From: a virus | IMG/VR virus record: IMGVR_UViG_3300005618_000021 | Span: 1 to 55,129 of that record | DNA: 55,129 nucleotides | Reading direction: 5' to 3' (one strand) | In this document: positions 1-55,129 of the stretch, piece by piece | Position numbering within the stretch: position 1 is the stretch's first letter | How the letters are laid out: every line of letters begins with the position of its first letter | Notes under the pieces: model-generated | The model's input: only the letters and a program-made list of their open reading frames with translations | Databases searched by the model: none | Told to the model about the DNA's origin: nothing | Position numbers and translations under genes: made by a program

Positions 1-1213
1 AGTCGCCCGCTTCAACCGGCCCTTCTGGCCCGACCACCGGTAACCGCTGCCAGGTCGTCCCGTCCAGGCTGTACTCCGTGCCGCGTGAGCCGGCCGCTTT
101 CAGGAACGAGTTCGCAGGTGCAGGCAGCGGGAACGTTACGCTGCCACCAGACTGCACCTTACGCGCGCCTGGCAGGATGGTGAACGGGGTAGCTGGACTG
201 ATCGCCACGTTGTCCCAGTGCCACGTGGCGGCCCTGCACGAGCCCTGCCAGCCCACTGTGGACGCACCCGCATCGCCGACACCCGGCCCGCATGGCTTGA
301 GCGGGTTATAGGCCCGCTGGTTCAACTGCACGATGCCCTCGTCGAACCGTAGCGGTCCTGCGGGAATGTCCGTATCGATCCAGTAGAAGTATGGATGAAA
401 CGGCGCACCCATGTCCGACGCTGGACGGAACCCCATGCGCAAGTGGGTCTTGCTCAACTCGATGATGAAGTGGTCCCTGCGCGCAGCCGACGTGTGCAGG
501 CCGTAGGTGGCCTGAATGTCCTGCCATTGGTGGAACCCGTCGAAACGCATCCCGCAGTAGTAGATGCTCGTGGACTTGGCGTAACTTAATGGCCCGCATG
601 CGCTCGAGAACGCGGGGATGAAGGTGTGCGCCGCGAACACATTGCCGCCACCTTGCAACTCGACCTGAATGCCATCTTTCGGCGTATGAAAGTCGACCAT
701 GTTCAAGGCCATCGGCGGCTCGAGGTCGGTTCGCTCGGGCGCGAACGGCAGGATCATGATGTCGACCCAGTCGCGCGAGCTGGTGCGTTCGGTCGACATA
801 TCCCACTCGAGCGTGGCCGTGCCATTACGAAAATCCATGAGCGCAGGCGGGGTCAAGTAGACGGCACCGTAGCCCGCGTTCATGCTGGTCATGATGTGGT
901 TCGAGCAGTCGAACGTCGTCTCACTAGCCAGCGTGATGAAATGGTTATGCACTGAGTTCGGTGTGCCGCCAGGCCAGAGGTCATCGGGCGGCTCGCAGTT
1001 CGGGCCGTGGTTTGCCCACATGGGCTCGATCGTGTCGTTATCATGCGCGACGATCGACACGTCCCAACCTGGCGGGACGTAGTGCACGGGCGCGCCAGCT
1101 TCTTGATCGAACGTTTCAAGAAAGGTAGTGGGCGGCGGCGTCTGAGCCGCCACGGGCAGCAGCACGACCGCGATCGCGGCCACGGCTACCATGCCTATAA
1201 GAAGGAAGCGCAT
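1..1213 (-). CDS. Secreted protein of unknown function, 5' part (crosses the window ends)
   Basis: A continuous reading frame runs from ATG 1213 to the window edge without a stop (404 codons). AAAGGAGG lies about 11 bases before the ATG. The N-terminus is a clear signal peptide: Met-Arg, then a hydrophobic stretch ending PVAAQ, then a Pro/Thr-rich linker. The mature part contains scattered Cys, Trp and aromatic residues and a region resembling secreted beta-rich carbohydrate-binding proteins, but no family is recognised. If the contig is circular, the frame continues through 55129-55077, giving about 421 residues and convergence with the integrase. The preceding terminator-like hairpin at 1266-1295 suggests it is transcribed apart from the late genes or by read-through. 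It could be a lysogenic-conversion (moron) product or a cell-wall-acting protein; this is inference. Confidence 0.75.
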   Translation of the reverse strand, partial: MRFLLIGMVAVAAIAVVLLPVAAQTPPPTTFLETFDQEAGAPVHYVPPGWDVSIVAHDNDTIEPMWANHGPNCEPPDDLWPGGTPNSVHNHFITLASETTFDCSNHIMTSMNAGYGAVYLTPPALMDFRNGTATLEWDMSTERTSSRDWVDIMILPFAPERTDLEPPMALNMVDFHTPKDGIQVELQGGGNVFAAHTFIPAFSSACGPLSYAKSTSIYYCGMRFDGFHQWQDIQATYGLHTSAARRDHFIIELSKTHLRMGFRPASDMGAPFHPYFYWIDTDIPAGPLRFDEGIVQLNQRAYNPLKPCGPGVGDAGASTVGWQGSCRAATWHWDNVAISPATPFTILPGARKVQSGGSVTFPLPAPANSFLKAAGSRGTEYSLDGTTWQRLPVVGPEGPVEAGD

Positions 1214-1256
1214 GCGGGGTGCGCCCTCCTTTCAGGATGACGAAGTACAATTGCGG

Positions 1257-1295
1257 AAACAAAATGCCCCCGCACCGCTTACGACGGCCGGGGGC
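1257..1295 (-). terminator. Probable rho-independent terminator of the leftward late operon
   Basis: On the minus strand a GC stem (CGGGGGC-type arms at 1266-1272 and 1289-1295 on the plus strand) is followed directly by ATTTTGTTT. This is the usual hairpin plus U-tract layout. It lies downstream of the lysis genes and the convergent HNH gene, and upstream of the secreted-protein gene at 1213. The loop is long (16 bases), which lowers confidence. Confidence 0.5.
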
Positions 1296-1318
1296 TGGCA
1301 CCGAAGGGAGAACCAACG

Positions 1319-1846
1319 ATGCAATCTCAGGCTACCCGAGCGGCTCGTTTCTGGGCGAAGGTGGCACGCGGCAACGATTGCTGGCTATGGCAGGGCGGCC
1401 GTAACGCGCGTGGCTACGGGATGGCCGCAAACGGCAAGAAAAGTGGATTCATACTTGCCCATAGGTTCAGTTATGAGTTGGCCTATGGATCTATCCCACC
1501 AGGGCTGCACGTCTGCCACCATTGCGACAATCCTCCTTGTGTTCGACCAGACCATCTCTTTGTCGGCACCGATGCTGACAACATCGCGGATATGCTGCGT
1601 AAGGGCCGTTACGGTCCTCCTCGCCCCGTATTACGCGGCGATGCCAGTTGGTCGCGAAACCATCTCAATCGGTTGGCACGCGGTGAATCACATGGCCTTG
1701 CCCGTATCACAGCGACTCAAGTGCTTGAGATGAGACGACTACGGGCTGAGGGCAAGTCACTTAGCGAACTCATGACCGCGTTCTCGATGAGCAAGTCTCA
1801 GACGTTTCGCATCATCACTCGCCAGGCTTGGGCGCACATTCCTTAG
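1319..1846 (+). CDS. HNH homing endonuclease with C-terminal HTH
   Basis: 175 residues. The N-terminal half carries the phage HNH_3-type layout: a WLWQGG segment, then HRFSYELAYG, then HVCHHCDNPPCVRPDHLFVGT, which supplies the metal-binding His/Cys and HNH residues. The last third (TATQVLEMRRLRAEGKSLSELM onward) is a resolvase-like helix-turn-helix, as often attached to homing nucleases. AAGGGAG precedes the ATG by about 9 bases. It is transcribed against the surrounding late operon and its last four bases overlap the end of the holin-like gene, which suggests a selfish insertion between the lysis genes and their terminator. Confidence 0.85.
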   Translation: MQSQATRAARFWAKVARGNDCWLWQGGRNARGYGMAANGKKSGFILAHRFSYELAYGSIPPGLHVCHHCDNPPCVRPDHLFVGTDADNIADMLRKGRYGPPRPVLRGDASWSRNHLNRLARGESHGLARITATQVLEMRRLRAEGKSLSELMTAFSMSKSQTFRIITRQAWAHIP

Positions 1847-1989
1847 GGCAGCAAGCTCGCCGCCGCATAAATTGCCAGGCCAATCGGCACCAGAAGCACT
1901 GGCCAGCCGGCACCAACGCCGAACGCTGCCAGAACAAACACGATTACGGCGACGAGAACCAGAGCGCGGGACACGGTGAATACGGGCAT
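1843..1989 (-). CDS. Small two-helix membrane protein, holin candidate
   Basis: 48 residues beginning MPVFTVSRALVLVAVIV; most of the length is two hydrophobic segments separated by a short Gly/Pro-containing turn (GVGAGWP). A strong AAGGAGAGG site lies five to six bases before ATG 1989. It sits directly downstream of two glycoside-hydrolase-like lysis genes. Size, topology and position fit a small holin or holin-accessory protein, but holins share little sequence, so the function is inferred from context. It is too short to be found by simple length cutoffs. Confidence 0.65.
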   Translation of the reverse strand: MPVFTVSRALVLVAVIVFVLAAFGVGAGWPVLLVPIGLAIYAAASLLP

Positions 1990-2022
1990 GAGTCCTCTCC
2001 TTCAATGGTGGTGTGTACACAG

Positions 2023-2676
2023 TCACGCTGCCGCTTTCCACATCTGCTCACGCGAAGTGCCAAGCAGGCCCATACCAGGCACCATTTGGTTGGTTGAGCA
2101 GAACCAGAAGGCTGCCTCAGATTGGCTACGCAGCATGCGCAGAAACGGCACGATTTGATCGGGTTCCCGGAACCATTCCGAAACCCAGACCGCCAGGTCG
2201 GGCCTGACCTTGCGGTACGCCGTGAGCAGCGTCTGCGCGGCCGTTGCAGACTTGTTGTAAGGATGCACGGCTACCGCGGCGCAGCCCTGTAGGTGTGGGC
2301 CAACCTGCTGCCACCACGTGACATCGCCCGACGCCATCCCAGCCGCGATCATTGGTAGGTCGGGATACGTCTCGCGATAGATGCGCCAATCCTCGATGTA
2401 CTCGGCTGGCGTCTTGGTCCAGCTCGACGCGCCGGTATTGTCAGGTTCATTGCCGATCTGGTGCATGTCGGCATCGGGCAGGATGTAGCCCGCCGACTCG
2501 CGCGCTACCACGCTCAGCACGTTGATCCCCGCGGCTCGACATCCAGTCACGTACTCGTGGATGGCGGGATCGTCGCGGCTTACCAGCCTGATCCACGTGG
2601 CGCCTAATCTCCGCAAACTGGTCGGGCTTGGTCTGCCACCGGGGTTAACAGGGTCAACATTGATTCCCTGAATCAA
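2023..2676 (-). CDS. TIM-barrel glycoside hydrolase-like protein
   Basis: 217 residues. The arrangement is that of clan A-like glycoside hydrolases: an N-terminal GINVDP strand, LGATWIRLV, then HQIGNEPDN near residue 75 (candidate acid/base Glu after Asn), and WVSEWF near residue 165 (candidate nucleophile Glu). No signal peptide is seen, so export would need the holin or display on the virion. The start overlaps the GH25-like gene by four bases. It may cut peptidoglycan, host surface polysaccharide or a glycan on the virion; substrate cannot be read from sequence. Confidence 0.65.
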   Translation of the reverse strand: MIQGINVDPVNPGGRPSPTSLRRLGATWIRLVSRDDPAIHEYVTGCRAAGINVLSVVARESAGYILPDADMHQIGNEPDNTGASSWTKTPAEYIEDWRIYRETYPDLPMIAAGMASGDVTWWQQVGPHLQGCAAVAVHPYNKSATAAQTLLTAYRKVRPDLAVWVSEWFREPDQIVPFLRMLRSQSEAAFWFCSTNQMVPGMGLLGTSREQMWKAAA

Positions 2677-3464
2677 GGTCGAGGGCCGACTTCCTGAGTG
2701 CGAACACGTTCCATCTCTTTGACGATGTCGCGGACTACGGTCTTCCGGATGCCACTTGGCCGTTTGGCTTCAGCGAGCAACTTGTCGCCCAGGTCGTCAG
2801 CCACATAGGCCAGCCCGTTGATCACACCGTCACAGTCAGGCATAGGCACCTCCCCATTGACAATCTCCGACTCGAGCATCACGTTCTGGTCGACGGGCGT
2901 TGATGTGTATTGGTGGGCCACCACGTTGCCACCGATGAGCGAACCTGGCACGATGCCGTAGTGGGCCAGCCACTGCTTGCGGTCAGGCCAGTAGTTGACC
3001 CCACCGAAGAGCAGATCAATGAAGTACCGCGACCAGTAGATGCCTGCCAGCGGGAGCCCGTGGTTGATAGCCCACGCGTCCAGCACCGCGAGCGCCCGAT
3101 TGACGTCATCAACTCGCTGTGCAATCGGAACTTGCCAGCCCGTGCTCTGGTTATCCTCGACGTCTAACCACGGCCGCATGTCGAGGTCGACATCGTCAGG
3201 AACGGTCGCCAGCCTGATCCGTTGATCATCTTCCACGGACTGGTCGCCCATGCGCCACGATGGGTCATGCCAGAGCCAGGTATAGATCCCGCAGTACTTC
3301 CCGTCCTCGTGGGCGGTTCTAAGTTGTGGCCCGGTGTAGCCAGTGGGCGCGGGTCGCGGGATCGCCTGAGCAATGATGAACTCGGCCTGCTGATATTCGG
3401 CCGTGTCGCGATACTGTGCGGGCATTCCGTTGAAATTTGAAATGTCCAGACCGTAAAGCGTCAC
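2673..3464 (-). CDS. GH25-like muramidase, putative endolysin
   Basis: 263 residues starting at GTG 3464, which overlaps the stop of the upstream gene (GTGA). The N-terminal LYGLDISNFNG strand, the WLDVED motif near residue 100 and the C-terminal-barrel AHQYTST...DQN segment are the usual landmarks of GH25 lysozymes, which cleave the MurNAc-GlcNAc bond of peptidoglycan. The last 60 or so residues are charged and helical, perhaps a wall-binding or oligomerisation tail. No signal peptide is present. Neighbouring holin-like and coiled-coil membrane genes make this the likely lysis enzyme. Confidence 0.8.
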   Translation of the reverse strand: MTLYGLDISNFNGMPAQYRDTAEYQQAEFIIAQAIPRPAPTGYTGPQLRTAHEDGKYCGIYTWLWHDPSWRMGDQSVEDDQRIRLATVPDDVDLDMRPWLDVEDNQSTGWQVPIAQRVDDVNRALAVLDAWAINHGLPLAGIYWSRYFIDLLFGGVNYWPDRKQWLAHYGIVPGSLIGGNVVAHQYTSTPVDQNVMLESEIVNGEVPMPDCDGVINGLAYVADDLGDKLLAEAKRPSGIRKTVVRDIVKEMERVRTQEVGPRP

Positions 3465-3682
3465 TTGGTGAACTCCTCGCGCCGTAGCCGCGTCACATCA
3501 CGACGCATCCAAACCAACCCGTTGAGCGCTCGTTGATCGGATACCAGCATTTCGTGTGCGCCACATATGCTGGTCCGCGCGCCCGTCAGAGCGTAAGTAC
3601 AAGCACAATTGCGGGCGACTGCATTGACGATCAGCAGGGTTTCGTCCTGATCGCCGGGGAAAACTGTCTGCGGGGCGACCAT
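3461..3682 (-). CDS. Small Cys-containing phage protein
   Basis: 73 residues from ATG 3682 (an in-frame TTG at 3709 is an alternative). A CACTY...ICGAHEMLVSDQRALNGLVWMRR layout resembles short phage proteins with a Cys-x-Cys...Cys-x2-His cluster found between tail and lysis genes, suggesting a bound metal. The stop overlaps the GTG of the endolysin gene, so the two are translationally coupled. Function unknown. Confidence 0.6.
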   Translation of the reverse strand: MVAPQTVFPGDQDETLLIVNAVARNCACTYALTGARTSICGAHEMLVSDQRALNGLVWMRRDVTRLRREEFTK

Positions 3683-3806
3683 CAGTCGCCATCTTTCTAT
3701 GGCTCGCAAACTGTCGAGCCAGTACCCGTCCCAACCGGGGCCAACCGGGGAACTCGCGTTACCGTGCCAAGGGGTTTAGTGTCTGCGAAACCTCCTAAAA
3801 GTGGAA
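3683..3806. other. Intergenic stretch with tandem 10-mer and an orphan Shine-Dalgarno
   Basis: About 120 bases lie between the coiled-coil gene and the small Cys gene. They hold a perfect tandem copy of ccaaccgggg (3731-3750) and, on the minus strand, an AGGAGG (3791-3796) with no usable start behind it. No gene is seen. Confidence 0.4.
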
Positions 3807-4343
3807 TTACCGGGTAAGTGCCAGGATGATCCCGCCGACGCCAAGCGCCATACCGATCACGGCAACTGCGATTGCCCAGGACGTGGCGATGCCCGTTCCC
3901 TTGCCTTCGCTGCGGTTGAACCGGTCGACCAATGAATCCAACTTCTCGGCCATCGCCGACAGCCGCGCCTCACTTTCTGTACGCGGCATCAACCGCGCCG
4001 TCTGATCCGCTAGCGCAGCACGAAACTCATTGACGCTATCGAACCGCTTCTCAGATGCCACTTCGGCCTTGCCCACGGCACGATCGGCCGCGATCAGGGC
4101 GTTGGACACGGCTTCCTTCTGTGCCTCGAACCGTTCCTCGAAGCGTCTCTCACCCGAGTGAAACATCTGCTCAACGGCCGTGAATCGCTGTGTATGTCGC
4201 TCGTCCAGTGCGGCTATGAGTTCGCGAACAGCCTCGATCTGGGCGGAGTAGTGAACGCGCCGTTCTTCTAACAATCGCTGAAGGTGATCGTGCAGCGTAT
4301 CGACGGTCCAGCCCGAGACGCTGCTCTCTGTTTCGCCAGACAT
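3807..4343 (-). CDS. Coiled-coil protein with C-terminal membrane anchor
   Basis: 178 residues. Residues about 15-150 are charged and heptad-rich (LQRLLEERRVHY..., ERFEAQKEAVSN), and the C-terminus is one hydrophobic helix (SWAIAVAVIGMALGVGGIILAL) with a short basic end. The sequence FRAALADQTARLMPR is typical of a widespread uncharacterised phage protein found between tail-fibre and lysis genes. It abuts the gene at 4344 without a gap. A role in lysis (antiholin or spanin-like) or virion-membrane contact is possible; nothing in the sequence decides it. Confidence 0.65.
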   Translation of the reverse strand: MSGETESSVSGWTVDTLHDHLQRLLEERRVHYSAQIEAVRELIAALDERHTQRFTAVEQMFHSGERRFEERFEAQKEAVSNALIAADRAVGKAEVASEKRFDSVNEFRAALADQTARLMPRTESEARLSAMAEKLDSLVDRFNRSEGKGTGIATSWAIAVAVIGMALGVGGIILALTR

Positions 4344-4667
4344 TTACAGAATCGCTAGGGCGCCCGTGTTGCGTACCACGATCTCGGGGCTGTCGGTCAC
4401 TCTGACGTACACGTCGTACAACGTCCCTTCGGTCAGGGTGATTACGCCGGTCGGCCCAACGAGCGCGCGGGCGTAGTACGTGACCGGCGACGTGCTGGTA
4501 TCGGTTTCCCAGCTCGCCGATTTCCAGTCGCCCGCGATCGGCGTCGCCCCGGTCAGGGGAAACGCCATCTCGAGGTTGTCCAGCGTGGGATCGATGGTCA
4601 GACCGTCTTCGACCGCGCCGATGGCGACACGTACGAACTCGGTGCTCAACGCGTCCTGAAAATGCAT
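4344..4667 (-). CDS. Probable minor structural protein
   Basis: 107 residues of beta-rich character (alternating polar and hydrophobic residues, WKSASWETDTS, YDVYVRVTDSPE) without Cys. AGGAGG lies a few bases before ATG 4667. It follows the large repeat protein in the operon and precedes the coiled-coil membrane gene. A small beta-sandwich attached to the tail tip or capsid is the most likely reading, but no family is recognised. Confidence 0.55.
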   Translation of the reverse strand: MHFQDALSTEFVRVAIGAVEDGLTIDPTLDNLEMAFPLTGATPIAGDWKSASWETDTSTSPVTYYARALVGPTGVITLTEGTLYDVYVRVTDSPEIVVRNTGALAIL

Positions 4668-4676
4668 CCGTGCCTC

Positions 4677-6773
4677 CTATTCCTTGGCCGGTCCAATCGT
4701 CCACCGACTGCCGAGCGAGCCTGACGTCCACGGACTGCCGGGGGTACCTGCCGTCCAGGGGCTCGCTGGCACACTCATGTCCCAATCAGGATTGCGTCGC
4801 GCCGTGGTGAACAGCACGATCATGTTGTGTGTCTCGGGCACGGTCAGGCTCTGTGCTCGCGGGTACGCGCGCGGCGGCAGATCGCTGATGAACGTCGACT
4901 CGCCGACGACCATCGCATCCTGACCGATCAGGTGCCGTTTGGTCAGGTCGAGGAAGGTGTAATCGCGAGCCCGCAGCGGACCGCGCGGTGGGCCTTCTGT
5001 CTCCTGGCTTGTTTGGCCTGCCGGCAGTTGCTGGTAGATATGGAGCGGCAGCGTCTGGAGCCATGTGTAATCACGTGCTCGAGCTGCGGCCTTCGGCGGC
5101 AGTGCGCTAGCGTCAGAACCCTTGCCGACAGGCTTGAGCGCCGCGGCATCCAGCCCAAGGGTGAAATTGACGCCTGGCTCGTAGAGGGTTGCGACTCGTG
5201 GGGCTGCATATGGAGGCCGATGCAGCCACTGGCTGCCGGCGACCATTGCGTCCGTACCGAAGAGCCAGAACTCGGTCGGATCGCTGTAGCTGTAGTCGCG
5301 CGCTCGTGGTGCCCCACGCGCTGGCAGGTTGTCTGTCGATTGCTGTCCAGCCGGGAGCGCCTGAACAACGGTCGTCAGACAACACAGGTTGATCGGCGGG
5401 ACGAATGAGTAATCGCGTGATCGGAGCGCGGTGATCGGAGCGAGATCCGTCCACTGCTTACCGACGACCATTGCGTCGGTGCCGAACAGCCAGAACTCGG
5501 TAGGATCAGCCCACGTGTAATCCCGCGCGCGGGGTGCTGCTGGCGACGGCGCCAGATCGAACCGTTGCTGGCCCGCAGTGACGGCATCCTGACCAACCAG
5601 GACCGGGATGAGCTCTTGCGTCCACGTATAGTCACGCGCACGCGTGGCGGCACGAGCAGGCAGCGAATCGGTACTCTGCGCGCCGTACGGAATCGGCTGA
5701 ACAATCGTGGCCAGGCACAGGTTGATCGGTGACGCAAATGTATAGTCGCGTGCCCGGAGTGGGCCTACTGGCGGGAGCGCCGTGCTCTGCTCGCCGGCCG
5801 CCATCGCATCCTGGCCAAGGAGCGTGAGCGGGAACGACTCGGCGAGTGAGTAGTCCCTCGCTCGAGCCGCGGCTAGTGGCGGTAGATCGAATGACTGCTT
5901 GCCTGCGTTGAGCGCATCGGTGCCGAACAGCCAGACTTCGCTAGGATCGAAGAACGTGAGGAGATCGACAGACCGCGATGCAATACGCGGCGGAAGGTCG
6001 AACGACTGATCGCCAGTCGCCATCGCGTCCTGGCCGACAAGCTCGGGAATAAGCGTGTTGCCAGCGTTGACGTCATACGTAGCCTGCCGATACGGCGCCC
6101 GCGCAAACGCAATCGGCCGGCGTGTATCGAGCGTCGCCTGCCCTGGCGGCAGCGTTGCAACAATCTGCTCGGGCAGGAACGCGCTACCAGAGTTGCCGTC
6201 GTAAACCGGGTAGCGAAACTCGCGCGCCAGGAATGCCGCAGGGCGCCGCGTGTCAAGCGTGCTCTGCCCCGTAACCATTGCATCCTTGCCCTGAAGAGGC
6301 AAAGGCGTGCCATGGACCTGGTGGAAATTCTGGGCAGTGAGCGCCGCGTGCTGTTGACGTCGAATAACGGCCGCCGGACGTGTGGTTTCCCACGTCTGGG
6401 CGCCAGCGTTTTTGGCGTCCTTACCGACGAGCGGACGCGGTGTGCCACTAACCTGATCGATCTGCCCAGCAATTTGGGCAACTGAACGCTGGGTTCTGCT
6501 CAGGTAGGCCGCAGGTCGACGTGTATCGAGTGTGCTCTGGCCAGGAGCGACGAAATCCTTGAGCAGCCAGTGCTCGGTACCGTCGGTGAAACCTGGCGCC
6601 TCTTTGGGTGCCGGCCGCCCAAGATAGTTTGGCGGCAGCGACAGATGCGATGCGCCAACCGGGCCACCACCACCGCTCAGCAGCGGTAGTGGTGCATCAA
6701 TCTGACCATAGTCCTGGCTAGTCTGCGCAACGCGTTGCTGACGATCGCGCAGACCACCCGGCTGGTAGGGCAT
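4677..6773 (-). CDS. Large tandem-repeat virion protein (about 15 units of 35-43 residues)
   Basis: 698 residues, almost entirely tandem degenerate repeats from about residue 55 to 660. The unit core reads GQDAM-x-x-G-x-QS-x-D-LPP-x-x-A-x-RARDYT[FW], with variants GTDAM, GKDAM and, in early units, TLDTRRPAA. Adjacent units alternate between a PTEFWLFGTDAM-type and a PINLC-type start. The C-terminus ends in three PWT/RWT-G-type short repeats. There is no signal peptide or membrane segment. AGGTAGG precedes ATG 6773. It lies among fibre and lectin-like genes, so an extended tail-fibre, whisker or capsid-decoration role is inferred. The family is not one I recognise. Confidence 0.75.
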   Translation of the reverse strand: MPYQPGGLRDRQQRVAQTSQDYGQIDAPLPLLSGGGGPVGASHLSLPPNYLGRPAPKEAPGFTDGTEHWLLKDFVAPGQSTLDTRRPAAYLSRTQRSVAQIAGQIDQVSGTPRPLVGKDAKNAGAQTWETTRPAAVIRRQQHAALTAQNFHQVHGTPLPLQGKDAMVTGQSTLDTRRPAAFLAREFRYPVYDGNSGSAFLPEQIVATLPPGQATLDTRRPIAFARAPYRQATYDVNAGNTLIPELVGQDAMATGDQSFDLPPRIASRSVDLLTFFDPSEVWLFGTDALNAGKQSFDLPPLAAARARDYSLAESFPLTLLGQDAMAAGEQSTALPPVGPLRARDYTFASPINLCLATIVQPIPYGAQSTDSLPARAATRARDYTWTQELIPVLVGQDAVTAGQQRFDLAPSPAAPRARDYTWADPTEFWLFGTDAMVVGKQWTDLAPITALRSRDYSFVPPINLCCLTTVVQALPAGQQSTDNLPARGAPRARDYSYSDPTEFWLFGTDAMVAGSQWLHRPPYAAPRVATLYEPGVNFTLGLDAAALKPVGKGSDASALPPKAAARARDYTWLQTLPLHIYQQLPAGQTSQETEGPPRGPLRARDYTFLDLTKRHLIGQDAMVVGESTFISDLPPRAYPRAQSLTVPETHNMIVLFTTARRNPDWDMSVPASPWTAGTPGSPWTSGSLGSRWTIGPAKE

Positions 6774-6784
6774 CGCCTACCTGC

Positions 6785-7525
6785 TTATCCCCTGCCGCGA
6801 GCGATCGGGAAATCTGGCCCGGCTAGTTTGCCAGTTGATCCAACGTTGTAGTGGTCGCGCGCTTGCTGATAGGTCAACGCCGTGTTGTAAATTGCGACCT
6901 CATCAATACGCCCCATGAACCCACGGAAGTTGCCGCTATCTCGGCCGATATAGCGCGTGGCGGTCACACTTGATCGGGATGGGAATGTCCCCGAGAACAC
7001 AGCGTTCCCATTCAGGTACAGGATGTACGTTGTGCCTGAGATGACCGCCATCACATGGAAGAGATTCAGCGTCAGATCGAGTGGCCATGTGCTGGCGTCA
7101 AATTGCGTTGGATACTGGTCCCCAGCAAATCCGATATAGGGATAGGCACGTCCGTTGAAGCTGTTCTGCCCCACGTTCAGCGAACAACTGCCGCCACTCA
7201 GACCCGAATCGTAGAGACACCCGCCCAGACTGTCGAAACACATCACCCAGCACTCGATCGTCAGGTCACCTGTAATATCCAGCACAGCATTGCTTGCGAT
7301 GCTGACATACGCCGTCGGCGGGATGTTTCGGACGTCGAAGGACATCGCACCGTTCGCTTCATTGACCAAGTCGGTGCCTGTACCTTGCGTCCCAACATAA
7401 GTGCCGTTCTGCTGACCCATCTCATCGACGGCGACCGAGTCGGTGGGGGCGGCTTCACCCAGCCGCCAATATGAAACAGGATTTGCGTCAAAAATCAGTT
7501 TTGAGTACAGCGTATTGATCGTCAT
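6785..7525 (-). CDS. LamG/concanavalin-like lectin domain tail protein
   Basis: 246 residues. The order PVSYWRLGE, then LTIECWV, then YLNGNAVFSG, then RYIGRD...FRGFMGRIDEVAIYNTAL is the hallmark of LamG/laminin-G-like jelly rolls used for glycan binding. ATG 7525 overlaps the stop of the upstream gene. It sits among tail-fibre genes, which fits a receptor-binding or virion-decoration protein that recognises sugar. The last 20 residues are a Gly/Arg tail. Ligand unknown. Confidence 0.85.
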   Translation of the reverse strand: MTINTLYSKLIFDANPVSYWRLGEAAPTDSVAVDEMGQQNGTYVGTQGTGTDLVNEANGAMSFDVRNIPPTAYVSIASNAVLDITGDLTIECWVMCFDSLGGCLYDSGLSGGSCSLNVGQNSFNGRAYPYIGFAGDQYPTQFDASTWPLDLTLNLFHVMAVISGTTYILYLNGNAVFSGTFPSRSSVTATRYIGRDSGNFRGFMGRIDEVAIYNTALTYQQARDHYNVGSTGKLAGPDFPIARGRG

Positions 7526-8223
7526 GGCGGTGGCATCATGAGCGGCGTGGTCATCTGGACGGCTGGCCCCAATCCTGGCGGGAGACTGGCTCCTCCTGCC
7601 GCAACTGACTGCAAAGCAAGTTGAAACCCTTTGACTGCTCCGCCGCTACCAGAGATATTGAACGTCGCGGCTCCAATGGTTGACGCTGTCGCTACCACGA
7701 GGTCTGCTACGCCAACTTCATTGCCAGCGGCATTCTGCCGAAAGGTATAGCCACCTGGCACAGCGCCGAACGACGAGATGGCGATGTAGTTGCAGAACGC
7801 GACCGCAGTGGTGTCTACGGTCGTCGTGATGTCAGTCGGGGTAGCGAACGTCTGCGAGCCGGTCGCAACTGTGCCTTCTGTCGGCGCAGTCGGAGCGTCC
7901 GGATCTAGCGGGTTTTCTCCGACAACGGCGCCCGAGTAAGCCAACATAATGCAATCGCGCCAGGTCGAAGCGAAATTGAACGTATAACTGGCCGGTTCTG
8001 AAGCCGCACGTTTCCACGCGATGTACATGTGAAACGAGTTCGCCGTGGCATTTGCGATGACGTTCCACGTCCCTGCGACATCAGTAACAGCACCCGTGGC
8101 GTCCTTGGACATGAAGAACAACAGAATGTCGTTGTCGGCTGTTCCTGCCGGAACGTTGCACGTGACATTGGCCCCCGTTGCTCCGCCTGCGTTCGCCTTT
8201 TGCCGGAACGCTGGGGAGGCCAT
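7522..8223 (-). CDS. Tail-fibre-like beta protein
   Basis: 233 residues, Ala/Thr/Gly-rich with beta-sandwich features (GTADNDILLFFMSKD, SYTFNFASTWRDC, FNISGSGGAVKGFQLALQS). Such sequences are common in phage fibre and adhesin subunits. The C-terminus is a Pro-rich tail (PPGLGPAVQM...MMPPP), perhaps a flexible linker. It is coupled to the lectin-like gene downstream by an ATGA overlap. A structural role is inferred from composition and position. Confidence 0.65.
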   Translation of the reverse strand: MASPAFRQKANAGGATGANVTCNVPAGTADNDILLFFMSKDATGAVTDVAGTWNVIANATANSFHMYIAWKRAASEPASYTFNFASTWRDCIMLAYSGAVVGENPLDPDAPTAPTEGTVATGSQTFATPTDITTTVDTTAVAFCNYIAISSFGAVPGGYTFRQNAAGNEVGVADLVVATASTIGAATFNISGSGGAVKGFQLALQSVAAGGASLPPGLGPAVQMTTPLMMPPP

Positions 8224-8226
8224 GCG

Positions 8227-8541
8227 TCAGCCGATGTTCCAATCCACGCCGTCGAGCCGTCCGTTCGTCGCGTTGACGAACAACTCCATTCGGTTAGCGG
8301 CGTTAGTGGGAATCACCTGAACGAACTCGACTGCGCTCGGTCCACCGGGCGGCTCAGTTCGGGAGAATGTTCGTCCATTCTTGAGAACCGTAGCCTGGGC
8401 AGGGAGTGGCACATCAGTTGAGTTGTTGAACATGCGGACAGCCGTCACGAAAAGCGTCACATCGTCATAGTCGTAACTCACTCGCCGCACCGTGCCGTCC
8501 AGCGCAATGTCCTCAAACTTGACCACATTCACCGTCGCCAT
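8227..8541 (-). CDS. Small structural protein, unknown
   Basis: 104 residues, beta-rich (VRRVSYDYDDVTLFVTAVRMFNN; MELFVNATNGRLDGVDWNIG). ATG 8541 shares one base with the stop of the gene at 8541-8726 (TGATG). It may form an accessory layer on a fibre with its neighbours. No recognised family. Confidence 0.55.
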   Translation of the reverse strand: MATVNVVKFEDIALDGTVRRVSYDYDDVTLFVTAVRMFNNSTDVPLPAQATVLKNGRTFSRTEPPGGPSAVEFVQVIPTNAANRMELFVNATNGRLDGVDWNIG

Positions 8542-8726
8542 CAGGACTCCACGAGCTCCACGGTAAGCGCCTCAAAATCGACATGGTTGTTGATCTGAAT
8601 ACACGCCTTCTCAAGATGGCGCAGCGCGATGACGCGGTCTGACCAGCGAACAGGACGGTCGATGTGCAGGTTGCTCGTGGTCACTGTCAAGCGAAGCGCT
8701 ACGGGCGGATGTATGGCTCCAGGCAT
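8541..8726 (-). CDS. Small protein of unknown function in tail operon
   Basis: 61 residues from ATG 8726, chosen because AAAAAGGAGGTG lies six to seven bases upstream; an in-frame start at 8750 would bypass that site. The sequence is mixed alpha/beta with no Cys and no membrane segment. It sits between a glycosyltransferase and a small structural gene. Function unknown. Confidence 0.55.
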   Translation of the reverse strand: MPGAIHPPVALRLTVTTSNLHIDRPVRWSDRVIALRHLEKACIQINNHVDFEALTVELVES

Positions 8727-8746
8727 AGACGCACCTCCTTTTTCGC

Positions 8747-9457
8747 TCAACCGATCAGGGCACCGTTCGTCTCTGGCGCGCCGTACCGCAACGCTTGATA
8801 GACGGCTTCCATGTTGACCACGTTCAGCCGCGCGAGCACCTCATGGCCAATAGCAATGGACATATCGAGGTAGACCTTGAATCCTAGGGCACGCGCACGA
8901 TTGCAAAAGTAGTAATCCTCCGACAGGTTGTTGAAACCGCCAGCCTGCGGATCGTTCTCAACCCCAAATCCGAACAACGGCCAGAATCGCCACGAGGCGT
9001 TGCTGTTGCATTCTGGCAGCACCTCGACCATCGCCGCGATCACCTTTCGGTGAACGGCGAAGAACCCGGTTGCCACGTGGCGCATCTCCAGTGGCTCGAG
9101 GTCAGGGCCAAACCTGAGCAGTGATTCGCCCAGCGTCCGAATCGCCAGATGGCTGGCGTCGCCAGTAGGGTAGGCCGCGGCAATCACGTCATGCCCGTCA
9201 CGGCACCGCTCAACAATGCCGTTGGCGTCGTCGGGATCGAACACGATGTCATCGTCGACCATCAGGAAGACATCATCGGTCGTCTCGCGAAACCATTTGG
9301 ATGCCTGGATGGAGCGGGCACGGTTGATGCCCGCCTCACCCCCGAGTTGCTCACGCCACTGGTTCGGTCCAGGCGTCGTGAGCAGTTTCGTGATACACCC
9401 GTGCGTCGGCAGACTGACCGACCGGTACGCACAGACAATCAGTGTGGCGGTGCTCAA
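8747..9457 (-). CDS. GT-A fold glycosyltransferase
   Basis: 236 residues from TTG 9457, which overlaps the stop of the GIY-YIG gene (TTGA). TATLIVCAYRS opens the nucleotide-binding strand, and FLMVDDDIVFD near residue 65 is the DxD-type metal/sugar-nucleotide motif; a later NNLSEDYYFCNRARALGFKVYLD segment resembles the catalytic-base region of family-2-like enzymes. It would transfer a sugar from a nucleotide donor in the cytoplasm. Its place among tail-fibre genes suggests a tail or virion protein as acceptor; that is inference. Confidence 0.8.
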   Translation of the reverse strand: MSTATLIVCAYRSVSLPTHGCITKLLTTPGPNQWREQLGGEAGINRARSIQASKWFRETTDDVFLMVDDDIVFDPDDANGIVERCRDGHDVIAAAYPTGDASHLAIRTLGESLLRFGPDLEPLEMRHVATGFFAVHRKVIAAMVEVLPECNSNASWRFWPLFGFGVENDPQAGGFNNLSEDYYFCNRARALGFKVYLDMSIAIGHEVLARLNVVNMEAVYQALRYGAPETNGALIG

Positions 9458-10254
9458 ATAGCTGTCTCTTTCAATCGGTCACGGCGGCGGATGTAGTGCT
9501 CGTGAGCCTGCCGTTTTGTACGTTCTGGATCACGTGCATAGTAGTCACGACGAGCCTTGCGCTGTGCTTCGAGTTGCTCCGGTGTGAGATTGGCAACTGC
9601 ACGTCGCTTATGGTCAGCCTCGCGTTTGAGTGCTGCGCGGGCCTGGTCATACGCGCGTTTCTGCTCCTTCCGAGCGGCCGCATAGTCGCGCATCTGAGCA
9701 GTGAGGCGCGGTTTGTTCGCTTTGTAATGAGCCTTGACTGCTTGTCGTCTGGCTTCGCGTTGCTCAAGAGTTTCCTTTGCATACACGCCAGACACTCGCT
9801 CGGCGTTGCATACACGACAGATGCGCTTGCCTGCTTTGCCACGGTAGGTATTCGCGTTATCGTAGACGTGACCCTTCGGGCACGCGATGATCTTCGCCAC
9901 GCGTTCTGCGATGGCTCTCCGAATATTCGCCAAGCCCTCCGGCGTATTGCGCGCACCAAGCCGGGAACCAGCGACCGGACAGATATTGAAGGCTGGCTGG
10001 AGCGCTTCGAGATATTCCTGCTCACGATCAATGAGGTCGACTCTGTCGCACTCATCAATGACGTAGAACCTGAACGCCGTCGCGCCATGCTTCGTCCATG
10101 CGTTCTGGAGGAATCGGCTGTGATGCGTACCAGCGTTCAGTTGTCCGCGATGCCTGTACCAGCGGTTCTCTATGTTGGCGCTACTACCGATGTAGAAGCG
10201 ATCTGTCCCAATTTGCTCGATTACATAGATCCCGCACCTATGCTTGCCTGGCAT
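9454..10254 (-). CDS. GIY-YIG homing endonuclease
   Basis: 266 residues. CGIYVIEQ and RFYIGSS near the N-terminus form the GIY-YIG motif, followed by RWYRHRGQLNAG (catalytic Arg) and FRFYVIDECD...REQEYLEALQPAFN (catalytic Glu and Asn). Residues about 120-165 hold a C-x-KGH...C-x2-C zinc-finger-like element, and the rest is a long basic Lys/Arg/Ala helix region expected to contact DNA. It lies between a structural gene and a glycosyltransferase, typical of a free-standing mobile endonuclease. A hairpin at 10256-10280 can mask its ribosome binding site. Confidence 0.9.
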   Translation of the reverse strand: MPGKHRCGIYVIEQIGTDRFYIGSSANIENRWYRHRGQLNAGTHHSRFLQNAWTKHGATAFRFYVIDECDRVDLIDREQEYLEALQPAFNICPVAGSRLGARNTPEGLANIRRAIAERVAKIIACPKGHVYDNANTYRGKAGKRICRVCNAERVSGVYAKETLEQREARRQAVKAHYKANKPRLTAQMRDYAAARKEQKRAYDQARAALKREADHKRRAVANLTPEQLEAQRKARRDYYARDPERTKRQAHEHYIRRRDRLKETAI

Positions 10255-10255
10255 T

Positions 10256-10280
10256 CCATCCCCTCATTAAGAGAGGATGG
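10256..10280 (-). promoter_or_regulatory. RNA hairpin masking the GIY-YIG Shine-Dalgarno
   Basis: On the minus strand CCATCCTCTC (10280-10271), a five-base loop and GAGGGGATGG (10265-10256) form a 10-bp stem with one G-U wobble. The 3' arm is the Shine-Dalgarno of the endonuclease, two bases before ATG 10254. Phage T4 homing endonucleases are known to be translationally repressed this way in read-through transcripts. Confidence 0.65.
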
Positions 10281-10318
10281 TACCAGCCTTCAGGATGCGG
10301 CGTCTATTTTGTGACGCG

Positions 10319-10945
10319 CTAGATTGCCCCCGAGATGTAGGGTGCGATGCGCTCGCGGTGGAGGGTTTTACGATTGGAACGGTGGTGTCGATGGCTCTTT
10401 CCGCCACCATCGCCTAGATCGGCCGTTTGTAACGGGAGTGTAACGGCCGGTTCATATATGATATGGGCTCCTGTGAGCCCCGCAGTACCGCCGGTGAATG
10501 CGCTCAGTGACACCTCGCCCAGTGACGCGGTGTTGCCAATGGTCGACGGCTCCTCGCCTGGAGCTGCAACCCAGCGCACGATGCCACCGAAGGCGTTGTA
10601 CGACAGGTTGAGCAAGTGCAAGGTCGTCGAACGCTGCGGGTTGGTACCAGCGATGGTGAAGCCAATCGGTACGACCGACAGGACCGAATGCGTACCGTCC
10701 AATGCGGCTTGCATGGCGCCCGACGTACTCGACAGGGTGACACCCACGGTCGAGTCGCGCGACAACAGCATGAACGTTGGCGAGCTGGCACCAGCCTGGC
10801 CACCAAGATAGACCTCGATGAACGTGAGCCGCTGCGTGGCGTTGCCGCCCTGCACAGCCATGTACGAGCCATTGGCCAGCGCGGTCGCCGCGTCAGCCGT
10901 GGCAGTGGGCGTGAACGTCGTGAATGAATAGGAGAACTTGGCCAT
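10319..10945 (-). CDS. Virion structural protein, Ala/Thr/Ser-rich
   Basis: 208 residues. Low-complexity beta-rich N-terminal region (SYSFTTFTPTATADAATALANGSYMAVQGG), then a segment recognisable as a small jelly-roll-like structural domain. The last 30 residues switch to a His/Arg/Lys-rich tail (KSHRHHRSNRK). The composition of the main domain resembles the protein at 20248-20607. It probably decorates the virion. Confidence 0.6.
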   Translation of the reverse strand: MAKFSYSFTTFTPTATADAATALANGSYMAVQGGNATQRLTFIEVYLGGQAGASSPTFMLLSRDSTVGVTLSSTSGAMQAALDGTHSVLSVVPIGFTIAGTNPQRSTTLHLLNLSYNAFGGIVRWVAAPGEEPSTIGNTASLGEVSLSAFTGGTAGLTGAHIIYEPAVTLPLQTADLGDGGGKSHRHHRSNRKTLHRERIAPYISGAI

Positions 10946-10957
10946 GGTGAGGGCGTC

Positions 10958-11185
10958 TTACCTTTCAGAATGCGTCAATAGCGACGGATGAACAGGACCG
11001 CGGAACATACTGGTCTGTTCGGCCAGTAGCAACTGATAGTGGCGTACATCCTCCTTGACATCTGTCCATGTGCAGAGAGGACAGAGTCCCTCTGGAGTGG
11101 GGTAGTTGACACCATCGAAACGGTGACCAGTCTCGCAGTAACGACCTTCCAGGAGCGTGCGCTGCTCCTGTGTCAGTCCAGTCAT
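10958..11185 (-). CDS. Small Cys/His protein of unknown function
   Basis: 75 residues. YCETGH and LCPLCTW supply a possible Cys/His zinc site. ATG 11185 overlaps the stop of the upstream zinc-ribbon protein gene (ATGA), so the two are likely made together. No family recognised. Confidence 0.6.
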   Translation of the reverse strand: MTGLTQEQRTLLEGRYCETGHRFDGVNYPTPEGLCPLCTWTDVKEDVRHYQLLLAEQTSMFRGPVHPSLLTHSER

Positions 11186-11535
11186 AACGGCTTACCAGGG
11201 ACCAGGAGGGGACTGGTGGGCAAAGCGTGGAATTTGCCGTCTGAAATAGCGTCGGCCAACTGTTCGAACGGCTCACACCACAGGTTGTGGTTATCACACA
11301 CGACTTTCATGCACTTGCGACAGACTTCACGCTCACGCGTGCGTTCTGGCCGCTTGAGTACGATGGCATGGCAATGCGCACAGGTCCATGTGTCCACCTC
11401 GACCGCGGTGCTGCCAGGCACCGGTATGCCTCCGAGCGCGGCTACCTGCGGTGCCATTGCTTCGGGGATACCAGGCGAGTTGCGGTGATCGATAATCAGG
11501 TACCCGTTATGCCCTCCAATCTTGGTTGAGGCCAA
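11182..11535 (-). CDS. Conserved phage zinc-ribbon protein in tail region
   Basis: 117 residues from TTG 11535, supported by AAAAGGAGG nine bases before it. The N-terminal HNGYLIIDHRNSPGIPE block and the central DTWTCAHCH...REREVCRKCMKVVCDNHN block with four to five Cys match a small protein family often seen in phage structural operons. The two Cys-x2-Cys pairs imply a zinc ribbon. Its job is unknown. Confidence 0.7.
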   Translation of the reverse strand: MASTKIGGHNGYLIIDHRNSPGIPEAMAPQVAALGGIPVPGSTAVEVDTWTCAHCHAIVLKRPERTREREVCRKCMKVVCDNHNLWCEPFEQLADAISDGKFHALPTSPLLVPGKPL

Positions 11536-11558
11536 ATTGCCATCCCTCCTTTTAGGTG

Positions 11559-12164
11559 TTAGCCAACGAACTGCACACTGCTACGGCCACGAGAACCGAG
11601 GTACGCGAGTTGAAACATGAATGACGCCCAACGTCCGAGTGATAGTGCGGGCCTCGACGAGTCCGTTGGTATTGCAACTGCGATGAGGTTGTCGCCAATG
11701 ACGAGACTTGCCTGAAAAAACGCGTTCGTCAATCCAGCACCGAAACCCAGTCCATTGACGTACGACACATTGGCGGTCCCTTGCTGGTCTATCAGTGCGA
11801 ACGTTCCATTCTGCAAGCCTGGCGATATGTGATCAGACCGCACAAGATCACCGGCCGGCACATTCAAATGAAAGCGGTACAGCATCACTCGCTCGGGGAC
11901 TATCTCGACCGGTGAGATCCACAACGGGTCACCCCACGGTTGGGTAGGAGGCGTGGCGGCAGGATTGTCGGCCGGCGGGAATGGATCGGTACCCAGTGTT
12001 GCCACCACCGGGGCGGTCCAGAAACTATCGTCGAAAGCTGGCTGTTCCCATCCTGGCGGCGGGAACGTACTGCCTTGTCGATACGACGACACTTTGCCTT
12101 CGCCCGCAATGGTCGATGTCTGTACATATGTGACACCGTCTATGGTGGATATAACTGTCGGCAC
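11559..12164 (-). CDS. Tail-associated beta protein, sugar-binding-like
   Basis: 201 residues from GTG 12164. GWEQPAFDDSFWTAPV followed by VMLYRFHLNVPAGDL...TFALIDQQGTANVSYVNG resembles the galactose-binding-like jelly-roll modules (discoidin/GH2 N-domain type) found in phage fibres and glycosidases. Tail operon context suggests a baseplate or fibre adhesin. The fold assignment is inference from motif spacing. Confidence 0.6.
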   Translation of the reverse strand: MPTVISTIDGVTYVQTSTIAGEGKVSSYRQGSTFPPPGWEQPAFDDSFWTAPVVATLGTDPFPPADNPAATPPTQPWGDPLWISPVEIVPERVMLYRFHLNVPAGDLVRSDHISPGLQNGTFALIDQQGTANVSYVNGLGFGAGLTNAFFQASLVIGDNLIAVAIPTDSSRPALSLGRWASFMFQLAYLGSRGRSSVQFVG

Positions 12165-12186
12165 TCAGTGTCCATAAACCATGTGA

Positions 12187-13221
12187 TTACAGGGTTGTGT
12201 CGAGCGAATGCTCAATCGTGCCCTCACGCGGCAGAGGAGTCCACGGGCGCCGAATTGGCATATCGAGCACGGCACCGAAGAATGGCGGCGGACCAGCCCA
12301 CAGCCAGAACTCCGCAATCGTGTAAACCTCTGGGCCATCGGATGTGAAGTTCGATGATCGACCGAACCCATCGGTGCCGTTGGTTGTTTCACAACGATGC
12401 TGCACCTCGACTACGGCCGATGACCTGAGTGCGAACAAACCAGCAACAATCGAAGTTGTCACCGTGCTTGCTGCTCGTGCCGACTGCCCCTGAACGAGCG
12501 TTCCGCCACCGGTTATATTCTGGAGACGGGCCTGATGATCATTGACTGAAAAAGCAGGCGCACTAATGTTGCAGCGATACGTACCAGCATTGAGCGTGAT
12601 CTGATTCAGTGTTCGATCCAACACTGCCAGATTCTGATCATTAGCAAGAAACGTGTTCAGCGTGCGTGTGCGCCACGCTCCTGTAGTAAATGCACCCCCA
12701 TTGGTACCGTCAGGTTTCTGGTCCTGGATACAGATGTATGGTGGCGCACCGGTAACGGTAAGCGTGCCAGGAGGGCCAGGCAACCCCTGAGCACCAGCCG
12801 CACCCGTCGGACCTGTAGCGCCTGTCGGACCCGTCGGCCCTATGGTAGCAATGTTTGAGAACGTGAGCGATGTCGACCCTAGCGTAACTGCTGCTGTCTG
12901 GGTATATACCCAGATCGTGCTCCCATTCGTCGTGCCTTCACGGACATAGATGAACCACCCCAGTGGAAAGTCCGCAGCACTGTCGGCGTCAACCGAGCGA
13001 GTCAGTAAGGTAGCCGCACCCGTCCAGACATAAATGCCATTGTCGGCTGGCACGGCCTGATCCTTGAGCAGAACCCGATCGCCAGAGGCCAGCGTGACAC
13101 CATCTATCGTCGCGCCTGGTGTGGCCAGCGTAATAGCTACGGTCGATGCGGCGCGTACTGGTTCCTTGAGCCGCTTGGCTTCGTGGAGGTCGGCCCCGCT
13201 AGCTGAGGAATGTGCTGGCAA
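12187..13221 (-). CDS. Tail fibre with collagen-like segment
   Basis: 344 residues from TTG 13221, with AGGAG seven bases upstream. Residues about 30-130 hold the ATPGATIDGVTLASGDRVLLKDQ and NGIYVWTG blocks of a common fibre N-domain that joins the tail. A short Gly-x-y run (GPTGPTGATGPTGAAG...) at about residues 130-155 forms a collagen-like trimer stem. The C-terminal half is a beta-rich globular head (INLNAGTYRCNISAPAFSV). It is the most probable receptor-binding fibre. Collagen-like Thr and Pro positions are also plausible glycan acceptor sites. Confidence 0.8.
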   Translation of the reverse strand: MPAHSSASGADLHEAKRLKEPVRAASTVAITLATPGATIDGVTLASGDRVLLKDQAVPADNGIYVWTGAATLLTRSVDADSAADFPLGWFIYVREGTTNGSTIWVYTQTAAVTLGSTSLTFSNIATIGPTGPTGATGPTGAAGAQGLPGPPGTLTVTGAPPYICIQDQKPDGTNGGAFTTGAWRTRTLNTFLANDQNLAVLDRTLNQITLNAGTYRCNISAPAFSVNDHQARLQNITGGGTLVQGQSARAASTVTTSIVAGLFALRSSAVVEVQHRCETTNGTDGFGRSSNFTSDGPEVYTIAEFWLWAGPPPFFGAVLDMPIRRPWTPLPREGTIEHSLDTTL

Positions 13222-13223
13222 GC

Positions 13224-13805
13224 CTAACTCCTGGCCACAAAGGGGATACCGCTCGAGTCAGTAAAACTCACGCTGCTGCTATCGAAGAAAGCCGGCGCAT
13301 CAATACCCGCCACATCAATCCTTCTCAAAGTCAAGGTGAACGTGAGCACGGTCGCGCTCCCCGAAAACGTTGCGAGCGCATAGGACAGGATGTCGCCTGG
13401 CTGGAGTTCGGTGATCCAACCTGAGATGTCGATATCGACCTCGGCCTGAGCTGTCAGTCCTGGTCGCGTCGTCCCGTAGATCGGTCGTGCGCCACCACCC
13501 CACATCCCGTGTGACGCTAGACGAATGTCCACGGTCGCCGTGACAGTGATCGGGGTGATGAGTAAATCGGTCGGACTCCACACGCCCGCTGCCAAGTGGG
13601 CGCCGACAATTGTGAAGGCGCCCGATGGCATCTCGGGTATCCCGCCCATGCCAACGGTAAGCGGCTGGCCAGCACCGTCAAAGTTCATGATCAATGCACA
13701 GGCAGTTGCTCGCTCGACCTGCTGTTCCCACTCACGTTGCCGTGCCTTGGCCAGCAGGATGCCGAATGCTTTGTCGAGCTGTGACTCGGACGATGCCACG
13801 CTCAC
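13224..13805 (-). CDS. Baseplate/tail protein downstream of hub
   Basis: 193 residues from GTG 13805, which overlaps the hub gene stop (GTGA). The first 45 residues are helical and charged (DKAFGILLAKARQREWEQQVERA), then an Ig-like beta region (AEVDIDISGWITELQPGDILSY). Position between hub and fibre suggests an adaptor linking the fibre to the baseplate. No family recognised. Confidence 0.6.
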   Translation of the reverse strand: MSVASSESQLDKAFGILLAKARQREWEQQVERATACALIMNFDGAGQPLTVGMGGIPEMPSGAFTIVGAHLAAGVWSPTDLLITPITVTATVDIRLASHGMWGGGARPIYGTTRPGLTAQAEVDIDISGWITELQPGDILSYALATFSGSATVLTFTLTLRRIDVAGIDAPAFFDSSSVSFTDSSGIPFVARS

Positions 13806-14854
13806 CCGACGTACTCCATCGTCTGCGTGAACCACTGGTCGTCCACTTCGCACGTGACCGCGATACACACGAGGTCGTCGTCCAGCCCAAGCATGGACGA
13901 GGTGATATGGTGAACTTGACCAGGCCCGAACAGGTCGTCGCGCGGGGTGCTGATCCCGCTTAGCTTGACGATGGTGTGATCCGTTTCGTTCTGTACGTAG
14001 GCAAGCACGGTTTCACAACTGATCCCTGGACGAGTGTCAGCGTTGGTGTTGCGCTCGATCATCTCGCTCGAGAAGGCATACGGCACCGTGCCATTCGGAA
14101 TCGTTGTCGGATTACTGAAGGACACTGCGCCCAGCCCATCGCCGTAATCGAACCCCGTAACTTGCCACGCGACCGCAGTCTCAAACGTAGCCTTCTGCGT
14201 GTGGCCGCCTTCGAAGATGTCGACGCCCTCGGTCAGCGTGAATTCTGCCCCACCACCGGGCTGGCTGAGCACTTGGACGCGATAAATGTTATTGCCGTCC
14301 TCGGGGCTCTCGACGATCTTGTACCCAAGGCTCGCCTTGGACAGCCGGCTCAAATAATCGAGGCCCGTCTCTCCCTGGCGCCAGGTGTATGCCACGGCCG
14401 CAGCGCCGCCACGTACGATGCCCGTTCCGCCAATGCTGCCAATATCCCCGCCAGAGATGCCGCAAATGTCGAGCACCGCCTGAGCAATCGCCTCGTCTGT
14501 GGCCGGGCCGCCGGTGAGGTCGGCGAGCAGGAAGCCGTTCGGCCGGTTGTTACGGTACTTGGCGACCTTGAGCAGCGGCCCGCGGCACACCATCTCGAAC
14601 GTCGGCCCGCTATTGAGCCAGTCACCTTGCAAGATCGTGCCGCGGAACCGAGTAATGTTGTTGTCGCCGTTGCCCATCGTGATGGTAACTTCGTCGCCCT
14701 GGCTGAATCCGGGATCTTCAAGGCACTTGACGTAGCCACGACTGACCGGGTCTGCGAACGACGTTTCCACACGCGCGCCGCGCAGCAACTGTGTATCGAT
14801 CGCCGTGCCGCTGATCGTCGCTGTGCAGTAGGGCGCGTAGACCTGAACGGTCAT
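13802..14854 (-). CDS. Tail hub / late-control gpD-like protein
   Basis: 350 residues. The sequence layout (N-terminal barrel with DEVTITMGNGDN, central VLDICGISGG, then TWRQGETGLDYLSRLSKASLGYKIVE, then a second beta domain) matches hub proteins of the gp27/gpD-like group, which form the trimeric tip through which the tape measure and DNA leave. It follows the distal-tail gene with an ATGA overlap, the usual order in siphophages. Confidence 0.75.
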   Translation of the reverse strand: MTVQVYAPYCTATISGTAIDTQLLRGARVETSFADPVSRGYVKCLEDPGFSQGDEVTITMGNGDNNITRFRGTILQGDWLNSGPTFEMVCRGPLLKVAKYRNNRPNGFLLADLTGGPATDEAIAQAVLDICGISGGDIGSIGGTGIVRGGAAAVAYTWRQGETGLDYLSRLSKASLGYKIVESPEDGNNIYRVQVLSQPGGGAEFTLTEGVDIFEGGHTQKATFETAVAWQVTGFDYGDGLGAVSFSNPTTIPNGTVPYAFSSEMIERNTNADTRPGISCETVLAYVQNETDHTIVKLSGISTPRDDLFGPGQVHHITSSMLGLDDDLVCIAVTCEVDDQWFTQTMEYVG

Positions 14855-15195
14855 GCCAGAATGAACTGCGCTCGAGCCACAACCTGGCCGTCCATACGTG
14901 GCGGGTCAGGGTTCGTTTCTTTGAGGTACGCGCTAACCGTATCCCAGTGATCGATCACGAGCGTGCCGGTCGTAGGTTGGCCGCGCATCAGTGCAAAGGT
15001 GACGTACTGGCCGCGATCCGTAAACACACACGTGACGGTGCGCGTCACTTCACGCTGCCCCCCGACACTGACCGCCACGTTGTTACCGCCAGGGAACCCA
15101 CGCGTATTGACCGATGACGTGGCCGGCTCCGACCAGCCTTCCTCGAGCGCCGTGAAACTGACCGAGCCGAAGCCAGACACGCTAAACGAGCTCAC
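14851..15195 (-). CDS. Distal tail-like protein
   Basis: 114 residues from GTG 15195, overlapping the tape-measure stop. Begins SSFSVSGFGSVSFTAL and has a central VTRTVTCVFTDRGQYVTFALMRG region reminiscent of small distal-tail or baseplate beta-barrels. Placed between tape measure and hub, where Dit-like proteins usually lie. Shorter than classical Dit proteins, so it may keep only the ring domain. Confidence 0.6.
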   Translation of the reverse strand: MSSFSVSGFGSVSFTALEEGWSEPATSSVNTRGFPGGNNVAVSVGGQREVTRTVTCVFTDRGQYVTFALMRGQPTTGTLVIDHWDTVSAYLKETNPDPPRMDGQVVARAQFILA

Positions 15196-17909
15196 GTCAC
15201 ACTCGGCAGTAGCGTTGGATGCGACGCGTTGTCAGGCGGGACCGCCACACGTCCTGCGGAATCGAGCACGGCATTCGCAATTCGCGCAAGTAGTGCGTCT
15301 ACATCGGAGGGGTTGCTGGCATTCACTGTGCCGACTTGGACGAGAACATTGCTTACTGGCTGCATGCCGGCTGCATTCACGGAGTTGAGCGCCGGCGCCG
15401 CCGCCGTCACGGCTCCGCGTCCGAGTCCGGCGGCACCACCAATAAGGTCGCCGTGCAGGAATGGAATAAGCCATGCTGGTGGCTCAGGCAAATTACGGAT
15501 AGCGGCCGCGAGGTTATTCAGCGCTGCGGTAAGGACGTCGATAAAGCTACTGACGTTGGCCGCATTGTCGCGAAGCAAAACAAACAGATCCCCGAATGGC
15601 CCGAACGACTTGGTGATAATGTCACCCAGATCAACGTTCTGGCGAATGAAGTCGGCAAGCCGCTGAAGTCCTGCCACCGTCGAGTCGGCGCCTCCCTCAC
15701 CCTTCGCACCGATCGATTGAAACGCGCTGATCACGTTACTCAGTGCTACAAAGAAATTCCCGACCGACTGAAAGACCGGAATGAGCGGTTGGAGTTGTGT
15801 CCCGAACGCTTGCAATGGCTGAAGCAGCGTGGTACCGAAGGCATTCCCTGCCTGCGCGACCTGATCAGTAGTGATAGTGCTGAGCGCTGTACCCAAGTCT
15901 CGGATCGACGAAATGAGGTTCTGGTCGATGAAGTCGCCGACCTTCTGAAAGGCTGGCTGCATCTTCGTATCCCAGAACTCGGCTAGCGTCTTCGATGCGC
16001 TTTCGAGTGTCGGGAACACTTGCTCGCCGAGCTGTAGGAAAAACGGCACCAACGTCCCCGACAGCCAGATCCCCACGGTCTGCAGTGCGGGACTGAGCTT
16101 CGTATCCCACACCTCGCCAAGACGAGCGCCAACATCGGCGAGAATCGGCATGGTCCGATCAGCCAGATCGGCGATGCCCGGTACAAGTTGGCCTGTGACA
16201 AACCCAGCAATTTGCTGGAAGACCCCAAGTAAATTACCCAGTGGCTCGGATACGGTGCCGACTATTGCACGGAAGGTATCGAACGCACCGCCCAGGTCAC
16301 CGTTGAGCACCTTCTCGAATACCAGACCGAAATTGGCGAAGACTGGCCCGAAATCGGTAAAGAACCGTTGGACCGCGTTTCTAACACCAGCGAGGATTGG
16401 CGCTATGCTCGGCGCGAGCGCACCCAAGATCGCCTGGAATGTATCGAGTGCACCACCCACATCCCCGTTTACAAGTTTATCGAAGACCAGTCCGAAGTTC
16501 CTCAAGATCGGTTCAGCACCCGCGAAAGCATTCTCGATCTTGGTCCGAACACCACCAAAATTATTGGCTAGTGCGAGCGCGGCCAAGCCGACCACTCCAA
16601 AGAGGCCAGCGAACAACGGCAGTAACCTGATCAGAGCAGCAAACGATGGCGCCAGGAAGATCACGAGGCGACCTAGCAGGGCAAACCCGCCGACTGCACC
16701 CAAGATGCTGCCACCGACGCCGGCTATCCCCACCAAGAACCGTTGAACTTCTGGCGATAGCGTGGAGAACTGGTCAACGAGCCCCTTAGCGGCTGTTGCC
16801 AGGTCACGCAGGACGGGCAAGAAAAAGTTGCCGATCTGAATCTGTACGGTTTCGATTGAGCCAGCTAAATTTTGAAGAACACCCTGCAAGTTGTCCATAC
16901 GCGTCTGCGCTGATTGAGCAGCCACGCCTGATCCTGCAGTCGCATCGCTAAACGCCTGGACCAGCTGACCGCCAAGTTCAAAGATGGCATTCGCTGCCCG
17001 CTGGCCGTCCGTTCCAAAGATAGTCGTCAGTGCTTGCTGTCGCTGCTCGGACGTCAGTCCCTTGAGCGCGTTCCGAAGGATCTCTGCAACCGACGCCATA
17101 TCGCGGATGTTCCCGCTGGCATCGAAGAACGCGTTACTGCCATCGGCGAGCGTTAGCCCGAGTCGCTTGAACTCATCCTTCTGCTTTTTGGTGTCCGGGA
17201 TAAGCCCGTTGAGGAACGCCTTGAACGAGGTGCCAGCGTCAGCACCTGTGGCGAACCTGTTCGACAGCAAGCCGAGCGTAACGAGCGTGTCGTTCAACGA
17301 CAACCCAACCCCTGCCGCCACCCCACCTACCGCTGCCAGACCAAACCGAAGGAATGACACATCAGATGCTGACGCATTCGCCACCGCAGCCAAGCGATCG
17401 ACCACGCTCGTGAGTTCAGATGCCTGGACGCCAAAAATGTTCATCGCCTGAGCGGCAATCGTGGCGGCCTCAGTAGTAGTAATGCCAGTTGCTGCGGCCA
17501 AGTTCAGCGCAGCAGCCGCCGCACCATTGAGCACTGCCTCAGCCGGAATGCCTGCCTTGACGAGTTCTTCGATAGCTGAGGCAGCCTGACTACTACTGAA
17601 GACTGTATCGCGGCCCAATTTGAGCGCCAGCTCCGTTAGCCCAGCACCGAACTGCTCAATCTCAGAAGGGTCCAAGACTGCCTTGACGCCCGACATCTGA
17701 TGCTCAAAATCAGCCGCTGTGGAGATGGCACTCACAAATCCTGCGCCGATACCTGCCGCAGCGGAAGTCAGTACGAGCGCAGCAGGGGCTGCCGTCCGGA
17801 ACGTGTTGCCAAGCGTATTGACCTGATTGTTGAGCGTGTTCAGGCCAGAGATGGCCCCGCTCACGTCCGCCGAGACGGCGATGAAGAGCTCAGCAATCGG
17901 TACAGGAAT
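15192..17909 (-). CDS. Tail tape measure protein
   Basis: About 905 residues. The N-terminal 320 residues are the TP901-type tape-measure core (FEHQMSGVKAVLDPS...LGRDTVFSSSQAASAIEELVKAGI...GLTSEQRQQALTTIFG). Hydrophobic helices follow at about 365-435. Two pairs of internal repeats then occur, counting from GTG 17864: NFGLVF[DE]K-type at about 451-480 and 506-536, and [EF]WDTK-type at about 582-610 and 627-655. The frame is open above GTG 17864 and reads VPIAELFIAVSADVSG, a normal tape-measure N-terminus; the only start candidate there is ATT 17909, seven bases after GAGGG. It is flanked by the chaperone and distal-tail genes. Confidence 0.85.
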   Translation of the reverse strand: MPVPIAELFIAVSADVSGAISGLNTLNNQVNTLGNTFRTAAPAALVLTSAAAGIGAGFVSAISTAADFEHQMSGVKAVLDPSEIEQFGAGLTELALKLGRDTVFSSSQAASAIEELVKAGIPAEAVLNGAAAAALNLAAATGITTTEAATIAAQAMNIFGVQASELTSVVDRLAAVANASASDVSFLRFGLAAVGGVAAGVGLSLNDTLVTLGLLSNRFATGADAGTSFKAFLNGLIPDTKKQKDEFKRLGLTLADGSNAFFDASGNIRDMASVAEILRNALKGLTSEQRQQALTTIFGTDGQRAANAIFELGGQLVQAFSDATAGSGVAAQSAQTRMDNLQGVLQNLAGSIETVQIQIGNFFLPVLRDLATAAKGLVDQFSTLSPEVQRFLVGIAGVGGSILGAVGGFALLGRLVIFLAPSFAALIRLLPLFAGLFGVVGLAALALANNFGGVRTKIENAFAGAEPILRNFGLVFDKLVNGDVGGALDTFQAILGALAPSIAPILAGVRNAVQRFFTDFGPVFANFGLVFEKVLNGDLGGAFDTFRAIVGTVSEPLGNLLGVFQQIAGFVTGQLVPGIADLADRTMPILADVGARLGEVWDTKLSPALQTVGIWLSGTLVPFFLQLGEQVFPTLESASKTLAEFWDTKMQPAFQKVGDFIDQNLISSIRDLGTALSTITTDQVAQAGNAFGTTLLQPLQAFGTQLQPLIPVFQSVGNFFVALSNVISAFQSIGAKGEGGADSTVAGLQRLADFIRQNVDLGDIITKSFGPFGDLFVLLRDNAANVSSFIDVLTAALNNLAAAIRNLPEPPAWLIPFLHGDLIGGAAGLGRGAVTAAAPALNSVNAAGMQPVSNVLVQVGTVNASNPSDVDALLARIANAVLDSAGRVAVPPDNASHPTLLPSVT

Positions 17910-17939
17910 TAGAGTGCCCTCAACCGAATCTCAACCACG

Positions 17940-18101
17940 ATGGCTGATGATGCGCGCATGCGTCCTTGGATGTGGTGGGTCATTCTGTTTGTGGCACTGA
18001 TCGTGGTCCTGGTGCTGTACCGCGAGACGCCACTGGTGCGAGCAATGGGGAACGTCGTCAGCGCGATAAGCGAGGTTGCCCTCAAGTGGCAGGGTCGCTG
18101 A
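17940..18101 (+). CDS. Rightward single-pass membrane micro-protein
   Basis: 53 residues read against the operon, exactly filling the space between the tape measure (17909) and the chaperone (18105). Residues about 10-30 (WMWWVILFVALIVVLVLY) form one membrane helix preceded by a charged N-terminus; the rest is amphipathic. No good Shine-Dalgarno is seen. Tape-measure/chaperone junctions rarely carry opposite-strand genes, so it may be a late-acquired moron such as a superinfection-exclusion or toxin-like peptide. Evidence is composition only. Confidence 0.5.
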   Translation: MADDARMRPWMWWVILFVALIVVLVLYRETPLVRAMGNVVSAISEVALKWQGR

Positions 18102-18104
18102 ACC

Positions 18105-18323
18105 CTAACTAAACGGTCGCAGCGTACGTGACAGTTGGCGTGCTCGCGCCTTGTCCTCAGCATCACGCTGCGCCCGTTCACGCTCTTGCGCCTCAAGATT
18201 GAACAGCGCGATCCAGTACGCGAACTCGGCCCCGCTCATCCGATCCAGGAGTTCCGCTCGCGTCATCTTCAATTCCCTGGCCAAGTGATACTCGAACCTC
18301 AGGCTCGGATCCGTTCTCAGCAC
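18105..18323 (-). CDS. Tail assembly chaperone, frameshifted C-terminal part (gpT-like)
   Basis: 72 residues in the +1 frame after the gpG-like gene. The stretch LRTDPSLRFEYHLARELKMTRAELLDRM...FAYWIALFNLEAQERERAQRDAEDKA is the conserved gpT portion of tail-chaperone GT fusions. It has no independent Shine-Dalgarno. Joined through the candidate slip at 18321-18330 it gives a fusion of about 191 residues. The fusion would bind the tape measure while the major tail tube assembles. Confidence 0.75.
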   Translation of the reverse strand: MLRTDPSLRFEYHLARELKMTRAELLDRMSGAEFAYWIALFNLEAQERERAQRDAEDKARARQLSRTLRPFS

Positions 18324-18681
18324 TTTTGGTGGCATCTGACACAGCAAGCTGCGACAGACCCGACGCATCCATGATGGCTCGGAGAATCAGGCTCACGGCT
18401 ACTGCCGACTTCTCTTGCAGCCGGTCGTAGTCGTCCAGCGTAAAGGCAGGTTCAACCACGCCCTCGACGAACAGGAGCGCTTCGAGCATCTCATTGTCGA
18501 CGACGTCCTGCTTCGTAAAGCGGTCCTGATGCGTGGCCCGCTTACGCATGGAGTCTGCCTGCTTCTTGCTGAACGTCCGAATACGTACGGCCCCACCCCA
18601 TTGGGGGATATCGACCGTACGCTCTTCGATGTCCTTGGCTGCCCAGATCTCCTCGGCAGTCAGTATGTGAACCTGATCCAT
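18193..18681 (-). CDS. Tail assembly chaperone, gpG-like
   Basis: 162 residues from ATG 18681 with GAGGAGGG just upstream. The N-terminal half (LTAEEIWAAKDIEERTVDIPQWGGAVRIRTFSKKQADSM) is typical of tail assembly chaperones, which read ...x-IPEWGG-x-V in this position. The last 45 residues after the slip site look like low-constraint tail. It lies between major tail protein and tape measure, the standard place. Confidence 0.8.
   Translation of the reverse strand: MDQVHILTAEEIWAAKDIEERTVDIPQWGGAVRIRTFSKKQADSMRKRATHQDRFTKQDVVDNEMLEALLFVEGVVEPAFTLDDYDRLQEKSAVAVSLILRAIMDASGLSQLAVSDATKSAENGSEPEVRVSLGQGIEDDASGTPGSDERGRVRVLDRAVQS
18321..18330 (-). other. Candidate +1 programmed frameshift site
   Basis: Minus-strand ACCAAAAGTG: the zero-frame Lys codon AAA (18327-18325) is followed by A, so the lysyl-tRNA can slip one base forward onto AAA and continue at GTG, entering the gpT frame as ...DATK-VLRTDP. 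No upstream slip is needed. The direction (+1) differs from the commoner -1 of lambda-type chaperones. Confidence 0.55.
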
Positions 18682-18715
18682 GAGCCCTCCTCAGGGGTGA
18701 TGGGGAATTGAAGAA

Positions 18716-19111
18716 CTAGGCGTTGGTAATAGTGCCTGCGACGGCGAGCTCTGATCGCCAGGTCGCTGTATCGTCACCTGGCGTATCCACCCTGTAGGAC
18801 GCGACGTACGCACTCCCCGAGAAGGATCGCGTGCCACCTCCTGAGCCTGATGGTCGATGCGCAAACGTGCTGGTGGCCGGTGTCGTGGCGAGCATCAGCG
18901 GCGCGATGATGGCATCGAGCGCCGGGTCGTAGCCACCCTCAAGGCTGATCGTGCCCGAATAGGAGCCGACCAGTTTCGTCGCGGCGTTGCCGCCGATCGG
19001 TTTCACGTCCTTGATGTCACGCTCGATGTTGATGCTCACCGACGTGACGTACTGACTGATATCAGTACCGCCGAGCGTGAAGGTGGCGATATTACCTGAG
19101 TTGAACGGCAT
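18716..19111 (-). CDS. Major tail tube protein
   Basis: 131 residues. FTLGGTDISQYVTSVSINIERDIKDVKPIGG and VGSYSGTISLEGGYDPALDAIIAPLM match small phage tail-tube subunits of the phi13/TP901-like group. GAAAGG lies before ATG 19111. Its start overlaps the preceding small gene by 20 bases. Upstream tail-terminator and downstream chaperone genes complete the normal order. Confidence 0.8.
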   Translation of the reverse strand: MPFNSGNIATFTLGGTDISQYVTSVSINIERDIKDVKPIGGNAATKLVGSYSGTISLEGGYDPALDAIIAPLMLATTPATSTFAHRPSGSGGGTRSFSGSAYVASYRVDTPGDDTATWRSELAVAGTITNA

Positions 19112-19355
19112 CCGATTGCCCGATCCTTTCTTCAGATCGAGCGAGCGGCTCGGCCGGTGGCTCGGTAGGAATACCTATAGTGCGAATACTGCTATGCGGT
19201 AATCGCCAGCGAACCTCAATCGCCCGTACAACGATATTCAACCCGCGGAGAATGGTCAGCCAGAACACATCGTCTGCGCGTTCATCATCGATCGCATGCG
19301 TGACGATAGATAAGCCGCGCCGGACCTGAATCCAGAACTCCCGCTCATCCTTCAT
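19092..19355 (-). CDS. Small helical protein with internal duplication
   Basis: 87 residues, ATG overlapping the tail-terminator stop. Two adjacent helices are copies of one another: EFWIQVRRGLSIVTHAID and VFWLTILRGLNIVVRAIE. Related sequences of the form FW...RRGL..IV.AIE occur singly in phage and bacterial short proteins. The last 35 residues are Pro/Arg-rich. Function unknown; the duplication may double a protein-binding helix. Confidence 0.65.
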   Translation of the reverse strand: MKDEREFWIQVRRGLSIVTHAIDDERADDVFWLTILRGLNIVVRAIEVRWRLPHSSIRTIGIPTEPPAEPLARSEERIGQSDAVQLR

Positions 19356-19789
19356 GCGAAGCTGAGCGGCTGATATTTGATCCGGTAAAACCCACCGAGA
19401 TATACGGTCGGAACACCGTTCTCCATGTCCTTGCGCTGGTGTGGCTGCTCGCGCAGACAGGACGCGACTCGAATATCCTCCACAATGGTGCCCTGGTCAG
19501 GGAGAGACGTAACGAGCAGGTCGTCCATGCGATCCGCAATCGTCCGCAGGCTATTGAAGGACGAGCCTGTACCTACGGCGCGGATCAAGTAGATGGCGTT
19601 GGTCAACCGCGTGCGCAGCGTAACCACCTTGTCGGCGCCACCCAGGAATGCGAACAACACGAGCGGCGTCGTCGATCCCTGTGGTGCCATGTCGCCATAC
19701 ACACGCCCCCCGACGGCTGCGGACAAAACGACGTCACCGGCCAGTATCGTAGTCAGCCATTGATCGACCCGCAGAATGTCCGCGCTCAT
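19352..19789 (-). CDS. Tail terminator / tail completion protein (DUF3168-like)
   Basis: 145 residues. The VDQWLTTILAGDVVLSAAVGGRVYGDMAPQGSTTPLVLFAFLGG start and AIYLIRAVGTGSSFNSLRTIADRMDDLL centre follow the pattern of tail terminator proteins, which cap the tail tube and join it to the head. It is placed between a head-tail gp10-like gene and the tail tube gene. Confidence 0.75.
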   Translation of the reverse strand: MSADILRVDQWLTTILAGDVVLSAAVGGRVYGDMAPQGSTTPLVLFAFLGGADKVVTLRTRLTNAIYLIRAVGTGSSFNSLRTIADRMDDLLVTSLPDQGTIVEDIRVASCLREQPHQRKDMENGVPTVYLGGFYRIKYQPLSFA

Positions 19790-19792
19790 AAC

Positions 19793-20242
19793 TCAGAGAT
19801 CGGCGATGTGAGACATTCGCTCGGCGAAGGCGTCGGCGCTCACTTCAATCGCTGGCAGCATGAAGGATTGCGGCGGTATGAAGCGCGTTCCCAACTCCTG
19901 AAAGATGCTGTAGTTGACTGCCGATCCCACCACAGCTCGAAACGTCGGATCTGTTGCCGCAAACGAGATCACGAAGTCTGACGTAACTTCGGGTATGATG
20001 ATCGCATCTGGATTACGTGCCTCCGCCGCTCCAGACCGCTCCGGATAGTCACTACCATCGGGTGACGACACATAGATCGACTCGCGAAGTGCGCCAGTAT
20101 CGACCGGCGCCAGAATATTGGCACGGTCCTGAATCTCAGTGGCTGTATCAAGCACAGCCGCGTGCGTCCGCGGCACGAGCACCCCGAGCAGTAATGGAAT
20201 ACGGTTCGATCTGAGTGTGACCGTCATTCCACTCGACGGCAT
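19793..20242 (-). CDS. HK97 gp10-like head-tail/tail completion protein
   Basis: 149 residues from ATG 20242 (ATG 20227 is an alternative with GAGTGG close upstream). ANILAPVDTGALRESIYV and YSIFQELGTRFIPPQSFMLPAI are diagnostic of the HK97 gp10 family, which completes the head-tail interface. It lies between a structural gene and the tail terminator. Confidence 0.85.
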   Translation of the reverse strand: MPSSGMTVTLRSNRIPLLLGVLVPRTHAAVLDTATEIQDRANILAPVDTGALRESIYVSSPDGSDYPERSGAAEARNPDAIIIPEVTSDFVISFAATDPTFRAVVGSAVNYSIFQELGTRFIPPQSFMLPAIEVSADAFAERMSHIADL

Positions 20243-20247
20243 GATTG

Positions 20248-20607
20248 TCAGGACGTCCCGAGCAGAATCACACGAGCCACGATGCTGGTGCCGCTCGACC
20301 AGTTCACCTGCACGGTCGACGTAGTGCTGTTGTAGAGCGCCGTGTCGAACGGACCGGCGGCCACCGTACCGCTCGCCGCGACAGTCACGGCCTGGTCGGC
20401 GATGGCGTAGGCCGTGGTGCCCACGTTGTAAGTGCCGTTCGTGACGAACGTTGCCGTGATCGCTGAGGCCGAGTTGTTGAAAATCTCGATGAACGAGCGA
20501 CCGGTATTTGTCCACTCGTTGCCGTTGCCAGCGTCGACCGGCACGCCTGATGCGAGGACAACGCCAGATGCGGCGGTCGTAATTGGGGTAAACGGGGATC
20601 GGGCCAT
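20248..20607 (-). CDS. Small virion protein, Ala/Thr-rich beta domain
   Basis: 119 residues. Sequence is low in charge and beta-rich (SFIEIFNNSASAITATFVTNGTYNVG), similar in style to the protein at 10319-10945. AGAAGGAG lies before ATG 20607. Located inside the head-tail connector genes; a head decoration or stopper role is possible. Confidence 0.6.
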   Translation of the reverse strand: MARSPFTPITTAASGVVLASGVPVDAGNGNEWTNTGRSFIEIFNNSASAITATFVTNGTYNVGTTAYAIADQAVTVAASGTVAAGPFDTALYNSTTSTVQVNWSSGTSIVARVILLGTS

Positions 20608-20690
20608 GACGTGTTCTGACTCCTTCTGCTAGTTCTTGGGAGGAGCCAGAGAACTGGCGCGTGCCAAGCTGGGTGTCGGGGGACTTGCGA

Positions 20691-21047
20691 CTAGGTAATT
20701 TCCTGGCAGATTACGCGAGTTGCGAGATCGAGACTGCCGGTTGCTGACGAGACCACCTCGAACGATCGAGTGCTCACCGTGATTCGGTCCGTCGTACGGA
20801 TATCGGTGCCGAGCGCGAAGACGAACGTCCAGAAGATGATGGCTTGCACGGTCACGGCATTCTCACGCTCGATGGGCGTAATCTGCGTTCGCGAGAATGA
20901 GCACATATGCGTGGCAACCACCGTGTAGGTATCCGTGAACCCGCCAGTATTGTCGGCAACCTGGCTCTTGCGCAGGATGGTCGCACTCGCATTGAACGTA
21001 CGCGCAAGTGCTGCTCTGAGCCGGACCGTCGAGCCAGGAATCGCCAT
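20691..21047 (-). CDS. Head closure / head-tail adaptor protein
   Basis: 118 residues. ATILRKSQVADNTGGFTDTYTVVATHMCSFS and the C-terminal ITVSTRSFEVVSSA follow the pattern of SPP1 gp16-like stoppers. Its start overlaps the connector stop. Genes on both sides are head-tail joining proteins. Confidence 0.75.
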   Translation of the reverse strand: MAIPGSTVRLRAALARTFNASATILRKSQVADNTGGFTDTYTVVATHMCSFSRTQITPIERENAVTVQAIIFWTFVFALGTDIRTTDRITVSTRSFEVVSSATGSLDLATRVICQEIT

Positions 21048-21682
21048 TACGTGACGAACCCGCCTCGTCTGAACTGGTCGACAATCAACGCTGTGGAACT
21101 GGGCAGCGTCGTATTACCCATCGTGACCGACAGCTCGGTGCCGATCTTGTAACTCTGCACGCCAGGAATCGCCAGATCACCACCCCCGCCCACACCGGTC
21201 GTCGACTCGGCGACCAGCATGCACAGCTCCCGGATTTGCGCCGGAACGTTGGCGAGCGTGCAATAGCCGAATTGTCCGGTAATCTGAACCGCGTCCTGCC
21301 AGGCGGGGAAGGTATAACGGCCAGTCGTCCAGTTCTTATTAATGCACGTGTACGGCTCATTGTCGAGTGGCGCGTTCCGCGGCCCGAGCCAGTAATCAGT
21401 GGTGACCGTCCACGTCGTCTCGTACACGCCATCGCCATTGGCGTCCGTGGCCAGAGTCGTCACCGAAAGCAGGTCGCCCGTCTCGAGATACCAGTACGCA
21501 TTGCATGCCGTGAAGTAGCGCGTCTCAGGAGCTGCCGTGGTAAAGAACCGGCGACCAAGGGTTCGATCGATCCAACGTGAGGCCGACTGGAGCGCGCGGT
21601 CGAGCATAAAATCCTGTTCGCCCACGGGCACACCTAACCGCTCTCGGAACTCGGCGACGGACGCGTACAGGTTAGCGCTCAT
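21047..21682 (-). CDS. Head-tail connector (gp6/gp15-like)
   Basis: 211 residues. YASVAEFRERLGVPVGEQDFMLDRALQSASRWIDRTLGRRF is the usual helical N-terminus of connector proteins that attach below the portal; later LVAESTTGVGGGG and VTMGNTTLPSSTALIVDQFRR are common in this family. It follows a 30-residue basic peptide gene by a TGATG overlap. Confidence 0.8.
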   Translation of the reverse strand: MSANLYASVAEFRERLGVPVGEQDFMLDRALQSASRWIDRTLGRRFFTTAAPETRYFTACNAYWYLETGDLLSVTTLATDANGDGVYETTWTVTTDYWLGPRNAPLDNEPYTCINKNWTTGRYTFPAWQDAVQITGQFGYCTLANVPAQIRELCMLVAESTTGVGGGGDLAIPGVQSYKIGTELSVTMGNTTLPSSTALIVDQFRRGGFVT

Positions 21683-21774
21683 CAGTAGGGCCGCGGCCTG
21701 GGCTTCGGCTTGGGTCGGGGTTTCGGCATGGGCTTGATCCGCTGTGGCTGAGTCGGGAATCGAACAAGGGTCAT
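21682..21774 (-). CDS. 30-residue Pro/Lys/Arg peptide, coupled on both sides
   Basis: Reads MTLVRFPTQPQRIKP followed by a KPRPKPKPRPRPY tail. ATG 21774 overlaps the aminotransferase stop (ATGA) and its own stop overlaps the connector ATG (TGATG), so it forms an unbroken translational chain. The basic polyproline tail could bind DNA or a structural partner. It may instead serve only to carry ribosomes from the inserted glycan island back to the connector gene. Confidence 0.5.
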   Translation of the reverse strand: MTLVRFPTQPQRIKPMPKPRPKPKPRPRPY

Positions 21775-22919
21775 GCGGGCACCAACTGACGGGCGTGCGC
21801 CCATTCGAGCACGGCGGCTACAACACGCGCACGATCATTGTTTGAGAGCCACCACCCGACCGGGATCGCCACCTCGTGCTCGGCGAACGCATCCACGCCG
21901 GGCAGTGGGCCATTGGGGTAGAAGAAGGCGGGGTGGGTGTCGTTGCGCCTGTGCACGGGACTTGCACTGATACCACGGCTGCTCAGATGATCGATCAATG
22001 ACGCTCGGTCATCGACCAGCACGCAGTACAGCCACCAGGACGAGCCGGGATCCTCAGGAGGCGAGGTGAGGCCCGGCACGTCCTGGAGCGCCTGCGAGTA
22101 CCAGACCGCGTTCTCACGATGCCTGGCCACAAGTTCTTGAACGTGCGGGATGTTGGCTAGCCCAATCGACGCCGCGATGTCGTTCATGTGGTACTTGAAC
22201 CCAACTTCACGAATGTCTTGAGAGCAGCGAAAGTCCGCGGATGAGGTGCGGTCGAGGCCGTACCAGCGCAAGAGCCGAGCGCGCTCGTACTGGTGCTCGG
22301 GGACCATGAGCGCGCCGCCATCTCCAGTGGTCAAATGCTTGATTGCCTGAAAGGACCACGCCACGTAGTCGCCGCGGTTGTTCGGATCGACGAACAGGTT
22401 GTGTGCGGCGTCCTGAATGACGGGCAGCAGCGGAACTATTTGCTTGACTGGTGCGCTGTCAATCGCCTGGCGGAGGGCCGCATAGTCACATGAGCGCCCC
22501 GCCCAGTCCACGGCCATGACGGCTCTAGTTCGGTGCGTAATCTTGTGGAGCACATCGGTCGGATCGATCAAGCCCGTGATTGGGTCGACGTCGGCCCAGA
22601 CAATCTTGGCACCACGATTGACGATGACCCCGTTCGTGGCCGTACACGTCATCGGCGTGGTGATCACTTCGCTGCCGAGTCCGACACCACACAGATGCAA
22701 GGCCAGGTCGAGCGCCGACGTACAAGAATTGAGCGCTAGTGGAGAAAGGGATGGTGGTGGCATCCCCACTAACTGCCCGAAGGCTTGCTCGAACTCCTGC
22801 ACGCGCGGCCCCTCGCCGAGATAAGAGCGTCCGCTCTCATCGGGAGTCAGCGTAGCGACAACCCGTTCTTTCGCTTCTGGTGCAACGAACGGACGGAACA
22901 AATCGATCACTGTGGCCAT
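21771..22919 (-). CDS. DegT/DnrJ/EryC1/StrS sugar aminotransferase
   Basis: 382 residues. PLP-fold landmarks: NSCTSALDLALHL near residue 65, VDPITGLIDP, AVDWAGRSCD, VIQDAAHNL (PLP-binding Asp) and WSFQAIKHLTTGDGG, whose Lys194 is the Schiff-base residue. Family members transfer an amino group from Glu or Gln to a keto group on a nucleotide sugar. It is the last gene of the second glycan island and follows the GNAT gene, a pairing that would make an N-acylated amino sugar. Confidence 0.9.
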   Translation of the reverse strand: MATVIDLFRPFVAPEAKERVVATLTPDESGRSYLGEGPRVQEFEQAFGQLVGMPPPSLSPLALNSCTSALDLALHLCGVGLGSEVITTPMTCTATNGVIVNRGAKIVWADVDPITGLIDPTDVLHKITHRTRAVMAVDWAGRSCDYAALRQAIDSAPVKQIVPLLPVIQDAAHNLFVDPNNRGDYVAWSFQAIKHLTTGDGGALMVPEHQYERARLLRWYGLDRTSSADFRCSQDIREVGFKYHMNDIAASIGLANIPHVQELVARHRENAVWYSQALQDVPGLTSPPEDPGSSWWLYCVLVDDRASLIDHLSSRGISASPVHRRNDTHPAFFYPNGPLPGVDAFAEHEVAIPVGWWLSNNDRARVVAAVLEWAHARQLVPA

Positions 22920-23308
22920 CTCCGGTAACCCGACTTCGCCTGAAACCCGATCTCTTCGTAAAACGACTGAGCGAGCGACGTGGACAACAGGTCAATCCTT
23001 GCCTTCGGAAACTCCTGCGCTACCGCATCGACCAACGCTCGACCTATCCCCTGGAACCGCGCATCGGTCGCCACGGCGAGCTCTGTCACGTACGAACACA
23101 CGTCGCCATCACTCAGGACGCGAATGAACCCCACGACCTTGTGCTCGGTGACCGCCACAAAGGCACAGCCCGTCTCTGCGGCCTCATTCAGCACGTCCTG
23201 CGAGGGAATCGCGTTCTCCTGCCAACCCGTGGACAACAACAGGTCGCGCACGGCAGCATCGTGCTCCTCTTCGTACTGCTGCACCACGTACACCACCGCA
23301 ACACTCAT
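22907..23308 (-). CDS. GNAT-family N-acetyltransferase
   Basis: 133 residues from ATG 23308, coupled to the glycosyltransferase stop. The GNAT core is present: CAFVAVTEHKVVGFIRVLSDG, then YVTELAVATDARFQGIGRALVDAVA (acetyl-CoA loop Q-x-x-G-I-G-x-A), then SFYEEIGF. Expected to acetylate an amine with acetyl-CoA. Position next to an aminotransferase suggests an amino-sugar nucleotide as substrate; antibiotic or protein acetylation is an alternative. Confidence 0.8.
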   Translation of the reverse strand: MSVAVVYVVQQYEEEHDAAVRDLLLSTGWQENAIPSQDVLNEAAETGCAFVAVTEHKVVGFIRVLSDGDVCSYVTELAVATDARFQGIGRALVDAVAQEFPKARIDLLSTSLAQSFYEEIGFQAKSGYRRWPQ

Positions 23309-24033
23309 ACGATCACCTCGGCCAAGCTGCGCCGCTCTGCGTACCACGTTGGACTGTAGATGCCCTGGTAGCCGGGATATGTCTCACGCCCGTGCTGCAT
23401 GGCCTTGTTCATCGCATTGAGTCGCGCGTAGTTCCGTCGATTGCGCTGAAGAAAATACTCCTGGCCGAGCCAGCGGTAGTGCAGCAGCCTCAGTGGATCA
23501 CTGCCATCGTCAGACACGGCACCCTCGACCTCGGCCGTATGTTTGCCCGTTGCCCATCGGACCTCGAGCGCGGGATCGAAGATGCAGACCTTCGAGTACG
23601 CATCGGCCTGAACCCCTGACTGAATCTCGTCGTAGATCTGACCCAGGCCAGTCGGCGGGTGGTCGGCCATCATGCTGTAGCCCGTCACGGTCGGGTAGTT
23701 CACGCCCGCCTGACGCAGCTCGACCAATCGCTCAGTCATCCGTGGGTGGTAGAGGATCTCGTCGGCGTCGGCCCAAACCACCCAGTCGGCATGCCCACGA
23801 GCCTCTCTGTAACGCTCCTGAGCGAACGCTACGAATGCAACGTCGTCCAGGTCGCTCGGGCCATAAGGACGCACCTCTGCCCCTTCCCTGCGCGCCAGCG
23901 TGGCCGTCCCGTCGTCCGACCCCAGATCGCAGTAGACGATGACCCGATCGCAGAACTCGCGATAGGCTCTAACCCAGTAGCGAATCAGCGGCGCTTCGTT
24001 ATAAGCCAGGGTCATTGCCCAGCACGTGGTCAC
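23305..24033 (-). CDS. Family-2-type glycosyltransferase
   Basis: 242 residues from GTG 24033 (GTGA overlap with the upstream gene). MTLAYNEAPLIRYWVRAYREFCDRVIVYCDLGSDDGT is the GT2 nucleotide-binding start, and DWVVWADADEILYHP carries the DxD motif near residue 85. The C-terminal HYRWLGQEYFLQRNRRNYARLN segment is typical of the related glycosyltransferase-2-like group. Cytoplasmic; donor and acceptor unknown. Confidence 0.85.
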   Translation of the reverse strand: MTTCWAMTLAYNEAPLIRYWVRAYREFCDRVIVYCDLGSDDGTATLARREGAEVRPYGPSDLDDVAFVAFAQERYREARGHADWVVWADADEILYHPRMTERLVELRQAGVNYPTVTGYSMMADHPPTGLGQIYDEIQSGVQADAYSKVCIFDPALEVRWATGKHTAEVEGAVSDDGSDPLRLLHYRWLGQEYFLQRNRRNYARLNAMNKAMQHGRETYPGYQGIYSPTWYAERRSLAEVIV

Positions 24034-24812
24034 ACGCGCCTCATGAAGAAGTCGGGGATGCGCCATGACTCGGGCGTCATGCCCGCGTAGCGATCGACGT
24101 CGAGCCGCATGCCATGATTCCACGCGTCGAGCAGAAAGCCCACGTCGAGCGGCACGGTGCCGCAGATACCGTTCGGGAACTCGGACTGCACGAGATTGAC
24201 CGTAGGAACCACGAGCCGAGAGCGCGCCCAGGTCCGCATCAATCGGGCATCCGTTTCGTCCTGCCAGCACCGTGAGCCGCGCTCCTCGAGTTGACTCGGC
24301 GAGTTAGCCTGCACGCGCGCGACCATGCGCTTGACGAAGTCGGTGCGATAAATGGTGCCGAGCACCTCCCATGGATAGCCCCAGTCACCCATGGCCCCGA
24401 CAACTGGCCAGGTCAAACTCTCGAGTGGTGGCTGCTGCATACCGTTGCCAAACATGTCACGCCTGATGTGATCGCCAAGTCGCAGCGACGTGCCAATCAC
24501 ATCAACTGGCATGGCAGAGGCATACACCACGTCCGTCAGCACCACGTCGTCACAGCCGAACATCGTGTAGTCCGTGTCGCCGAGCAGTGACTCGAGATCG
24601 GTCCGGAAGTCCTGCTCATGACAGAACTCGACTTGGGAAAACTCGGTTTCGACCTGGGCGTATGCGTCGGCAAACCACTGCGGCTGTGACTGCACCAACA
24701 CCTTGACCAACGCTGGCTCAGTGCAATGCTTGAAAAACGAGGTCAGATAACCATGTAACTGGAGCGGGCGGTCCTTGCTAAAGCAGATGACCTGAAGGTT
24801 AGGGTCGGGCAT
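24030..24812 (-). CDS. GT-A-like glycosyltransferase
   Basis: 260 residues. LQVICFSKDRPLQLHGYLTSFFKH opens like family-2 enzymes acting on short acceptors, and YTMFGCDDVVLTD near residue 85 replaces the canonical DxD with CDD. Later WPVVGAMGDWGYPWEV and NGICGTVP are not familiar. It overlaps FkbM by 14 bases and the next GT by four. I am confident of the fold class, less of activity. Confidence 0.7.
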   Translation of the reverse strand: MPDPNLQVICFSKDRPLQLHGYLTSFFKHCTEPALVKVLVQSQPQWFADAYAQVETEFSQVEFCHEQDFRTDLESLLGDTDYTMFGCDDVVLTDVVYASAMPVDVIGTSLRLGDHIRRDMFGNGMQQPPLESLTWPVVGAMGDWGYPWEVLGTIYRTDFVKRMVARVQANSPSQLEERGSRCWQDETDARLMRTWARSRLVVPTVNLVQSEFPNGICGTVPLDVGFLLDAWNHGMRLDVDRYAGMTPESWRIPDFFMRRV

Positions 24813-25437
24813 AAAGTGCGTCTGCGAACCCCATCATCTGGCTGCCCACGTAGGCATCCTGAATCGCCACGCGATCGAAGCCGAACCCGCCGAGGTACTC
24901 GTCCATATGCGGCACCAGGACACAGCCCTCGTACATCTCCTCGTGGTTCACCTCGGTATAGATCCAGCGCAAGCTTGGCATCACTGACGCCATGCCGCGT
25001 AGAACGTGCAGTTCGGCGCCCTCCACGTCCAGGTTGGCCATGTCGAACGCTGGCGATTCGCCGTGCTGCTCAAGCAACATATCGACCGTGGTCGTCATAT
25101 CCAGTTGCCTACCGATCTCAGGCATCGACGGATAGAAGTCGAGATGCCGTTTGAGCGGCAGAATTGACGACGCCATCGAGAACGTCGTCAGCCGTAAGGT
25201 CACCGGCTCGTCATTGACATCACTGACCGTGGCTTGTACGGCACGCTGGCCAGGAAATGACGCGACCTGTTCCTGAAGAGCCGGCATCAGGGCTTGATTC
25301 GCCTCGATCCAGAACACGCGCTCTACGCCCGCAGCCTGATAATCAGGTGCCTCTTCGGCAAGGTGGGCACCTACATGAAGGACCGCTTTCGGCTTCACGC
25401 CATAACCGTCCACCAATTGCGCCATAGCGATCAGCAT
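24799..25437 (-). CDS. FkbM-family methyltransferase
   Basis: 212 residues. KAVLHVGAHLAEEAPDYQAAGVERVFWIEANQAL is the SAM-binding start, MLLEQHG...FDMANLDVEGAELHVLRGM is the conserved FkbM central motif and YTEVNHEEMYEG follows. FkbM enzymes O-methylate sugars or polyketides. Lying between two sugar-modifying genes, it probably methylates a glycan or nucleotide sugar. Confidence 0.85.
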   Translation of the reverse strand: MLIAMAQLVDGYGVKPKAVLHVGAHLAEEAPDYQAAGVERVFWIEANQALMPALQEQVASFPGQRAVQATVSDVNDEPVTLRLTTFSMASSILPLKRHLDFYPSMPEIGRQLDMTTTVDMLLEQHGESPAFDMANLDVEGAELHVLRGMASVMPSLRWIYTEVNHEEMYEGCVLVPHMDEYLGGFGFDRVAIQDAYVGSQMMGFADALYARP

Positions 25438-26580
25438 TCAGTACGCCCTGAGAAAATCGCTCATGACCTCGCCCACGTACGCCGCGCCATCCTCGTCGTC
25501 GAATGATGACAGCCCAATATAAAACCCGTCCGTATGGATACGCTCCGCGCCTGGCAATCCGCTCGCGACAATCTTCGGGTGTTCACGCGCCACTGGTTGC
25601 TCCGCGAAGTTGCCCGCCACAATCGGTCGCGTCTCGACCCCGTGCGCATCGAGGTGACGGCACAAGTCGCGTTTCCAGAATGGGGCGTCTGGTGCGACCA
25701 TCAGCGGAAACCCATGCCACGCCGGCTCACACTCGGGCAGCACGGTGATCCCGCGCAGATACTGCGGCCACGCCTTGCTCGTGACTTCGGTCAGCCGATC
25801 GTAGTTTCGGGCTCGAGCCGCCCGAAAACCTTCGATCCGGGTCATCTGCACGTTGCCAAACGCGCCCTGAAGTTCTGTTGGCCGCACATTCAGGCCCCAC
25901 GTCGGGAACCAGAACGGGAAATCTGCCTTCGGCTCCCAGCCGTGCGATCGCCACAACCGATAGTCGCGTGCGTCCAATGGCGCGTCCGTGACCACCATGC
26001 CACCCTCCATCGTGTTCAGCAGGTGGCTGAAGAAAAAGCTAAACGCCGCGGCCTGGCCTAACGTCCCAACATGCTCCCCATGCCAGCGAGCCCCCATCGC
26101 CTCACAGCAATCCTCAAGGATCGGAACATCGACGTCGTCGAGATCGTCCAGGTTGCCAACGTTCCCCAGCACATGCACCAGAAATAGCGCCTGGGTGTGA
26201 ATGTTGGTCTTGTGCCGCATATCAGCAAAATCCATTTGCAGCGTGGCCGGATCAACGTCGACCAGACGCACCGTATATCCAGCCATGATGCACGACCAGA
26301 TCTGCGTCGGCCACGTCACCGCGGGTACCAGGATCTCGTCGCCTGGCTGGGCTGGCCCTAGACCGTGAGCAATAAGCAGATCTGCGCTCGAGCCGCTGTT
26401 GACCATGATCGCGTGCTGGCGCCCAACGTACGCTGCGAACGACCGCTCAAACTCACGAACAGCGGGGCCGCACGTGGTCTGGCCGGCGCGCAGCGTCATC
26501 ATGACCGCGGCCATCTCTTCGTCGCCATAACTCACGTGAGCGAGCGGGTAGCGTTTGGTCTTGGGCTCGCTCGCTACCAT
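25438..26580 (-). CDS. DegT-family PLP enzyme with catalytic His (ColD/3-dehydratase-like)
   Basis: 380 residues. Fold landmarks are MVNSGSSADLLIAHGLG, LVPAVTWPTQIWSCIMAG, VDVDPATLQMD, ILEDCCEAMGARW and AFSFFFSHLLNTMEGG. In ordinary aminotransferases that last motif has Lys four residues before [GM]EGG; here the residue is His186, just as ColD (GDP-4-keto-6-deoxymannose 3-dehydratase) has His188. Such enzymes remove a hydroxyl from C3 of a keto sugar with PLP and no Schiff base to the enzyme. The substrate may be a nucleotide hexose or heptose. Confidence 0.8.
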   Translation of the reverse strand: MVASEPKTKRYPLAHVSYGDEEMAAVMMTLRAGQTTCGPAVREFERSFAAYVGRQHAIMVNSGSSADLLIAHGLGPAQPGDEILVPAVTWPTQIWSCIMAGYTVRLVDVDPATLQMDFADMRHKTNIHTQALFLVHVLGNVGNLDDLDDVDVPILEDCCEAMGARWHGEHVGTLGQAAAFSFFFSHLLNTMEGGMVVTDAPLDARDYRLWRSHGWEPKADFPFWFPTWGLNVRPTELQGAFGNVQMTRIEGFRAARARNYDRLTEVTSKAWPQYLRGITVLPECEPAWHGFPLMVAPDAPFWKRDLCRHLDAHGVETRPIVAGNFAEQPVAREHPKIVASGLPGAERIHTDGFYIGLSSFDDEDGAAYVGEVMSDFLRAY

Positions 26581-26581
26581 G

Positions 26582-27412
26582 TCAGAACCTCACGAGTTGA
26601 ATCGGCTCGGGATACATGTCCGGCAGGTCGAGCTCGACCTGCAACGGCTTGTCGATGAACTGGTAGACCGGCCCACCCAGATCTTTCTCAGCGATGCCCG
26701 TCACACCCCTCACAAAATTCCAGATGATCACGCCATGCTCGCACTTGCTAGCCACATGCTCCGCGTACCAGTCACGCGTCTCCATGTCGAACTCTGAGAA
26801 GGCATAGGCACTGAACAGGAAGCGGGGCGCTTCGCTCGCATCCAGCGCCAGCGCGACGCCCAGCGGATCGAGGCCGTCCATCGCCTTGATCGGCACCCCC
26901 AACGCCACCGCGAGCCGCTTCTGGATCACGATCGCCTCGGGCAAGTCGATAATGGTGTAGCGGTCAATGATCACGTCAGGAAACAACTGGCTCAGCCGGT
27001 CAACGTAGAGCGCCAGGCCACCGTAACCGCCGCCGATCTCGATCACGTGCATGCGTGTCATACCGACCTCGGCCGCATGCGTCCATAGCCGTAGCGCCTG
27101 ACTCAAATAACGCATATTCGAGGGCGAGCACGTTAGATCTACCTCGCGGAACGTGTCCTGAACGGGCTTGCCGTAGCGGTCGTTCTCCGCGGCAATGACC
27201 GGCAAGAGCCGCACTGCATCCGACCAGTACGCGGAATACTCCCTCTGGATGTGGTCGAGAAACCTGATGGCCTGGTAATGGTCGACGTGCTCCAGAACGC
27301 GCTGGTAGCGCAGATCTGACTTGAACGTCCACTCGTGCGGCTTCTGTGCCGCGGCCTCGTGCAACACATCACGATAGCTGGTGTAATTGCTGGTTGGCGT
27401 GGGTGCGATCAT
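26582..27412 (-). CDS. Putative sugar O-methyltransferase
   Basis: 276 residues. MHVIEIGGGYGGLALYVDRL near residue 120 is the SAM-binding glycine loop; YTIIDLPEAIVIQKRLAV supplies the acidic strand, and FLFSAYAFSEFDMETRDWYAEHV belongs to the putative sugar O-methyltransferase family seen in O-antigen clusters. Coupled to GT2 by ATGA. It probably caps or decorates a sugar made by neighbouring enzymes. Confidence 0.8.
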   Translation of the reverse strand: MIAPTPTSNYTSYRDVLHEAAAQKPHEWTFKSDLRYQRVLEHVDHYQAIRFLDHIQREYSAYWSDAVRLLPVIAAENDRYGKPVQDTFREVDLTCSPSNMRYLSQALRLWTHAAEVGMTRMHVIEIGGGYGGLALYVDRLSQLFPDVIIDRYTIIDLPEAIVIQKRLAVALGVPIKAMDGLDPLGVALALDASEAPRFLFSAYAFSEFDMETRDWYAEHVASKCEHGVIIWNFVRGVTGIAEKDLGGPVYQFIDKPLQVELDLPDMYPEPIQLVRF

Positions 27413-27999
27413 CCTGGCCGTGCCCTTGCCACAAACTCGTTGATCCAGATCGCTTTCTCCACGCCACCGAAGTTCTCGACCGTGCTCGCCACGTAATCAA
27501 AATCTCCCGTGTAGTCGCACGTCCAACTGCCGATCTTGTCGGGCACGTTCGGCGTGACCAGGCAATGACCGCCAATGTGGTTCCGTTCCATGTTGCCCGC
27601 GAAGTCCCAGAAATCGAGGCCGAAGTACGAGTGGAACCGGAACAGCAGTGCGTACTTATCTGGGTAGACTGTCACGCTCCTGCGCATCAGCGCGACCGCG
27701 TCAGGCGTCCACACGTCATCGTCGTCGTTGCAGTGAATGTAGTCACCCTTCGCGTGGCTGATGCCGTAGTCAAGTTGGTGATGGCCAAAACAATGATGGC
27801 CGGCGTCGAGGCTCAGGTATCGAAACCGCGAGCCGTAGCTCTGGACCCACGCCTCAACCCGCGGCAACGGTCCGTCGTGCACGTCACCGACCACGATCAC
27901 CTCGTCCGCAGGATCGAGTTGGCCCGCGAGACTCGACAGGCAACGCGTCAACGGCCGGTCATCCCGATGCGTCGGGACAATGAACGTGAACGATGGCAC
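27409..27999 (-). CDS. Family-2 glycosyltransferase
   Basis: 196 residues from GTG 27999, one base after the preceding stop. SFTFIVPTHRDDRPLTRCLSSL and HAKGDYIHCNDDDDVWTPDAV (metal-binding acidic cluster near residue 95) mark a GT-A enzyme. It is short for the family and lacks a C-terminal extension. First gene of the second glycan island, immediately after capsid-associated genes. Confidence 0.85.
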   Translation of the reverse strand: MPSFTFIVPTHRDDRPLTRCLSSLAGQLDPADEVIVVGDVHDGPLPRVEAWVQSYGSRFRYLSLDAGHHCFGHHQLDYGISHAKGDYIHCNDDDDVWTPDAVALMRRSVTVYPDKYALLFRFHSYFGLDFWDFAGNMERNHIGGHCLVTPNVPDKIGSWTCDYTGDFDYVASTVENFGGVEKAIWINEFVARARPG

Positions 28000-28000
28000 C

Positions 28001-28246
28001 TTATTTCTTGTCAGACGCCTTCGACTCGTCCTCAGGCTCAGCCGGTTTGGCCTCACCTTTGCCGAGCGTGATCACGCCGGCTGACTCGCGCCACTGGGCG
28101 TTACGCTGGTTCCAGACGTAGATTTTGCCGCCGCTGTCGACCACATAGTCGCGGTTCGCAGCCTGCGACAAGTCCTGATCGGTCGACGCGTCGGCAACGT
28201 ACTGCCCGTTCGCGTCGTACAGACTCACGATGTACCCGTCAGCCAT
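28001..28246 (-). CDS. Small capsid-region protein with charged tail
   Basis: 81 residues. DGYIVSLYDANGQYVADAST and YVVDSGGKIYVWNQRN form a small beta domain; the last 25 residues are Lys/Glu/Pro-rich and probably disordered. ATG 28246 overlaps the upstream gene. Located after the major capsid genes, it may be a head decoration protein. Inference only. Confidence 0.6.
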   Translation of the reverse strand: MADGYIVSLYDANGQYVADASTDQDLSQAANRDYVVDSGGKIYVWNQRNAQWRESAGVITLGKGEAKPAEPEDESKASDKK

Positions 28247-28451
28247 GCGGCTTCACTCCTTTGTTCTCATAGTCGCGCGCTGGCCAACGCGCCTTGTCGT
28301 AGTACGTCAATCGCATCTTGGGATCGACCACCGGCAGCGAATCTTCTCCCGCTGCCGGTGGCTTACCCCTAATCCTGCGCAGATGCGGCCATAGACGGCG
28401 AACAACCTCTACGACTGATGGCGCAGGATTAGTCCTCAACTGTCTCTCCAT
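28239..28451 (-). CDS. Small basic protein of unknown function
   Basis: 70 residues from ATG 28451, inside the end of the upstream gene. Basic, with EVVRRLWPHLRRIRGKPP and a C-terminal LTYYDKARWPARDYENKG. It shares coupling on both sides. No family recognised; a head protein is possible. Confidence 0.55.
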   Translation of the reverse strand: MERQLRTNPAPSVVEVVRRLWPHLRRIRGKPPAAGEDSLPVVDPKMRLTYYDKARWPARDYENKGVKPHG

Positions 28452-28791
28452 CGTTGTCACCATCGAGCATGAACCAGATCGCTTCAGCAACCTCCTCTGG
28501 ATCGACATCGGTTCCTCGTAAGTCCCAGCGCAACCCCCCGTCATACCAAGCCGTAAGATCGAGCCCAGGAAACTCACTACACACGCGCGCCATCAAGGTA
28601 AGTGCGTCCAAACCACCCCGGCGCCGTACCACAAAGTCAACGTAGAACGAATTCGCCTCGACCTGGGCCTTGGTGGGATTCTCGTGCCCCTCACAACTAC
28701 TGGACGTGGAAATACTCGGAATGCAATTCAAAGCCTCAACTAACGACCGAATGCCTTCGTCGATCTGGATTGCTTCTCGCGCGGCAGTCAT
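28429..28791 (-). CDS. Conserved unknown with SSCEGH motif
   Basis: 120 residues. IRSLVEALNCIPSISTSSSCEGHENP resembles a small protein family whose signature is SSCEGH/SCSGH, followed here by FYVDFVVRR and a C-terminal acidic helix. The Cys and His may bind a metal. Start overlaps the HNH endonuclease stop (ATGA). Function unknown. Confidence 0.65.
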   Translation of the reverse strand: MTAAREAIQIDEGIRSLVEALNCIPSISTSSSCEGHENPTKAQVEANSFYVDFVVRRRGGLDALTLMARVCSEFPGLDLTAWYDGGLRWDLRGTDVDPEEVAEAIWFMLDGDNDGETVED

Positions 28792-29699
28792 GACGGCACC
28801 TGCGGCAGCGCACCAAACAAGCGCTCATACTCGGCCAATCTCTCGGCCATAGACAGTTCGCGTCGTTTGCGATCCGCCGCAGTCTTCCACGTGTGGTGCG
28901 TCGGATCGAGGATTTGCAGGTTGTCCAACCGGTTGTCGGTTTTGTTCTGATTCTTGTGGTCTACCTGCTCACGCGTATCGAGCACCCGCCCTAGCGACTG
29001 CTCCACAATCCAGCGGTGCTCAAGGACATGACCATTACGGCTAGCCTTGGGATGCGTTGGCTCGTAGATCGTGTAGTAGCCCTGAGCGTTTAGGAGAACC
29101 GGCCGTCCATTATGTTCGCGACCCGTTGGCCGCTTGATGGAAGCGAGTGCCCCATGCGCTCTGCAACAATACTTCCGCGTATCACTTGGTCGGCGCGGTA
29201 ATACCTTAGGGCAACCGTCTAATGCGCATGCCACCATGCGCCTGACCTTCTTGAATGACTCGTAGGCACACGCCTTCGAGTGAAACCGACGGTTCTGCTT
29301 TATATAGGCAGGTTGACGGTAGAACAACCTACCGCACCCCTCGCACGGGATGGTGTCACCCGTACGCGGTCTGCGGGGGTGAGCGTATCCCCCGCGCTCC
29401 TGACGCTGGCGCATGTTCCATTTAGCTCGACACGCCATTGAATGGAACCAAGGGCGCTCAGCATTCTTCTCATTGACGTACCGCACGACCTCAACGCTGC
29501 ATTCAGCACAGGGCCTTGCTTCAATCAGCCCGCGATATCTATTCGGCTCGCGAGAGGCGCTAGCGCCCTGCGGCATGTGTGGCCGCTGACAGTCCCTATC
29601 GCAGAACCATCTGGCTCCGCGCGCTTGAGACAAATAACGAGTCAGCAGTTTTCCACATGTCGCACAGGGCCTAGTCGCCTTTTCTCCTCGAACTGGCAT
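28788..29699 (-). CDS. HNH homing endonuclease with several zinc fingers
   Basis: 303 residues. Four Cys-x2-Cys...Cys modules lie in order (PCATCGK...CDRDC; PCAECS...MACR; PCEGCGR...KAC; CALDGCPK...CCRAH), followed by the HNH core HVLEHRWIVEQSLGRVLDTREQVDHKNQNKTDNRLDNLQIL near residue 240. It lies between the major capsid gene and small head genes, a classical target for free-standing endonucleases. The start is within an RBS-masking hairpin at 29699-29725. Confidence 0.9.
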   Translation of the reverse strand: MPVRGEKATRPCATCGKLLTRYLSQARGARWFCDRDCQRPHMPQGASASREPNRYRGLIEARPCAECSVEVVRYVNEKNAERPWFHSMACRAKWNMRQRQERGGYAHPRRPRTGDTIPCEGCGRLFYRQPAYIKQNRRFHSKACAYESFKKVRRMVACALDGCPKVLPRRPSDTRKYCCRAHGALASIKRPTGREHNGRPVLLNAQGYYTIYEPTHPKASRNGHVLEHRWIVEQSLGRVLDTREQVDHKNQNKTDNRLDNLQILDPTHHTWKTAADRKRRELSMAERLAEYERLFGALPQVPS

Positions 29700-29725
29700 A
29701 TACGCTCCTTACACAGGAGAGTATA
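29699..29725 (-). promoter_or_regulatory. RNA hairpin masking the HNH Shine-Dalgarno
   Basis: Minus-strand TATACTCTCCT (29725-29715) pairs with AGGAGCGTATA (29709-29699), with one mismatch and a five-base loop. The 3' arm holds most of AAGGAG, the site five bases before ATG 29699. It would block translation from read-through mRNA made for the capsid genes. Confidence 0.65.
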
Positions 29726-29738
29726 CACCAGTCACCAC

Positions 29739-31064
29739 TCACAATCCAGTAACTTTTGCGAAGACCGCTGGTCTCCACACAACGAATGCCACCCGGAGTT
29801 CGGCAAGAATTGTCTGCATATTACGTACGAACTGATCGTTCACTGTCCCCACTCTGACCGCGCCTTGTTCGCGATCGTAGAGGGTCGCGCCCTGCTGGAA
29901 GTCTCCGACCAGGCCCGTGCCCGTGGTGATATTCGGATCTTCGACGACCGGAATGCCCCACAGCGTGGGTGCACCCATACCCGACGGCGGCCCGAACAGA
30001 TACGAGCCTGGCGTCGCGGTCGATGCCGATTCACGTGCCAGACGGATCGTTTGCCAGTCAGTCGGATTGAGCGCATACGCTGATGCTCGACCCAGACCCG
30101 TCCAGTTGACGAGCGTGCGGCCCTTGTACAGCGCGTCGATCTGACTGTCAGTGCCCTTGCCGACAACGCCAATGCTCGCCGTGTTCAGGATGCCGGTCAG
30201 GTTTTCACCGGTGCCGTCACCAGACACGACCTGCGACTGGAGTTTCTGCTGGAGGCCGAACAGAAGCCGGCCATCGATGATGCCACGGATCGCCGGCGCA
30301 TCAGCCAGCATCCGGTTGGTGACCGGAATCCAGTGTGCCAGCGTGCGCACCGTAGCCGTCTGGGTGCTGTACGCCAGCGCAGACTCTGGCTTGAGGCCCG
30401 TGCCCGTGCCAGTAGCAAGTGCTGATGCCGTGAAGCCCGTTGCCTCAGCCACGAACGCCGCGGCATTGGTGAACGTATCCTCACGAACGTACTCGATAGT
30501 GTCGCTCGAGGTCTGGTTGCGTGAGATCAGATCGATGAAGTTCAGCGGCGCCTGGAGCAAGTCGATGAACCCCGGCTGATGGTCCTCGAGCACGAACGGA
30601 CCGCCAGACGTGGACGAGCCGCCACGTAACAGCGTCTTCTGCTCTGCCCATTGCAGCATCGACGTTCCCTCGGCCATCGTCACGCCGATCTCGACGCGAC
30701 TCAGGTTCGAATCGAACATCTTGCGCTGCTTGGCCGCGCGATAGTCCATGCTCGCCAGAAACTGACGACCTGGGGAAATGCGCTTGCCCTCGGCATCCTG
30801 CTCGTCACCCTCGTACGTTGGGCGTGCGCCCGGAGCTGGCTTGCTCACGCGCTCATAGGACGACAGAATGCGTGCTCGTCGCTGCTCGGCATTCTCGATA
30901 TCGTTCAGTTTGGTTTCGAGCGTGGTGATTTCGTCGAGCAGTTTCACCTGCTCTTCGCGTTCCTCGTTCGGCATCTCCGTGTCGAGATACTTCTTTTCAC
31001 GCAGGTCGGCCTGCTCAAGTCGAGTTTTGAGCTCTGCCTGAGCCTCCGCAATAGTCATAGACAT
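29739..31064 (-). CDS. HK97-fold major capsid protein
   Basis: 441 residues. The N-terminal 100 residues are a charged coiled coil (LREKKYLDTEMPNEEREEQVKLLDEITTLETKLND), the delta scaffold removed by the protease. The mature body contains PFVLEDHQPGFIDLLQAPLNFIDLI, IEYVREDTFTNAAAFVAEATGFTAS and LAHWIPVTNRMLADAPAIRGIIDGRL, all standard HK97 landmarks. Follows protease by six bases. Confidence 0.95.
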   Translation of the reverse strand: MSMTIAEAQAELKTRLEQADLREKKYLDTEMPNEEREEQVKLLDEITTLETKLNDIENAEQRRARILSSYERVSKPAPGARPTYEGDEQDAEGKRISPGRQFLASMDYRAAKQRKMFDSNLSRVEIGVTMAEGTSMLQWAEQKTLLRGGSSTSGGPFVLEDHQPGFIDLLQAPLNFIDLISRNQTSSDTIEYVREDTFTNAAAFVAEATGFTASALATGTGTGLKPESALAYSTQTATVRTLAHWIPVTNRMLADAPAIRGIIDGRLLFGLQQKLQSQVVSGDGTGENLTGILNTASIGVVGKGTDSQIDALYKGRTLVNWTGLGRASAYALNPTDWQTIRLARESASTATPGSYLFGPPSGMGAPTLWGIPVVEDPNITTGTGLVGDFQQGATLYDREQGAVRVGTVNDQFVRNMQTILAELRVAFVVWRPAVFAKVTGL

Positions 31065-31070
31065 GGGTCG

Positions 31071-31913
31071 TTAGACCTCCACACCACGCGCTCGCAGACG
31101 GTGGCGCACTAATTCGAGAGTCAGCGCAGTAGTGCGGACTTGACTCTCGTTCGGGTCGGGTACTTGTTCCTGCTTGTGAGCCAGTACCGCTTCGGCGTCG
31201 TGACGCACGGCGTCGATACCCGAGAACGTCTCGAGCAGTGCCTGGAGGTCTGTGCGCTTGGCTTCCGTCAGGCTAAAGTCGCCCGCCGAAAGCTTTTCCA
31301 ATAGGTCGCGAGTACGTTCACCGAACGCAGCAACCACATCGTTGGTGACACTGGCGAGCTGGGCCAGCGTCAGATCTTCGTACGGCAGCGTTTCCTTGTT
31401 TTCGCTACCCTTTGCATTCTCAACCTGCGCCTGACATGTCGCGCAGTGAACGTGCTCCTTGACGGATTGCACTTGTGCCTGCTCATTCATCGGCAAACTG
31501 ACGACGCTGTTTTCGAGCAGATCGACCTTGTTCAGGAGACGTGTATCGCCGCCGTCCTCAAACGCGAACTCGCTCGGGATATAGCCGATGCTCATCGATC
31601 GCACGGCACCCGCCTTGAGCAATTTGTAGGCGTCCTGGCCACGTTGCGTGTCGACGAGCTGCCACGTGCCAAGCAGTCCCTTGGCATCTTCCTTAAGCGA
31701 TTTCTCAATGCCGATCGGCTCGCGCATGTCGTGCTGCCAGAGCAGTGGTCGGAACTTGCGGGCGCTCAGCGTGTCAGCGAATGCGCCTTTGGTGATGATG
31801 TCGCCGCCGTGGTCCTTGAAGCCGAAGGTCGAGGCGTACGCGGTGAATTGCATCGAACCGTCTGAGCCGGCCTTGATCTCGACCAACTCCAGCGGGGTAG
31901 CTTTGTAGAACAA
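31071..31913 (-). CDS. HK97-family prohead protease
   Basis: 280 residues from TTG 31913 with GAAGGGAG about nine bases upstream. QFTAYASTFGFKDHGGDIITKGAF and PLLWQHDMREPIGI (catalytic His) then GAVRSMSIGYIPSEF (catalytic Ser) match the U35 protease family, which matures the capsid. The C-terminal 130 residues form a long helical extension, possibly scaffolding, with a Cys-x2-Cys pair. Confidence 0.92.
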   Translation of the reverse strand: MFYKATPLELVEIKAGSDGSMQFTAYASTFGFKDHGGDIITKGAFADTLSARKFRPLLWQHDMREPIGIEKSLKEDAKGLLGTWQLVDTQRGQDAYKLLKAGAVRSMSIGYIPSEFAFEDGGDTRLLNKVDLLENSVVSLPMNEQAQVQSVKEHVHCATCQAQVENAKGSENKETLPYEDLTLAQLASVTNDVVAAFGERTRDLLEKLSAGDFSLTEAKRTDLQALLETFSGIDAVRHDAEAVLAHKQEQVPDPNESQVRTTALTLELVRHRLRARGVEV

Positions 31914-32017
31914 GGGGCCGGCTCCCTTCAGAAGCGTTGAAGATGAGCCGGGGGTAGCGCTGCTAGCGCCGGCAGATGTGTTGGAAAACTTGGTGCGATC
32001 CGCAGTGTTAAACAGTT
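31914..32017. other. Short non-coding gap upstream of protease
   Basis: About 100 bases. They contain TAGCGCTGCTAGCGC, a 5-bp-arm dyad, and on the plus strand an A/T-richer run ending gttaaacagttatg that could serve a weak rightward promoter for the gene at 32018. No further gene is seen. Confidence 0.35.
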
Positions 32018-32239
32018 ATGGATACATGCCCAAACTGTCTCCACGACAACGACATGCACTACGCGCCTGATGGACCAGGAACCCGAGTCGTTTGCGTCGA
32101 CGGCTATCGCGATCCTCTGTGGGGGACTACAACCGACTGCGATTGTGTCATGGTCCCGCCGTGCTGCATCGCAGACCGATGCCTTGGCCTTAGTGCCAGA
32201 CACACCTGCTGCATCTGTTTAGGCAGTAGCGAGGACTAG
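32018..32239 (+). CDS. Rightward Cys-rich small protein
   Basis: 73 residues reading against the operon. CPNCLHDNDMHYAPDGPGTRVVC and later DCDC, PPCC, CCIC give many paired cysteines, a likely zinc-binding module of a kind seen in short phage proteins beginning C-x2-C-x-H-D. The 3' end overlaps the end of the glycosyltransferase gene by 21 bases. A leftward frame over the same bases lacks such order, so this strand is preferred. Modest confidence. Confidence 0.45.
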   Translation: MDTCPNCLHDNDMHYAPDGPGTRVVCVDGYRDPLWGTTTDCDCVMVPPCCIADRCLGLSARHTCCICLGSSED

Positions 32240-33340
32240 TCGCGGCTTCGCGCGGAACCGCTCAATTGCATCGAGCCACGCCAGTGGCCAGTTCTGCCAA
32301 TTCTTCTCTAGCGTGTATTTCTCCATCACGGTGCGCCGCGCGTTCCGACTGATCGTCCTGCGCAACTCGGCATCTTCGATCAGCCGGCTCAACGCCTCGA
32401 CGATCTGCTCTGCTGTCTCGGCAACCAGCGCGTCCTCGCCATCGGTCACTTCCGCACCATAAAGCGTCGGGCTGACAACACACGCCACACCGGCCAGCGT
32501 CATCTCGTACCACTTGATGCACGTCTTCGACGTGTTGAACACCAGCGGCGCGACGATGCAACAACCAATGTCGAGGTTGATCAGCGCTCGCGGGTACTCT
32601 TCCAGGGACAGCCACGGCAGCGAGTGGCGCCGTTCGTCTGGGATCGAGTGGTACAGCGAATCGCTCATGTGACCCTGAATCACGAACTCCACGTGCGGGT
32701 AGCGCTTGGCGATGATCGTCCACGCCTCGGCGAGTGGCTTCATGTCGGCCTCTTCGCGCGCCCCGCCAGCCCAACCAACCGTCAACTTGCCTTCGAGCTC
32801 GGGAATGCGCCCAATACCACGGAGCGTGGCCTTGAACCACCTGGCGTCAATGCTGTTCGGGATGTGGTAGACCGGCGTATCCGCGGGCGCGTACTGGCGC
32901 GCAATCGTCGCCAGACGCCGACTCGACACCGTGACGCCGTCGCACACACTCAGCATCTTGATGCGTTCGTTGCGTTCCCACTCGAGCTGTTTCTCACCTT
33001 TGGCGGCTTCCGCGGGAAAGACGCGCATCTGACGATCGACGATCCTGGGCGAGAAGATGTCGTCATCGATCTCGTACAGCCAGGCTAGACCGGCTTTATG
33101 AATGACGTTGACCCATGCCTCGCCAATTCCTTCGACTGGCCAGACGATGCGCGGCGTAATGACAGCGTCATACCGGCCCTGCGCAACCAGCGGCAGCACC
33201 TTGTCCGAATCGTTCTTGTGGCACCACTCGGCGATGTACCCACGCTGCTCGAGTTCTCGGAACGGCTGCCAAATTCTCCAAAGTGAGCAACCTGTCTCGT
33301 CGCCGCAGAGCGCGAGAACGCGAGGTGCGCGACCGAGCAC
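32219..33340 (-). CDS. GT-B fold (GT4-like) glycosyltransferase
   Basis: 373 residues from GTG 33340, with GAGGTG close upstream. VLALCGDETGCSLWRIWQPFRELEQRG at the N-terminus, YHIPNSIDARWFK near residue 165, TVGWAGGAREEADMKPLAEAW, then FNTSKTCIKWYEMTLAGVACVVSPTLYG and DALVAETAEQIVEAL are the order found in GT4-type enzymes. It stands alone between a minor head gene cluster and the prohead protease, with its own gap upstream. Confidence 0.88.
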   Translation of the reverse strand: MLGRAPRVLALCGDETGCSLWRIWQPFRELEQRGYIAEWCHKNDSDKVLPLVAQGRYDAVITPRIVWPVEGIGEAWVNVIHKAGLAWLYEIDDDIFSPRIVDRQMRVFPAEAAKGEKQLEWERNERIKMLSVCDGVTVSSRRLATIARQYAPADTPVYHIPNSIDARWFKATLRGIGRIPELEGKLTVGWAGGAREEADMKPLAEAWTIIAKRYPHVEFVIQGHMSDSLYHSIPDERRHSLPWLSLEEYPRALINLDIGCCIVAPLVFNTSKTCIKWYEMTLAGVACVVSPTLYGAEVTDGEDALVAETAEQIVEALSRLIEDAELRRTISRNARRTVMEKYTLEKNWQNWPLAWLDAIERFRAKPRLVLATA

Positions 33341-33510
33341 AGTTCACCTCGCACCTAGTAAGATCAGGGATGTGGCCCTAGGCCAGGGTCATCAAGTGAG
33401 TGGCGGCGTGGACAGCGACACGCGCAGGGCCGAACCGATCGGGAACGGGACGAGTAAAACGAGGGGCCTGGTCGTCCAATAGCGGGGGCAGCACCCGCCC
33501 ACTCACCCAC
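33341..33510. other. Non-coding gap upstream of the GT4-like gene
   Basis: About 170 bases, the longest head-region gap. It holds a GC hairpin (gcggg...cccgc, 33482-33498) without a clear U-tract and a TTGGAC that could be a -35 element for leftward transcription, but no convincing -10. No gene is seen. Confidence 0.35.
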
Positions 33511-33750
33511 TTACGGCTTGGGCTTCATGTCCTCGCCGACCGCTCGAGCAACAGCCTCCACCGCATGCGCCAACTGAAGAAACTCCTCGGGCGGCATATT
33601 CAACTCGGCCAGGATCGTGCCTTCCTTCGCGATCCGAAGCATGACCATGCCCGGCTGAGCCGCCGAATCCTTGCCGTACGCCAGGTCGTAGGCGTACTCG
33701 ACAAGAGCAGGCTTCTTCTTCCGTGGTCGGCGCGCTGGCGCTACCGTCAC
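33511..33750 (-). CDS. Small basic-start protein of unknown function
   Basis: 79 residues. N-terminal RRPRKKKPALVEYAYDLAYG, then a beta hairpin (MVMLRIAKEGTILAELNM) and a C-terminal helix (PPEEFLQLAHAVEAVARAVGED). Coupled to the upstream coiled-coil gene. Compatible with a ribbon-like or scaffold accessory protein; no family recognised. Confidence 0.6.
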   Translation of the reverse strand: MTVAPARRPRKKKPALVEYAYDLAYGKDSAAQPGMVMLRIAKEGTILAELNMPPEEFLQLAHAVEAVARAVGEDMKPKP

Positions 33751-34190
33751 AGCAACTCCATTGCCCTGGTCACCAGTGCTTTCGCCTGAGCCTCGCGCTG
33801 GGCGTACTGGGCACTCACGGCCTGCACGTTCCGCTCGGCCTCTTCGCGCATCGCTTGAATGGAGTTTCCCAGCGTTTCAGCCTCCTGGGTCAGCTCCGCA
33901 ACCTTCTGACGTAACCGTTTGGTCTGCGTCTTCTCCCAGAAGCCTGTCGCCTGTGCTTTCCATGCCAGCGCCCACTCGTACAACGTGGCATCAGGTTCGG
34001 CTCGAGCGCCATCCTCGTAAAAGCTTCGGCGCGCGGATTCTGCCTCACGCCTGAGCGTGGCGACCTCTTGCAGCAGCATGGCGCCATCGTTGCGATACCA
34101 CGATTCTGCGCCCTCTGATGACAGTGGCCCACCGATGCGGCGAGCGATTGCATGCAGATCGGCCTCACTGGGCCGTACAACTGTGGTCAC
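33747..34190 (-). CDS. Coiled-coil head-region protein
   Basis: 147 residues. Residues 40-145 are mainly long charged helices (LLQEVATLRREAESARRSF; KRLRQKVAELTQEAETLGNSIQAMREEAERNVQAV). Coupled on both sides by ATGA-type overlaps. May act as a scaffold or accessory protein; the capsid protein also has its own delta domain. Confidence 0.6.
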   Translation of the reverse strand: MTTVVRPSEADLHAIARRIGGPLSSEGAESWYRNDGAMLLQEVATLRREAESARRSFYEDGARAEPDATLYEWALAWKAQATGFWEKTQTKRLRQKVAELTQEAETLGNSIQAMREEAERNVQAVSAQYAQREAQAKALVTRAMELL

Positions 34191-34777
34191 ACTTGTCCTC
34201 CGATCACGGGACTAACAACCAGTCTGCAATTCGGATGTAAAAGGCTCGGCGGCTGACTGACCGGGTAGATCCGTCCGTCGCGAGCCGCACAGGCCGCATC
34301 GTGGTCGCCATCGTGCGCCAGTAGCCCGGTCACCACGCCGCGGCCAAGCGTCTGGAATCGCTGCGCCGTGGCTTGGAGCTGCGCCTTTTGCAATTCGGTT
34401 CGCGCAATCGTCAACGGTCGGCTCTTCCACGTCTCGTCGAAAAGCCCGTCAATGCCTGGAAACTCGGGTGTGCCGTAGGCGATCTGGCTCGCAGTCAGGC
34501 CACGCATCAGGCCGTCATGGATGCGTTCGGCAACCATGCGCCGTGTGGTCGCGTCAACAGCGACCGCGGCAGCACGCGCGGATAACACGATCTGGCGCAC
34601 GGACGGATCATCGAGCGGGACGGTGCTCAAGTTGAGTACGCGCAGGACGAGGGTGTGAACGGCTCGCAGGGTGGCGCCGTACCAGAGCACGAAGATTGCG
34701 GTCAGGAGCGCTAACTCGAGGTCGTCGTCCCGAATGCCCTGGAGGTCGGCTTCTTGCTTGAGTTCAGCGCGTGCCAT
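34187..34777 (-). CDS. Minor head protein (SPP1 gp7/Mu F-like)
   Basis: 196 residues. The C-terminal half ARTELQKAQLQATAQRFQTLG...HDGDHDAACAARDGRIYPVSQPPSLLHPNCRLVVSPV is the conserved minor-head motif, including the DxxHDxxC...P-HPNCRL pattern. The N-terminal half contains a hydrophobic helix (LELALLTAIFVLWYGA). Follows portal with a short overlap. These proteins are taken into the prohead and may be ejected with the DNA. Confidence 0.85.
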   Translation of the reverse strand: MARAELKQEADLQGIRDDDLELALLTAIFVLWYGATLRAVHTLVLRVLNLSTVPLDDPSVRQIVLSARAAAVAVDATTRRMVAERIHDGLMRGLTASQIAYGTPEFPGIDGLFDETWKSRPLTIARTELQKAQLQATAQRFQTLGRGVVTGLLAHDGDHDAACAARDGRIYPVSQPPSLLHPNCRLVVSPVIGGQV

Positions 34778-36263
34778 TGACGAGTTTCGCCGTGATGCGT
34801 TTGTGCTGGCCGTTCTGGAGTTTCGTCAGGTCGTCGGCAAAGTCGCCCGCTGCTTGATCCACGATACTCTGCACCACCTGAGCAAACACGTCGCCGCGCG
34901 CCTTCCCGCCCGGAGGTGTCGCAGGCTGCACAGGAGACGCACCAGGTGGTAACGCTGGCGGAGGAGCCGGTGGCAGCATCGAATCAGCTACGGTCACCAG
35001 CGTCCCGCCAGACGCCAGGAACAGCGTATCGTCGGGCGGCAGATCAGAGTCGTAGCCCAGGCCGCGCAAGGCCATCTCGCGTGTGATCACGCCGGCCTTG
35101 TAATCCTCGCGGAGTCGCAGGTGCTTCGCGTTCTCGTCCTCTTGCAGCGACCGCACCTGACTCAGATCGTGGGCGATCACCGTTCTACGATCGCTCGTAA
35201 AGTCGGGCTTGAGTTTCCGGTTCCACTTGGCCTCGTCCATGATCCACTGCGGGACCACGGTCAACTCCGTAAAGTTCTCGCGAACCTGGCGAGCGCTGGC
35301 GTAGTTGCTCGTTTGCTCGAGTCCGACCCCGAGCCGCGCCACCAACGGGTCAACGCCCATCACCGCGGCAATCCGTGTCTCAGGAACGTCATGTAGCGTT
35401 TTCAGGTTCATCTGGTCAGGAGTGAAACCGAACTGCGTCATATCCGCGCCACCGGACAAGACACCAACTCGACCGCGGTTCTCGCCACTGAATGAGTTAG
35501 CAATATTCGCCTTGAGCTCTTCGATCTGCTTGGGCGACAGCATGGTTTCGGCAGGCAACTTGGCCACCAGGCCCGGCGTACCAAAATTCCTGAGCAGTGC
35601 GTCCGCGTAGCGTGTCGCCTCGCCATCACTGGCGATCTCACGAATCAAGCGTTTGAGTGGCGCAATGCCCTTGCGCGTGTCGTACGGATCCACCCCCAGC
35701 TTGAAGTGGATCACGTTCTCTACCGGGATCTGCTCGGGCGGGCCACCGTTGTACCGGTCGAGCTCGTACCAATCAATAAAGTTGTTCGAGCCGCGTTCCG
35801 TGTGTGGTCGCATGCGCGTCGGGCTGATCGGCCACAACTCGACCGGCAGGCCCGTGTTCACGTTGCCTGACCGTACTTTGAGCACATAGGCATTGCCGTC
35901 AATATGACGTGCCCAGGTCGCCCACCAGCGGATCTCGTCCAGGTCTAATTCTGGGTGCGGCTCGTCGAACAGGTCGAGGATGGGACTCTCGAACACTGGC
36001 TCGCGCTCATGCTTATCGTCGATCGTCCACACGCGCAGCGGCGCCTCGATACTGGCGTATGCGAGCGCACGAAGGCAGGCAAACACGGCCGAATTGCCGT
36101 CACCCTGATAGTCCTCGCCGTACGGGACCGTGTTCGCGGTGTAGACGAGATGATTGACGTAGCTCCAGTTGACCGTAGCATCAAGCGGCGTGAATTTTTG
36201 TTGCCGCTGTGGCAGGTAGTCACCCGAGAGTGCCGACAAGGCCGCCCGGAAGATATTCGGCAT
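34764..36263 (-). CDS. HK97-family portal protein
   Basis: 499 residues from ATG 36263; GGAGGTG lies eight bases upstream, better than GTG 36272. GDGNSAVFACLRALAYASIEAPLRVW, LPVELWPISPTRMRPH, IPVENVIHFKLGVDPYDTRKGIAPLKRLIREIASDGEATRYADALLRNFGTPGLV and FTPDQMNLKTLHDVPETRIAAVMGVDPL are all portal hallmarks. The Pro/Ala-rich linker near residue 430 is also usual. Unusually it is separated from terL by the heptose cassette. Confidence 0.95.
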   Translation of the reverse strand: MPNIFRAALSALSGDYLPQRQQKFTPLDATVNWSYVNHLVYTANTVPYGEDYQGDGNSAVFACLRALAYASIEAPLRVWTIDDKHEREPVFESPILDLFDEPHPELDLDEIRWWATWARHIDGNAYVLKVRSGNVNTGLPVELWPISPTRMRPHTERGSNNFIDWYELDRYNGGPPEQIPVENVIHFKLGVDPYDTRKGIAPLKRLIREIASDGEATRYADALLRNFGTPGLVAKLPAETMLSPKQIEELKANIANSFSGENRGRVGVLSGGADMTQFGFTPDQMNLKTLHDVPETRIAAVMGVDPLVARLGVGLEQTSNYASARQVRENFTELTVVPQWIMDEAKWNRKLKPDFTSDRRTVIAHDLSQVRSLQEDENAKHLRLREDYKAGVITREMALRGLGYDSDLPPDDTLFLASGGTLVTVADSMLPPAPPPALPPGASPVQPATPPGGKARGDVFAQVVQSIVDQAAGDFADDLTKLQNGQHKRITAKLVNGTR

Positions 36264-36304
36264 GTTTGCCACCTCCGGGCAGGATTCGGGAGTAAAATGA
36301 CGAG

Positions 36305-36535
36305 GTGATACCTCGTTGGTTCCATTGGATTTGGGCCGTCGTGAACGGTTACTTCTGGTTACCGTGCCGCATCTGCGGCCGGATGTTCGGCGGCCATGAA
36401 AGCGTCGGTCAGACTGTCACGGAAGACGGTACCCTGTGGCCCTCGTGCAGCCTGCACCCGTGGAAGACGGGCCGCGACCCATGGTCAATCGACGCGGCAT
36501 CTGCCCGCCGGGAATGGGCTAACCAGAACCACTAA
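36305..36535 (+). CDS. Rightward small Cys/Trp protein
   Basis: 76 residues. FHWIWAVVNGYFWLPCRICGRMFGGHES...WPSCSLHPWK is a recognisable type of small phage protein with Cys-x2-Cys...Cys-x2-H and many Trp residues. It lies between the divergent portal start and the convergent transaldolase end (four-base overlap), directly at a border of the heptose cassette. Probably zinc-binding; role unknown. Confidence 0.6.
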   Translation: MIPRWFHWIWAVVNGYFWLPCRICGRMFGGHESVGQTVTEDGTLWPSCSLHPWKTGRDPWSIDAASARREWANQNH

Positions 36536-37155
36536 GTCGTCTTTACTAGTGCGCTCGCGTCCCGCAAGAACTGACTAACCGCCTCGTCGGTCTTGGGATG
36601 TTGGCACAGCAGCGGTAAAAACTGCGGCGGCACGGTCACGATATCCGCGCCCGCCTGAATCGCTTCGTTCACGTCGATCATCTGGCGGATGCTGCCGACG
36701 ATGATCTCGGTCGGGCACTTCCAGCGGTCGAAGGTTTCGCGCACCTGGCGCACCACCGTCGCCGCGTCCTGGCCAGTGTCGCGAATGCGGCCCCAGAACA
36801 GACTGACGTAGTTGGCACGAGCGTTCGCGGCCATAATCGCCTGGTTGTAGGACATGCACGCCGTGACGTTGACTTTGACGTTGTCGCGGCGCAATCGGTG
36901 AACGATCGATAGTTCGTCCCAACCGATCGGCACCTTGAACACGAGTCCAGCGTAACCGTAGTCATTGAAGTCCTCGGTCACCTGAACACTCAGCGGGATA
37001 GTGTCCCCGTAACGACGCAGGAGCCTGATGATGTCCTCGATCGAGCCTTGATCCTTGGCCATGATCGACGGATTCGTGGTCACGCCACGGACGACACCAC
37101 GCTGGAGCGCCGCCTCAATGTCCTCCAAGTTGGCCGAGTCGATGAAGAGCTTCAT
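36532..37155 (-). CDS. talC: Transaldolase / fructose-6-phosphate aldolase-like
   Basis: 207 residues from ATG 37155, overlapping gmhA (ATGA). MKLFIDSANLEDIEAALQRG and GVTTNPSIMAKD start the barrel; GLVFKVPIGWDE contains the Schiff-base Lys; NVTACMSYNQAIMAANA and EIIVGSIRQM follow. This is the short TalC type also carried by cyanophages. Next to gmhA its likely service here is to supply sedoheptulose 7-phosphate. It could instead feed the pentose phosphate pathway during infection. Confidence 0.88.
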   Translation of the reverse strand: MKLFIDSANLEDIEAALQRGVVRGVTTNPSIMAKDQGSIEDIIRLLRRYGDTIPLSVQVTEDFNDYGYAGLVFKVPIGWDELSIVHRLRRDNVKVNVTACMSYNQAIMAANARANYVSLFWGRIRDTGQDAATVVRQVRETFDRWKCPTEIIVGSIRQMIDVNEAIQAGADIVTVPPQFLPLLCQHPKTDEAVSQFLRDASALVKTT

Positions 37156-37712
37156 TGCAAGGCCGGATGCCAGACGAGGAGATGGCACAACACGCTCTGG
37201 AACGATTCGGCGTGTGGCGTCACGTGCTCCTCATTCACTGTTGGCACCACCACATAAGCGTTCGCAACGCGTTGGATGTAGCCCTTCTCTCTGCCCACGA
37301 TCCCCGCAATCCACGCTCCTCGAACTAGCGCGTAGTCAAGCGCAGGAATCAGGTTTGCACTGGTCGTACTGGTCCCGCCACCGACCGACAATGCAACCAC
37401 CATGTCATCCGCGCCCAGATGGCTTGTTTTGAGCCAACTGGCGAACACGGTGTGCCAGCCGACATCATTGGTTTGCGCTGTAAGTTCAGCCACGTTGTCG
37501 GTCGGGGCGTACGCTTCGATCCCGGCGATCTTGCGCAGATCGTTGACGAAGTGCGAGGCGTTGGCGGCACTGCCACCATTGCCGAGCACAAACACTCGCC
37601 CGCCCACAGCTTTCGTTTGAGCCAGCAGGCTGGCGCACGCGTCGATCTGGTCGGCGTCGAGCGCTTTCGCGATGGCGGCAACCTCATCCAGGTACGAGAT
37701 CGTGAACGACAT
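37152..37712 (-). CDS. gmhA: Sedoheptulose-7-phosphate isomerase (SIS domain)
   Basis: 186 residues from ATG 37712. VFVLGNGGSAANASHFVNDLRK is the GmhA phosphate-binding motif; TDNVAELTAQTNDVGWHTVFASWLK and ALSVGGGTSTTSANLIPAL are the remaining SIS parts. GmhA turns sedoheptulose 7-phosphate into D-glycero-D-manno-heptose 7-phosphate. Overlaps hddC by 29 bases and talC by four. Confidence 0.88.
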   Translation of the reverse strand: MSFTISYLDEVAAIAKALDADQIDACASLLAQTKAVGGRVFVLGNGGSAANASHFVNDLRKIAGIEAYAPTDNVAELTAQTNDVGWHTVFASWLKTSHLGADDMVVALSVGGGTSTTSANLIPALDYALVRGAWIAGIVGREKGYIQRVANAYVVVPTVNEEHVTPHAESFQSVLCHLLVWHPALQ

Positions 37713-38355
37713 ACCGCCTGAACGCTGCCAACCCCTCGAGCGAGCCGATCTCGTAAACGGGCTCGGTGACTTCGTAGCCAGCGAGTCGGTCTTCGTCTGC
37801 GAGATCCCCAAACACCTCCCCGAGACCTGAACTTACGTGCCGTCTGAATATGTCAGGCTCAAAGAGCGAGAACCCAGCATCACCACAATTGCCGTGACCG
37901 TAGCCGTAGACCGTTTCATCCTCATAGATCACGTTCTTCCGACCAGGGCAACGAACGGCCATCATGGCGTCAGCGTCTCGGTACTGGAACGCTTTGTACG
38001 CCTTCATCAAGTCGTAGAGCGGATACACGTCGCCATACAGCACGCCGAACTGGCTGCCCAGGCGCGGCAACGCCTTCCGAATCGCGCCGGCCGTACCGAG
38101 CAGCTCCGGCCCATCGAACGAATACTCGATCTCAAGCCCGAACTGCTTGCCCGTGCCAACGTGCCCCTTGATCTGCTCGCCGAGATAGCCGGTGCACAGC
38201 ACGACTCGCTCGATGCCCTGACTGGCAATGAGTTCTAGTTGCCAGTCGATGAACGGTTTCCCGTCCACCTCAACCAGCGACTTGGGCACCGTGTCGGTAA
38301 GTGGTTTCAGTCGCGTCCCGAGCCCGCCGCACAGGATCGCCACGGTCAGGCTCAC
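37684..38355 (-). CDS. hddC: Heptose-1-phosphate nucleotidyltransferase, HddC-like
   Basis: 223 residues. LTVAILCGGLGTRLKPLTDTVPKSLVEVDGKPFIDWQLELI is the nucleotidyltransferase signature, LLGTAGAIRKALPRL the sugar-phosphate region and VLYGDVYPLYDL the metal-binding Asp. Between gmhA and a GHMP kinase it best fits HddC, which makes GDP-D-glycero-alpha-D-manno-heptose. Exact nucleotide is inferred. Confidence 0.82.
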   Translation of the reverse strand: MSLTVAILCGGLGTRLKPLTDTVPKSLVEVDGKPFIDWQLELIASQGIERVVLCTGYLGEQIKGHVGTGKQFGLEIEYSFDGPELLGTAGAIRKALPRLGSQFGVLYGDVYPLYDLMKAYKAFQYRDADAMMAVRCPGRKNVIYEDETVYGYGHGNCGDAGFSLFEPDIFRRHVSSGLGEVFGDLADEDRLAGYEVTEPVYEIGSLEGLAAFRRYVVHDLVPG

Positions 38356-39296
38356 GACGCAACAACTCGCGCGCCGTCGAAGTCAAACCGGAACCGCACC
38401 TCGCGCAACCCCGCCTCACACATTTCTCGCCGGAGTGGTCCCTTCTGTTCGGCGTAAAACAACAAGAACCCGCCGCCGCCAGCACCAACGAGTTTCCCGC
38501 CGAGCGCGCCGTTCTCCAGCCCAAGCGTGCGCCATCGCTGGATATCCTCACTCGCTGGTGTGCGCTGATGCTTGGTGGCCCACTGTCCGTTCATCTGATC
38601 GGCGAAGAAGTCGAGCTCGCCGCTCTCAAGTGCTCGGACCGCCAACATGGCCACAAGGGCATCCGCCCCACCATATGGCATTGTGCTGGCGCCAAGGATC
38701 TCCGCGGCCTTTCGCGTGTGCCCGGTGAAGAACAACAGCAAGTTGTCTTCTAGGTCCGCCAACGTATCGGCTCGTAGGTTCAGGCCAGCAGCACACACCT
38801 GACCGTCTTGCATGAACGACAGCATCGTAATGCCACCGAGCGCCGCGATGTACTGATCTTGCTTACCAATGGGCTGCTCCAGCGCGTCGATCTCGATCTG
38901 ACACGCTTCCTCGGCGAGTTGCTGCGGCGAGCACGTCTGACGCTGGTATGTATGGAGCGCGAGCAGCAGCGCGACCGTAAAACTCGACGACGAACCGAGT
39001 CCGGTGCCGGCTGGAATATCGGCGTGGCTGCAAATCTCCAGGCCGCGGCCATCAACGCCAACCAGACGCATCGTCTCGCGCACGATCGGGTGCTCGACGT
39101 GCTCGGCGTCCTTGACGCGTTCCATCTTGCTGTACTTGACGATCAGGTCGTCGACGAACGTCTCATGAATCGTGATCGTGACGTACTTGTCGATTGCCGC
39201 CGCGAGACAATGGCCGCCGAACTTCTCGTAGTAGGCAGGGATGTCCGTGCCACCACCACCAAGCGTGATCCTGAGCGGCGCTCTGGCAATGATCAC
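38352..39296 (-). CDS. hddA: GHMP heptose kinase, HddA-like
   Basis: 314 residues. N-terminal IARAPLRITLGGGGTDIPAYYEKFGG, central ADIPAGTGLGSSSSFTVALLLAL (ATP loop) and C-terminal KLVGAGGGGFLLFYAE are the three GHMP motifs, and the first is that of D-glycero-D-manno-heptose 7-phosphate kinase. In the GDP-heptose route it makes the 1,7-bisphosphate. The phosphatase GmhB is not present, so the host may supply it. Confidence 0.88.
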   Translation of the reverse strand: MIIARAPLRITLGGGGTDIPAYYEKFGGHCLAAAIDKYVTITIHETFVDDLIVKYSKMERVKDAEHVEHPIVRETMRLVGVDGRGLEICSHADIPAGTGLGSSSSFTVALLLALHTYQRQTCSPQQLAEEACQIEIDALEQPIGKQDQYIAALGGITMLSFMQDGQVCAAGLNLRADTLADLEDNLLLFFTGHTRKAAEILGASTMPYGGADALVAMLAVRALESGELDFFADQMNGQWATKHQRTPASEDIQRWRTLGLENGALGGKLVGAGGGGFLLFYAEQKGPLRREMCEAGLREVRFRFDFDGARVVAS

Positions 39297-39508
39297 GTAT
39301 CAACGCCGACTGGATCGCGATACTTGATCTCTCGTGCGGCGCCGGCTAGCACCGCTGCGAGTTTGAACGCGCCATCGGCGGTCATGCAGATACTGAAAGT
39401 CTGACCTTCACTGACCATCCGTAAGCACACCGTGTCGTCATCAACATCGCGCATGACCGCTAGCACGCCGCCTGGGAGCCGCGCCGACCAGTGCCGTGAC
39501 GTTGTCAC
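39293..39508 (-). CDS. Small protein inside heptose cassette
   Basis: 71 residues from GTG 39508 (GTGA overlap with the SDR). VLAVMRDVDDDTVCLRMVSEGQTFSICMTADGAFKLAAVLAGAAREIK is a compact beta-beta-alpha domain. Coupled to hddA by ATGA. The gene at 40205-40480 has a similar position after a sugar enzyme. Function unknown. Confidence 0.55.
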   Translation of the reverse strand: MTTSRHWSARLPGGVLAVMRDVDDDTVCLRMVSEGQTFSICMTADGAFKLAAVLAGAAREIKYRDPVGVDT

Positions 39509-40215
39509 GCCGGCACCACCCTTCGCATGCGGTAGTCATCCTTGCCCAACTCGCCCAGGTGCTCCCAATCGTCCCACACCGCGCTGAACAACCGACCGCT
39601 GATCCCGTCACTGCGCGAGGATGCCAGAATCGCTATCAGGTCGACCGCTCGCTGCATCGCAGCGTCAGGATCGTCTGGTAGCGCCGCGCGTAACCGCATG
39701 CGCGTATTGAGCGTGCCAGGGGCCACCGCGTTGACATCGATCCCCGTATCAGCCAGGTCGATGGCGAGCGCTTCGGTGAATCGCAGCAGGCCCGCCTTCG
39801 ACGTGTTGTACGCCGTACATTCGGGATGTGGCCGCACGCCCGCACCCGAGACGTTGATGATCTTGCCGTGGCCTTGCTTGCGCATGATCGGCAAGACAGC
39901 GCGACAGCAAATCACTGCGCCAATAAGGTTAATACGAATAGCCTCCAGCCATTCGAGCCAATTGATTTCATCGATTTGGCCGACCGGACCATAAATGGCC
40001 GCATTGTTGACTAGCACGTCGATTCGACCATTGATCTCGATGATGTTGTCAACCATATCGTCAACATCACAATGCAGCCCCACGTCGCATTGGTACGTAG
40101 TGTCGCCATGCCTCGAGCACGTAATAACCGTGTGTGTCTGCGCGAGATGATTTGCCACGGCCGCGCCCAGGCCCATGCTGCCGCCGGTGACGAGCGCGAC
40201 CGGCTTATCCGTCAA
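39505..40215 (-). CDS. Short-chain dehydrogenase/reductase
   Basis: 236 residues from TTG 40215, at a 13-base repeat. VALVTGGSMGLGAAVANHL (cofactor loop), DVLVNNAAIYG, KIINVSGAG (Ser) and AYNTSKAGLL (Tyr and Lys) form a complete classical SDR catalytic set; VAPGTLNTRM follows. NAD(P)-dependent oxidation or reduction of a sugar intermediate is likely from context. The sugar is not identifiable. Confidence 0.85.
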   Translation of the reverse strand: MTDKPVALVTGGSMGLGAAVANHLAQTHTVITCSRHGDTTYQCDVGLHCDVDDMVDNIIEINGRIDVLVNNAAIYGPVGQIDEINWLEWLEAIRINLIGAVICCRAVLPIMRKQGHGKIINVSGAGVRPHPECTAYNTSKAGLLRFTEALAIDLADTGIDVNAVAPGTLNTRMRLRAALPDDPDAAMQRAVDLIAILASSRSDGISGRLFSAVWDDWEHLGELGKDDYRMRRVVPA

Positions 40216-40216
40216 A
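40204..40216 (-). repeat. 13-base gene-junction repeat, copy 2
   Basis: Minus-strand TTTGACGGATAAG. It ends the small gene (FDG-stop) and contains TTG ACG GAT AAG, the start of the SDR (L-T-D-K). Copy 1 is at 40469-40481. Confidence 0.8.
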
Positions 40217-40480
40217 AGCACGGTCCTCGCGAACCTCGGTGACGATAATGATGTAGCGCTTACCGTTGATCCCGATCTGCATATCTGCTCGATGCCCGTC
40301 GTCACGAATGCCGCTACTGCTGGTCATGTGCTGGACTAACGTTTCGATTGGATGCCAGTGCGAACTGATCCACGCATCCATGACAGACGCGAGCAACTGG
40401 CTCGCTCGTGGTACACCGCCGAGTTCGAGATCGCGATAACAAGACGGAATGTCACTCGGCGCTACGTACTTATCCGTCAA
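40205..40480 (-). CDS. Small protein after the epimerase gene
   Basis: 91 residues from TTG 40480 (no ATG or GTG fits better; the start is provisional). LELGGVPRASQLLASVMDAWISSHWHPIETLVQHM is helical; QIGINGKRYIIIVTEVRE is a beta hairpin. It ends FDG-stop, exactly like the epimerase upstream. Function unknown. Confidence 0.5.
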   Translation of the reverse strand: MTDKYVAPSDIPSCYRDLELGGVPRASQLLASVMDAWISSHWHPIETLVQHMTSSSGIRDDGHRADMQIGINGKRYIIIVTEVREDRAFDG

Positions 40481-40481
40481 A
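40469..40481 (-). repeat. 13-base gene-junction repeat, copy 1
   Basis: Minus-strand TTTGACGGATAAG. It ends the epimerase gene (FDG-stop) and contains TTG ACG GAT AAG, the proposed start of the small gene. Identical to the junction at 40204-40216, 265 bases away. Confidence 0.8.
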
Positions 40482-41369
40482 TGACGCGACCGTCCTGAGC
40501 ACGGCGTCCTTGATCGAGACGGTAGGCGTCCAGCCAAGCGACAACAACCGCGTGCAGTCCAGCAGTGTCAGCCGTTTGTCGCCCACCCAACTGGTGCCAG
40601 TGTACACCCGTTCAGGCTCGATATTGAGCGATTCGCACAACCAGCTGAGCGACTCATTCACCGTGCACGATTGGTAGTGCCCAACGTTGAAAATCCGCAC
40701 CGGCTCGCTCGAGTCATCCAGCCCGGCGTGCAGGACCGCTTCGACCACATCGCTGACGTAGATGTACGACCTGCGCTGCTCGCCGTCGCCGAGCACCTCG
40801 ATGCGAGTCGGATCGTGCTTGAGCTTCTGCCAGAAGTCGTACAGGTGGCCGCGGTGGTAGCCCTCGCCCAACACTGGCGCGAACCGGAAGATGGTTGCCT
40901 GCAGGTCGTAACTACGAGCGTACGCCGCGATCAAGGATTCCGCAGCCAGCTTGCTCGCACCGTACAGCGACGTCTGGATCGGCATCGGGCAATCCTCAGG
41001 AGTCGGAAACGTCGAGGTATCGCCGTAGACCGCACTCGTCGAACTGAAGGCGATCCGTTGCACATTGGTCGCCCGCATCACCTCGAGCACGTTCTGCGTC
41101 GCGATAACGTTCGCTTCGATTGGTACTCGCGGGTCAGTGCCCAACCGGACCGTCGCGTCACCGGCCAAGTGAAACACCATGTCCTGGCTGGCCATGGCCC
41201 TGGTCAACGTCTGACGATTCATCAGATCGTCATCGTTCGCCAGGTCGTACACCGTCACAGACTGGCCTATAGCTTCTAACCGCCGCACAAGGTGACGGCC
41301 GATAAAGCCCGCGCCGCCAGTGACCAGGACTCTACTTATGGGCGCTTCCTCGGATGCTTTACCACCCAT
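40470..41369 (-). CDS. NAD-dependent sugar epimerase (extended SDR, GalE-like)
   Basis: 299 residues. RVLVTGGAGFIGRHLVRRLEA (cofactor loop), MVFHLAGDATVRLGTDP, IAFSSTSAVYGDTSTFP and LYGASKLAAESL (Tyr-x3-Lys) then FRFAPVLGEGYHRGHL and RRSYIYVSDVVEAVLHAG mark a nucleotide-sugar epimerase. The STSAVYG motif lacks the T-[DE]-E of 4,6-dehydratases, so an epimerase or reductase is more likely. First sugar gene after terL. It overlaps the 62-residue gene by 34 bases. Confidence 0.88.
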   Translation of the reverse strand: MGGKASEEAPISRVLVTGGAGFIGRHLVRRLEAIGQSVTVYDLANDDDLMNRQTLTRAMASQDMVFHLAGDATVRLGTDPRVPIEANVIATQNVLEVMRATNVQRIAFSSTSAVYGDTSTFPTPEDCPMPIQTSLYGASKLAAESLIAAYARSYDLQATIFRFAPVLGEGYHRGHLYDFWQKLKHDPTRIEVLGDGEQRRSYIYVSDVVEAVLHAGLDDSSEPVRIFNVGHYQSCTVNESLSWLCESLNIEPERVYTGTSWVGDKRLTLLDCTRLLSLGWTPTVSIKDAVLRTVASFDG

Positions 41370-41524
41370 GACCTACAATCAACGCACTGCACGGTACGCA
41401 AGTTATATGGGCGTGATGCGGTAGCCGCAGCGACCGCCTGGGCTTCTTCTCGGTTAGCAAACGACCGACTGTGTGGCCAGCGACATACTAGAGATTTGAT
41501 AAGTGGCCGCCATTTCTCAGGCAT
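41336..41524 (-). CDS. Small zinc-finger-like protein downstream of terL
   Basis: 62 residues; ATG 41524 shares one base with the terL stop. KWRPLIKSLVCRWPHSRSFANREEAQAVAAATASRPYNLRTVQCVDCRSWVVKH has a C...H...C-x2-C layout known from short phage proteins that read ...YxCxxCxxWHL at the end. Probably a small zinc-binding accessory. Role unknown. Confidence 0.65.
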   Translation of the reverse strand: MPEKWRPLIKSLVCRWPHSRSFANREEAQAVAAATASRPYNLRTVQCVDCRSWVVKHPRKRP

Positions 41525-43074
41525 CAGTAGAAGGCTACACCAGCGTGCAATGGCGGCATAGCCGCAAGCACGACCGCGTCACCAGCGTCGGGTGAGCGAC
41601 CAATCCGTTTGCTGATCTCGTCCTTGTCCTCGACCTGAATTCCTGACACGCGCATCATCCACCGCGGCGCGCATAGGTCCGCTTTCAACTCGGTATCCGG
41701 CGGCAACATGATGCCGTCGCCGTTCTCCGGATCAAGCGCTTCCCGAAAACTCCAGTACATGAACGCGCGCACATTGAGAAAGTGGAGCAGGTTGGTGCGG
41801 TCCTTGTGCTTCGTGCCTGCACCAAAGTTCACCGGCACCACGTCAGCGTCCACCTCGCGGCACAGGTCCACAACCGCGGCACCAGGCCCGCCCACGTCGA
41901 TGTTGGCGTAGCCCCCACTCAGGAGCGCTTGCATAACGATTCGGCGGCCTTCCTGGCCATCGGGCGTCTCCTTGCCGGGGATGCGCTGCAATGGAGCGAA
42001 CCAGTTGCCCCAGCGTTGCGCTAGAACGGTTTTCGCGGCACCACCTCGAGCCACGTCCAATCCGGAGCAGGTTGCCAGACCATCGGGTCGCTGCTCAGGA
42101 TGCCAACGGCGCATAGCCGCATCAACCCAAGCACTGGGGATAATCTGCCACGGATCATCTTTAAGGCCGATGTTGTAGTCGCCGAACAGCAGTTGCGAGC
42201 GCAGCGGCTCGGGTAGCGCCTGGAGCTGCGACGCGTATCCGGTTCGGGCCAGAATCGGGTTGTCGGCAAGGGTAGCCGGCAAGAACGTCCGGGACTTCGG
42301 CGTGACCATCTCGCCGTGATAGTCGAACGGCTTACCGTCCTCAACTTCGGTGTCCTTGTCATCGATGCGGGCGTACCAGCGCAACTCGCCCGCGGTTGCT
42401 GGATGGTTATGCTGCGGGTCCAACCAGGCGCCCCAACGACGGATGACCCATTCACCCTCGACGCTGGTGGGCGGGTTGCCGGCACCAACGATGCGGGTTC
42501 GCTGACCGGGGATCGTGGTCCTGACCCAGCCCGCCAGAAACAGGTACATCTGTTCGAGGAATTCTGAGAGCTCGTCGAACGCGCACAGGTCGTGCGGTCG
42601 ACCTTTCCACTTGCCCAACTCACCCAGGTCCTCAATGCCCGCGAACTCGACCGTTCGGCCATCGTTCATCAGTAAACCGTTGATACGAGACGAGAAGTGG
42701 CCTCGGTCGCCGATGACAGCGAGTGCTCGTTGGATGAGACCTTCACCGCCTTTGAACTGAGTGTAGTTGCGGCGGAAGATGATCGATCGCTGGTGAGCGG
42801 TGAGCCCTAGTCCCAGGAGCAGGTCAGTTTTGCCACCACCAGCCTGGCCACCGTAGTAGAGCTCGTCGGCCTCAGTGAGCCACGCTGCCGTTTGTGCCCC
42901 TGGCTGGGGAAACCACAGCGGCCGCGGGTTCTGGAAGCGCAGGGCGACCAGCGGTCGTAACTTGCTCAACGATGGCGGCAAGTCGGTCGTCGAGTTCCTC
43001 TTCGCTGAGTTCGCCGTGCTCGATCTGGATCGGCCGGCCGTCTGCCCCGGTGAGTTCGTTCCGTGTCTTCTCAA
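41524..43074 (-). CDS. terL: Terminase large subunit
   Basis: Up to 516 residues. ELYYGGQAGGGKTDLLLGL near residue 75 is Walker A, HDLCAFDELSEFLEQMY is Walker B and the C-motif follows in RIVGAGNPP. The nuclease half has CSGLDVARGG, YANIDVGGPGAAVVDL and DAGDAVVLAA. Pumps DNA into the prohead and cuts it. Homology begins near residue 40, so the true start is within the overlap with terS; no ATG or GTG is available there. TTG 42969 is one possibility. Confidence 0.92.
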   Translation of the reverse strand: MRRHGTNSPGQTAGRSRSSTANSAKRNSTTDLPPSLSKLRPLVALRFQNPRPLWFPQPGAQTAAWLTEADELYYGGQAGGGKTDLLLGLGLTAHQRSIIFRRNYTQFKGGEGLIQRALAVIGDRGHFSSRINGLLMNDGRTVEFAGIEDLGELGKWKGRPHDLCAFDELSEFLEQMYLFLAGWVRTTIPGQRTRIVGAGNPPTSVEGEWVIRRWGAWLDPQHNHPATAGELRWYARIDDKDTEVEDGKPFDYHGEMVTPKSRTFLPATLADNPILARTGYASQLQALPEPLRSQLLFGDYNIGLKDDPWQIIPSAWVDAAMRRWHPEQRPDGLATCSGLDVARGGAAKTVLAQRWGNWFAPLQRIPGKETPDGQEGRRIVMQALLSGGYANIDVGGPGAAVVDLCREVDADVVPVNFGAGTKHKDRTNLLHFLNVRAFMYWSFREALDPENGDGIMLPPDTELKADLCAPRWMMRVSGIQVEDKDEISKRIGRSPDAGDAVVLAAMPPLHAGVAFY

Positions 43075-43411
43075 CGAACCTGCCTGCCATCTTGAGTGCC
43101 ACGATCAGCGCGGTGACGTTGTCAGCCTCAAACACCATCTGCGAGAGTTTTTCCTCGAGCAGATCCCCAAATTCGGCTTTGGCCAATTCAGCCGCCAGAG
43201 CGAAATCCTCGTCATGCTCACACCATTTGTAGAACGTGGTGCGATCGACGCCTGCCGCCTCGGTGGACTTTCGGACGTTGCCGGTGTTGCGGAACGCAGT
43301 CAAGAAGGCCCGCTTTTGTGGGTGTCGAATAGCGTGGAAGACGCCCGGCGCGCTGGGCATGCTCTCTCGCAGCGCACCATACGAGCGTTGAGGGTGTGTC
43401 GTCAAGAGCAT
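42872..43411 (-). CDS. terS: Terminase small subunit
   Basis: 179 residues. KRAFLTAFRNTGNVRKSTEAAGVDRTTFYKWCEHDEDFALAAELAKAEF is the DNA-binding helix-turn-helix of small terminases; a coiled coil (LLEEKLSQMVFEADNVTALIVALKM) drives oligomerisation. ATG 43360 is an alternative start. It lies just before terL. Recognises the packaging site. Confidence 0.85.
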   Translation of the reverse strand: MLLTTHPQRSYGALRESMPSAPGVFHAIRHPQKRAFLTAFRNTGNVRKSTEAAGVDRTTFYKWCEHDEDFALAAELAKAEFGDLLEEKLSQMVFEADNVTALIVALKMAGRFVEKTRNELTGADGRPIQIEHGELSEEELDDRLAAIVEQVTTAGRPALPEPAAAVVSPARGTNGSVAH

Positions 43412-43439
43412 ATGCCGAGCAGTTTTCCGAAAACGCTGC

Positions 43440-43976
43440 TCACGACTCGCACACGATGTGGGGATACCAGCCTAGAGTCCTGGCAATGCGTTCGACACAG
43501 ATCGCCTCGGCGAGTGGCTGAACGAGTGGCTCGTGCGCCATGTGTGGGTTGAGGAAAGCCTGGCGGCGCATGAGAAAATAGTGCGCAAGGCGGCCCTGGC
43601 GTTTGTAGATGCGGGTCACGACATGCCAGCGCAGGATGGGTTCGAGGGCCGTATCGGTAGCTGATTCGAGGTCGGCCTTGATAGCGACGATCTGCTTTCG
43701 CGCGTCGGGGTCGGAGCTGTGGACGAGGGCAACGGGATTGTCTGAGAGCGAGGAGCCGACACCCATAGCGGCGGCTTCGAGCTCGGGCCAGTGGCGCAGG
43801 TACCACGAGACAACGTCGGGCGCGAACTCGTCGATGGGGCAAGTACTGCCGGTGCGGCGCCGTAATCCTTTGACGAGCAAATCGAGCCCTTCCGCAGCCG
43901 CGTAGAGCACGAGGATGCGCTGATCCGTGATAGGGTCGGCCGCCGTCACGCTTTCACGAAGAGGAGGTGCCCTCAT
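43440..43976 (-). CDS. Unknown helical protein upstream of terS
   Basis: 178 residues from ATG 43976; GTG 43949 is an alternative. All-alpha character (ILVLYAAAEGLDLLVKGLRRR; VSWYLRHWPELEAAAM; FLMRRQAFLNPHMAHEPLVQPLAEAICVERIARTLG). No Cys pairs beyond scattered residues. Its place before terS would suit a packaging or late regulatory protein, but no motif supports one. Confidence 0.6.
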   Translation of the reverse strand: MRAPPLRESVTAADPITDQRILVLYAAAEGLDLLVKGLRRRTGSTCPIDEFAPDVVSWYLRHWPELEAAAMGVGSSLSDNPVALVHSSDPDARKQIVAIKADLESATDTALEPILRWHVVTRIYKRQGRLAHYFLMRRQAFLNPHMAHEPLVQPLAEAICVERIARTLGWYPHIVCES

Positions 43977-44439
43977 CCCGTGGCTGGGCCTGGCCGTCGA
44001 GGGCGGCGATTCCGTACCAGGCTTCGGCTTTCAGGCCACACGTCTCACAGGGACCGTCACCGGGTACCAGGTCAGGCCAGTGGTGTTTCTCCATCGCATC
44101 GCGCAGGGCCTGGTTCTGGGCCTTGTACTCAGCGGCACACTCGCGTGAGTCAATCCACGCTTGCCGCAACTCATCCCGTTCCGCCCGAGCCTGATCGCGT
44201 TCCTGGGTGAGCTGGTCGATACCGGCCTTGGCGGCATCCCACGCCTTGGCCACCAGATCGTCCGTGTCCGCCCGAGCCTGCGCGAGTTCGGCCCGGAGAC
44301 TCACGATTTCCTGCTGCTTAGCGACAACGACATCGGCCGTACGTGTCAGTTCGTCATCGTTCACTAAGCAAGCGTCCATGTACCGCTGGTGGTTGTGCGG
44401 TTCGACGCTGGCCCCGCCGCGCTCAGGGGAATCAGGCAT
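43954..44439 (-). CDS. Coiled-coil protein with C-terminal Cys pair
   Basis: 161 residues. A long charged coil spans about residues 35-120 (KQQEIVSLRAELAQARADTDDLV; LTQERDQARAERDELRQAW), followed by HHWPDLVPGDGPCETCGLKAE, a short zinc-knuckle-like Cys-x2-Cys. Coupled to the 43-residue gene upstream. Function unknown. Confidence 0.6.
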   Translation of the reverse strand: MPDSPERGGASVEPHNHQRYMDACLVNDDELTRTADVVVAKQQEIVSLRAELAQARADTDDLVAKAWDAAKAGIDQLTQERDQARAERDELRQAWIDSRECAAEYKAQNQALRDAMEKHHWPDLVPGDGPCETCGLKAEAWYGIAALDGQAQPRDEGTSSS

Positions 44440-44563
44440 GGGTCTTCGGTGGGTTGAACGGGATGCGCAGACGAGCCGCCAGGCGTTTCATCTGCTCGTA
44501 CGGCCTGCCGCGTTTGATCTGGCGCAGACCCTTGTTGTTGTGATGACGGCGACGCCGGGTCAT
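44432..44563 (-). CDS. 43-residue highly basic micro-protein
   Basis: Reads MTRRRRHHNNKGLRQIKRG then RPYEQMKRLAARLRIPFNPP and ends KTHA. ATG 44563 overlaps the upstream stop (ATGA) and the stop overlaps the start of the coiled-coil gene. A third of the residues are Arg or Lys, so it probably binds nucleic acid. Too short for usual cutoffs. Confidence 0.6.
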   Translation of the reverse strand: MTRRRRHHNNKGLRQIKRGRPYEQMKRLAARLRIPFNPPKTHA

Positions 44564-44769
44564 TGCTGCTTCATGCTCTGGATTTCGGCGATGCGCTTTT
44601 CCCAACATGCCTCCAGGGCATCCCGATCAGCCTTGAGCCTGACGATCCACTCGTCTCGTGCTGCACAAACGGGCGAGTGAAGACCCAACCGACAGCGTAG
44701 GCTGAGCCCATCAACCGTCGATTTCCACCACCTCACTCCATCCGTCTTTCTCTCTGGGTCAGTAGTCAT
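44560..44769 (-). CDS. Small protein beginning MTTDP
   Basis: 69 residues from ATG 44769, coupled to the zinc-ribbon gene. WWKSTVDGLSLRCRLGLHSPVCAARDEWIVRLKADRDALEACWEKRIAEI is a C-x-LGLH-type motif followed by a helix. The first residues MTTDP recur in the next two genes upstream. Function unknown. Confidence 0.6.
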   Translation of the reverse strand: MTTDPERKTDGVRWWKSTVDGLSLRCRLGLHSPVCAARDEWIVRLKADRDALEACWEKRIAEIQSMKQQ

Positions 44770-45014
44770 TTCAGATACTCCCTGAGCGATATCTCGCACT
44801 CTGAACACCACCATTCCCCGTGCAGTGCTCGCTCACCGCACGACGTGCAGCGGTCGGCGGCGAGTCGGCATTCCGTGCAAAGTTGAAAGCGTCCCAGCAT
44901 GGCCATAGCGTCATACCGACCGCATGCCCGACACTCACCGCGCTCATCGGGCGAATCGCTCCACCACGGCCTGATCTCGCTGTCTCGCACATCGCCCGCG
45001 GGGTCGGTGGTCAT
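44766..45014 (-). CDS. Zinc-ribbon small protein beginning MTTDP
   Basis: 82 residues from ATG 45014, preceded by GAGGGAGTG. Four cysteine pairs in order: ECRACGR, LCTECR, RCTSCGE and WCSECE, implying two zinc ribbons. MTTDP start shared with neighbours. Possibly nucleic-acid or protein binding. Confidence 0.65.
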   Translation of the reverse strand: MTTDPAGDVRDSEIRPWWSDSPDERGECRACGRYDAMAMLGRFQLCTECRLAADRCTSCGERALHGEWWCSECEISLREYLK

Positions 45015-45035
45015 GATCACTCCCTCTAACGGCAC

Positions 45036-45305
45036 TTAGGTCTGACAAAGCTCGGCCAACACGTCGCCATGGCATGCGGCAGGTTTGCACCAGCATCCGA
45101 GCACCTTTCCATGAAGCTCTGGTAGGGCTGCGAGCAAGTCAAGCTCCGACTCTACCCACGCTCGATACTTGCTGATCACTTCAGCGCGCGTCCCATCGGG
45201 TCCGATCTTGAACGGATTCCCCCACTTGGACGGGCGTCCGATGTAGACGTCGTACCGCGCCCTTTTGCAGTGGACAACACTGGGTGGTGCGGGGTCGGTG
45301 GTCAT
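45036..45305 (-). CDS. DUF4326-family protein
   Basis: 89 residues. VVHCKRARYDVYIGRPSKWGNPFKIGPDGTRAEVISKYRAWV...GKVLGCWCKPAACHGDVLAEL is the full DUF4326 pattern, including the invariant RPSKWGNPF and CWCKP-x-x-CHGDVL motifs. Its Cys and His cluster probably binds metal. The family is common in phages and of unknown role. Start overlaps the gene above. Confidence 0.85.
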   Translation of the reverse strand: MTTDPAPPSVVHCKRARYDVYIGRPSKWGNPFKIGPDGTRAEVISKYRAWVESELDLLAALPELHGKVLGCWCKPAACHGDVLAELCQT

Positions 45306-45448
45306 GCTGCTGCCTCCTGGTCGAGATGGAATCGGCCATCACATCGACACTCGAACTGCTGAGCCTCGATCGCCTGATGGATACCACGGGCTTGCTCGAA
45401 TGCGACGAAGATCGTCTCGTGTGTGGCTTGCCACACACAAAATCCCAT
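45302..45448 (-). CDS. Small protein next to the repeat cluster, start uncertain
   Basis: 48 residues from ATG 45448 (AAAGAGA upstream); the frame stays open up to 45661 but that part crosses the iteron-like repeats and is unlikely to be coding. FCVWQATHETIFVAFEQARGIHQAIEAQQFECRCDGRFHLDQE shows Cys/His spacing of a small zinc site. It is coupled to the DUF4326 gene by ATGA. Confidence 0.5.
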   Translation of the reverse strand: MGFCVWQATHETIFVAFEQARGIHQAIEAQQFECRCDGRFHLDQEAAA

Positions 45449-45455
45449 ATCTCTT

Positions 45456-45643
45456 TGTTGCGCTTTACGCGTTGCGCTTTCGTGGCAACGCAAGCCCCGG
45501 AAAAGGGGGGTTCTAGGGGGGAGAAACCATAACCGCAACATCCATCTGTCTATAAGGGTGTGCGGTTTATGTTGCGCTTCTCGGACCGCCGTTTCGGAAA
45601 CCGCCACACTTGTTGCGGTATCGCCCAAAATGTGTTGCGGTTT
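45456..45643. repeat. Iteron-like repeat cluster, candidate replication origin
   Basis: Five direct copies close to TGTTGCGSTTT lie at 45456-45466, 45470-45480, 45570-45580, 45611-45621 and 45633-45643; an inverted copy (aaccgcaaca) is at 45531-45540 and a partial inverted one (ggcaacgcaa) near 45484. Between them are G-runs (gggggg, 45505 and 45516) and an A/T-richer patch (tctataag). It lies directly behind the RepA-like ATPase gene. Clustered short repeats beside a replication initiator or helicase gene are typical of phage origins. Confidence 0.6.
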
Positions 45644-46911
45644 CACTCGGACAGCCCCCACGTCGCGGTCCTGCCGCGGCCCCCGCCAGGGTTCAACCGG
45701 ACCACCCCAGACATGCGCCCGAGCGTGGTCCGAACCGCGTTCTCTTGCTCATCAAGCTCGTCGGCCAGCGACTTGGTATCCAATGCCCCACGCACTAGCG
45801 CCGCCCTGATTCTGACCGACAAGCTTGTCCTCGCCGCCAGGTCGGGCACCTCCTGTATGTCCGACTGGTCGAACGCGATCGCGCCCCGCGGCCCGTCGAA
45901 GCCAACCCGTAGCGCGATCGGCTTGTGATGCTCACCGTCGTTGGCCTTCCAGTGGTACAACCCCAGGTGCATCACATCCCCGTCTGGTTCGTCCTCAGCC
46001 CGCCGCACCTCGATGCCTGAGCGCATCGCGTTCCAGAAGAACGCCGAACCGAACGGCTTCACCTTGCCCTTGGTCTGAAGTGCCGACTCGCGGCTCACGT
46101 GGGCAATCACCAGCCTGGTCGCTGGGCTCATGTTGCGTAACGCGTTCATGGCTGCTCGAGCCGTCTCGTCCTCGGTGAGCGCACCCGTAGCTGCGAACCC
46201 AATCGAGTCAACGATTACCAGCGTGATGGTGTTCTTACTGATCTCTTCACGGATGCTCGGCAACTCGTCTGACAGCGAGCGGAAGCACTGGCGGTAGTGA
46301 ATGGTCGGCGCCGCACAACGCTCGGCCTGAGCGATTCTGCGCAGCCTGAGCGCCACCGTGCGTGGGTTCGTCTCCCAGTCGAGGTACAACACGGCACCCT
46401 GACACGTTGGCCAGGCGTTCCATGGCAACGCCTGCTTGAGCGCTACCGAGTACGCAATCCTGAGCGCCATCAGGCTTTTCGCCGACTCGCCATCGCCATA
46501 CAACACCGTCGTCTCACCCATCGGTATCAGCCCAGGAATCAGATACTCGACTTCATCGAGTTCCTCGACTGCCGCAAGGTCTACGGTTGGGGCTGGCGCG
46601 CGGTACTGCTTGGCCACCACCGCACATGCGTAGGTGACCATCTGATCCCAGTCGATCGCACCCACGGCCCCATTGGCCCGCTTCTCGAGCTTGTTGGCCG
46701 TCTCGGTCTGCGAGCGGGCCGACAGCAGGTTCAGGTGAACTGGCCCAGCCAGGCGCCCATTTGCCCCGGGCATGATGCTTTCGACAGTTAGCTCGGCACG
46801 AAGACCATCGCTTATGTCCTTGAGCCGCTCGAGCCCGAAGCCAATGCCAAGATCGGGCCACGTCAGGGTCCACGTGTCCCCATCACGGCGGACTTCGGGC
46901 CGCTCGGTCAT
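45643..46911 (-). CDS. RepA/RadA-like AAA ATPase, putative replicative helicase
   Basis: 422 residues. The C-terminal RecA-type core starts at LIPGLIPMGETTVLYGDGESAKS, residues about 124-146, with a variant Walker A (GDGESAKS). LVIVDSIG near residue 231 is Walker B; VLYLDWETN and LVIAHVSRE are further RecA-fold motifs. Residues about 370-422 form a winged helix (IRAALVRGALDTKSLADELDEQENAVRTTLGRM). The N-terminal 120 residues are unassigned. Downstream of a DnaG-like fragment, it probably unwinds the origin. Confidence 0.8.
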   Translation of the reverse strand: MTERPEVRRDGDTWTLTWPDLGIGFGLERLKDISDGLRAELTVESIMPGANGRLAGPVHLNLLSARSQTETANKLEKRANGAVGAIDWDQMVTYACAVVAKQYRAPAPTVDLAAVEELDEVEYLIPGLIPMGETTVLYGDGESAKSLMALRIAYSVALKQALPWNAWPTCQGAVLYLDWETNPRTVALRLRRIAQAERCAAPTIHYRQCFRSLSDELPSIREEISKNTITLVIVDSIGFAATGALTEDETARAAMNALRNMSPATRLVIAHVSRESALQTKGKVKPFGSAFFWNAMRSGIEVRRAEDEPDGDVMHLGLYHWKANDGEHHKPIALRVGFDGPRGAIAFDQSDIQEVPDLAARTSLSVRIRAALVRGALDTKSLADELDEQENAVRTTLGRMSGVVRLNPGGGRGRTATWGLSE

Positions 46912-47312
46912 ACATCGAATACCCGTGCCGCCAACAGCGCTGGATTGGGCAACAAGGGCCGATCCTCGGGATGTGCCTGGTAGTGCTGGTCACGATCGCG
47001 TATCGCTTCGTTGAGCGTCTGGCGCACCGTGTGCTCGTCCTCGCCAATCTTGGCCGCCAGCTCACGCACGTAGCGCGCCCGAGCGACCGGCGGCTGTCTG
47101 AGCAGCACGTCGACCATGTCCTCGCACGCGTCGACCGCACCCTGCACCGTGCCCAGGTCATGCCGTTGCTCAAGGTGATGGATCATCCACAGCGGCGCCG
47201 GCTCAGCCTCAGCGATCATGCGTTCATATCGCGCGTCGCCGCCGTCAGAGTTCAGCAGTTGGTCAACGTCCTTGATGCCCGTGGGCAGCGTGGCGACTTT
47301 GATGATGGTCAC
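46908..47312 (-). CDS. DnaG primase C-terminal-like fragment
   Basis: 134 residues from GTG 47312. KVATLPTGIKDVDQLLNSDGGDARYERMIAEAEP is the last strand of a TOPRIM domain plus the linker seen in DnaG, and the remainder (VDVLLRQPPVARARYVRELAAKIGEDEHTVRQTLNEAI) resembles its helicase-binding helices. The zinc-binding and catalytic TOPRIM parts are absent, and only 15 bases separate it from the upstream stop. It may link host primase to the phage helicase. Start has no good Shine-Dalgarno. Confidence 0.65.
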   Translation of the reverse strand: MTIIKVATLPTGIKDVDQLLNSDGGDARYERMIAEAEPAPLWMIHHLEQRHDLGTVQGAVDACEDMVDVLLRQPPVARARYVRELAAKIGEDEHTVRQTLNEAIRDRDQHYQAHPEDRPLLPNPALLAARVFDV

Positions 47313-47327
47313 CGGGCTGGACCGTAG

Positions 47328-48068
47328 TTAGAACTCTTCGGCCTTGAGCGCATCGATCATGCCCTTGACCTTCAACCCCTTCTCGATAATCTGGTCGAGG
47401 CCATCGCTGTCAGTAATCTCATACGTGTCATCGAGTTTGATGCCCATCTCGGTCGCGCGGTCATACAGCAACACGTAATGGTCTAGTGCGCCTGCGCGCG
47501 TCGGAGGCCGTTTCTTAGGCGACGGTTCTGGCTCAGACTCGCGCTGCTCGATAACCTCACCAGTGGTCTGATCGACGACGACAGTTCGGGCGTTTGGGAT
47601 ACTCTCAACCTCGCTTTCATCCGTCCAGCCCAAACCGCATAGACTGAGGGTCACGCGTCGCTTGGCCTTCGTCTCTGCCTTCATCAACGCATTCGCCAGG
47701 TTGTCGGCGACCAGACCCTTGACGTAGACCACGCCTAAAGCACTATCGATGCGGCCAACTCCATCCTTGGCATACGCCGTCACGACGTAGAGGTCGTCGA
47801 GCCGCTGGCGCTCGAGTTGGGTAATACTGACGCCGTGAATCTTGCGCAACTGGTCGGTGCAGTTCTTCAACGCGTACAGCGTCAGTTTGCCGTTCAGGTT
47901 GATGTAGTCAAACGGTTTTGTCAGTGGGTTGATGTTGAGCGATTCGCAAACCTTGTTGTAGTAAGTGACGCGCTCCTGGGGCTTCAGTTTGGCCAGGTCG
48001 CCCTCGATCAGGACGCGCTCCATGATTTGTGCGCCGTTGGTCGGCACGACTAATTCAGCGGTTGTCAC
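47328..48068 (-). CDS. Putative ssDNA-annealing protein (RecT/Erf-like)
   Basis: 246 residues from GTG 48068, with AAAGGAGAG upstream and a GTGA overlap. RVTYYNKVCESLNINPLTKPFDYINLNGKLTLYALKNCTDQLRKIHGVSI and LANALMKAETKAKRRVTLSLCGLGWTDESEVE match a widespread phage family with features of single-strand annealing recombinases. The C-terminal 80 residues are charged and may bind partners. Function by family resemblance only. Confidence 0.7.
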   Translation of the reverse strand: MTTAELVVPTNGAQIMERVLIEGDLAKLKPQERVTYYNKVCESLNINPLTKPFDYINLNGKLTLYALKNCTDQLRKIHGVSITQLERQRLDDLYVVTAYAKDGVGRIDSALGVVYVKGLVADNLANALMKAETKAKRRVTLSLCGLGWTDESEVESIPNARTVVVDQTTGEVIEQRESEPEPSPKKRPPTRAGALDHYVLLYDRATEMGIKLDDTYEITDSDGLDQIIEKGLKVKGMIDALKAEEF

Positions 48069-48271
48069 GCGATTCTCTCCTTTGAGTTGTGGCAAAAACA
48101 AGTGCAACGCGGTAGGCCAGAACGGCCCTGACGACCCGCGTTACCACGGCACGCCCAATGCGAACCGTGTCGGCAATATGCGCTTCTAAGCGCCACTGGT
48201 ACGCCCGTGTGTTCCTGGCGTCCCTTGACACAGTCCGGGTGCTGGCACGTGTCCGCGTCGTGCTCCGTCAT
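48065..48271 (-). CDS. Cys/His-rich small protein
   Basis: 68 residues from ATG 48271. CQHPDCVKGRQEHTGVPVALRSAYCRHGSHWACRGN...GLPRCTCFCHN contains eight cysteines and several histidines, likely two zinc sites. Coupled to both neighbours. Function unknown. Confidence 0.6.
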   Translation of the reverse strand: MTEHDADTCQHPDCVKGRQEHTGVPVALRSAYCRHGSHWACRGNAGRQGRSGLPRCTCFCHNSKERIA

Positions 48272-48435
48272 GTCTGAGCCTTCGCTTCGAGACGCAGCCA
48301 GTACAGCGTCAGGGCTGTTGCCCAGTAGTGCCGGAGCGCGGATTGGCGGCGAATCCGCTGGCAGGACCAGCACCGCCGTACGTTGTCCGGCTCGTCCTTG
48401 TCGAGTGGCGCCGAGCAGCCGTTGCACACGCGCAT
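48268..48435 (-). CDS. 55-residue zinc-ribbon micro-protein
   Basis: Begins MRVCNGCSAPLDKDEP and continues VRRCWSCQRIRRQSALRHYW, ending EAKAQT. Two Cys-x2-Cys pairs imply a zinc ribbon. ATG 48435 shares one base with the upstream stop and its own stop overlaps the next ATG (ATGA). A short reading frame found by hand, well supported by coupling. Confidence 0.6.
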   Translation of the reverse strand: MRVCNGCSAPLDKDEPDNVRRCWSCQRIRRQSALRHYWATALTLYWLRLEAKAQT

Positions 48436-48800
48436 CAGGCCGCGCTCTCCTGTGCATCAGCCTCAGCGATCGCTGACCCGCACCAGGGGCATGGCGTCCC
48501 ACGGATCACTTCGACCTGTTCGACGCCGACAATGTGCTTATGGCCAGTGCTACATTCCAAAACAACTTGGCCGCTATAGACTGCCAATTTGGCATGACCG
48601 ACTTGAACACCCCTATTCCGAAGCGTCTTCTCGCTGATCGGCAGCATTGGACGGAACACGACCTGCTTGGGTGCTGCTGGTCGACTATGTCGGCGCTTGT
48701 CCTCCCGCTCTATGTTGAGGTCGAGCGTGCAGGCTCGGCAGATGCGCTGGAACCCGGTGATGCGCATGTAGCAACCTGTTGTTGGACACTTCGGCATCAC
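48435..48800 (-). CDS. Zinc-binding unknown protein
   Basis: 121 residues. N-terminal PKCPTTGCYMRITGFQRICRACTLD and C-terminal VVLECSTGHKHIVGVEQVEVIRGTPCPWCGS each carry Cys pairs. GTG 48800 overlaps the upstream stop. Likely a two-domain zinc protein; role unknown. Confidence 0.6.
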   Translation of the reverse strand: MMPKCPTTGCYMRITGFQRICRACTLDLNIEREDKRRHSRPAAPKQVVFRPMLPISEKTLRNRGVQVGHAKLAVYSGQVVLECSTGHKHIVGVEQVEVIRGTPCPWCGSAIAEADAQESAA

Positions 48801-49144
48801 CGCTCCTCCAGCGGTTCACTGATCCTGAGTGAGCCCCAGAGCAATCCCTCTGAGGGCACTTCTGTCGGTCCGAAGTCGATTCCGACCATGCGCAGTCGGC
48901 CCAGGCCGTCCACGTACACCTCGACGACCTTGGCGTCATGTCGAGGTACGCGACACCAGTAGTAACCGCGTTTCGTTGGCTTCTCCGTTGTCCACCGTTG
49001 TCGAGGTCGCCAATCAATAACCGTCGATTCCACTTCCATGTCCAGCTCCGCGGCCTGTCGGCGAATCCGCGGCGGTCTCTGCCATTCGTCATCGGCTAGT
49101 TCGATGTCCGTCGACCAGCCCATAAACCTGCGCAGATTGATCAC
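48797..49144 (-). CDS. Unknown phage protein with GYYWCR motif
   Basis: 115 residues from GTG 49144, overlapping the transglycosylase stop (GTGA). KPTKRGYYWCRVPRHDAKVVEVYVDG...LLWGSL resembles the short phage domain that reads PxxxGWYWW and ends in W. The N-terminal half is charged. Function unknown. Confidence 0.6.
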   Translation of the reverse strand: MINLRRFMGWSTDIELADDEWQRPPRIRRQAAELDMEVESTVIDWRPRQRWTTEKPTKRGYYWCRVPRHDAKVVEVYVDGLGRLRMVGIDFGPTEVPSEGLLWGSLRISEPLEER

Positions 49145-49503
49145 CGCGCACAACTCCACGCCGACGCTCGGCCATAACTGATCTCTTGCGCGAGATACCG
49201 GACACTTTGATACGGGCTGAACGGATCGTCGTAGCCGAGCGAAAAGAAGTGCAGAAGCCTGCCACGCGGATGGAGCTGGACCGGCCCGAGTTCGCCCTGG
49301 CGCCCAACGCTGTAGGGGTCGTAGGTGCCGCCGGTTTCACAACGCACAATGCGCAGCAGGAACGCACGCGAGACGCCCTGCTCGACGCTGTACTGGTCGA
49401 TGGCGTCGAGGGTGTCCTGCGCCGTGTAGCCTTCCTGCGCGTGCGCTGGGCGTGCCCACAGCAACGCCAGCAGGAACGCTGTGACGAGGAGCAGGGCTTT
49501 CAT
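49141..49503 (-). CDS. Secreted lytic transglycosylase-like protein
   Basis: 120 residues from ATG 49503. A signal peptide (KALLLVTAFLLALLWARPAHAQ) is followed by a compact SLT-like domain: FLLRIVRCETGGTYDPYSVGRQGELGPVQLHPRG carries the catalytic Glu and the G-x-x-G-P-x-Q motif. Overlaps the methyltransferase stop (ATGA). Lies in the early operon, not near lysis, so it may act on the cell wall during lysogeny or entry. Confidence 0.75.
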   Translation of the reverse strand: MKALLLVTAFLLALLWARPAHAQEGYTAQDTLDAIDQYSVEQGVSRAFLLRIVRCETGGTYDPYSVGRQGELGPVQLHPRGRLLHFFSLGYDDPFSPYQSVRYLAQEISYGRASAWSCAR

Positions 49504-50076
49504 GCGGCCTGATCCTCGAGGACTGCGCCCCACTGGTCGGCCATCGCGGCAGCAACCAGGGGGAACGTGCGCGCGCGGTAGCCCCATACGCCGGCGCCAA
49601 CCGGTGTTCGATTGCACCCACGGCGTGGCGCCGGGGTGGACCGTAGTCGCCATGAGTGGCGGTACGCCGCGGAACCATAGCCACGTTCGCTTTGTGAACC
49701 GTTCTCCGAAGTACCAGGGCTCGATCACTTGGTCGGGCGGGCGCCACCACGGCTTGAGTAGTCCGATGGGGTTCTCGATCACCACGCGCGGTACCGGCGC
49801 GTTCCACAGTGCCAACACGAAGCCCAAGGCTTCGCGTGCCTTCTCCATGCGCTCAGGCGTTCGCCAGCGCGCTCCAGCGCGGCTCAAGTACGTACAGGGC
49901 GGGTGAGCGATCATCAGATCCCAACCTTGATCGAGCACCTCGAGCACATCGCCCTGGATGTGGTATTGCGGGTCGCCCTCGGTGGGCAGGAGATCGCACG
50001 ACCATGCGTCATGCCCGCGTGCCCGGAAGGGATCTCTGACGACACTACTGAACTCGCAGGCCACCAAAATCCTCAC
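49500..50076 (-). pseudogene. Cytosine-C5 DNA methyltransferase-like, frameshifted near its end
   Basis: Family start MRILVACEFSSVVRDPFRARGHDAWSCDLLP and catalytic IAHPPCTYLSRAG (PPC) are intact, as is VVIENPIGLLKPWWR. After SNTGWRRRMG the frame drifts into unrelated sequence and then fuses into the transglycosylase frame; shifting past one G of the run at 49582-49585 restores GYRARTFPLVAAAMADQWG and a stop that overlaps the next ATG. Restored length is about 191 residues. A homopolymer error, a phase-variable tract or a real mutation are all possible. Confidence 0.75.
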
Positions 50077-50435
50077 GCCAGCGCCCTCAGCGTGATCTCG
50101 GTCCGCGGCGTATCGCTGTAGTGGTGCAGTCGCACATGCGCGTCCTGCACCAGCGAGTCGTCCTCGTAGGCGATGCCGTTGAGCGCGTCACTGACGAGCT
50201 TTCCGAAATTGTCCCAGTCGCCTCTGCCCTTCCCCTTGATGTAGCAGTCAATCTCGAGCGCGCAATCTACGCTCAGCGGACGCAGATGTGGGTACGTCTT
50301 CTTCAGGTAGCCGATGACCCGCACCTCAGCCTCAGCCGTTCTGTACGGCGTGTACGTGTGCCCATGTGGCGCCAGCCGCGGCCTGCCCTTGGGTACGGGC
50401 TGGCCAGGGACAACAAAGGCAATGGCGGAAGTCAC
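50073..50435 (-). CDS. rusA: RusA-family Holliday junction resolvase
   Basis: 120 residues. FVVPGQPVPKGRPRLAPHGHTYTPYRTAEAE at the start and KGRGDWDNFGKLVSDALNGIAYEDDSLVQD, with three catalytic Asp residues, are the RusA pattern. RusA resolves recombination intermediates before packaging. Overlaps the Gp157-like gene and methyltransferase by four bases each. Confidence 0.9.
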   Translation of the reverse strand: MTSAIAFVVPGQPVPKGRPRLAPHGHTYTPYRTAEAEVRVIGYLKKTYPHLRPLSVDCALEIDCYIKGKGRGDWDNFGKLVSDALNGIAYEDDSLVQDAHVRLHHYSDTPRTEITLRALA

Positions 50436-50983
50436 TGGAGGCGTAAACCTTCCCGCTGCGACACGGTCATTCCGGGGATCACTTCGCCCGTGGCCTTGAA
50501 GTGCGCTATCGCGTCCCGGACCTTGATGTGTGTTTCGGTCCGAATCTCGACGAACTCGGGCGGGACCGCTGCCTCGTCGTAGATTTCCGCGCTTGGCGGA
50601 TTCAATTGGCGCCGGACCGAGAACTGCTGCGTTTCGATGCGCTGCTGACCAGTCCTCTGCATGTGCTCGAGGAGGCGTTCCTTGAGCCGCTGCACGGCGT
50701 GCTCCGGCACTTTGGCCCGATCGGCCATGCGTTTCGCCGCCGCCTTCCTGCCCTCAGCTAGCCACTTCAGCGACTCGATCACGGCGAGGTACGCCTCAAC
50801 CTTGTCCTGCACGAGCAGTTCGGTCAGGTCGATCTCGGCCAGCACGCGTGCCTGCTCTTCGGGCGTCTCCGCGCTATCGAGCGCCGACATCAGCGCTTCC
50901 GAGTACGAGTCGAGGTCGTACAGGGTGCTGGCGTGTCTCGCCACGTCCATGAAGGCGCGCGAGGCGTTGTCGAGGGCGGTCAC
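50432..50983 (-). CDS. Siphovirus Gp157-like protein
   Basis: 183 residues from GTG 50983 (GTGA overlap). TLYDLDSYSEALMSALDSAETPEEQARVLAEIDLTELLVQDKVEAYLAVIESLKWLAEGRKAAAKRMADRAKVPEHAVQRLKERLLEHM is the Gp157 helical core; IETQQFSVRRQLNPPSAEIYDEAAVPPEF is its beta tail. Family members are linked to phage recombination or resistance functions. Confidence 0.88.
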   Translation of the reverse strand: MTALDNASRAFMDVARHASTLYDLDSYSEALMSALDSAETPEEQARVLAEIDLTELLVQDKVEAYLAVIESLKWLAEGRKAAAKRMADRAKVPEHAVQRLKERLLEHMQRTGQQRIETQQFSVRRQLNPPSAEIYDEAAVPPEFVEIRTETHIKVRDAIAHFKATGEVIPGMTVSQREGLRLQ

Positions 50984-51345
50984 TGCTCCAACTCCTTGGC
51001 CATGGCGCACCACGACCACACGACCAGGCCAAACAGCAGGTAGACGGCGATGGCGGCTGGGGTGGTGGTCCCTTCGGCCTTAGCGATGGCCTTGCGAATA
51101 AGCGCAACGGGACGCATCGCTTCAGGCGGGTGTTCTGCTACCAGCACTTCGAAGTACTCCAATGTCGCCCTGAGCGCCTCGTACATCTCCGGTGCGGCCG
51201 CGATCAGGGAGGCGTCGGCTTCAGTCGTCCAAACGTCGGCTATCCACGTTGGCTCATCCGTTGCAGCCCACACCTGCCACGTGTCGGCGGTCGGTCCGCT
51301 GTCTACTCGCCACGGTCCAGGGGTCCACCTAGGCTGCGAGGACAT
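50980..51345 (-). CDS. Ead/Ea22-like protein with C-terminal hydrophobic helix
   Basis: 121 residues from ATG 51345 with AAAGGAAG upstream. TPGPWRVDSGP and DASLIAAAPEMYEALRATLEYFE are the standard signature of short early phage proteins in this family. The end (AAIAVYLLFGLVVWSWCAM) is an unusual added membrane helix. Function unknown. Confidence 0.7.
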   Translation of the reverse strand: MSSQPRWTPGPWRVDSGPTADTWQVWAATDEPTWIADVWTTEADASLIAAAPEMYEALRATLEYFEVLVAEHPPEAMRPVALIRKAIAKAEGTTTPAAIAVYLLFGLVVWSWCAMAKELEQ

Positions 51346-51826
51346 CGGACTTCCTTTCGTTGCAGTCAGCGCAGGCGAGGACGATGTTGGTTGCGGTGTG
51401 CTGACCTCCGCGTGCTCGCGGTACCCGATGGTCGAAGCCACGCGGATCGTGAGGATTCAGGCGGACGCACCTCACCAGTGCATTGCAGTAGTGGCAACGG
51501 CCCTGTGCCGCATGGAGAATCGCGGCTAGTTGTTCGCGAGTAACGTCACCACTAGCTAGCCATTCGATCCTGCGTCGCCATGCCATCTGGGTTGTTTGCG
51601 GGTTCCGTGCACGGCGTTCGCGCTTGTGACGCACCATGCGGGCACGCCCGGCTGGCGTCTTTTCCATGCGTCTCTTCAAGTTGCGAGCGGCGTCAGGATT
51701 CTCCGCTCGCCATTTGCGCGTTGCTAAGGCTGCACATGGCAAACAACGAGCCTTGCCATTGACCTGGCCCGACCAGCCGCAGCGCTGGCAGACGTAGGAG
51801 ATCGGCCCCGGTGTATGCCCGCTCAT
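51329..51826 (-). CDS. HNH endonuclease
   Basis: 165 residues from ATG 51826 (ATGA overlap). N-terminal YVCQRCGWSGQVNGKARCLPCAALATRKWR is a zinc knuckle plus basic helix; RCHYCNALV...FDHRVPRARGGQHTATNIVLACADCNERKSD is the full HNH motif with two Cys pairs. It may nick DNA in replication or packaging, or be mobile. Unlike the other nucleases it is coupled within the operon and has no masking hairpin. Confidence 0.85.
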   Translation of the reverse strand: MSGHTPGPISYVCQRCGWSGQVNGKARCLPCAALATRKWRAENPDAARNLKRRMEKTPAGRARMVRHKRERRARNPQTTQMAWRRRIEWLASGDVTREQLAAILHAAQGRCHYCNALVRCVRLNPHDPRGFDHRVPRARGGQHTATNIVLACADCNERKSDVLAA

Positions 51827-52098
51827 AGAGCCCACGACCACGGGCCTCGGCTCCCGACGCAGTGCTCACGCACCGGCCGAACGCCGTAGTAGTTCGTATC
51901 CGCTACCGGCGCGTCTGGTTCGAACTCTCCTTCCGCAATCTTCTCGACGATGGTCAGGTCGTCACGGGCCTGCTGGAGTTGTCGGCGTGCGATGTCGTAG
52001 CGGATCTGCGCCAGCGTGAGCGTGGACTGCCAGTACGGCATCTCGTCCTGGGCCTGCTGCGGCGTGCTGGGCAAAGAGGGCTTCTCTGCGAGGCTCAT
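51823..52098 (-). CDS. Small helical early protein
   Basis: 91 residues. PSTPQQAQDEMPYWQSTLTLAQIRYDIARRQLQQARDDLTIVEKIAEGEFEPDA forms two helices with a charged link. Coupled on both sides. No family recognised. Confidence 0.6.
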   Translation of the reverse strand: MSLAEKPSLPSTPQQAQDEMPYWQSTLTLAQIRYDIARRQLQQARDDLTIVEKIAEGEFEPDAPVADTNYYGVRPVREHCVGSRGPWSWAL

Positions 52099-52331
52099 GG
52101 CTCGGAGTCCTCAGAGTCCTGCTCTGGTTCGCCCACAGTGGGCGTCGGAAGGCTCGGTACATCGGGGAGGGTGAGTTCTGCGCCTTCGTAAATGCGCCCC
52201 CAGCCTTGTGGAATGTGAACAGTGATCAGATAAGCGACTTCGTCCCACTGAAGAGCAGGGCGCCGCCGATTGACCCGACAATCACCCCGGCCGTTCACGA
52301 TGAGATAGACGCTGACGCTCTTGCTGATCAC
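52095..52331 (-). CDS. Small unknown early protein
   Basis: 78 residues from GTG 52331, chosen because GTGA overlaps the upstream stop; an upstream ATG at 52352 would lie deep in the neighbour. VSVYLIVNGRGDCRVNRRRPALQWDEVAYLITVHIPQGWG is a beta-rich domain, then an acidic Pro-rich tail. Function unknown. Confidence 0.6.
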   Translation of the reverse strand: MISKSVSVYLIVNGRGDCRVNRRRPALQWDEVAYLITVHIPQGWGRIYEGAELTLPDVPSLPTPTVGEPEQDSEDSEP

Positions 52332-52588
52332 GGCTCGCGTCCTTCGCTGCATGCCCGGCACAACTTCCATGCGATCGGGCAGGTGATCCGCATGTGGTCA
52401 TCCATCAACTGGCGGTTCGTGCGCGGCTTCCAGCATTTGCCCAGGTCGAGCGAGCCGAACTGCTCCTCGTGGCCGCAGATGAACCGCAATCGGATCAACT
52501 GCATCTTGTTTCCCGCGCTGTCGAAGTGCGGGTACTTGTTCACCAGCACCGCTGGCTTCGCTAGAATGTTCGTGCTCGATTGGCTCAT
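52328..52588 (-). CDS. Small protein with Cys/His pattern
   Basis: 86 residues. IRLRFICGHEEQFGSLDLGKCW and ITCPIAWKLCRACSEG carry a CGH and Cys-x2-Cys motif consistent with a zinc ribbon that also appears in bacterial short proteins. Upstream, 94 bases have no clear gene. Function unknown. Confidence 0.6.
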   Translation of the reverse strand: MSQSSTNILAKPAVLVNKYPHFDSAGNKMQLIRLRFICGHEEQFGSLDLGKCWKPRTNRQLMDDHMRITCPIAWKLCRACSEGREP

Positions 52589-52681
52589 CGAAGGTGTGCC
52601 TTTCGGGGAGAGCCGTTCCGTTCACGCGGGGCGGCTTCTCTATGTGGCCCGTCAACACGGCGGGCGAGCGGTCGCCTTTAT

Positions 52682-52948
52682 CTAGGCGGCGGCTTCGTCG
52701 TTCAGCGTAGTGATCGCGTCGTTTCTTTTACGGGAATCGACGGGCACGAACAGACGCTCGAACGGCAGATCGGGGAAAGCGGCCATGATGGCGTGGATGG
52801 TCTTGCCGCTGATGGTGTCGTACTCGCCCGTTTCCAGGTTGTGGATGGTGCTTCGACTGAGGCCGGTCCGCCGCGCGAGCTCTCCTCTCGACCAGCCTCG
52901 TGCGAACGCCGCTTCAACAGCGGTGCTCCTCATTGGCATGAGCCGCAT
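52682..52948 (-). CDS. XRE-family regulator, Cro-like candidate
   Basis: 88 residues from ATG 52948, preceded by AAAAGGTGAG; GTG 52957 is in frame just upstream. EAAFARGWSRGELARRTGLSRSTIHNLETGEYDTISGKTIHAIMAAF is a full helix-turn-helix. The last 25 residues are acidic. Leftward early position, opposite to the repressor across the operator, suits a Cro or early-gene regulator. Confidence 0.8.
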   Translation of the reverse strand: MRLMPMRSTAVEAAFARGWSRGELARRTGLSRSTIHNLETGEYDTISGKTIHAIMAAFPDLPFERLFVPVDSRKRNDAITTLNDEAAA

Positions 52949-52949
52949 T

Positions 52950-53180
52950 CTACTCACCTTTTTCAGAGTAGTGCAATCGGATCAGATCATCTTCGTGTTG
53001 CCATCCGCGCTCGCACTCGTCGAGCAGGACATCGTTGAAGTCAGCGCGGTTCTGCCACCCGAGTTGGCGAGCCAGATTGATGTTCGCGGCTTTGATATCG
53101 AGGCCACGTAGGCGCGCACTGCGGCCAATGGTCCATGCGCGCTTCAACTCAGTCCCACGTGCTCCCGTCGATCGTGTCAT
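52950..53180 (-). CDS. Small helical early protein
   Basis: 76 residues from ATG 53180 (ATGA overlap with the micro-gene upstream). TELKRAWTIGRSARLRGLDIKAANINLARQLGWQNRADFNDVLLDECERGWQHEDDL is two helices with a loop. It ends at the ribosome binding site of the XRE gene. Function unknown. Confidence 0.6.
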   Translation of the reverse strand: MTRSTGARGTELKRAWTIGRSARLRGLDIKAANINLARQLGWQNRADFNDVLLDECERGWQHEDDLIRLHYSEKGE

Positions 53181-53344
53181 GCTGCGTCTCCTCGCTTCAT
53201 CGGGTCTGGGTGGTGCTGCTGCGAGCAGTACGCGATGCCGTTGTGCTGTGCTTTTGGCGGGTTCGGGCACTTCCAGCAGTGCGTCGAGCCGAACAGGTGC
53301 CTGCGCGCCTCGGCCCTGGATGCTGAGCGGGTGTACTTTCCCAT
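53177..53344 (-). CDS. 55-residue first leftward gene, Cys/His-rich
   Basis: Begins MGKYTRSASRAEARRHLFG, then THCWKCPNPPKAQHNG and IAYCSQQHH. Three Cys and several His suggest a zinc site. GTAGAGG precedes ATG 53344 and lies 20 bases from the operator repeat, making this the first product of the leftward early transcript. Found by hand. Confidence 0.55.
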   Translation of the reverse strand: MGKYTRSASRAEARRHLFGSTHCWKCPNPPKAQHNGIAYCSQQHHPDPMKRGDAA

Positions 53345-53364
53345 ATCCTCTACTCTACACTACC

Positions 53365-53425
53365 TGCGCAGAATTATGCAAGCCATAACCTAGCCGAATC
53401 CACACATCTTGCATAATTCTGCGCA
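53365..53425. promoter_or_regulatory. Operator-like 18-bp perfect inverted repeat between divergent regulators
   Basis: tgcgcagaattatgcaag (53365-53382) and its exact complement cttgcataattctgcgca (53408-53425) are separated by 25 bases. Each arm contains CATAAT, close to a -10 element, facing outward. It separates the leftward early operon from the rightward repressor gene, so it probably holds both promoters and the repressor's binding sites. No good -35 elements are seen. Confidence 0.75.
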
Positions 53426-53445
53426 TAGGTCTAGGATTGGGCACA

Positions 53446-53907
53446 ATGAGCGCGCTCCAACACTTCTTCGATGCCGAACGCTTGAGACGCGGCTGGTCTG
53501 TGCGTGAGGCCGCCGACCGATCCCAGATCAGCTTATCCAAGGCGTACGCCATCATTCGCGGCGACGACAACGTTGAGTTCGAGACGTTCGAGAGCATCGC
53601 CGCCGCCTTTGGCATGACCCCGGCCGAGCTGGCCACCGCGATCGGCAAGGGCAACCATGGCGACGACCCCGATGAAGTGCGCATGATCGCTGCCTATCGC
53701 CTGGTGCCCACCGAGAAACGCTTGACCGCGCTCGACATCCTACAAGCGCTCACGCGTGTTAAGCCCCGTCCGGGCGATCCTGCTAAGCCACGCCGCGGCC
53801 GTCCTAATACCCACTCCAGCAGGCCCACATCGGACGACGACGACGCTTTAGCGCGGTGTTACAACCCGGTCAGCCAGGGCCTAATGCGGTCTGTGTCGGC
53901 GGCGTGA
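53446..53907 (+). CDS. XRE-family repressor, CI-like candidate
   Basis: 153 residues from ATG 53446 (AGGA about 10 bases upstream). QHFFDAERLRRGWSVREAADRSQISLSKAYAIIRGDDNVEFETFESIAAAFGMTPAELATAI is an XRE helix-turn-helix. The centre has EVRMIAAYRLVPTEKRLTALDILQ; the end is basic and disordered and lacks a peptidase domain, so it is not a LexA-type cleaved repressor. Next to the integrase and operator. Confidence 0.82.
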   Translation: MSALQHFFDAERLRRGWSVREAADRSQISLSKAYAIIRGDDNVEFETFESIAAAFGMTPAELATAIGKGNHGDDPDEVRMIAAYRLVPTEKRLTALDILQALTRVKPRPGDPAKPRRGRPNTHSSRPTSDDDDALARCYNPVSQGLMRSVSAA

Positions 53908-53984
53908 TTGTAAACAGCCGCTAATCTCTCGTTGCTCAATCGTGACTGCCTGAGTTCTAGTCAACGACCGTTCGTCTAGTGAAC
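53908..53984. other. Repressor-integrase gap with imperfect dyad
   Basis: About 70 bases. CTAGTCAACGACCGTTCGTCTAG at 53957-53979 has matching CTAG and ACGA/TCGT arms that overlap the integrase GTG. It could be an att core or control site; no proof of either. Confidence 0.3.
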
Positions 53985-55073
53985 AATCTTCCCCCTGCCC
54001 GACCTGCACGTAGGGCACGGCGATCGCACAAAGGGGGAAGCCTTGTGCTACTGGGGAACGCGGTCGAGTGTTTCGTGCTCCTGGCGACGTCGGAGCGGCG
54101 CCTATCAACGGCCACGCTCAGGGTGTACGAAGCGGCATTGGAAAAGGTTCAAGCGTACGCGGAAGCGCAACACCGGCCGAAACTCGAACACCTGACGCCG
54201 AACCTGCTAAGACAGGCCGCGGCGTCCGAGATGACCACGGCCGCACACGGCGCGTTGTGGAAGGGTGGCGAGGTCATGGCGGCACTCATGGTGACGGCCA
54301 CGCGCACGATGGTGCGTCGACTGCACGAGGAGTTTCCTGATCTGCCGCTGCCCGACCTGAACGGGGTGAGAGCGCCACGCGTGCCGCATCGCATCCAGCC
54401 GCGCTTGCAGGATGACGAGTACGTGCGACTAGAAGCAGCCTTGAAGATGCGACTCTTGCGCGATCGTGTACCCCGGTTCCTGATCGCGCGCGACATGGCC
54501 ATCCTGACAGTCTTGGGGAATACAGGGTTGCGAGCTGCCGAGTGCTGCGGCCTGGACGTAGACGACATCGATCTGCGGGAAGGATTGATACAGGTACGCC
54601 GCGGCAAGGGCAGCAAGGCACGTGTGCTGACGGTCCGCGATCCCGAGTCGGACGCACGAGGAGGCGGCGAGGTGGTCAACGCGTTGACGGACTACCTGCG
54701 CTGGCGCGAGCGAACCTTTGCGTTCGTGCCGACGAGTGCTTTGTGGCTGACCATCAAGGGCAACCGGCTCAGGCCCGAAGGGCTACGCTCGGCGTTGCAT
54801 ACATTATGCGACGAGGCAGGCATTGACGGGAACCGACCACCGCATGCGTTTCGACGCGCGTACTTCACCGAGCAGTACCGCGATCAGCCGAACTCGTTGC
54901 CCGTGCTGGTCGAGCGTATGGGCTGGGCAACGGGCGAGATGGCCAAGGTGTATACGCGTGGTGTCGACCTCGAGCTCGCGCGCCGGGTTCCGTTGCCATT
55001 GGCTACGCGCAAGTGGCGCACGGCTGGCAAGGAACCGAAGGTAACTCCATTCCCGAAGCGGGCACACAGTTAA
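53979..55073 (+). CDS. int: Tyrosine-family integrase
   Basis: 364 residues from GTG 53979. A SAM-like N-domain (about 30-120) precedes the catalytic domain. Catalytic residues are in place: Arg185 (NTGLRAAE), Lys213 (GKGSKAR), His289 and Arg292 (PPHAFRRAY), Trp316 in the usual His/Trp position (RMGWATG) and Tyr325 (AKVYTRG). Integrates the phage by site-specific recombination. Convergent with the gene that crosses the ends. Confidence 0.95.
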   Translation: MNNLPPARPARRARRSHKGGSLVLLGNAVECFVLLATSERRLSTATLRVYEAALEKVQAYAEAQHRPKLEHLTPNLLRQAAASEMTTAAHGALWKGGEVMAALMVTATRTMVRRLHEEFPDLPLPDLNGVRAPRVPHRIQPRLQDDEYVRLEAALKMRLLRDRVPRFLIARDMAILTVLGNTGLRAAECCGLDVDDIDLREGLIQVRRGKGSKARVLTVRDPESDARGGGEVVNALTDYLRWRERTFAFVPTSALWLTIKGNRLRPEGLRSALHTLCDEAGIDGNRPPHAFRRAYFTEQYRDQPNSLPVLVERMGWATGEMAKVYTRGVDLELARRVPLPLATRKWRTAGKEPKVTPFPKRAHS

Positions 55074-55076
55074 AGG

Positions 55077-55129
55077 TTAAGGGCCTGCTGTACCAGGCTC
55101 AGGTTCCATCAGGTCGGCCGGGTCGCAGT
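55077..55129 (-). CDS. 3' end of the secreted protein (continues at base 1213-1)
   Basis: If the ends join, the codon split by the junction reads TAC (Tyr) and is followed by CDPADLMEPEPGTAGP and a TAA stop at 55077-55079. The stop lies three bases from the integrase stop, a sensible convergent arrangement. On its own the piece is only 17 codons. Confidence 0.6.
   Translation of the reverse strand, partial: CDPADLMEPEPGTAGP

Follow-up and report, generated by a model that had tools for sequence, protein, structure and literature searches.

The locus studied here, from a soil-type phage, raises the question of what a phage protein built almost wholly of tandem repeats may be, and whether it belongs to the virion. 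It lies in the window, the whole 55,129-base IMG/VR virus record that was analysed, and the original prediction had read it from the sequence as a 698-residue protein. That protein is real; its gene runs along the minus strand, and stops are abundant on the plus strand of the interval. Comparison of the gene with its homologue in contig L085 over 586 codons gives a dN/dS of 0.20, and because of this purifying selection the repeat frame can be regarded as a real gene.

Self-comparison of the protein against 50 shuffles shows peaks at lags of 75, 36 and 111 residues (z of 8.8, 6.4 and 6.1), with a unit of about 37 residues. The predicted number of about fifteen repeats was recovered with a unit HMM built from the homologues in G002 and L085 only, which matches 15 units in the window protein at a full-sequence E-value of 7e-149 (479 bits), the top of 1000 shuffles reaching 9.4 bits. 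The repeats are as described, but their lengths across the protein are 36-46 residues and not 35-43. The core proposed at the outset also holds, in the form L-[IVF]-G-[QT]-D-A-M-x-x-G-x-Q-S-x-D-L-P-P-x5-R-A-R-D-Y-[ST]-[WFY], while the N-terminal third (about 240 residues) carries a divergent unit, GQSTLDTRRP..F, of about 42-46 residues. Strict alternation of two sub-types in neighbouring units, which had been suggested, was rejected since units resemble each other most at lag 3, followed by 4 and 2. The change announced for the C-terminus was confirmed: the sequence ends in ...SPWTAGTPGSPWTSGSLGSRWTIGPAKE, and its last 38 residues form a W-x8-W-x8-W tail with a tryptophan every 9 residues. Arm length varies by whole-unit insertions and losses (698 residues in the window, 706 in L085 and 901 in G002). 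Identity between the window and L085 is 0.44 at the N end and climbs towards the C end, where it reaches 0.96; conservation holds for the tail end and not for the body.

No curated repeat family matches the protein, in agreement with the view that it resembles no common phage fibre repeat, and nothing above cut-off was returned from Pfam, PHROGs, NCBIfam, PADLOC or, by sequence, the PDB. The only Pfam name obtained, the YadA_head repeat (PF05658), was discarded as chance-level, with 13.4 bits (E 0.11) over 15 residues and a gathering cut-off of 25 bits; BACON domain models gave no match in the Pfam scan of the window protein. A scan using the whole 698-residue protein found no close relatives, and the whole-unit alignment was too variable to serve as query. 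Among 50,697 phage records no cultured phage encodes the window protein or the two family proteins tested, nor the 14-residue arm, the MAKF-type protein or the 107-residue protein described below. A DNA pattern search of bacterial genomes, of limited sensitivity, gave 31 matches, which were taken as chance because none lies in an ORF with tandem repeats; this negative is only partial because the same pattern recovers just 7 of the 23 viral loci. The A3 profile found nothing in 398 genomes of one phylum, in a search run without a positive control.

The original prediction had treated the repeat as unrecognised; the unit HMM, phmmer and intermediates that mix motifs indicate instead one form of a broad family of uncultured phages. 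The motif DWPNPRG of environmental phage proteins was matched as a DNA pattern in 23 viral contigs, most of which encode tandem units of about 36-41 residues with the form DWPNPRGxxxxIDLRTWxxxxLxLxGQD. An HMM of DWPNPRG units alone detects the window protein with an E-value of 2.2e-4 (best of 200 shuffles, 0.4). The profile search of one unit, proposed as a check on the first reading, gave a weak link to these DWPNPRG/LRTW relatives, the single-unit profile-profile score of 11.6 exceeding the maximum of 9.8 in 100 permuted controls but carrying a low probability. Starting from the window protein, phmmer finds L019 (2e-23) and L035 (4e-18), both of which interleave the two motif forms in one array; the forms are likewise mixed in L030, in L033, where LPPGQSTLDS is followed by DWPNPRG units, and in L084, with the hybrid unit YDYPNPRGPARARDYTW. 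To judge from these sequences, such intermediates are the strongest link between the window repeat and the DWPNPRG family. One HMM across the family counts 3-28 units per protein, members occur in dozens of uncultured-phage contigs, and just a handful of close relatives of the window's LPP...RARDYT subtype were found. The window unit is a member of a large unnamed repeat family present in many uncultured phages; neither a printed mention of the DWPNPRG motif nor a published or curated family name was found in the literature searched. Because none of the libraries searched includes this widespread family of uncultured phages, its proteins are annotated as hypothetical and the host-contact parts of their phages go unseen.

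The window encodes a terminase large subunit, a portal, an HK97-type capsid protein, a tape measure, an integrase and an endolysin match, and the presence of virion genes together with integrase and endolysin therefore indicates a temperate siphovirus-like phage. The order of genes is tape measure, hub-like and fibre-like genes, the repeat gene, and then a holin-like gene and the endolysin (Table 1); the repeat gene shares the minus strand with the fibre-like, holin-like and endolysin genes on either side of it. The repeat gene is consequently located among tail genes, as a tail fibre or appendage would be, and the tail/virion PHROG matches of the fibre-like protein place its slot in a virion-structural region.

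Table 1. Coordinates of the repeat-arm gene, its parts and its neighbours in the window.
Feature	Position	Strand	Evidence
107-aa conserved gene, next one downstream; invariably accompanies W-tail genes as their constant partner	4344..4667	-	comparison of contigs
Repeat-arm protein of 698 aa; 15 units between a short N-terminus and the W-periodic tail	4677..6773	-	self-comparison, unit HMM, dN/dS
C-terminal tail, residues 661-698, Trp every 9	4680..4793	-	common to genes with unrelated repeat arms
Canonical units, residues ~245-660, core LIGQDAMxxGxQSxDLPPxxAxRARDYTW	4794..6041	-	sequence, unit HMM
Divergent N-terminal units, residues ~33-244, core GQSTLDTRRPxAFLxR	6042..6677	-	sequence; compare L033
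LamG/ConA-like lectin-domain protein; optional neighbour	6785..7525	-	PF13385 E 7.9e-18
MASPAF-type protein; homologous domain fused N-terminal to repeat arm in L033	7522..8223	-	comparison with L033
MAKF-type protein, module marker (~167 aa in relatives)	10319..10945	-	comparison with relatives
Small CxxC...CxxC (zinc-ribbon-like) protein, found with MAKF-type gene	11182..11535	-	Cys pattern read from sequence
Fibre-like protein, collagen-like stretch	12187..13221	-	tail/virion PHROG matches
Tail length tape measure protein	15192..17864	-	phrog_1533 9.8e-83, PF10145 2.4e-43

The LamG-like neighbour pointed out from the start is real but is not a conserved partner: a homologue is present in G003 and was not found in the G002 stretch, so that LamG as an obligate partner was rejected. 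The constant neighbours are the 107-residue gene and the pair formed by the MAKF-type and CxxC genes. This pair accompanies the repeat in the window and G002 and at 10 of the 23 loci found with the DNA pattern; with the MAKF-type protein as bait 32 of 80 viral contigs, some of them near-duplicates, have a family repeat ORF nearby. The CxxC protein has no PHROG match; the 107-residue protein, with no Pfam or PHROG match, looks Ig-like.

Several further features were observed in the window. The MAKF-type ORF runs about 40 residues beyond the G002 stop (IIYEPA), as if the stop had been lost. A GIY-YIG homing-endonuclease-like ORF (9454-10254) lies within the repeat module and an HNH ORF (28788-29699) beside the capsid gene, and DNA methyltransferase-like and integrase-like genes are found at 49141-50076 and 53979-55073. 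The intervals 21771-22919, 25438-26580, 32219-33340 and 39505-41369 mark a further set of genes: two DegT-type aminotransferases and a glycosyltransferase occur among the structural genes, and epimerase- and FabG-like genes are close by. This set could possibly serve sugar modification of the virion or of the host surface.

Related phages carry different arms in the same slot. In G003 and G006, whose TerL proteins are 72% and 66% identical to that of the window, it is occupied by an unrelated array of 14-residue RDATARIRV units (RDATARIRVGITAW), and these arms end in the same W-periodic tail followed by the same 107-residue gene. The presence of different arms on one C-terminal tail in the slot of related phages therefore suggests that this is probably a swappable tail arm. 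With the 107-residue gene as bait 22 contigs were collected, in 14 of which an ORF with the strict W tail ends 11-47 bp before that gene, a looser form being seen in two or three more; of 3139 background ORFs, 19 have the W tail, and many of the 19 belong to this set. The bodies ahead of the tail are 37-residue units, 14-residue RDATARI, 14-residue SDTLQLVYNTR, 18-residue Ala-rich or LamG-like, or there is none. In L164 a 46-residue ORF (6833-6970), nearly all W-periodic tail, directly precedes the 107-residue gene, and it is possibly the minimal form of the cassette. Of 396 Actinomycetota genomes, 2 also contain the 107-residue gene; in each it is preceded by a W-tail gene, and in one a terminase-like gene comes next. 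L084 and L188 have a different, HTL-type periodic tail and then a different gene of about 107 residues, which suggests, from few independent cases, that tail and partner gene match each other.

The association with tail genes extends to other phages that carry relatives of the unit; the following PHROG matches come from these and not from the window protein. The repeat of L029 is fused to a domain matching PHROG 26379 (2.6e-55; function unknown), with weak baseplate-wedge matches, and its gene adjoins a baseplate wedge (PHROG 6, 2.1e-44); elsewhere the repeat gene comes directly after a tail-fibre-assembly match (L039, 1.4e-24), after a minor tail match (L028, 4.1e-9) or before a tail protein match (L035, 3.9e-30). 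As for the virion location first proposed, gene order and these fusions to tail/baseplate-type domains favour a tail-associated role. Other MAKF-type loci carry different repeat proteins: a 529-residue protein of L151 (11166-12752) consists of LAGDQPTATGxLTR repeats, and its start (MPIWR..QPQPLRRQ) is similar to that of the 14-residue-repeat arm of L173. Two kinds of repeat can also share one arm, single proteins of L119 and L120 mixing AGSYAITGA-type repeats with DWPNPNP units and one of L099 combining them with other motifs.

Structure prediction gave no fold that would support the extended virion filament of the original prediction. For four units of the window protein, AlphaFold2 run on a family alignment of 30 rows reached a pLDDT of 51 and a pTM of 0.16 without strands, so that no fold was obtained for the 37-residue units. 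The model may reflect either folding on binding or an obligate multimer. Ten units of the 14-residue replacing arm were predicted as an all-beta structure with one 10-residue strand per unit (pLDDT 67, pTM 0.59); fold searches with this arm gave no confident match, with weak beta-helix and functional-amyloid matches at PDB E-values above 1e-3 and low TM-scores.

We consider it somewhat probable that the protein is a tail-associated arm which contacts the host surface. In this proposal the temperate siphovirus-like phage would bear a tail-associated appendage with the repeat-arm protein as its arm, and the tandem units of about 37 residues in the body would lend the arm reach and present contact surfaces repeatedly. 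The constant end would be the C-terminal W-x8-W-x8-W tail, by which the arm is probably docked to the virion; the likeliest link is the protein of about 107 residues encoded directly downstream, as gene adjacency suggests. The body would change as units are gained or lost and as unrelated repeats take its place, dock and partner being retained; an exchangeable body on a kept dock fits this proposal because it is what would be expected of a part that meets the host surface.

The lack of a predicted fold for four units despite a 30-row alignment can also be read in another way, which we regard as unlikely: the units would be mostly extended and fold on binding, the chain wrapping along a virion lattice of repeating sites, on the tail tube or the capsid, with one unit per site as a clamp or decoration. 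The composition, with 10% proline, a net charge near zero and one W/Y and one R per unit, would suit such a chain. However, the missing fold does not discriminate, because monomer prediction commonly fails for trimeric fibres; a unit number of 3-28 in the family, different also between near relatives, is a poor fit to a fixed lattice, and the replacing arm is predicted as regular beta structure. The same lack of fold, together with the adjacent fibre-like genes, would be compatible with a scaffold or chaperone that assists the assembly of neighbouring fibres and is absent from mature particles. We find this very improbable, as the arm can be wholly missing, as in the tail-only ORF of L164, and is swapped for unrelated repeats, which would be unusual in a chaperone.

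The slot adjoins the holin-like and endolysin genes, the window carries an integrase, and the 14-residue arms start with a hydrophobic MSLLLLF..-like stretch, all of which could point to a moron between tail and lysis genes encoding a non-virion lysogeny or late-stage factor, such as a surface or secreted adhesin or a superinfection exclusion protein. Yet the window protein has no hydrophobic start, its gene is on the same strand and tightly spaced inside the virion-gene run, and the family has fusions and neighbours of baseplate and tail-fibre type, which makes this origin improbable.

Beyond the tail-associated arm itself, we tentatively suggest, at less than even likelihood, that environmental phages share a cassette for mounting arms, made of the W-periodic C-terminal tail and a matching partner of about 107 residues. 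Unrelated repeat polymers (37-residue LPP/DYTW, 14-residue RDATARI and SDTLQLVYNTR, 18-residue Ala-rich, LamG-like) would be interchangeable on it and the number of units would fix how long the arm is, so that new host contacts could arise quickly. The combination of arm, tail and partner gene can be used as a search signature, and because bodies are swapped while the tail is kept, it can be put to the test whether phages shift reach and target through arm exchange rather than point mutation.

Fibre shafts of phages and adenovirus are made of short beta repeats in trimers. The window arm is comparable in that a reiterated short repeat would set the length of the appendage, with one predicted strand per unit in the 14-residue replacing arm; in contrast, no sequence or fold relation to such shafts was found in the PDB by sequence or in fold searches with that arm. 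The closest published analogue is the tail-linked tandem BACON repeats of crAss-like phages, which occur in a protein of uncultured phages near tail genes, evolve in unit number by duplication and transfer and have a proposed host-binding role (PMC6949934). Tandem units, proximity to tail genes and variable unit number are common to both. BACON is, however, a known Ig-like domain with named homologues, whereas the window unit of about 37 residues is in no curated library; the window slot also replaces whole repeat types on a kept C-terminal tail, and no tail and partner cassette is described for BACON in the passages considered (PMC6949934). The DWPNPRG...LRTW proteins, finally, have the same repeat as the window, since one HMM detects units in both, and the window protein differs from them as a divergent subtype (LPP...RARDYT).

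Follow-up and report, generated by a model that had tools for sequence, protein, structure and literature searches.

How a selfish gene can persist within an essential operon and yet escape overexpression driven by it is a general problem, and it is raised here by one ORF of the window (the whole stretch of viral DNA that was analyzed, 55,129 nucleotides). An initial annotation had read this ORF as a GIY-YIG endonuclease gene lying inside the late tail operon, with its ribosome-binding site (RBS) masked by a hairpin. The assignment to the family is correct: the encoded protein matches Pfam PF01541 with 38.8 bits (cut-off 22.6), and a profile built from four relatives recovers the solved I-TevI catalytic domain with an E-value of 1.2e-15. 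The GIY and YIG motifs and the residues R31, H35, E78 and N90 are kept across four to seven relatives. Among the closest copies, dN is about 0.25-0.36 with saturated dS, and the copies are under purifying selection. The operon location also agrees with the earlier reading, the portal, capsid and tape-measure-type genes all being encoded on the same minus strand of a phage that carries an integrase gene.

Features of the GIY-YIG locus and of the second endonuclease locus in the window
Feature	Position	Strand	Remarks
Free-standing GIY-YIG homing endonuclease gene (putative), 266 aa	9454..10254	minus	Pfam PF01541, I-TevI domain profile, dN
Upstream structural-operon (tail-region) gene	10319..10945	minus	Residues 168-208 (10319-10444) lie beyond the stop of most relatives
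Glycosyltransferase-like gene, downstream	8747..9457	minus	Directly after the tail-region gene in endonuclease-free L006 and L007
Predicted hairpin masking Shine-Dalgarno (SD) sequence and start codon	10248..10286	minus	16 bp, 2-nt bulge
Parts of this hairpin	5' arm 10286-10271; loop 10270-10266; 3' arm 10265-10256 and 10253-10248; bulge 10255-10254	minus	
SD sequence GAGGGG	10260..10265	minus	Fully within the stem
Candidate extended -10 element TGGTACCAT	10277..10285	minus	Inside the 5' arm; ends 22 nt before ATG
Putative transcription start	10268..10272 (about 10270, first loop base)	minus	7 nt past the -10 box
Second, unrelated homing endonuclease gene (HNH_3)	28788..29699	minus	Pfam PF13392, 38.7 bits; same leader layout
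Major capsid gene	29739-31064	minus	Directly upstream of the HNH gene; Phage_capsid, 140.4 bits
Predicted hairpin of the HNH leader, enclosing AGGAG and ATG	29692..29732	minus	
TATACT	29720..29725	minus	Only minus-strand copy in the window; 5' arm of the HNH hairpin; ends 20 nt before ATG

The endonuclease gene is inserted between the tail-region gene and the glycosyltransferase-like gene in the window and in three relatives (L005, L009 and L014), and empty alleles, with the flanking genes adjoining, are found in two others (L006 and L007). Another relative, L045, has a 46%-identical copy after a homologous tail-region gene, and more distant GIY-YIG genes occupy the same place in L029 and L032, which gives the site the look of a hot spot. 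Both flanking ORFs are complete. A group I intron or another known RNA at the insertion was considered and rejected: for positions 8000-12000, Rfam gave no group I or group II intron up to an E-value of 5, the only matches being two weak and unrelated ones. The endonuclease thus appears to lie outside any self-splicing intron, and we regard the gene as a presumably selfish, homing, free-standing and polymorphic insert, with cleavage and preferential inheritance as its putative activities. Isolated phages gave no DNA match and protein matches of up to about 42% identity, and two genome scans for a bacterial host returned no match.

The surroundings show two further peculiarities. In the window and in L005 (3222-3347) the tail-region protein continues 41 aa past the stop of the other relatives; this extension is moderately conserved (HRHHR-NRKT--RER--PYISGA), and most of the differences fall on third codon positions. 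At 22-28 kb and 36-41 kb of the window, the structural genes on the minus strand are interspersed with blocks of glycosyltransferase, aminotransferase and sugar-nucleotide genes, one NTP transferase being assigned by Pfam and the other genes judged by eye.

The stem had been described as 10 bp with one G-U pair, covering an SD sequence two bases before the ATG, and it is found exactly so, with the coordinates (10256 versus 10254) in place. This inner stem, CCAUCCUCUC (10280-10271) paired with GAGGGGAUGG (10265-10256), closes a UUAAU loop. Past the bulge, six additional pairs (10286-10281 with 10253-10248) form an outer part that takes in the U and the G of the start codon, so that SD and AUG are both sequestered by the predicted hairpin. 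Three points go beyond the initial annotation: the start codon is included in the stem, a candidate promoter lies in its 5' arm, and another, unrelated endonuclease gene of the window is built alike.

The folding check that had been proposed yielded a stable hairpin: the minimum free energy was -28.2 kcal/mol for a 61-nt stretch around it (z -3.3, with equal stability in 2 of 200 shuffles) and -43.8 for 88 nt (z -6.2, matched by none of 200). As a measure of masking, we used the free-energy cost of opening positions -14 to +3 around the start. For the GIY-YIG leader this cost is 23.6 kcal/mol. Shuffling the upstream sequence alone gives 9.8 +- 3.1 (0/200 reaching the native value), and 76 further genes called in the window give 9.7 +- 3.3. 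In a survey of opening cost against shuffles, covering 84 endonuclease leaders and 676 other leaders of the same loci, its z of 5.7 ranked first among the 760. Given these statistics, the differently built hairpins of the closest relatives described below and the position inside a minus-strand structural operon, we consider it highly probable from the modelling that the hairpin masks the RBS, as had been suggested.

The hairpins of the window, L005, L009 and L014 differ in sequence, and each of them covers SD and start. Opening costs are 23.4 for L005, 22.3 for L009 and 17.1 for L014, in each case above all 200 shuffles. When 5' arms were exchanged among the four leaders, values of 23.6, 20.2, 22.0 and 19.2 with their own arms changed to averages of 8.6, 7.2, 8.3 and 11.7 with foreign ones, a drop that is expected under compensatory evolution. 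L045 is weaker: it is mainly the AUG that is paired, and its opening cost of 9.6 was reached by 26 of 200 shuffles. By the same comparison no significant hairpin was seen in relatives L029, L032 and L047, so in this small sample of relatives the hairpin marks one endonuclease clade and not all; the three GIY-YIG genes examined from isolated phages (L265-L267) had no significant hairpin either. The notion that hairpins of this kind are universal among homing endonucleases was rejected, a z above 3 being found in only 5 of 84 endonuclease leaders versus 9 of 676 controls.

An internal promoter had also been suggested as something to look for, specifically a late one. The minus strand of the window contains the sequence TGNTANNNT three times. 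In all five GIY-YIG copies (window, L005, L009, L014 and L045) this sequence is present, with its end 15-24 nt from the start codon on the upstream side. The boxes read TGGTACCAT in the window, TGATACCCT in L005, TGATATACT in L009 and L014, and TGATACCAT in L045, and they lie in or beside the 5' part of the hairpin in all five, the L005 box being in the apical part and not in the arm proper. L009 and L014 share TTTGTGATATACT exactly despite saturated dS, and it is the one sequence element common to their leaders. The motif TGNTA[TC][AC]NT is present in 11 of 83 endonuclease leaders versus 2 of 676 other leaders of the same loci, making it about forty times commoner, and hairpin and box occur together in 7/84 versus 1/676. 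Because motif and joint test were defined after the cases had been seen, and related leaders do not count as independent, the p-values should be taken as indicative only. A transcript modelled from the putative start would keep the SD and lose the 5' arm, with an opening cost of 2.9 versus 23.6 kcal/mol at full length; across the window, L005, L009 and L014 the predicted short transcripts cost 1.9-4.9.

The search thus returned a good extended -10-like candidate, but not the late phage promoter: the T4-type late promoter (TATAAATA, used by the phage late sigma) is replaced by TGGTACCAT here and by TATACT at the HNH gene, and a strict sigma-70 -35/-10 scan found no promoter at the candidate site and no -35. 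The boxes of the window and L005 are weak as -10 elements, and the promoter rules of the host were assumed. A wider search of viral contigs with the pattern TTGTGATATACT...AGGAG mostly hit ordinary phage genes without strong hairpins; the box alone is therefore not endonuclease-specific. On balance, we think that the 5' arm of the hairpin probably contains an internal promoter.

The second case in the window is the HNH gene behind the major capsid gene. Its leader, ACTGGTGTATACTCTCCTGTGTAAGGAGCGTAT followed directly by ATGCCAGT, folds into a hairpin that carries the box in its 5' arm. In its homologue L140, which is 63% identical and likewise follows the capsid gene, the hairpin is a different one, and TACACT takes the corresponding position. 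The other two HNH genes of the window (1319-1846 and 51329-51841) lack the full layout. The layout apparently arose separately from T4, and twice in one genome.

We therefore favor, as a likely account of the locus, an insulated insert that is silenced on read-through mRNA and made from its own embedded promoter. The selfish GIY-YIG gene, inserted between two genes of the structural operon, would be insulated from that operon: read-through mRNA would fold the hairpin over SD and start codon, and ribosomes would rarely initiate in vivo. A host-type promoter in the 5' arm, with an extended -10 and no clear -35, would start transcription near the loop, giving a short mRNA with the SD present and the 5' arm missing, which would be translated. 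Expression of the endonuclease would then track its own promoter and not the transcription of the operon. Since the boxes resemble ordinary bacterial -10 elements, expression would probably be early or constitutive, unlike the late timing of T4.

The logic of a hairpin combined with an internal promoter is known from I-TevI, I-TevII, I-TevIII, segB and mobE of T-even phages (PMC2988022). In the T4 lysozyme gene e, likewise, the long mRNA is masked and a short mRNA from a promoter within the 5' strand of the structure is translated (PMC3014915). The initial annotation had drawn the analogy with T4, and its geometry holds. I-TevI of the T4 td intron is also a GIY-YIG enzyme with a hairpin over SD and AUG and a promoter box overlapping the 5' arm. 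Run through the same script as a positive control, the I-TevI leader of a T4 relative had its box ending 23 nt before the AUG, compared with 22 here, and its opening cost fell from 15.2 to about 1.5, so both show a large predicted drop. What does not carry over is the promoter class. I-TevI is intron-encoded, has a T4 late promoter and belongs to a T-even phage, whereas the present gene is free-standing, has an extended -10-like box and lies in the structural operon of an unrelated, integrase-carrying phage. T4 segB and Aeh1 mobE, likened here by description, are free-standing between phage genes and have an RBS-sequestering hairpin (PMC2988022, PMC3014915), but they belong to T-even phages with late timing, and mobE is of the HNH class; gene e differs in that it is no mobile element but serves lysis for the phage itself, and its promoters are late ones. 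On paper, then, the present leaders are predicted to work like the T4 ones but without one of their defining features, the T4 late promoter.

An insulated gene might also do without a promoter of its own. The gene would then be near-silent in operon mRNA, with rare breathing of the hairpin, RNase cleavage or leaky initiation yielding the small amount required for homing, and the -10-like boxes being there by chance. The strength of the hairpin on its own, the weakness of the boxes in the window and L005 and the negative strict promoter scan all suit such an arrangement. We nevertheless consider it unlikely: five GIY-YIG leaders and two of the HNH type have the box at comparable spacing, its enrichment over neighboring leaders is about fortyfold, and it is the single element that the L009 and L014 leaders have in common. 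A DNA operator is very unlikely as the main explanation of the dyad. I-TevI autorepresses by binding its promoter (PMC2988022) and the dyad overlaps the candidate promoter, so the endonuclease could in principle do the same here, the RNA fold being a by-product; however, the arms differ between copies whose proteins are 58-65% identical with pairing retained, the stems contain G-U pairs, and SD or AUG is always inside. The operator role is compatible with the promoter-in-hairpin model, and the two could coexist.

We regard the two remaining explanations as extremely improbable. A GC-rich stem-loop soon after a stop codon invites the reading that the upstream tail-region gene ends in an intrinsic terminator or an mRNA-end hairpin, but a U tract is found on neither strand, a terminator scan of 9300-11300 was empty, and the 3' arm holds SD or AUG in every close relative. 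As for chance pairing in GC-rich DNA, ordinary genes do also reach high values (9 of the 676 controls, as above), yet the leader has the top z of the whole survey, and the hairpin recurs in relatives with a different sequence.

Returning to the masked leader with an embedded promoter, the design has been described for endonucleases of T-even phages (PMC2988022, PMC3014915) and is met here in an unrelated phage carrying an integrase; its presence, with a host-type box, at two unrelated endonucleases of one genome suggests a recurrent solution. We tentatively raise the possibility, somewhat less probable than its negation, that at least two unrelated families of phage homing endonucleases (GIY-YIG, HNH and possibly LAGLIDADG) independently evolved a self-contained switch, with a host-type promoter in the 5' arm of an RBS-masking hairpin, which frees them from any operon into which they insert. 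A promoter so close to the ATG that the mRNA is leaderless would be a sister solution in other HNH genes. If true, homing cassettes would generally bring along their own regulatory insulation as a portable component, and its timing would differ from that in T4. The leader is a simple module and provides a search rule: a -10 box that overlaps an SD hairpin and has its end roughly 20-24 nt upstream of the start.

Several leaders elsewhere touch on this design. Among the structural genes of L087 there is a LAGLIDADG-like gene, weakly matched by Pfam, whose start falls within a hairpin of roughly 20 bp (2120-2200), with TATCCT ending 20 nt before the ATG. It may represent a third family of endonucleases that uses the promoter-in-hairpin design. 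HNH-type genes in L097 (2294), L120/L121 (2207) and L093 (2183) have TG-N-TATACT or TGATACCAT 6-8 nt before the ATG; these boxes would give leaderless mRNAs, possibly another uncoupling from read-through transcription. The strong hairpin of L102 was rejected as an RBS mask, as it looks like the terminator of the previous gene. An endonuclease-free site in L007 (4500-4560) has a promoter-like box and a hairpin, TATACTGGCG...CGCCAG, perhaps the remnant of a lost endonuclease.

Other leaders of this kind precede different genes. The repeated leader TTGTGATATACTTG(T/C)CTTGTCC(T/C)GAGAGGAGG(A/G)C(A/G)AG, directly followed by ATG, combines a promoter box with an RBS hairpin and stands before different genes of several viral contigs (L186 5576, L178 4419, L205 1385 and others). 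A conserved gene of 144 aa, found in L164, L162, L146, L193 and L228, carries TATACTCCT-AGGAGG, with a small SD hairpin beside the same box, and the design is thus not limited to endonucleases.

Follow-up and report, generated by a model that had tools for sequence, protein, structure and literature searches.

A cassette of eight genes, set among the late head genes of an uncultivated phage, probably glycosylates the phage's own particle, with late virion proteins, modified in the cytoplasm, as the candidate acceptors; this reading draws on gene families, gene order and comparison with relatives. The predicted product that best explains the gene content is an O-methylated sugar that is 3-deoxy, an N-acylated amino sugar, or both. 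The phage (record IMGVR_UViG_3300005618_000021; the window is the whole stretch of 55,129 nucleotides analysed) is a bacterial virus with environmental DNA as its sole source. A preliminary description had presented the island as an interruption of the head genes in one phage. It is instead a locus that is conserved across a phage family and open to exchange; related phages seem to swap the cassette as a unit.

Layout of the cassette

Eight minus-strand ORFs run from a GTG at 27999 to a stop at 21771, between the major capsid gene and a gene in the connector position. In transcriptional order, the features are:

29739..31064, minus strand: major capsid protein, upstream of the slot (PF05065, 9.9e-41)
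28001..28246, minus strand: gp28001, small protein between the capsid gene and the cassette, conserved in close relatives
27409..27999, minus strand: GT2a, GT2-family glycosyltransferase, first cassette gene and conserved upstream end (PF00535, 54.7 bits, cut-off 23.3, 1.5e-14)
26582..27412, minus strand: OMT, putative sugar O-methyltransferase (TIGR04371, 27.9 bits, curated cut-off 44, 1.6e-6)
25438..26580, minus strand: ColD-type PLP-dependent nucleotide-sugar 3-dehydratase (best PDB match ColD 2gms, 7e-54)
24799..25437, minus strand: FkbM-family methyltransferase (PF05050, 38.7 bits, 1.4e-9)
24030..24812, minus strand: U24030, predicted from its fold as a GT-A-fold glycosyltransferase without a sequence family
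23305..24033, minus strand: GT2b, GT2-family glycosyltransferase (PF13704, GT2_4, 47.2 bits, cut-off 27.5, 3.3e-12)
22907..23308, minus strand: GNAT N-acyltransferase (PF13508, 51.6 bits, 1.2e-13)
21771..22919, minus strand: DegT-family sugar aminotransferase, last cassette gene and conserved downstream end (PF01041, 2.7e-65)
21047..21682, minus strand: connector-position gene, downstream of the slot (assigned by position, conserved there in relatives; no Pfam family)

The seven internal junctions consist of overlaps of at most 14 bases or gaps of at most 1 base, and 1 base separates the stop of gp28001 from the GTG start of GT2a. The start of GT2b was placed at a GTG overlapping the stop of the preceding gene, and that of the GNAT gene at an ATGA overlap. 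Promoter and terminator matches show no excess across the cassette. No foreign composition was detected, GC and GC3 being level with those of the structural genes. Homing-endonuclease-like genes lie close by.

These ORFs and junctions bear out the coordinates and the eight coupled head-region genes of the preliminary description. Of its gene labels, Pfam supports two glycosyltransferases, two DegT-family enzymes, the GNAT and the FkbM protein, whereas ORF 24030 is recognised by fold only and the sugar O-methyltransferase falls below its cut-off.

Glycosyltransferases and sugar-tailoring enzymes

Phage-encoded glycosyltransferases, a trait of virion glycosylation systems, are present by Pfam and by fold. 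U24030 has no match in Pfam, PHROG or NCBIfam. Its AlphaFold model (pLDDT 83.4, pTM 0.87) has TarP as its top Foldseek neighbour (2.6e-7), with VIA-align Z scores of up to 13.2; by predicted fold alone, U24030 is a GT-A-type glycosyltransferase. Two further candidates lie outside the cassette:

32219..33340, minus strand: GT32, separate glycosyltransferase, upstream of the prohead protease (PF13524, 40.5 bits, cut-off 25, 3.4e-10)
8747..9457, minus strand: weakly supported GT2-like candidate among the tail genes (PF00535, 20.9 bits, below the cut-off of 23.3; phrog_1574, 9.6e-15)

Both had been listed as isolated glycosyltransferases, an assignment that is clear for 32219 but falls short of the cut-off for 8747. 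Where at least 2.5 kb could be seen, 31 of 32 contigs have a GT32 homologue upstream of their capsid gene, and a homologue of 8747 sits between connector genes in L016 and L017.

The two DegT-family genes (221 and 231 bits with Pfam) had both been read as DegT-type PLP enzymes; one encodes a ColD-type 3-dehydratase and not an aminotransferase: a catalytic His, standing where the Schiff-base Lys would be, aligns with that of ColD 2gms and is kept in 11 of 11 homologues. This enzyme scores 200.6 bits with the NCBIfam RfbH model (cut-off 423), a shortfall that tells against an RfbH equivalog but not against a ColD relative. The other enzyme keeps the Lys, which is aligned with its best PDB matches (4zwv, 4xau and 4zas) in the motif SFQAIKHLTT; the Lys motif was found in 20 of 22 DegT aminotransferase homologues, the remaining two being unmatched by the pattern. 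OMT has no PDB match under E 0.1.

Families and active-site residues suggest the following chemistry. The cassette would be read within the late head operon, as the gene overlaps, found at both ends in relatives, suggest. In the host cytoplasm, the ColD-type enzyme would remove the 3-hydroxyl from a nucleotide 4-keto-6-deoxy-sugar supplied by the host; alternatively or in turn, the Lys-bearing DegT enzyme would aminate this sugar, which the GNAT would then N-acylate. The two methyltransferases would add O-methyl groups, and the three cassette glycosyltransferases (GT2a, U24030, GT2b), with the near-universal one at 32219, would assemble a short glycan directly on nascent structural proteins.

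Conservation and exchange among relatives

Besides the window, 19 related contigs (some near-duplicates) hold at least GT2a in the slot. Across relatives the cassette ends are constant and the middle is swapped; in L033 and near-identical contigs a different methyltransferase and glycosyltransferase set fills the slot, and a second lineage carries the cassette at another site. In 18 of 22 loci the DegT gene is preceded by a GNAT, which belongs to either of two subfamilies that replace each other; the four second-lineage loci have no GNAT of either subfamily. Loci that share a contig count as one (L003, L062, L086 and L095; L005, L061 and L083; L007 and L100; L015, L091 and L097; L020, L092 and L164; L063 and L085; L089 and L103). 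The cassette would thus serve as a replaceable glycan-type locus, its first and last genes constant and its middle exchangeable.

In the connector tree, L063 clusters with L088 and L093 (100/100), a grouping that both U24030 (p-AU 0.0063) and DegT (p-AU 0.038) reject. Comparison and trees together show that L063 carries one lineage's cassette inside the other lineage's backbone: the cassette moves as a unit. It is also under purifying selection (dN/dS 0.07–0.24). Against L094, the closest relative in view, three cassette genes (0.07–0.15) evolve faster than five structural genes (0.02–0.06); the dN/dS rows leave out ColD against L094, a cross-match to the DegT gene of that contig, and GT2b against L003, where the matched stretch contains a stop.

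Gene order kept in relatives, together with these ratios, argues that the cassette is not a chance assembly. That unrelated selfish or metabolic genes collected where insertions are tolerated, and share no product, is very unlikely: the variable slot content and homing-endonuclease-like neighbours would fit such a history, but constant ends, the tie between GNAT and DegT in 18 of 22 loci, exchange as a unit and purifying selection speak against it.

Source of the sugar

No 4,6-dehydratase was found in the window, and the substrate must therefore come from the host. The sole PF01370 protein is GalE-like; this gene, at 40470, was rejected as the missing enzyme, carrying STSAVYG at the position where 4,6-dehydratases have an acidic pair. 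It belongs to a possible second gene set:

36532..41369, minus strand: possible precursor cassette (GalE-like epimerase, SDR, HddA-like kinase, sugar-1-P nucleotidyltransferase, GmhA-like isomerase, FSA/TalC-type transaldolase)

Scores with heptose models are 130 bits for the HddA-like protein (cut-off 600) and 57 for the GmhA-like one (cut-off 209); the nucleotidyltransferase-like gene scores 75 with the HddC model (cut-off 300) and higher, 111.5, with the MurU model. No GmhB was recognised in the window. An HddA homologue occurs in just 2 of 12 related records tested, and heptose genes as a necessary part of the cassette are unsupported. The L004 phage has HddA; L005 (24.8 kb), with near-identical capsid genes, may be its other half.

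A bolder joint proposal is put forward tentatively. The slot may be a "virion glycotype" locus, at which whole cassettes are swapped, as bacteria swap O-antigen and capsule loci, to switch the particle coat, the window phage's coat perhaps being a heptose-derived 3,6-dideoxy, 4-acylamido, O-methyl sugar made partly with its own transaldolase, GmhA-like and HddA-like genes.

Target of the glycan

Several observations favour a virion target: placement between capsid and connector genes, with overlapping junctions and no promoter or terminator excess; a slot kept, with at least GT2a, in 19 contigs; a glycosyltransferase upstream of the capsid gene in 31 of 32; unit exchange; and purifying selection. 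The position of the cassette points to, but does not prove, virion proteins as the target. Families and layout uphold the earlier claim of a phage-encoded deoxy-, amino-, acetyl- and methyl-sugar set fused into the head operon. Virion glycosylation, also proposed then, is the role best supported from sequence, although a search of one capsid segment yielded no acceptor signature. That segment, a Ser/Thr/Gly-rich insertion in a capsid loop which we take to be the HK97 E-loop, does not track the cassette and was set aside as the acceptor: L063 has the cassette without the insertion, L025 the insertion without the cassette. A segment that tracks the glycosyltransferases is not known to be required, and confidence in the capsid model is low (pLDDT 71.6, pTM 0.50).

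The sugars could instead alter the surface of the host, in an infected cell or a lysogen, to mask receptors or exclude superinfection, as in serotype-converting phages. We consider this unlikely, though several features fit: the window and 3 of the 7 relatives checked carry an integrase, LPS and capsule sugars are typically made with ColD- and DegT-family enzymes, the top Foldseek match of U24030, TarP, is a prophage-encoded enzyme acting on a host surface polymer, and soluble glycosyltransferases could still modify a host lipid-linked intermediate. However, the preliminary description had called for comparison with O-antigen clusters, and the initiating lipid-P sugar transferase (PF02397, PF00953) and flippase (PF01943) typical of these occur in 0 of 10 records. 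A hydropathy scan found no multi-span membrane protein in the cassette, whereas Gtr serotype-conversion systems include such proteins. These absences argue against lipid-linked surface-polysaccharide assembly. The cassette also lies in the late head block, and cassette-bearing records of 50.5 and 78.0 kb, which may be incomplete, have no integrase match. With an integrase in the record, cassette expression from a prophage is possible.

Phage glycosyltransferases are known to glycosylate DNA (PMC12619734, in the portion available), and the sugars might decorate modified genome bases as a defence against restriction. This is extremely unlikely here: the thymidylate-synthase/hydroxymethylase family PF00303 is found in 0 of 10 records, which argues against hydroxymethyl-base DNA glycosylation, and the cassette sits inside the head block.

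If virion glycosylation is correct, the capsid operon of an uncultivated phage family houses a sugar-synthesis locus that is both dedicated and exchangeable, and a ColD-type step towards 3-deoxy sugars lies among the structural genes of a phage. One could then ask what selects a changing particle coat where antibodies are absent.

Comparison with known systems

A scan of genome contigs for the host gave 11 distant loci (28–30% identity), and the host was not found. In a sample of 396 genomes from the phylum to which G013 belongs, 12 matched the capsid model, with 26–36% identity in the six matches examined. Among 50,697 named phage records, homologues numbered 19 for DegT, 72 for the ColD-like enzyme, 2 for U24030, 0 for GT2a and 9 for GT32; a near-identity DNA search of 20001–44000 against named phages found none. 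Literature searches found no paper on phage GDP-heptose or on a virion sedoheptulose isomerase, and the titles and abstract openings listed yielded no phage with such a cassette layout.

Freeman et al. reportedly described virion glycosylation of mycobacteriophages Che8, Corndog and Myrna in 2023, as cited in PMC11256854, PMC12363180 and PMC12619734. In the accessible portions of PMC12363180 and PMC11256854, mycobacteriophage glycosyltransferases glycosylate capsid and tail tube proteins, these three phages being named as glycosylated; the portion of PMC10568470 gives the same result. On these sources, the likeness lies in phage-encoded glycosyltransferases and in capsid and tail proteins as the target (proposed here), but glycosylation is demonstrated there and predicted here. 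No close kinship to a mycobacteriophage, the precedent invoked by the preliminary description, was seen: the best named capsid relatives show 30–44% identity. As far as these texts go, the exchangeable 3-dehydratase, aminotransferase, acyltransferase and methyltransferase set in the head operon is a feature of the window phage; in Che8-like Maravista the glycosyltransferases lie near the genome 3' end (PMC11256854).

The mimivirus viosamine cluster and chlorovirus capsid glycosylation, from what PMC4691112 offers in part, likewise combine a PLP aminotransferase, an N-acetyltransferase and glycosyltransferases, with a particle-borne product that is N-acetylated and O-methylated. Their hosts, however, are eukaryotic, and the mimivirus cluster has its own 4,6-dehydratase, unlike the window phage. 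The mimivirus likeness is one of layout only, not kinship, and no sequence link is claimed.

ColD itself (GDP-4-keto-6-deoxymannose 3-dehydratase) is matched over its full length (7e-54) with the catalytic His aligned, the enzyme here being phage-encoded. In the GDP-3,6-dideoxy-heptose pathway of Campylobacter jejuni HS:5, a ColD-family C3-dehydratase acts on GDP-heptose (PMC10440746, available portion). GmhA-, HddA- and nucleotidyltransferase-like genes also occur in the window, but neither a 4,6-dehydratase nor GmhB was recognised there, and most cassette-bearing relatives lack heptose genes.

In Flavobacterium phage immuto 2-6A (160 kb), a GT2 gene adjoins a 36% identical aminotransferase within a run of glycosyltransferases, methyltransferase and epimerase, but in the stretch examined this cluster is not between capsid and connector genes. 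Streptomyces phage KimJongPhill has a GT32 homologue (24% identity) by its terminase and portal genes, after a methyltransferase; the set is small, and the part examined contains neither DegT nor ColD genes. Phage virion glycosylation has already been shown in a few mycobacteriophages; what would be new, if our reading of the sequence holds, is an exchangeable tailoring set in the capsid operon.

Organization of the glycan-gene cassette

As set out in the preliminary description, eight glycan genes lie between the capsid and connector genes of this single, 55,129-base virus record:

29739–31064, minus strand: major capsid gene (PF05065)
27999–21771, minus strand: eight ORFs; in order from 27999, GT2-family glycosyltransferase GT2a, putative sugar O-methyltransferase (OMT), DegT-family enzyme with ColD-type active site, FkbM, U24030, GT2-family glycosyltransferase GT2b, GNAT, second DegT
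21047–21682, minus strand: head-tail connector gene (assigned by position; no Pfam family)

Junctions within the cassette are overlaps of at most 14 bases or gaps of at most 1 base, and gp28001, the small structural-block gene preceding it, stops 1 base ahead of GT2a. The downstream end is coupled in relatives too: in contigs L007 and L015, the DegT gene overlaps the connector gene. Between 20600 and 32300, neither promoter-like sites (1, against 2.9 expected) nor terminator-like sites (8, against 7.6) are in excess, and no difference in GC or GC3 was found between cassette and structural genes.

Three ORFs resemble homing endonucleases by eye (HNH- and GIY-YIG-like; 28788–29699, 9454–10254 and 51329–51841). 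Two of these adjoin glycan-gene positions, and a homologue of ORF 28788–29699 follows the capsid gene in contig L005. Elsewhere, the 698-aa protein encoded at 4677–6773 matches no Pfam family and consists of numerous similar repeats, in which the motifs GQDAM and RARDY recur. A single ORF at 49141–50076 (no Pfam match) apparently joins, by eye, an unfamiliar N-terminal part to a secreted lytic-enzyme-like C-terminal part, the latter beginning with a signal-peptide-like stretch.

Enzymes and sugar supply

The two enzymes initially described as DegT-type PLP enzymes do both belong to the DegT family, but only one retains the Lys. The best match of the other (ORF 25438–26580) is ColD (2gms, 7.4e-54), with its own His aligned to the ColD catalytic His; among the three ColD-search alignments shown, two are ColD entries that differ at this position, which we take to be engineered mutants. 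Together with retention of the FSFFFSH motif in 11/11 collected homologues, the His alignment indicates that this ORF is very probably a 3-dehydratase making a 3-deoxy sugar. The Lys-retaining ORF 21771–22919 best matches the antibiotic-sugar aminotransferases 4zwv, 4xau and 4zas (the last labelled CalS13). This aminotransferase has at least 98 IMG/VR relatives, many at 38–50% identity and without other cassette genes (L104–L167).

U24030 matches no sequence family. A structural model built from eight sequences (pLDDT 83.4, pTM 0.87) resembles GT-A enzymes (TarP, 2.6e-7; SpsA, 8.8e-7), the highest Z being 13.2 (169 residues, 3.2 Å). The earlier count of five glycosyltransferases holds (GT2a, U24030, GT2b and those at 32219 and 8747); four are well supported, and 8747 is a weak candidate.

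DegT-family enzymes of both kinds require a keto sugar. Since the window contains no recognised 4,6-dehydratase (its sole PF01370 protein is GalE-like, with STSAVYG), we infer that this substrate is supplied by the host. A second sugar cassette is also present:

36532–41369: between terminase and portal genes; TalC/FSA-type transaldolase, GmhA-like, HddA-like, nucleotidyltransferase, SDR and GalE-like genes

Its GmhA-, HddA-, nucleotidyltransferase- and TalC-like genes all score under curated equivalog cut-offs. Close homologues of this cassette or its kinase were found only in L003, L004 and L168 (a near-identical fragment); L169 is a distant match. In C. jejuni, GDP-heptose and a C3-dehydratase of the ColD family belong to one pathway (PMC10440746); by analogy, the sugar made here may be a 3,6-dideoxy one derived from heptose.

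Slot content across relatives

The capsid search in IMG/VR gave 59 loci, with more from scans with the ColD-type, U24030, DegT and HddA proteins. Besides the window, 19 contigs, including near-duplicates and cut contigs, carry at least GT2a in the capsid–connector slot (L003, L005–L020, L064, L102). The full set is present in L003 and L005, extended in L005 by one GT2-like gene and one methyltransferase-like ORF; by eye, L005:7266–7994, lying between U24030 and GT2b, is DNA-methyltransferase-like. L015, L019 and L020 contain GT2a, GT2b, OMT, ColD, U24030 and DegT, the GNAT of L015 and L019 being of another kind than the window's. That kind also occurs with GT2a, SDR and DegT in L006, L007, L012 and L102, and with GT2a and DegT in L013. 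GT2a is distant in L008, L009, L016 and L017; adjoining ORFs in the first three are methyltransferase-like by eye (one tested in L016: PF08241, 9e-5).

In L030 and L033 the slot is ~4.7 kb long and is filled by other genes, a GT2 and a methyltransferase among them. It spans 209–614 bases in L023, L025, L036, L037 and L038. In L048 it holds a single 173-aa ORF (751–1272; no Pfam match). Most other capsid loci are not scorable, owing to a contig end or an unrecognised connector gene. Upstream of the capsid gene, a homologue of the glycosyltransferase at 32219 occurs in 31/32 contigs with at least 2.5 kb in view (L002–L049; several near-identical).

Probable exchange between backbones

A second lineage comprises L087, L088, L089 and L093, plus L063 by backbone; where the connector gene is in view (L063, L088, L093), the cassette lies ~1.05–1.2 kb beyond it. 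The L063 connector is 44–47% identical to those of L088 and L093, versus 23–33% to others, and the three group together in the connector tree (support 100/100). L063 nevertheless carries a cassette close to that of the window lineage: its U24030 is 66–68% identical to those of the window, L003, L005 and L084, versus 45–48% to the second lineage. Constraints uniting second-lineage rows were rejected for U24030 (p-AU 0.0063) and DegT (p-AU 0.0379), these values being inexact because of the long L063 branch in the connector tree and long rows in the U24030 and DegT trees. The simplest reading of these sequence relationships is that the cassette moved as one unit from phage backbone to phage backbone.

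Functional coupling and selection

Immediately before DegT, at a distance of no more than 500 bases, 18 of the 22 DegT-bearing loci have a GNAT of one of two mutually replacing subfamilies (10 and 8 loci); neither directly precedes DegT in L087, L088, L089 or L093. The pairing of aminotransferase and acyltransferase suggests that the product would be an N-acylated amino sugar.

Relative to L003, dN/dS is 0.082–0.241 for seven cassette genes (all but GT2b) and 0.066–0.248 for nine other head/tail-block genes, including the glycosyltransferase at 32219 (32219–33340). Purifying selection therefore acts on the cassette, though somewhat less tightly than on its neighbours when the closer relative, L094, is the reference (0.072–0.151 for three cassette genes; 0.023–0.063 for five structural genes).

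Candidate targets of glycosylation

Three routes were weighed. Assembly of a lipid-linked surface polymer is disfavoured by the absence of PF02397, PF00953 and PF01943 members from 10/10 (possibly incomplete) records, and of multi-span membrane proteins, by hydropathy scan, from the window cassette and from 14 slot regions of relatives (sense strand). DNA glycosylation that proceeds through hydroxymethylated bases is likewise disfavoured: a PF00303 member was found in 0/10 records, again possibly incomplete. The third route, glycosylation of late virion proteins, is consistent with cassette position, gene coupling, soluble enzymes and mycobacteriophage precedent (Che8, Corndog and Myrna; PMC12363180 and PMC11256854).

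A Ser/Thr-rich capsid-protein loop is longer in the window's clade. Tried as a candidate acceptor, it did not track the cassette: L063 has a cassette without the longer loop, and L025 the longer loop without a cassette. The original observation is confirmed, and the interpretation given with it is supported in part. On balance, we moderately favour the cassette being a phage virion-glycosylation system.

Comparison with known systems

A literature search of open-licence papers found none describing this capsid–connector layout. The cassette, most likely (with fair rather than high confidence) one for virion glycosylation, is new in composition, placement and phage-to-phage exchange. The mimivirus viosamine cluster (PMC4691112) has a layout similar to that of the window cassette.

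Follow-up and report, generated by a model that had tools for sequence, protein, structure and literature searches.

Why should a phage carry a set of sugar enzymes in the midst of its packaging genes, what would they make, and where would the product go? The metagenomic virus record IMGVR_UViG_3300005618_000021, whose full 55,129 nt form the window analysed here, raises these questions through six minus-strand enzyme genes flanked by terL (41524-43074) and the portal gene (34764-36272). They encode an epimerase, a short-chain dehydrogenase (SDR), an HddA-like kinase, a nucleotidyltransferase, GmhA and TalC, and together with two small ORFs they span 36.5-41.4 kb (36532-41369; Table 1). Our best explanation, held with modest confidence, is that the virus carries in this cassette its own copy of a bacterial, Chloroflexota-type operon, making an activated heptose that is attached to a virion protein during assembly. 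TalC would form sedoheptulose 7-phosphate from fructose 6-phosphate and erythrose 4-phosphate, GmhA would convert it to D-glycero-D-manno-heptose 7-phosphate, the kinase would phosphorylate C1, and a host HAD phosphatase would stand in for the absent GmhB and take off the 7-phosphate. The nucleotidyltransferase would then yield NDP-heptose, to be modified by the epimerase and SDR before the sugar is put on a virion protein in the cytoplasm.

A cassette within the packaging genes and its bacterial counterpart

A preliminary description of this DNA had proposed a coupled six-enzyme cassette between terL and portal, and all six genes are indeed found there in one orientation, with 4-nt frame overlaps between SDR and the 71-aa ORF (39505/39508), the 71-aa ORF and kinase (39293/39296), kinase and nucleotidyltransferase (38352/38355), and GmhA and TalC (37152/37155). 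GmhA and TalC probably start within their open frames (at ~37712 and 37155), the SDR probably starts at ~40221 or 40215, and the small ORF next to the epimerase probably starts inside its frame, giving ~70 aa. The two small proteins counted into the cassette by that description are real open frames but are not conserved: at these places relatives have either other small ORFs or no ORF at all, and we rejected them as conserved cassette parts. Promoter and terminator scans returned site numbers not above those of shuffled sequences.

Table 1. Features of the cassette and of the other sugar genes in the window
Feature	Position	Strand	Evidence
Nucleotide-sugar epimerase/dehydratase (extended SDR, GalE-like)	40470..41369	-	Pfam PF01370 E 5e-48; PDB 3ehe E 5e-61; YxxxK present
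Small ORF, not conserved	40205..40537	-	~70-110 aa; no Pfam, NCBIfam or PHROG match; absent in relatives
Short-chain dehydrogenase (SDR)	39505..40305	-	Pfam PF00106 E 8e-41; homologue at equivalent place in Chloroflexota operons
71-aa ORF, no assigned function	39293..39508	-	not conserved; 4-nt overlap with each neighbour
HddA-like GHMP sugar kinase	38352..39296	-	NCBIfam HddA NF049969 E 1e-37 (below cut-off); PDB 4usm, 3k85, 4n3o
Sugar-1-phosphate nucleotidyltransferase (HddC/MurU type)	37684..38355	-	MurU E 5e-32, HddC E 7e-21 (both below cut-off); PDB 4y7t, 6jq8
GmhA-type sedoheptulose-7-phosphate isomerase (SIS)	37152..37712	-	TIGR00441 E 2e-15; PDB phosphoheptose isomerases
TalC/FSA-type transaldolase	36532..37155	-	TIGR00875 E 4e-40
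GT4 glycosyltransferase, between portal and protease	32219..33340	-	Pfam; PHROG 7162
GT2 glycosyltransferase (GT2a), core of second cluster	27409..28056	-	PF00535 E 1.5e-14; also in outgroups
Possible sugar O-methyltransferase (MT2)	26582..27412	-	no family match; GGGYGG motif by eye; homologue in L039
DegT/DnrJ sugar aminotransferase (AT2)	25438..26580	-	PF01041 E 2e-68
FkbM methyltransferase	24799..25437	-	PF05050 E 1e-9
u260, possible glycosyltransferase	24030..24812	-	no family match; 77-78% identical in L039
GT2-like glycosyltransferase (GT2b)	23305..24270	-	PF13704 E 3e-12
GNAT acetyltransferase	22907..23347	-	PF13508 E 1e-13
DegT/DnrJ sugar aminotransferase (AT1), PseC-like, core of second cluster	21771..22919	-	PF01041 E 3e-65; TIGR03588 E 1e-47 (below cut-off); in outgroups

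A search of related phages, as the description had advised, finds the cassette recurring in the slot between terL and portal. One contig from another metagenome (L022/L037) is 100% identical, and the diverged relatives L039, L041 and L044 have equal gene order in the equal slot, with L040 and L042 partial; the cassette is thus not an assembly artefact, and a chimera is rejected. Sister lineages lack it. Across all six cassette genes dN/dS is 0.12-0.38, indicating purifying selection.

A chromosomal operon of Chloroflexota, at most ~60% identical to the phage cassette, runs in the order epimerase, dehydrogenase, SDR, MocA, HddA, nucleotidyltransferase, GmhA, GmhB, TalC, and by sequence the phage cassette looks like this type of operon minus the dehydrogenase, MocA and GmhB. 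The TalC-containing operons (L069, L070, L072, L075) have genes and order in common with the cassette, their kinases being up to 61-62% and their TalC up to ~68% identical to the phage proteins, whereas GmhB, an NDP-sugar dehydrogenase and a Gfo/Idh/MocA oxidoreductase are retained in them and absent from the phage copy; the 71-aa ORF occupies the MocA slot. In trees, the phage kinase, GmhA, nucleotidyltransferase and TalC fall among the Chloroflexota operon sequences, some nodes being weak. Of 350 Chloroflexota genomes, 13 have TalC no more than 7 kb from an HddA-like kinase, and these cover 9 of the 12 best TalC matches. This order-preserving match to a cellular operon is a pointer, within an in-depth donor search confined to Chloroflexota, to the source of the cassette and to a possible host group. 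Host assignment by prophage failed: Chloroflexota portals are at most ~36% identical to the phage portal and the cassette is absent from the three prophage-like loci examined, so the host stays inferred.

Destination of the sugar

Virion glycosylation is known in a few phages. The preliminary description had offered either this or remodelling of the host surface, and mentioned neither the GT4 gene near the portal nor a second sugar cluster (21771-28056) after the capsid gene. With these, the structural module holds three identified glycosyltransferases and one possible, plus aminosugar genes. Throughout the phage clade GT4 is conserved, at 62-93% identity both in relatives with the cassette and in those lacking it. 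The latter retain, beside equivalent head genes, a core made up of GT4, GT2a, AT1, an SDR and a GNAT-like gene; part of the GT4 and second-cluster genes are older than the cassette. The possible glycosyltransferase u260 had no match in the viral contig scan, and its AF2 structure was unusable (pLDDT 36.5).

The coupling of the cassette to late packaging and head genes, with which it would be expressed late, and the presence of soluble glycosyltransferases beside the portal and capsid genes make attachment to a virion protein the most likely fate of the sugar. The mycobacteriophages Che8, Corndog and Myrna, whose virions are glycosylated, likewise encode glycosyltransferases, which in the present phage are a GT4 and two GT2-type proteins; in mycobacteriophages such enzymes add sugars to the capsid and the tail tube (Freeman et al. 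2023, as cited in PMC12363180), whereas a capsid or tail target is only proposed for the present phage. Unlike them, it adds most of a predicted route to an unusual sugar nucleotide, which suggests that some phages may hold most of such a route.

We regard it as unlikely, though worth weighing, that the NDP-heptose instead feeds a host surface glycan and alters the cell surface in infection or lysogeny, through receptor masking or superinfection exclusion. The neighbours of such operons in bacteria do resemble surface-polysaccharide genes (GT2 and large membrane proteins; in L006 also a chain-length/tyrosine-kinase-like and a UDP-glucose-dehydrogenase-like protein), and the phage is probably temperate, judging from an integrase gene (53979-55073) and a repressor-like HTH. 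However, the cassette belongs to the late packaging module and lies well away from the integrase and repressor genes, and the glycosyltransferases adjoin capsid and portal genes. It thus differs from gtr-type seroconversion cassettes in not neighbouring the integrase/att, and also in having no GtrA/GtrB-type membrane protein; neither flippase nor polymerase membrane proteins were seen, and no sugar-export proteins were found. Among the window genes scanned, a transmembrane search gave several clear stretches only in the tape measure and a marginal peak in the SDR, with no clear stretch in any sugar gene. Position, adjacent soluble glycosyltransferases and the lack of export proteins lead us to favour virion glycosylation over surface remodelling as the probable use.

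Nature of the activated sugar

The pathway to GDP-D-glycero-alpha-D-manno-heptose in Campylobacter, Burkholderia and others comprises GmhA, HddA, GmhB and HddC. The phage shares with it a GmhA-like isomerase, an HddA-like kinase and a nucleotidyltransferase of the NTP_transferase fold in one operon, and differs in lacking GmhB, in adding TalC, whose supply of sedoheptulose 7-phosphate we place outside the classical definition of the pathway, and in the finer features of its enzymes. The absence of GmhB noted in the preliminary description holds: sequence and HMM searches of the whole record found neither GmhB nor another HAD-IIIA phosphatase, which rejects a copy hidden elsewhere in the record, and five other cassette-bearing records gave no HAD-IIIA phosphatase above cut-off.

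In the structure-based comparison proposed at the outset, kinase and GmhA match heptose-pathway enzymes best among solved structures. The kinase has HddA as its best family (130 bits against an NCBIfam cut-off of 600), GmhA belongs to the SIS fold family (57 bits against 209), and the nucleotidyltransferase keeps its GGxGTRLxP...PK signature intact. Nucleotide-heptose biosynthesis as the role of the cassette is well supported by the structural matches of kinase and GmhA and by the GmhB-containing Chloroflexota operon; the GDP of the original claim is likely but unproven, the nucleotidyltransferase scoring higher with the UDP-type MurU (111 bits) than with HddC (75 bits).

The same details would fit enzymes that share ancestry with the heptose route while using another phosphosugar as substrate, giving a different activated sugar, a reading to which we assign rather low probability. 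It draws on the MurU-like nucleotidyltransferase, on the metal-site positions of GmhA (H/D/E/H, invariant in alignment A3, so that Asp and Glu replace the Glu and Gln of the characterised H/E/Q/H enzymes), and on every NCBIfam equivalog cut-off being missed by a wide margin. Against it, GmhA, kinase, GmhB and TalC occur together in numerous loci of cells and viruses, and further viral clusters combine them with an RfaE-like heptose-1-phosphate adenylyltransferase.

Recurrence in other viruses and the role of TalC

Heptose as the product also agrees with what other viruses carry. GmhA-TalC-HddA clusters, most with GmhB, recur in many other viral contigs: of 78 GmhA loci in viruses, which form 19 clusters at 70% identity, TalC accompanies 70, GmhB 67 and the kinase 62. 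Cyanophage LPS gene clusters and Caulobacter phage Cr30 (epimerase, GT2, kinase, isomerase) are likewise phage-borne sugar clusters; like the present phage, Cr30 has homologues of a heptose kinase and isomerase close to a glycosyltransferase, but the stretch examined shows no TalC and its kinase is ~36% identical. An 'aldolase' near a kinase in cyanophage Bellamy was not counted, being unlike TalC by eye and without a TalC match. Searches of the open-access literature turned up no account of such an operon in viruses.

Phage talC is read as a pentose-phosphate gene. The viral loci appear, by gene content, to link TalC to heptose synthesis besides this known role, which would give a much-discussed auxiliary gene another, testable function. 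More tentatively, we suggest that many phages may make activated heptose from central metabolism through a TalC-GmhA-(GmhB)-HddA operon acquired from bacteria and coat virion proteins with it, TalC in these lineages serving as heptose supply and not as pentose-phosphate booster. It is very improbable that TalC and the remaining enzymes here form an auxiliary metabolic set redirecting the pentose phosphate pathway. Cyanophages do carry a TalC-type transaldolase, assigned to that pathway, and 68 of 76 sampled viral TalC loci have no nearby GmhA of this type; yet cyanophage talC is accompanied by cp12, and in some cyanophages by zwf and gnd as well (PMC3037559), none of which was seen in this record, whereas TalC here shares an operon with GmhA, kinase and nucleotidyltransferase, as in Chloroflexota. 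Transfer of the sugar to modified bases of the phage DNA can be nearly dismissed: DNA can be a substrate of phage glycosyltransferases (Pyle et al. 2024, as cited in PMC12619734), but the scanned proteins include no gene for base hydroxymethylation or hypermodification, and a plain DNA methyltransferase is present.

The TalC of this genome has Gln in place of the transaldolase catalytic Glu and, compared with L038, the nearest relative, has lost 12 aa by a deletion, and may therefore be impaired; L038 and other relatives have the Glu and lack the deletion. The Schiff-base Lys is kept, and in an AF2 model (pLDDT 83) the barrel is predicted to be intact except that the helix linking strands 3 and 4 is missing.

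A sugar cassette inside the packaging module

The window, a complete IMG/VR record of 55,129 bases, carries between its terL and portal genes the six enzymes and two small ORFs that a preliminary description had placed there, as position and Pfam matches bear out. The family matches are clear throughout, that of GmhA being the weakest (E 1e-9), while the NCBIfam equivalog matches all fall far under cut-off, so that the enzymes are best regarded as remote family members. The genes are probably translationally coupled, since four junctions overlap by 4 nt; a scan of the cassette region for promoters and terminators returned signals at chance level only.

Positions of features in the window and on compared contigs
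Feature	Position	Strand	Remarks
terL	41524-43074		one flank of cassette
Cassette	between terL and portal	minus	epimerase, SDR, HddA-like GHMP kinase, nucleotidyltransferase, GmhA-like isomerase, TalC-like transaldolase, two small ORFs
Portal	34764-36272		other flank of cassette
GT4 glycosyltransferase	32219-33340		between portal and protease; kept with or without cassette in relatives
HNH endonuclease	28788-29699		right after capsid gene
Tail-region protein	10319-10945		counterpart in G004: L093:14346-14846
DNA methyltransferase-like protein	49141-50076		PHROG 757; presumed early region
TalC before portal	L038:1-945
Predicted 691-aa protein	L024:11990-14065		in terL-portal slot; signal-like start
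RfaE-to-kinase locus	L135:6974-11853
Phage sugar-gene contig	L003:1-13267

Conservation and recurrence among phages

A contig from a different metagenome (L022/L037) is identical to the window cassette, and the same gene order fills the same slot in the diverged relatives L039 and L041 and in the partial contigs L040, L042 and L044, the recurrence between terL and portal that had been proposed as a check. Comparison with L039, L041 and L044 gives dN/dS values of 0.12-0.15 (GmhA), 0.14-0.16 (kinase), 0.18-0.25 (epimerase), 0.20-0.31 (nucleotidyltransferase), 0.25-0.27 (SDR) and 0.35-0.38 (TalC), portal being at 0.08-0.13; the two small ORFs are not conserved among relatives. On the related contig L038, the place of GmhA upstream of TalC is taken by a small ORF unrelated to it, and this cassette is therefore rearranged or reduced. 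The slot lacks the cassette in L024-L029, L031 and L043 (terL or portal 57-75% identical), and the two long records of this cassette-free group, G002 (78 kb) and G003 (50.5 kb), contain no such kinase. That L024 holds a 691-aa protein there indicates that the slot takes varied cargo.

A GmhA alignment scan of viral contigs retrieved 235 relatives. Within the fetched flanks of 78 of the kept loci, TalC is present in 70, a GmhB-like match in 67 and a kinase match in 62; grouping the 78 loci at 70% GmhA identity gives 19 clusters, and one or more TalC-bearing members occur in 18. An RfaE-type motif occurs in 32 viral GmhA loci. In L135, an RfaE-like adenylyltransferase and a further gene precede GmhA, GmhB, TalC, a glycosyltransferase-like gene and the kinase. 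Conversely, only 8 of 76 viral TalC loci include GmhA, and most phage TalC thus sits in other contexts. GmhB was not found in L101, L103 and L107, cassettes close to the window type.

The order RfaE-like transferase, GmhA, GmhB, TalC, glycosyltransferase-like gene and HddA-like kinase recurs among contigs L102-L175, some exceeding 100 kb. Another phage contig, L003, combines several glycosyltransferase-like genes with an HddA-like kinase, a SIS isomerase and an RfaE-like nucleotidyltransferase. On either side of this set a protein with long Ser-Pro-Ser-type repeats is encoded, and these two proteins are possible glycosylation targets.

A heptose kinase and isomerase are annotated in Caulobacter phage Cr30. 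Cyanophages have LPS clusters with no known use, and they also carry talC, which is placed in the pentose phosphate pathway (PMC3037559); gmhA is listed among viral auxiliary genes (PMC9238414). In the open-access literature searched, we met no account of a TalC-GmhA-HddA operon in viruses.

A bacterial counterpart and the proposed origin of the cassette

The first match in a genome scan with the kinase was a Chloroflexi genome (L006) whose kinase, GmhA, GmhB-type phosphatase, TalC, epimerase and nucleotidyltransferase form one cluster. TalC and an HddA-like kinase lie at most 7 kb apart on the same contig in 13 of 350 Chloroflexota genomes, 9 of the best 12 TalC matches being among them; as a genome of several Mb has one or two kinase genes, our own arithmetic predicts well under one such pair by chance. 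GmhB is present in 11 of the 12 Chloroflexota regions fetched. Several of these regions keep the gene order of the phage cassette with three genes added (epimerase, NDP-sugar dehydrogenase, SDR, Gfo/Idh/MocA oxidoreductase, kinase, nucleotidyltransferase, GmhA, GmhB, TalC), among them L070 and L075; L069 shares the order from the dehydrogenase onward.

Identity between phage and operon proteins reaches 61-62% for the kinase and 65-68% for TalC. In trees, the kinases of the phages have L069/L070 as their sister group (support 0.66) and phage TalC forms one group with the same two loci, whereas phage GmhA groups with ten Chloroflexota operons (1.0), a set that the phage nucleotidyltransferase joins with weak support (0.38). 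In contrast to L070 and L075, the phage cassette has no dehydrogenase, MocA oxidoreductase or GmhB, and on these comparisons the simplest account would be capture of a Chloroflexota-type operon followed by loss of these three genes. Because deep sampling covered Chloroflexota alone, another donor is possible; the identity of the phage host, too, is one that we infer.

Enzymes and the likely use of the sugar

The kinase matches structures annotated as sugar or heptose kinases (4usm/4usk, 3k85, 4n3o); for GmhA the structural matches are solved phosphoheptose isomerases. Characterised GmhA enzymes bind their metal through His, Glu, Gln and His. The phage protein has His, Asp, Glu and His at these positions, a set that does not vary within alignment A3 and is found throughout the viral loci. 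The nucleotidyltransferase retains its signature, from which the nucleotide is not readable. The window TalC keeps the Schiff-base Lys and has Gln at the position of the T. acidophilum catalytic Glu60, where its relatives have Glu; PDB 4xz9 is the E60Q/F132Y variant of the T. acidophilum transaldolase. It also lacks 12 residues relative to its 87% identical relative in L038, and its predicted structure keeps the barrel but is missing the helix that would join strands 3 and 4. The window TalC may be impaired and that of its relatives looks intact; a dN/dS of 0.09 between the window gene and L038 indicates that the gene was constrained until recently.

A second sugar cluster lies downstream of the capsid gene (GT2a, a possible methyltransferase, the aminotransferase AT2, FkbM, u260, GT2b, GNAT and a second aminotransferase, AT1). 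As cassette-free records retain a smaller version (GT2a, SDR, a GNAT-like protein, AT1), an aminosugar-type module of the structural region probably predates the heptose cassette in the window's clade; both modules are found in L039 and its record, G004.

The preliminary description had left virion glycosylation and host surface remodelling side by side. We favour the former as the best reading, because glycosyltransferases adjoin the portal and capsid genes and capsid and tail-tube glycosylation is reported in mycobacteriophages (Freeman et al. 2023, as cited in PMC12363180). The tape measure is the one scanned window gene with several clear transmembrane stretches, the sugar genes having none beyond one marginal peak, and nothing resembling an export or polymer-linking protein was seen. 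Use of the sugar to remodel the host surface is nonetheless possible. The right end of the record carries integrase and repressor-like genes, so the phage is probably temperate. Seroconversion cassettes, however, are not known to lie in the packaging module, whereas this one lies inside it.

Elsewhere in the window, the HNH endonuclease gene is perhaps a mobile insertion, as none is found at that place in L039. The tail-region protein shares 98% identity with its G004 counterpart, against 30-50% for several neighbours, which suggests a recent exchange, and a DNA methyltransferase-like protein is encoded in the presumed early region.
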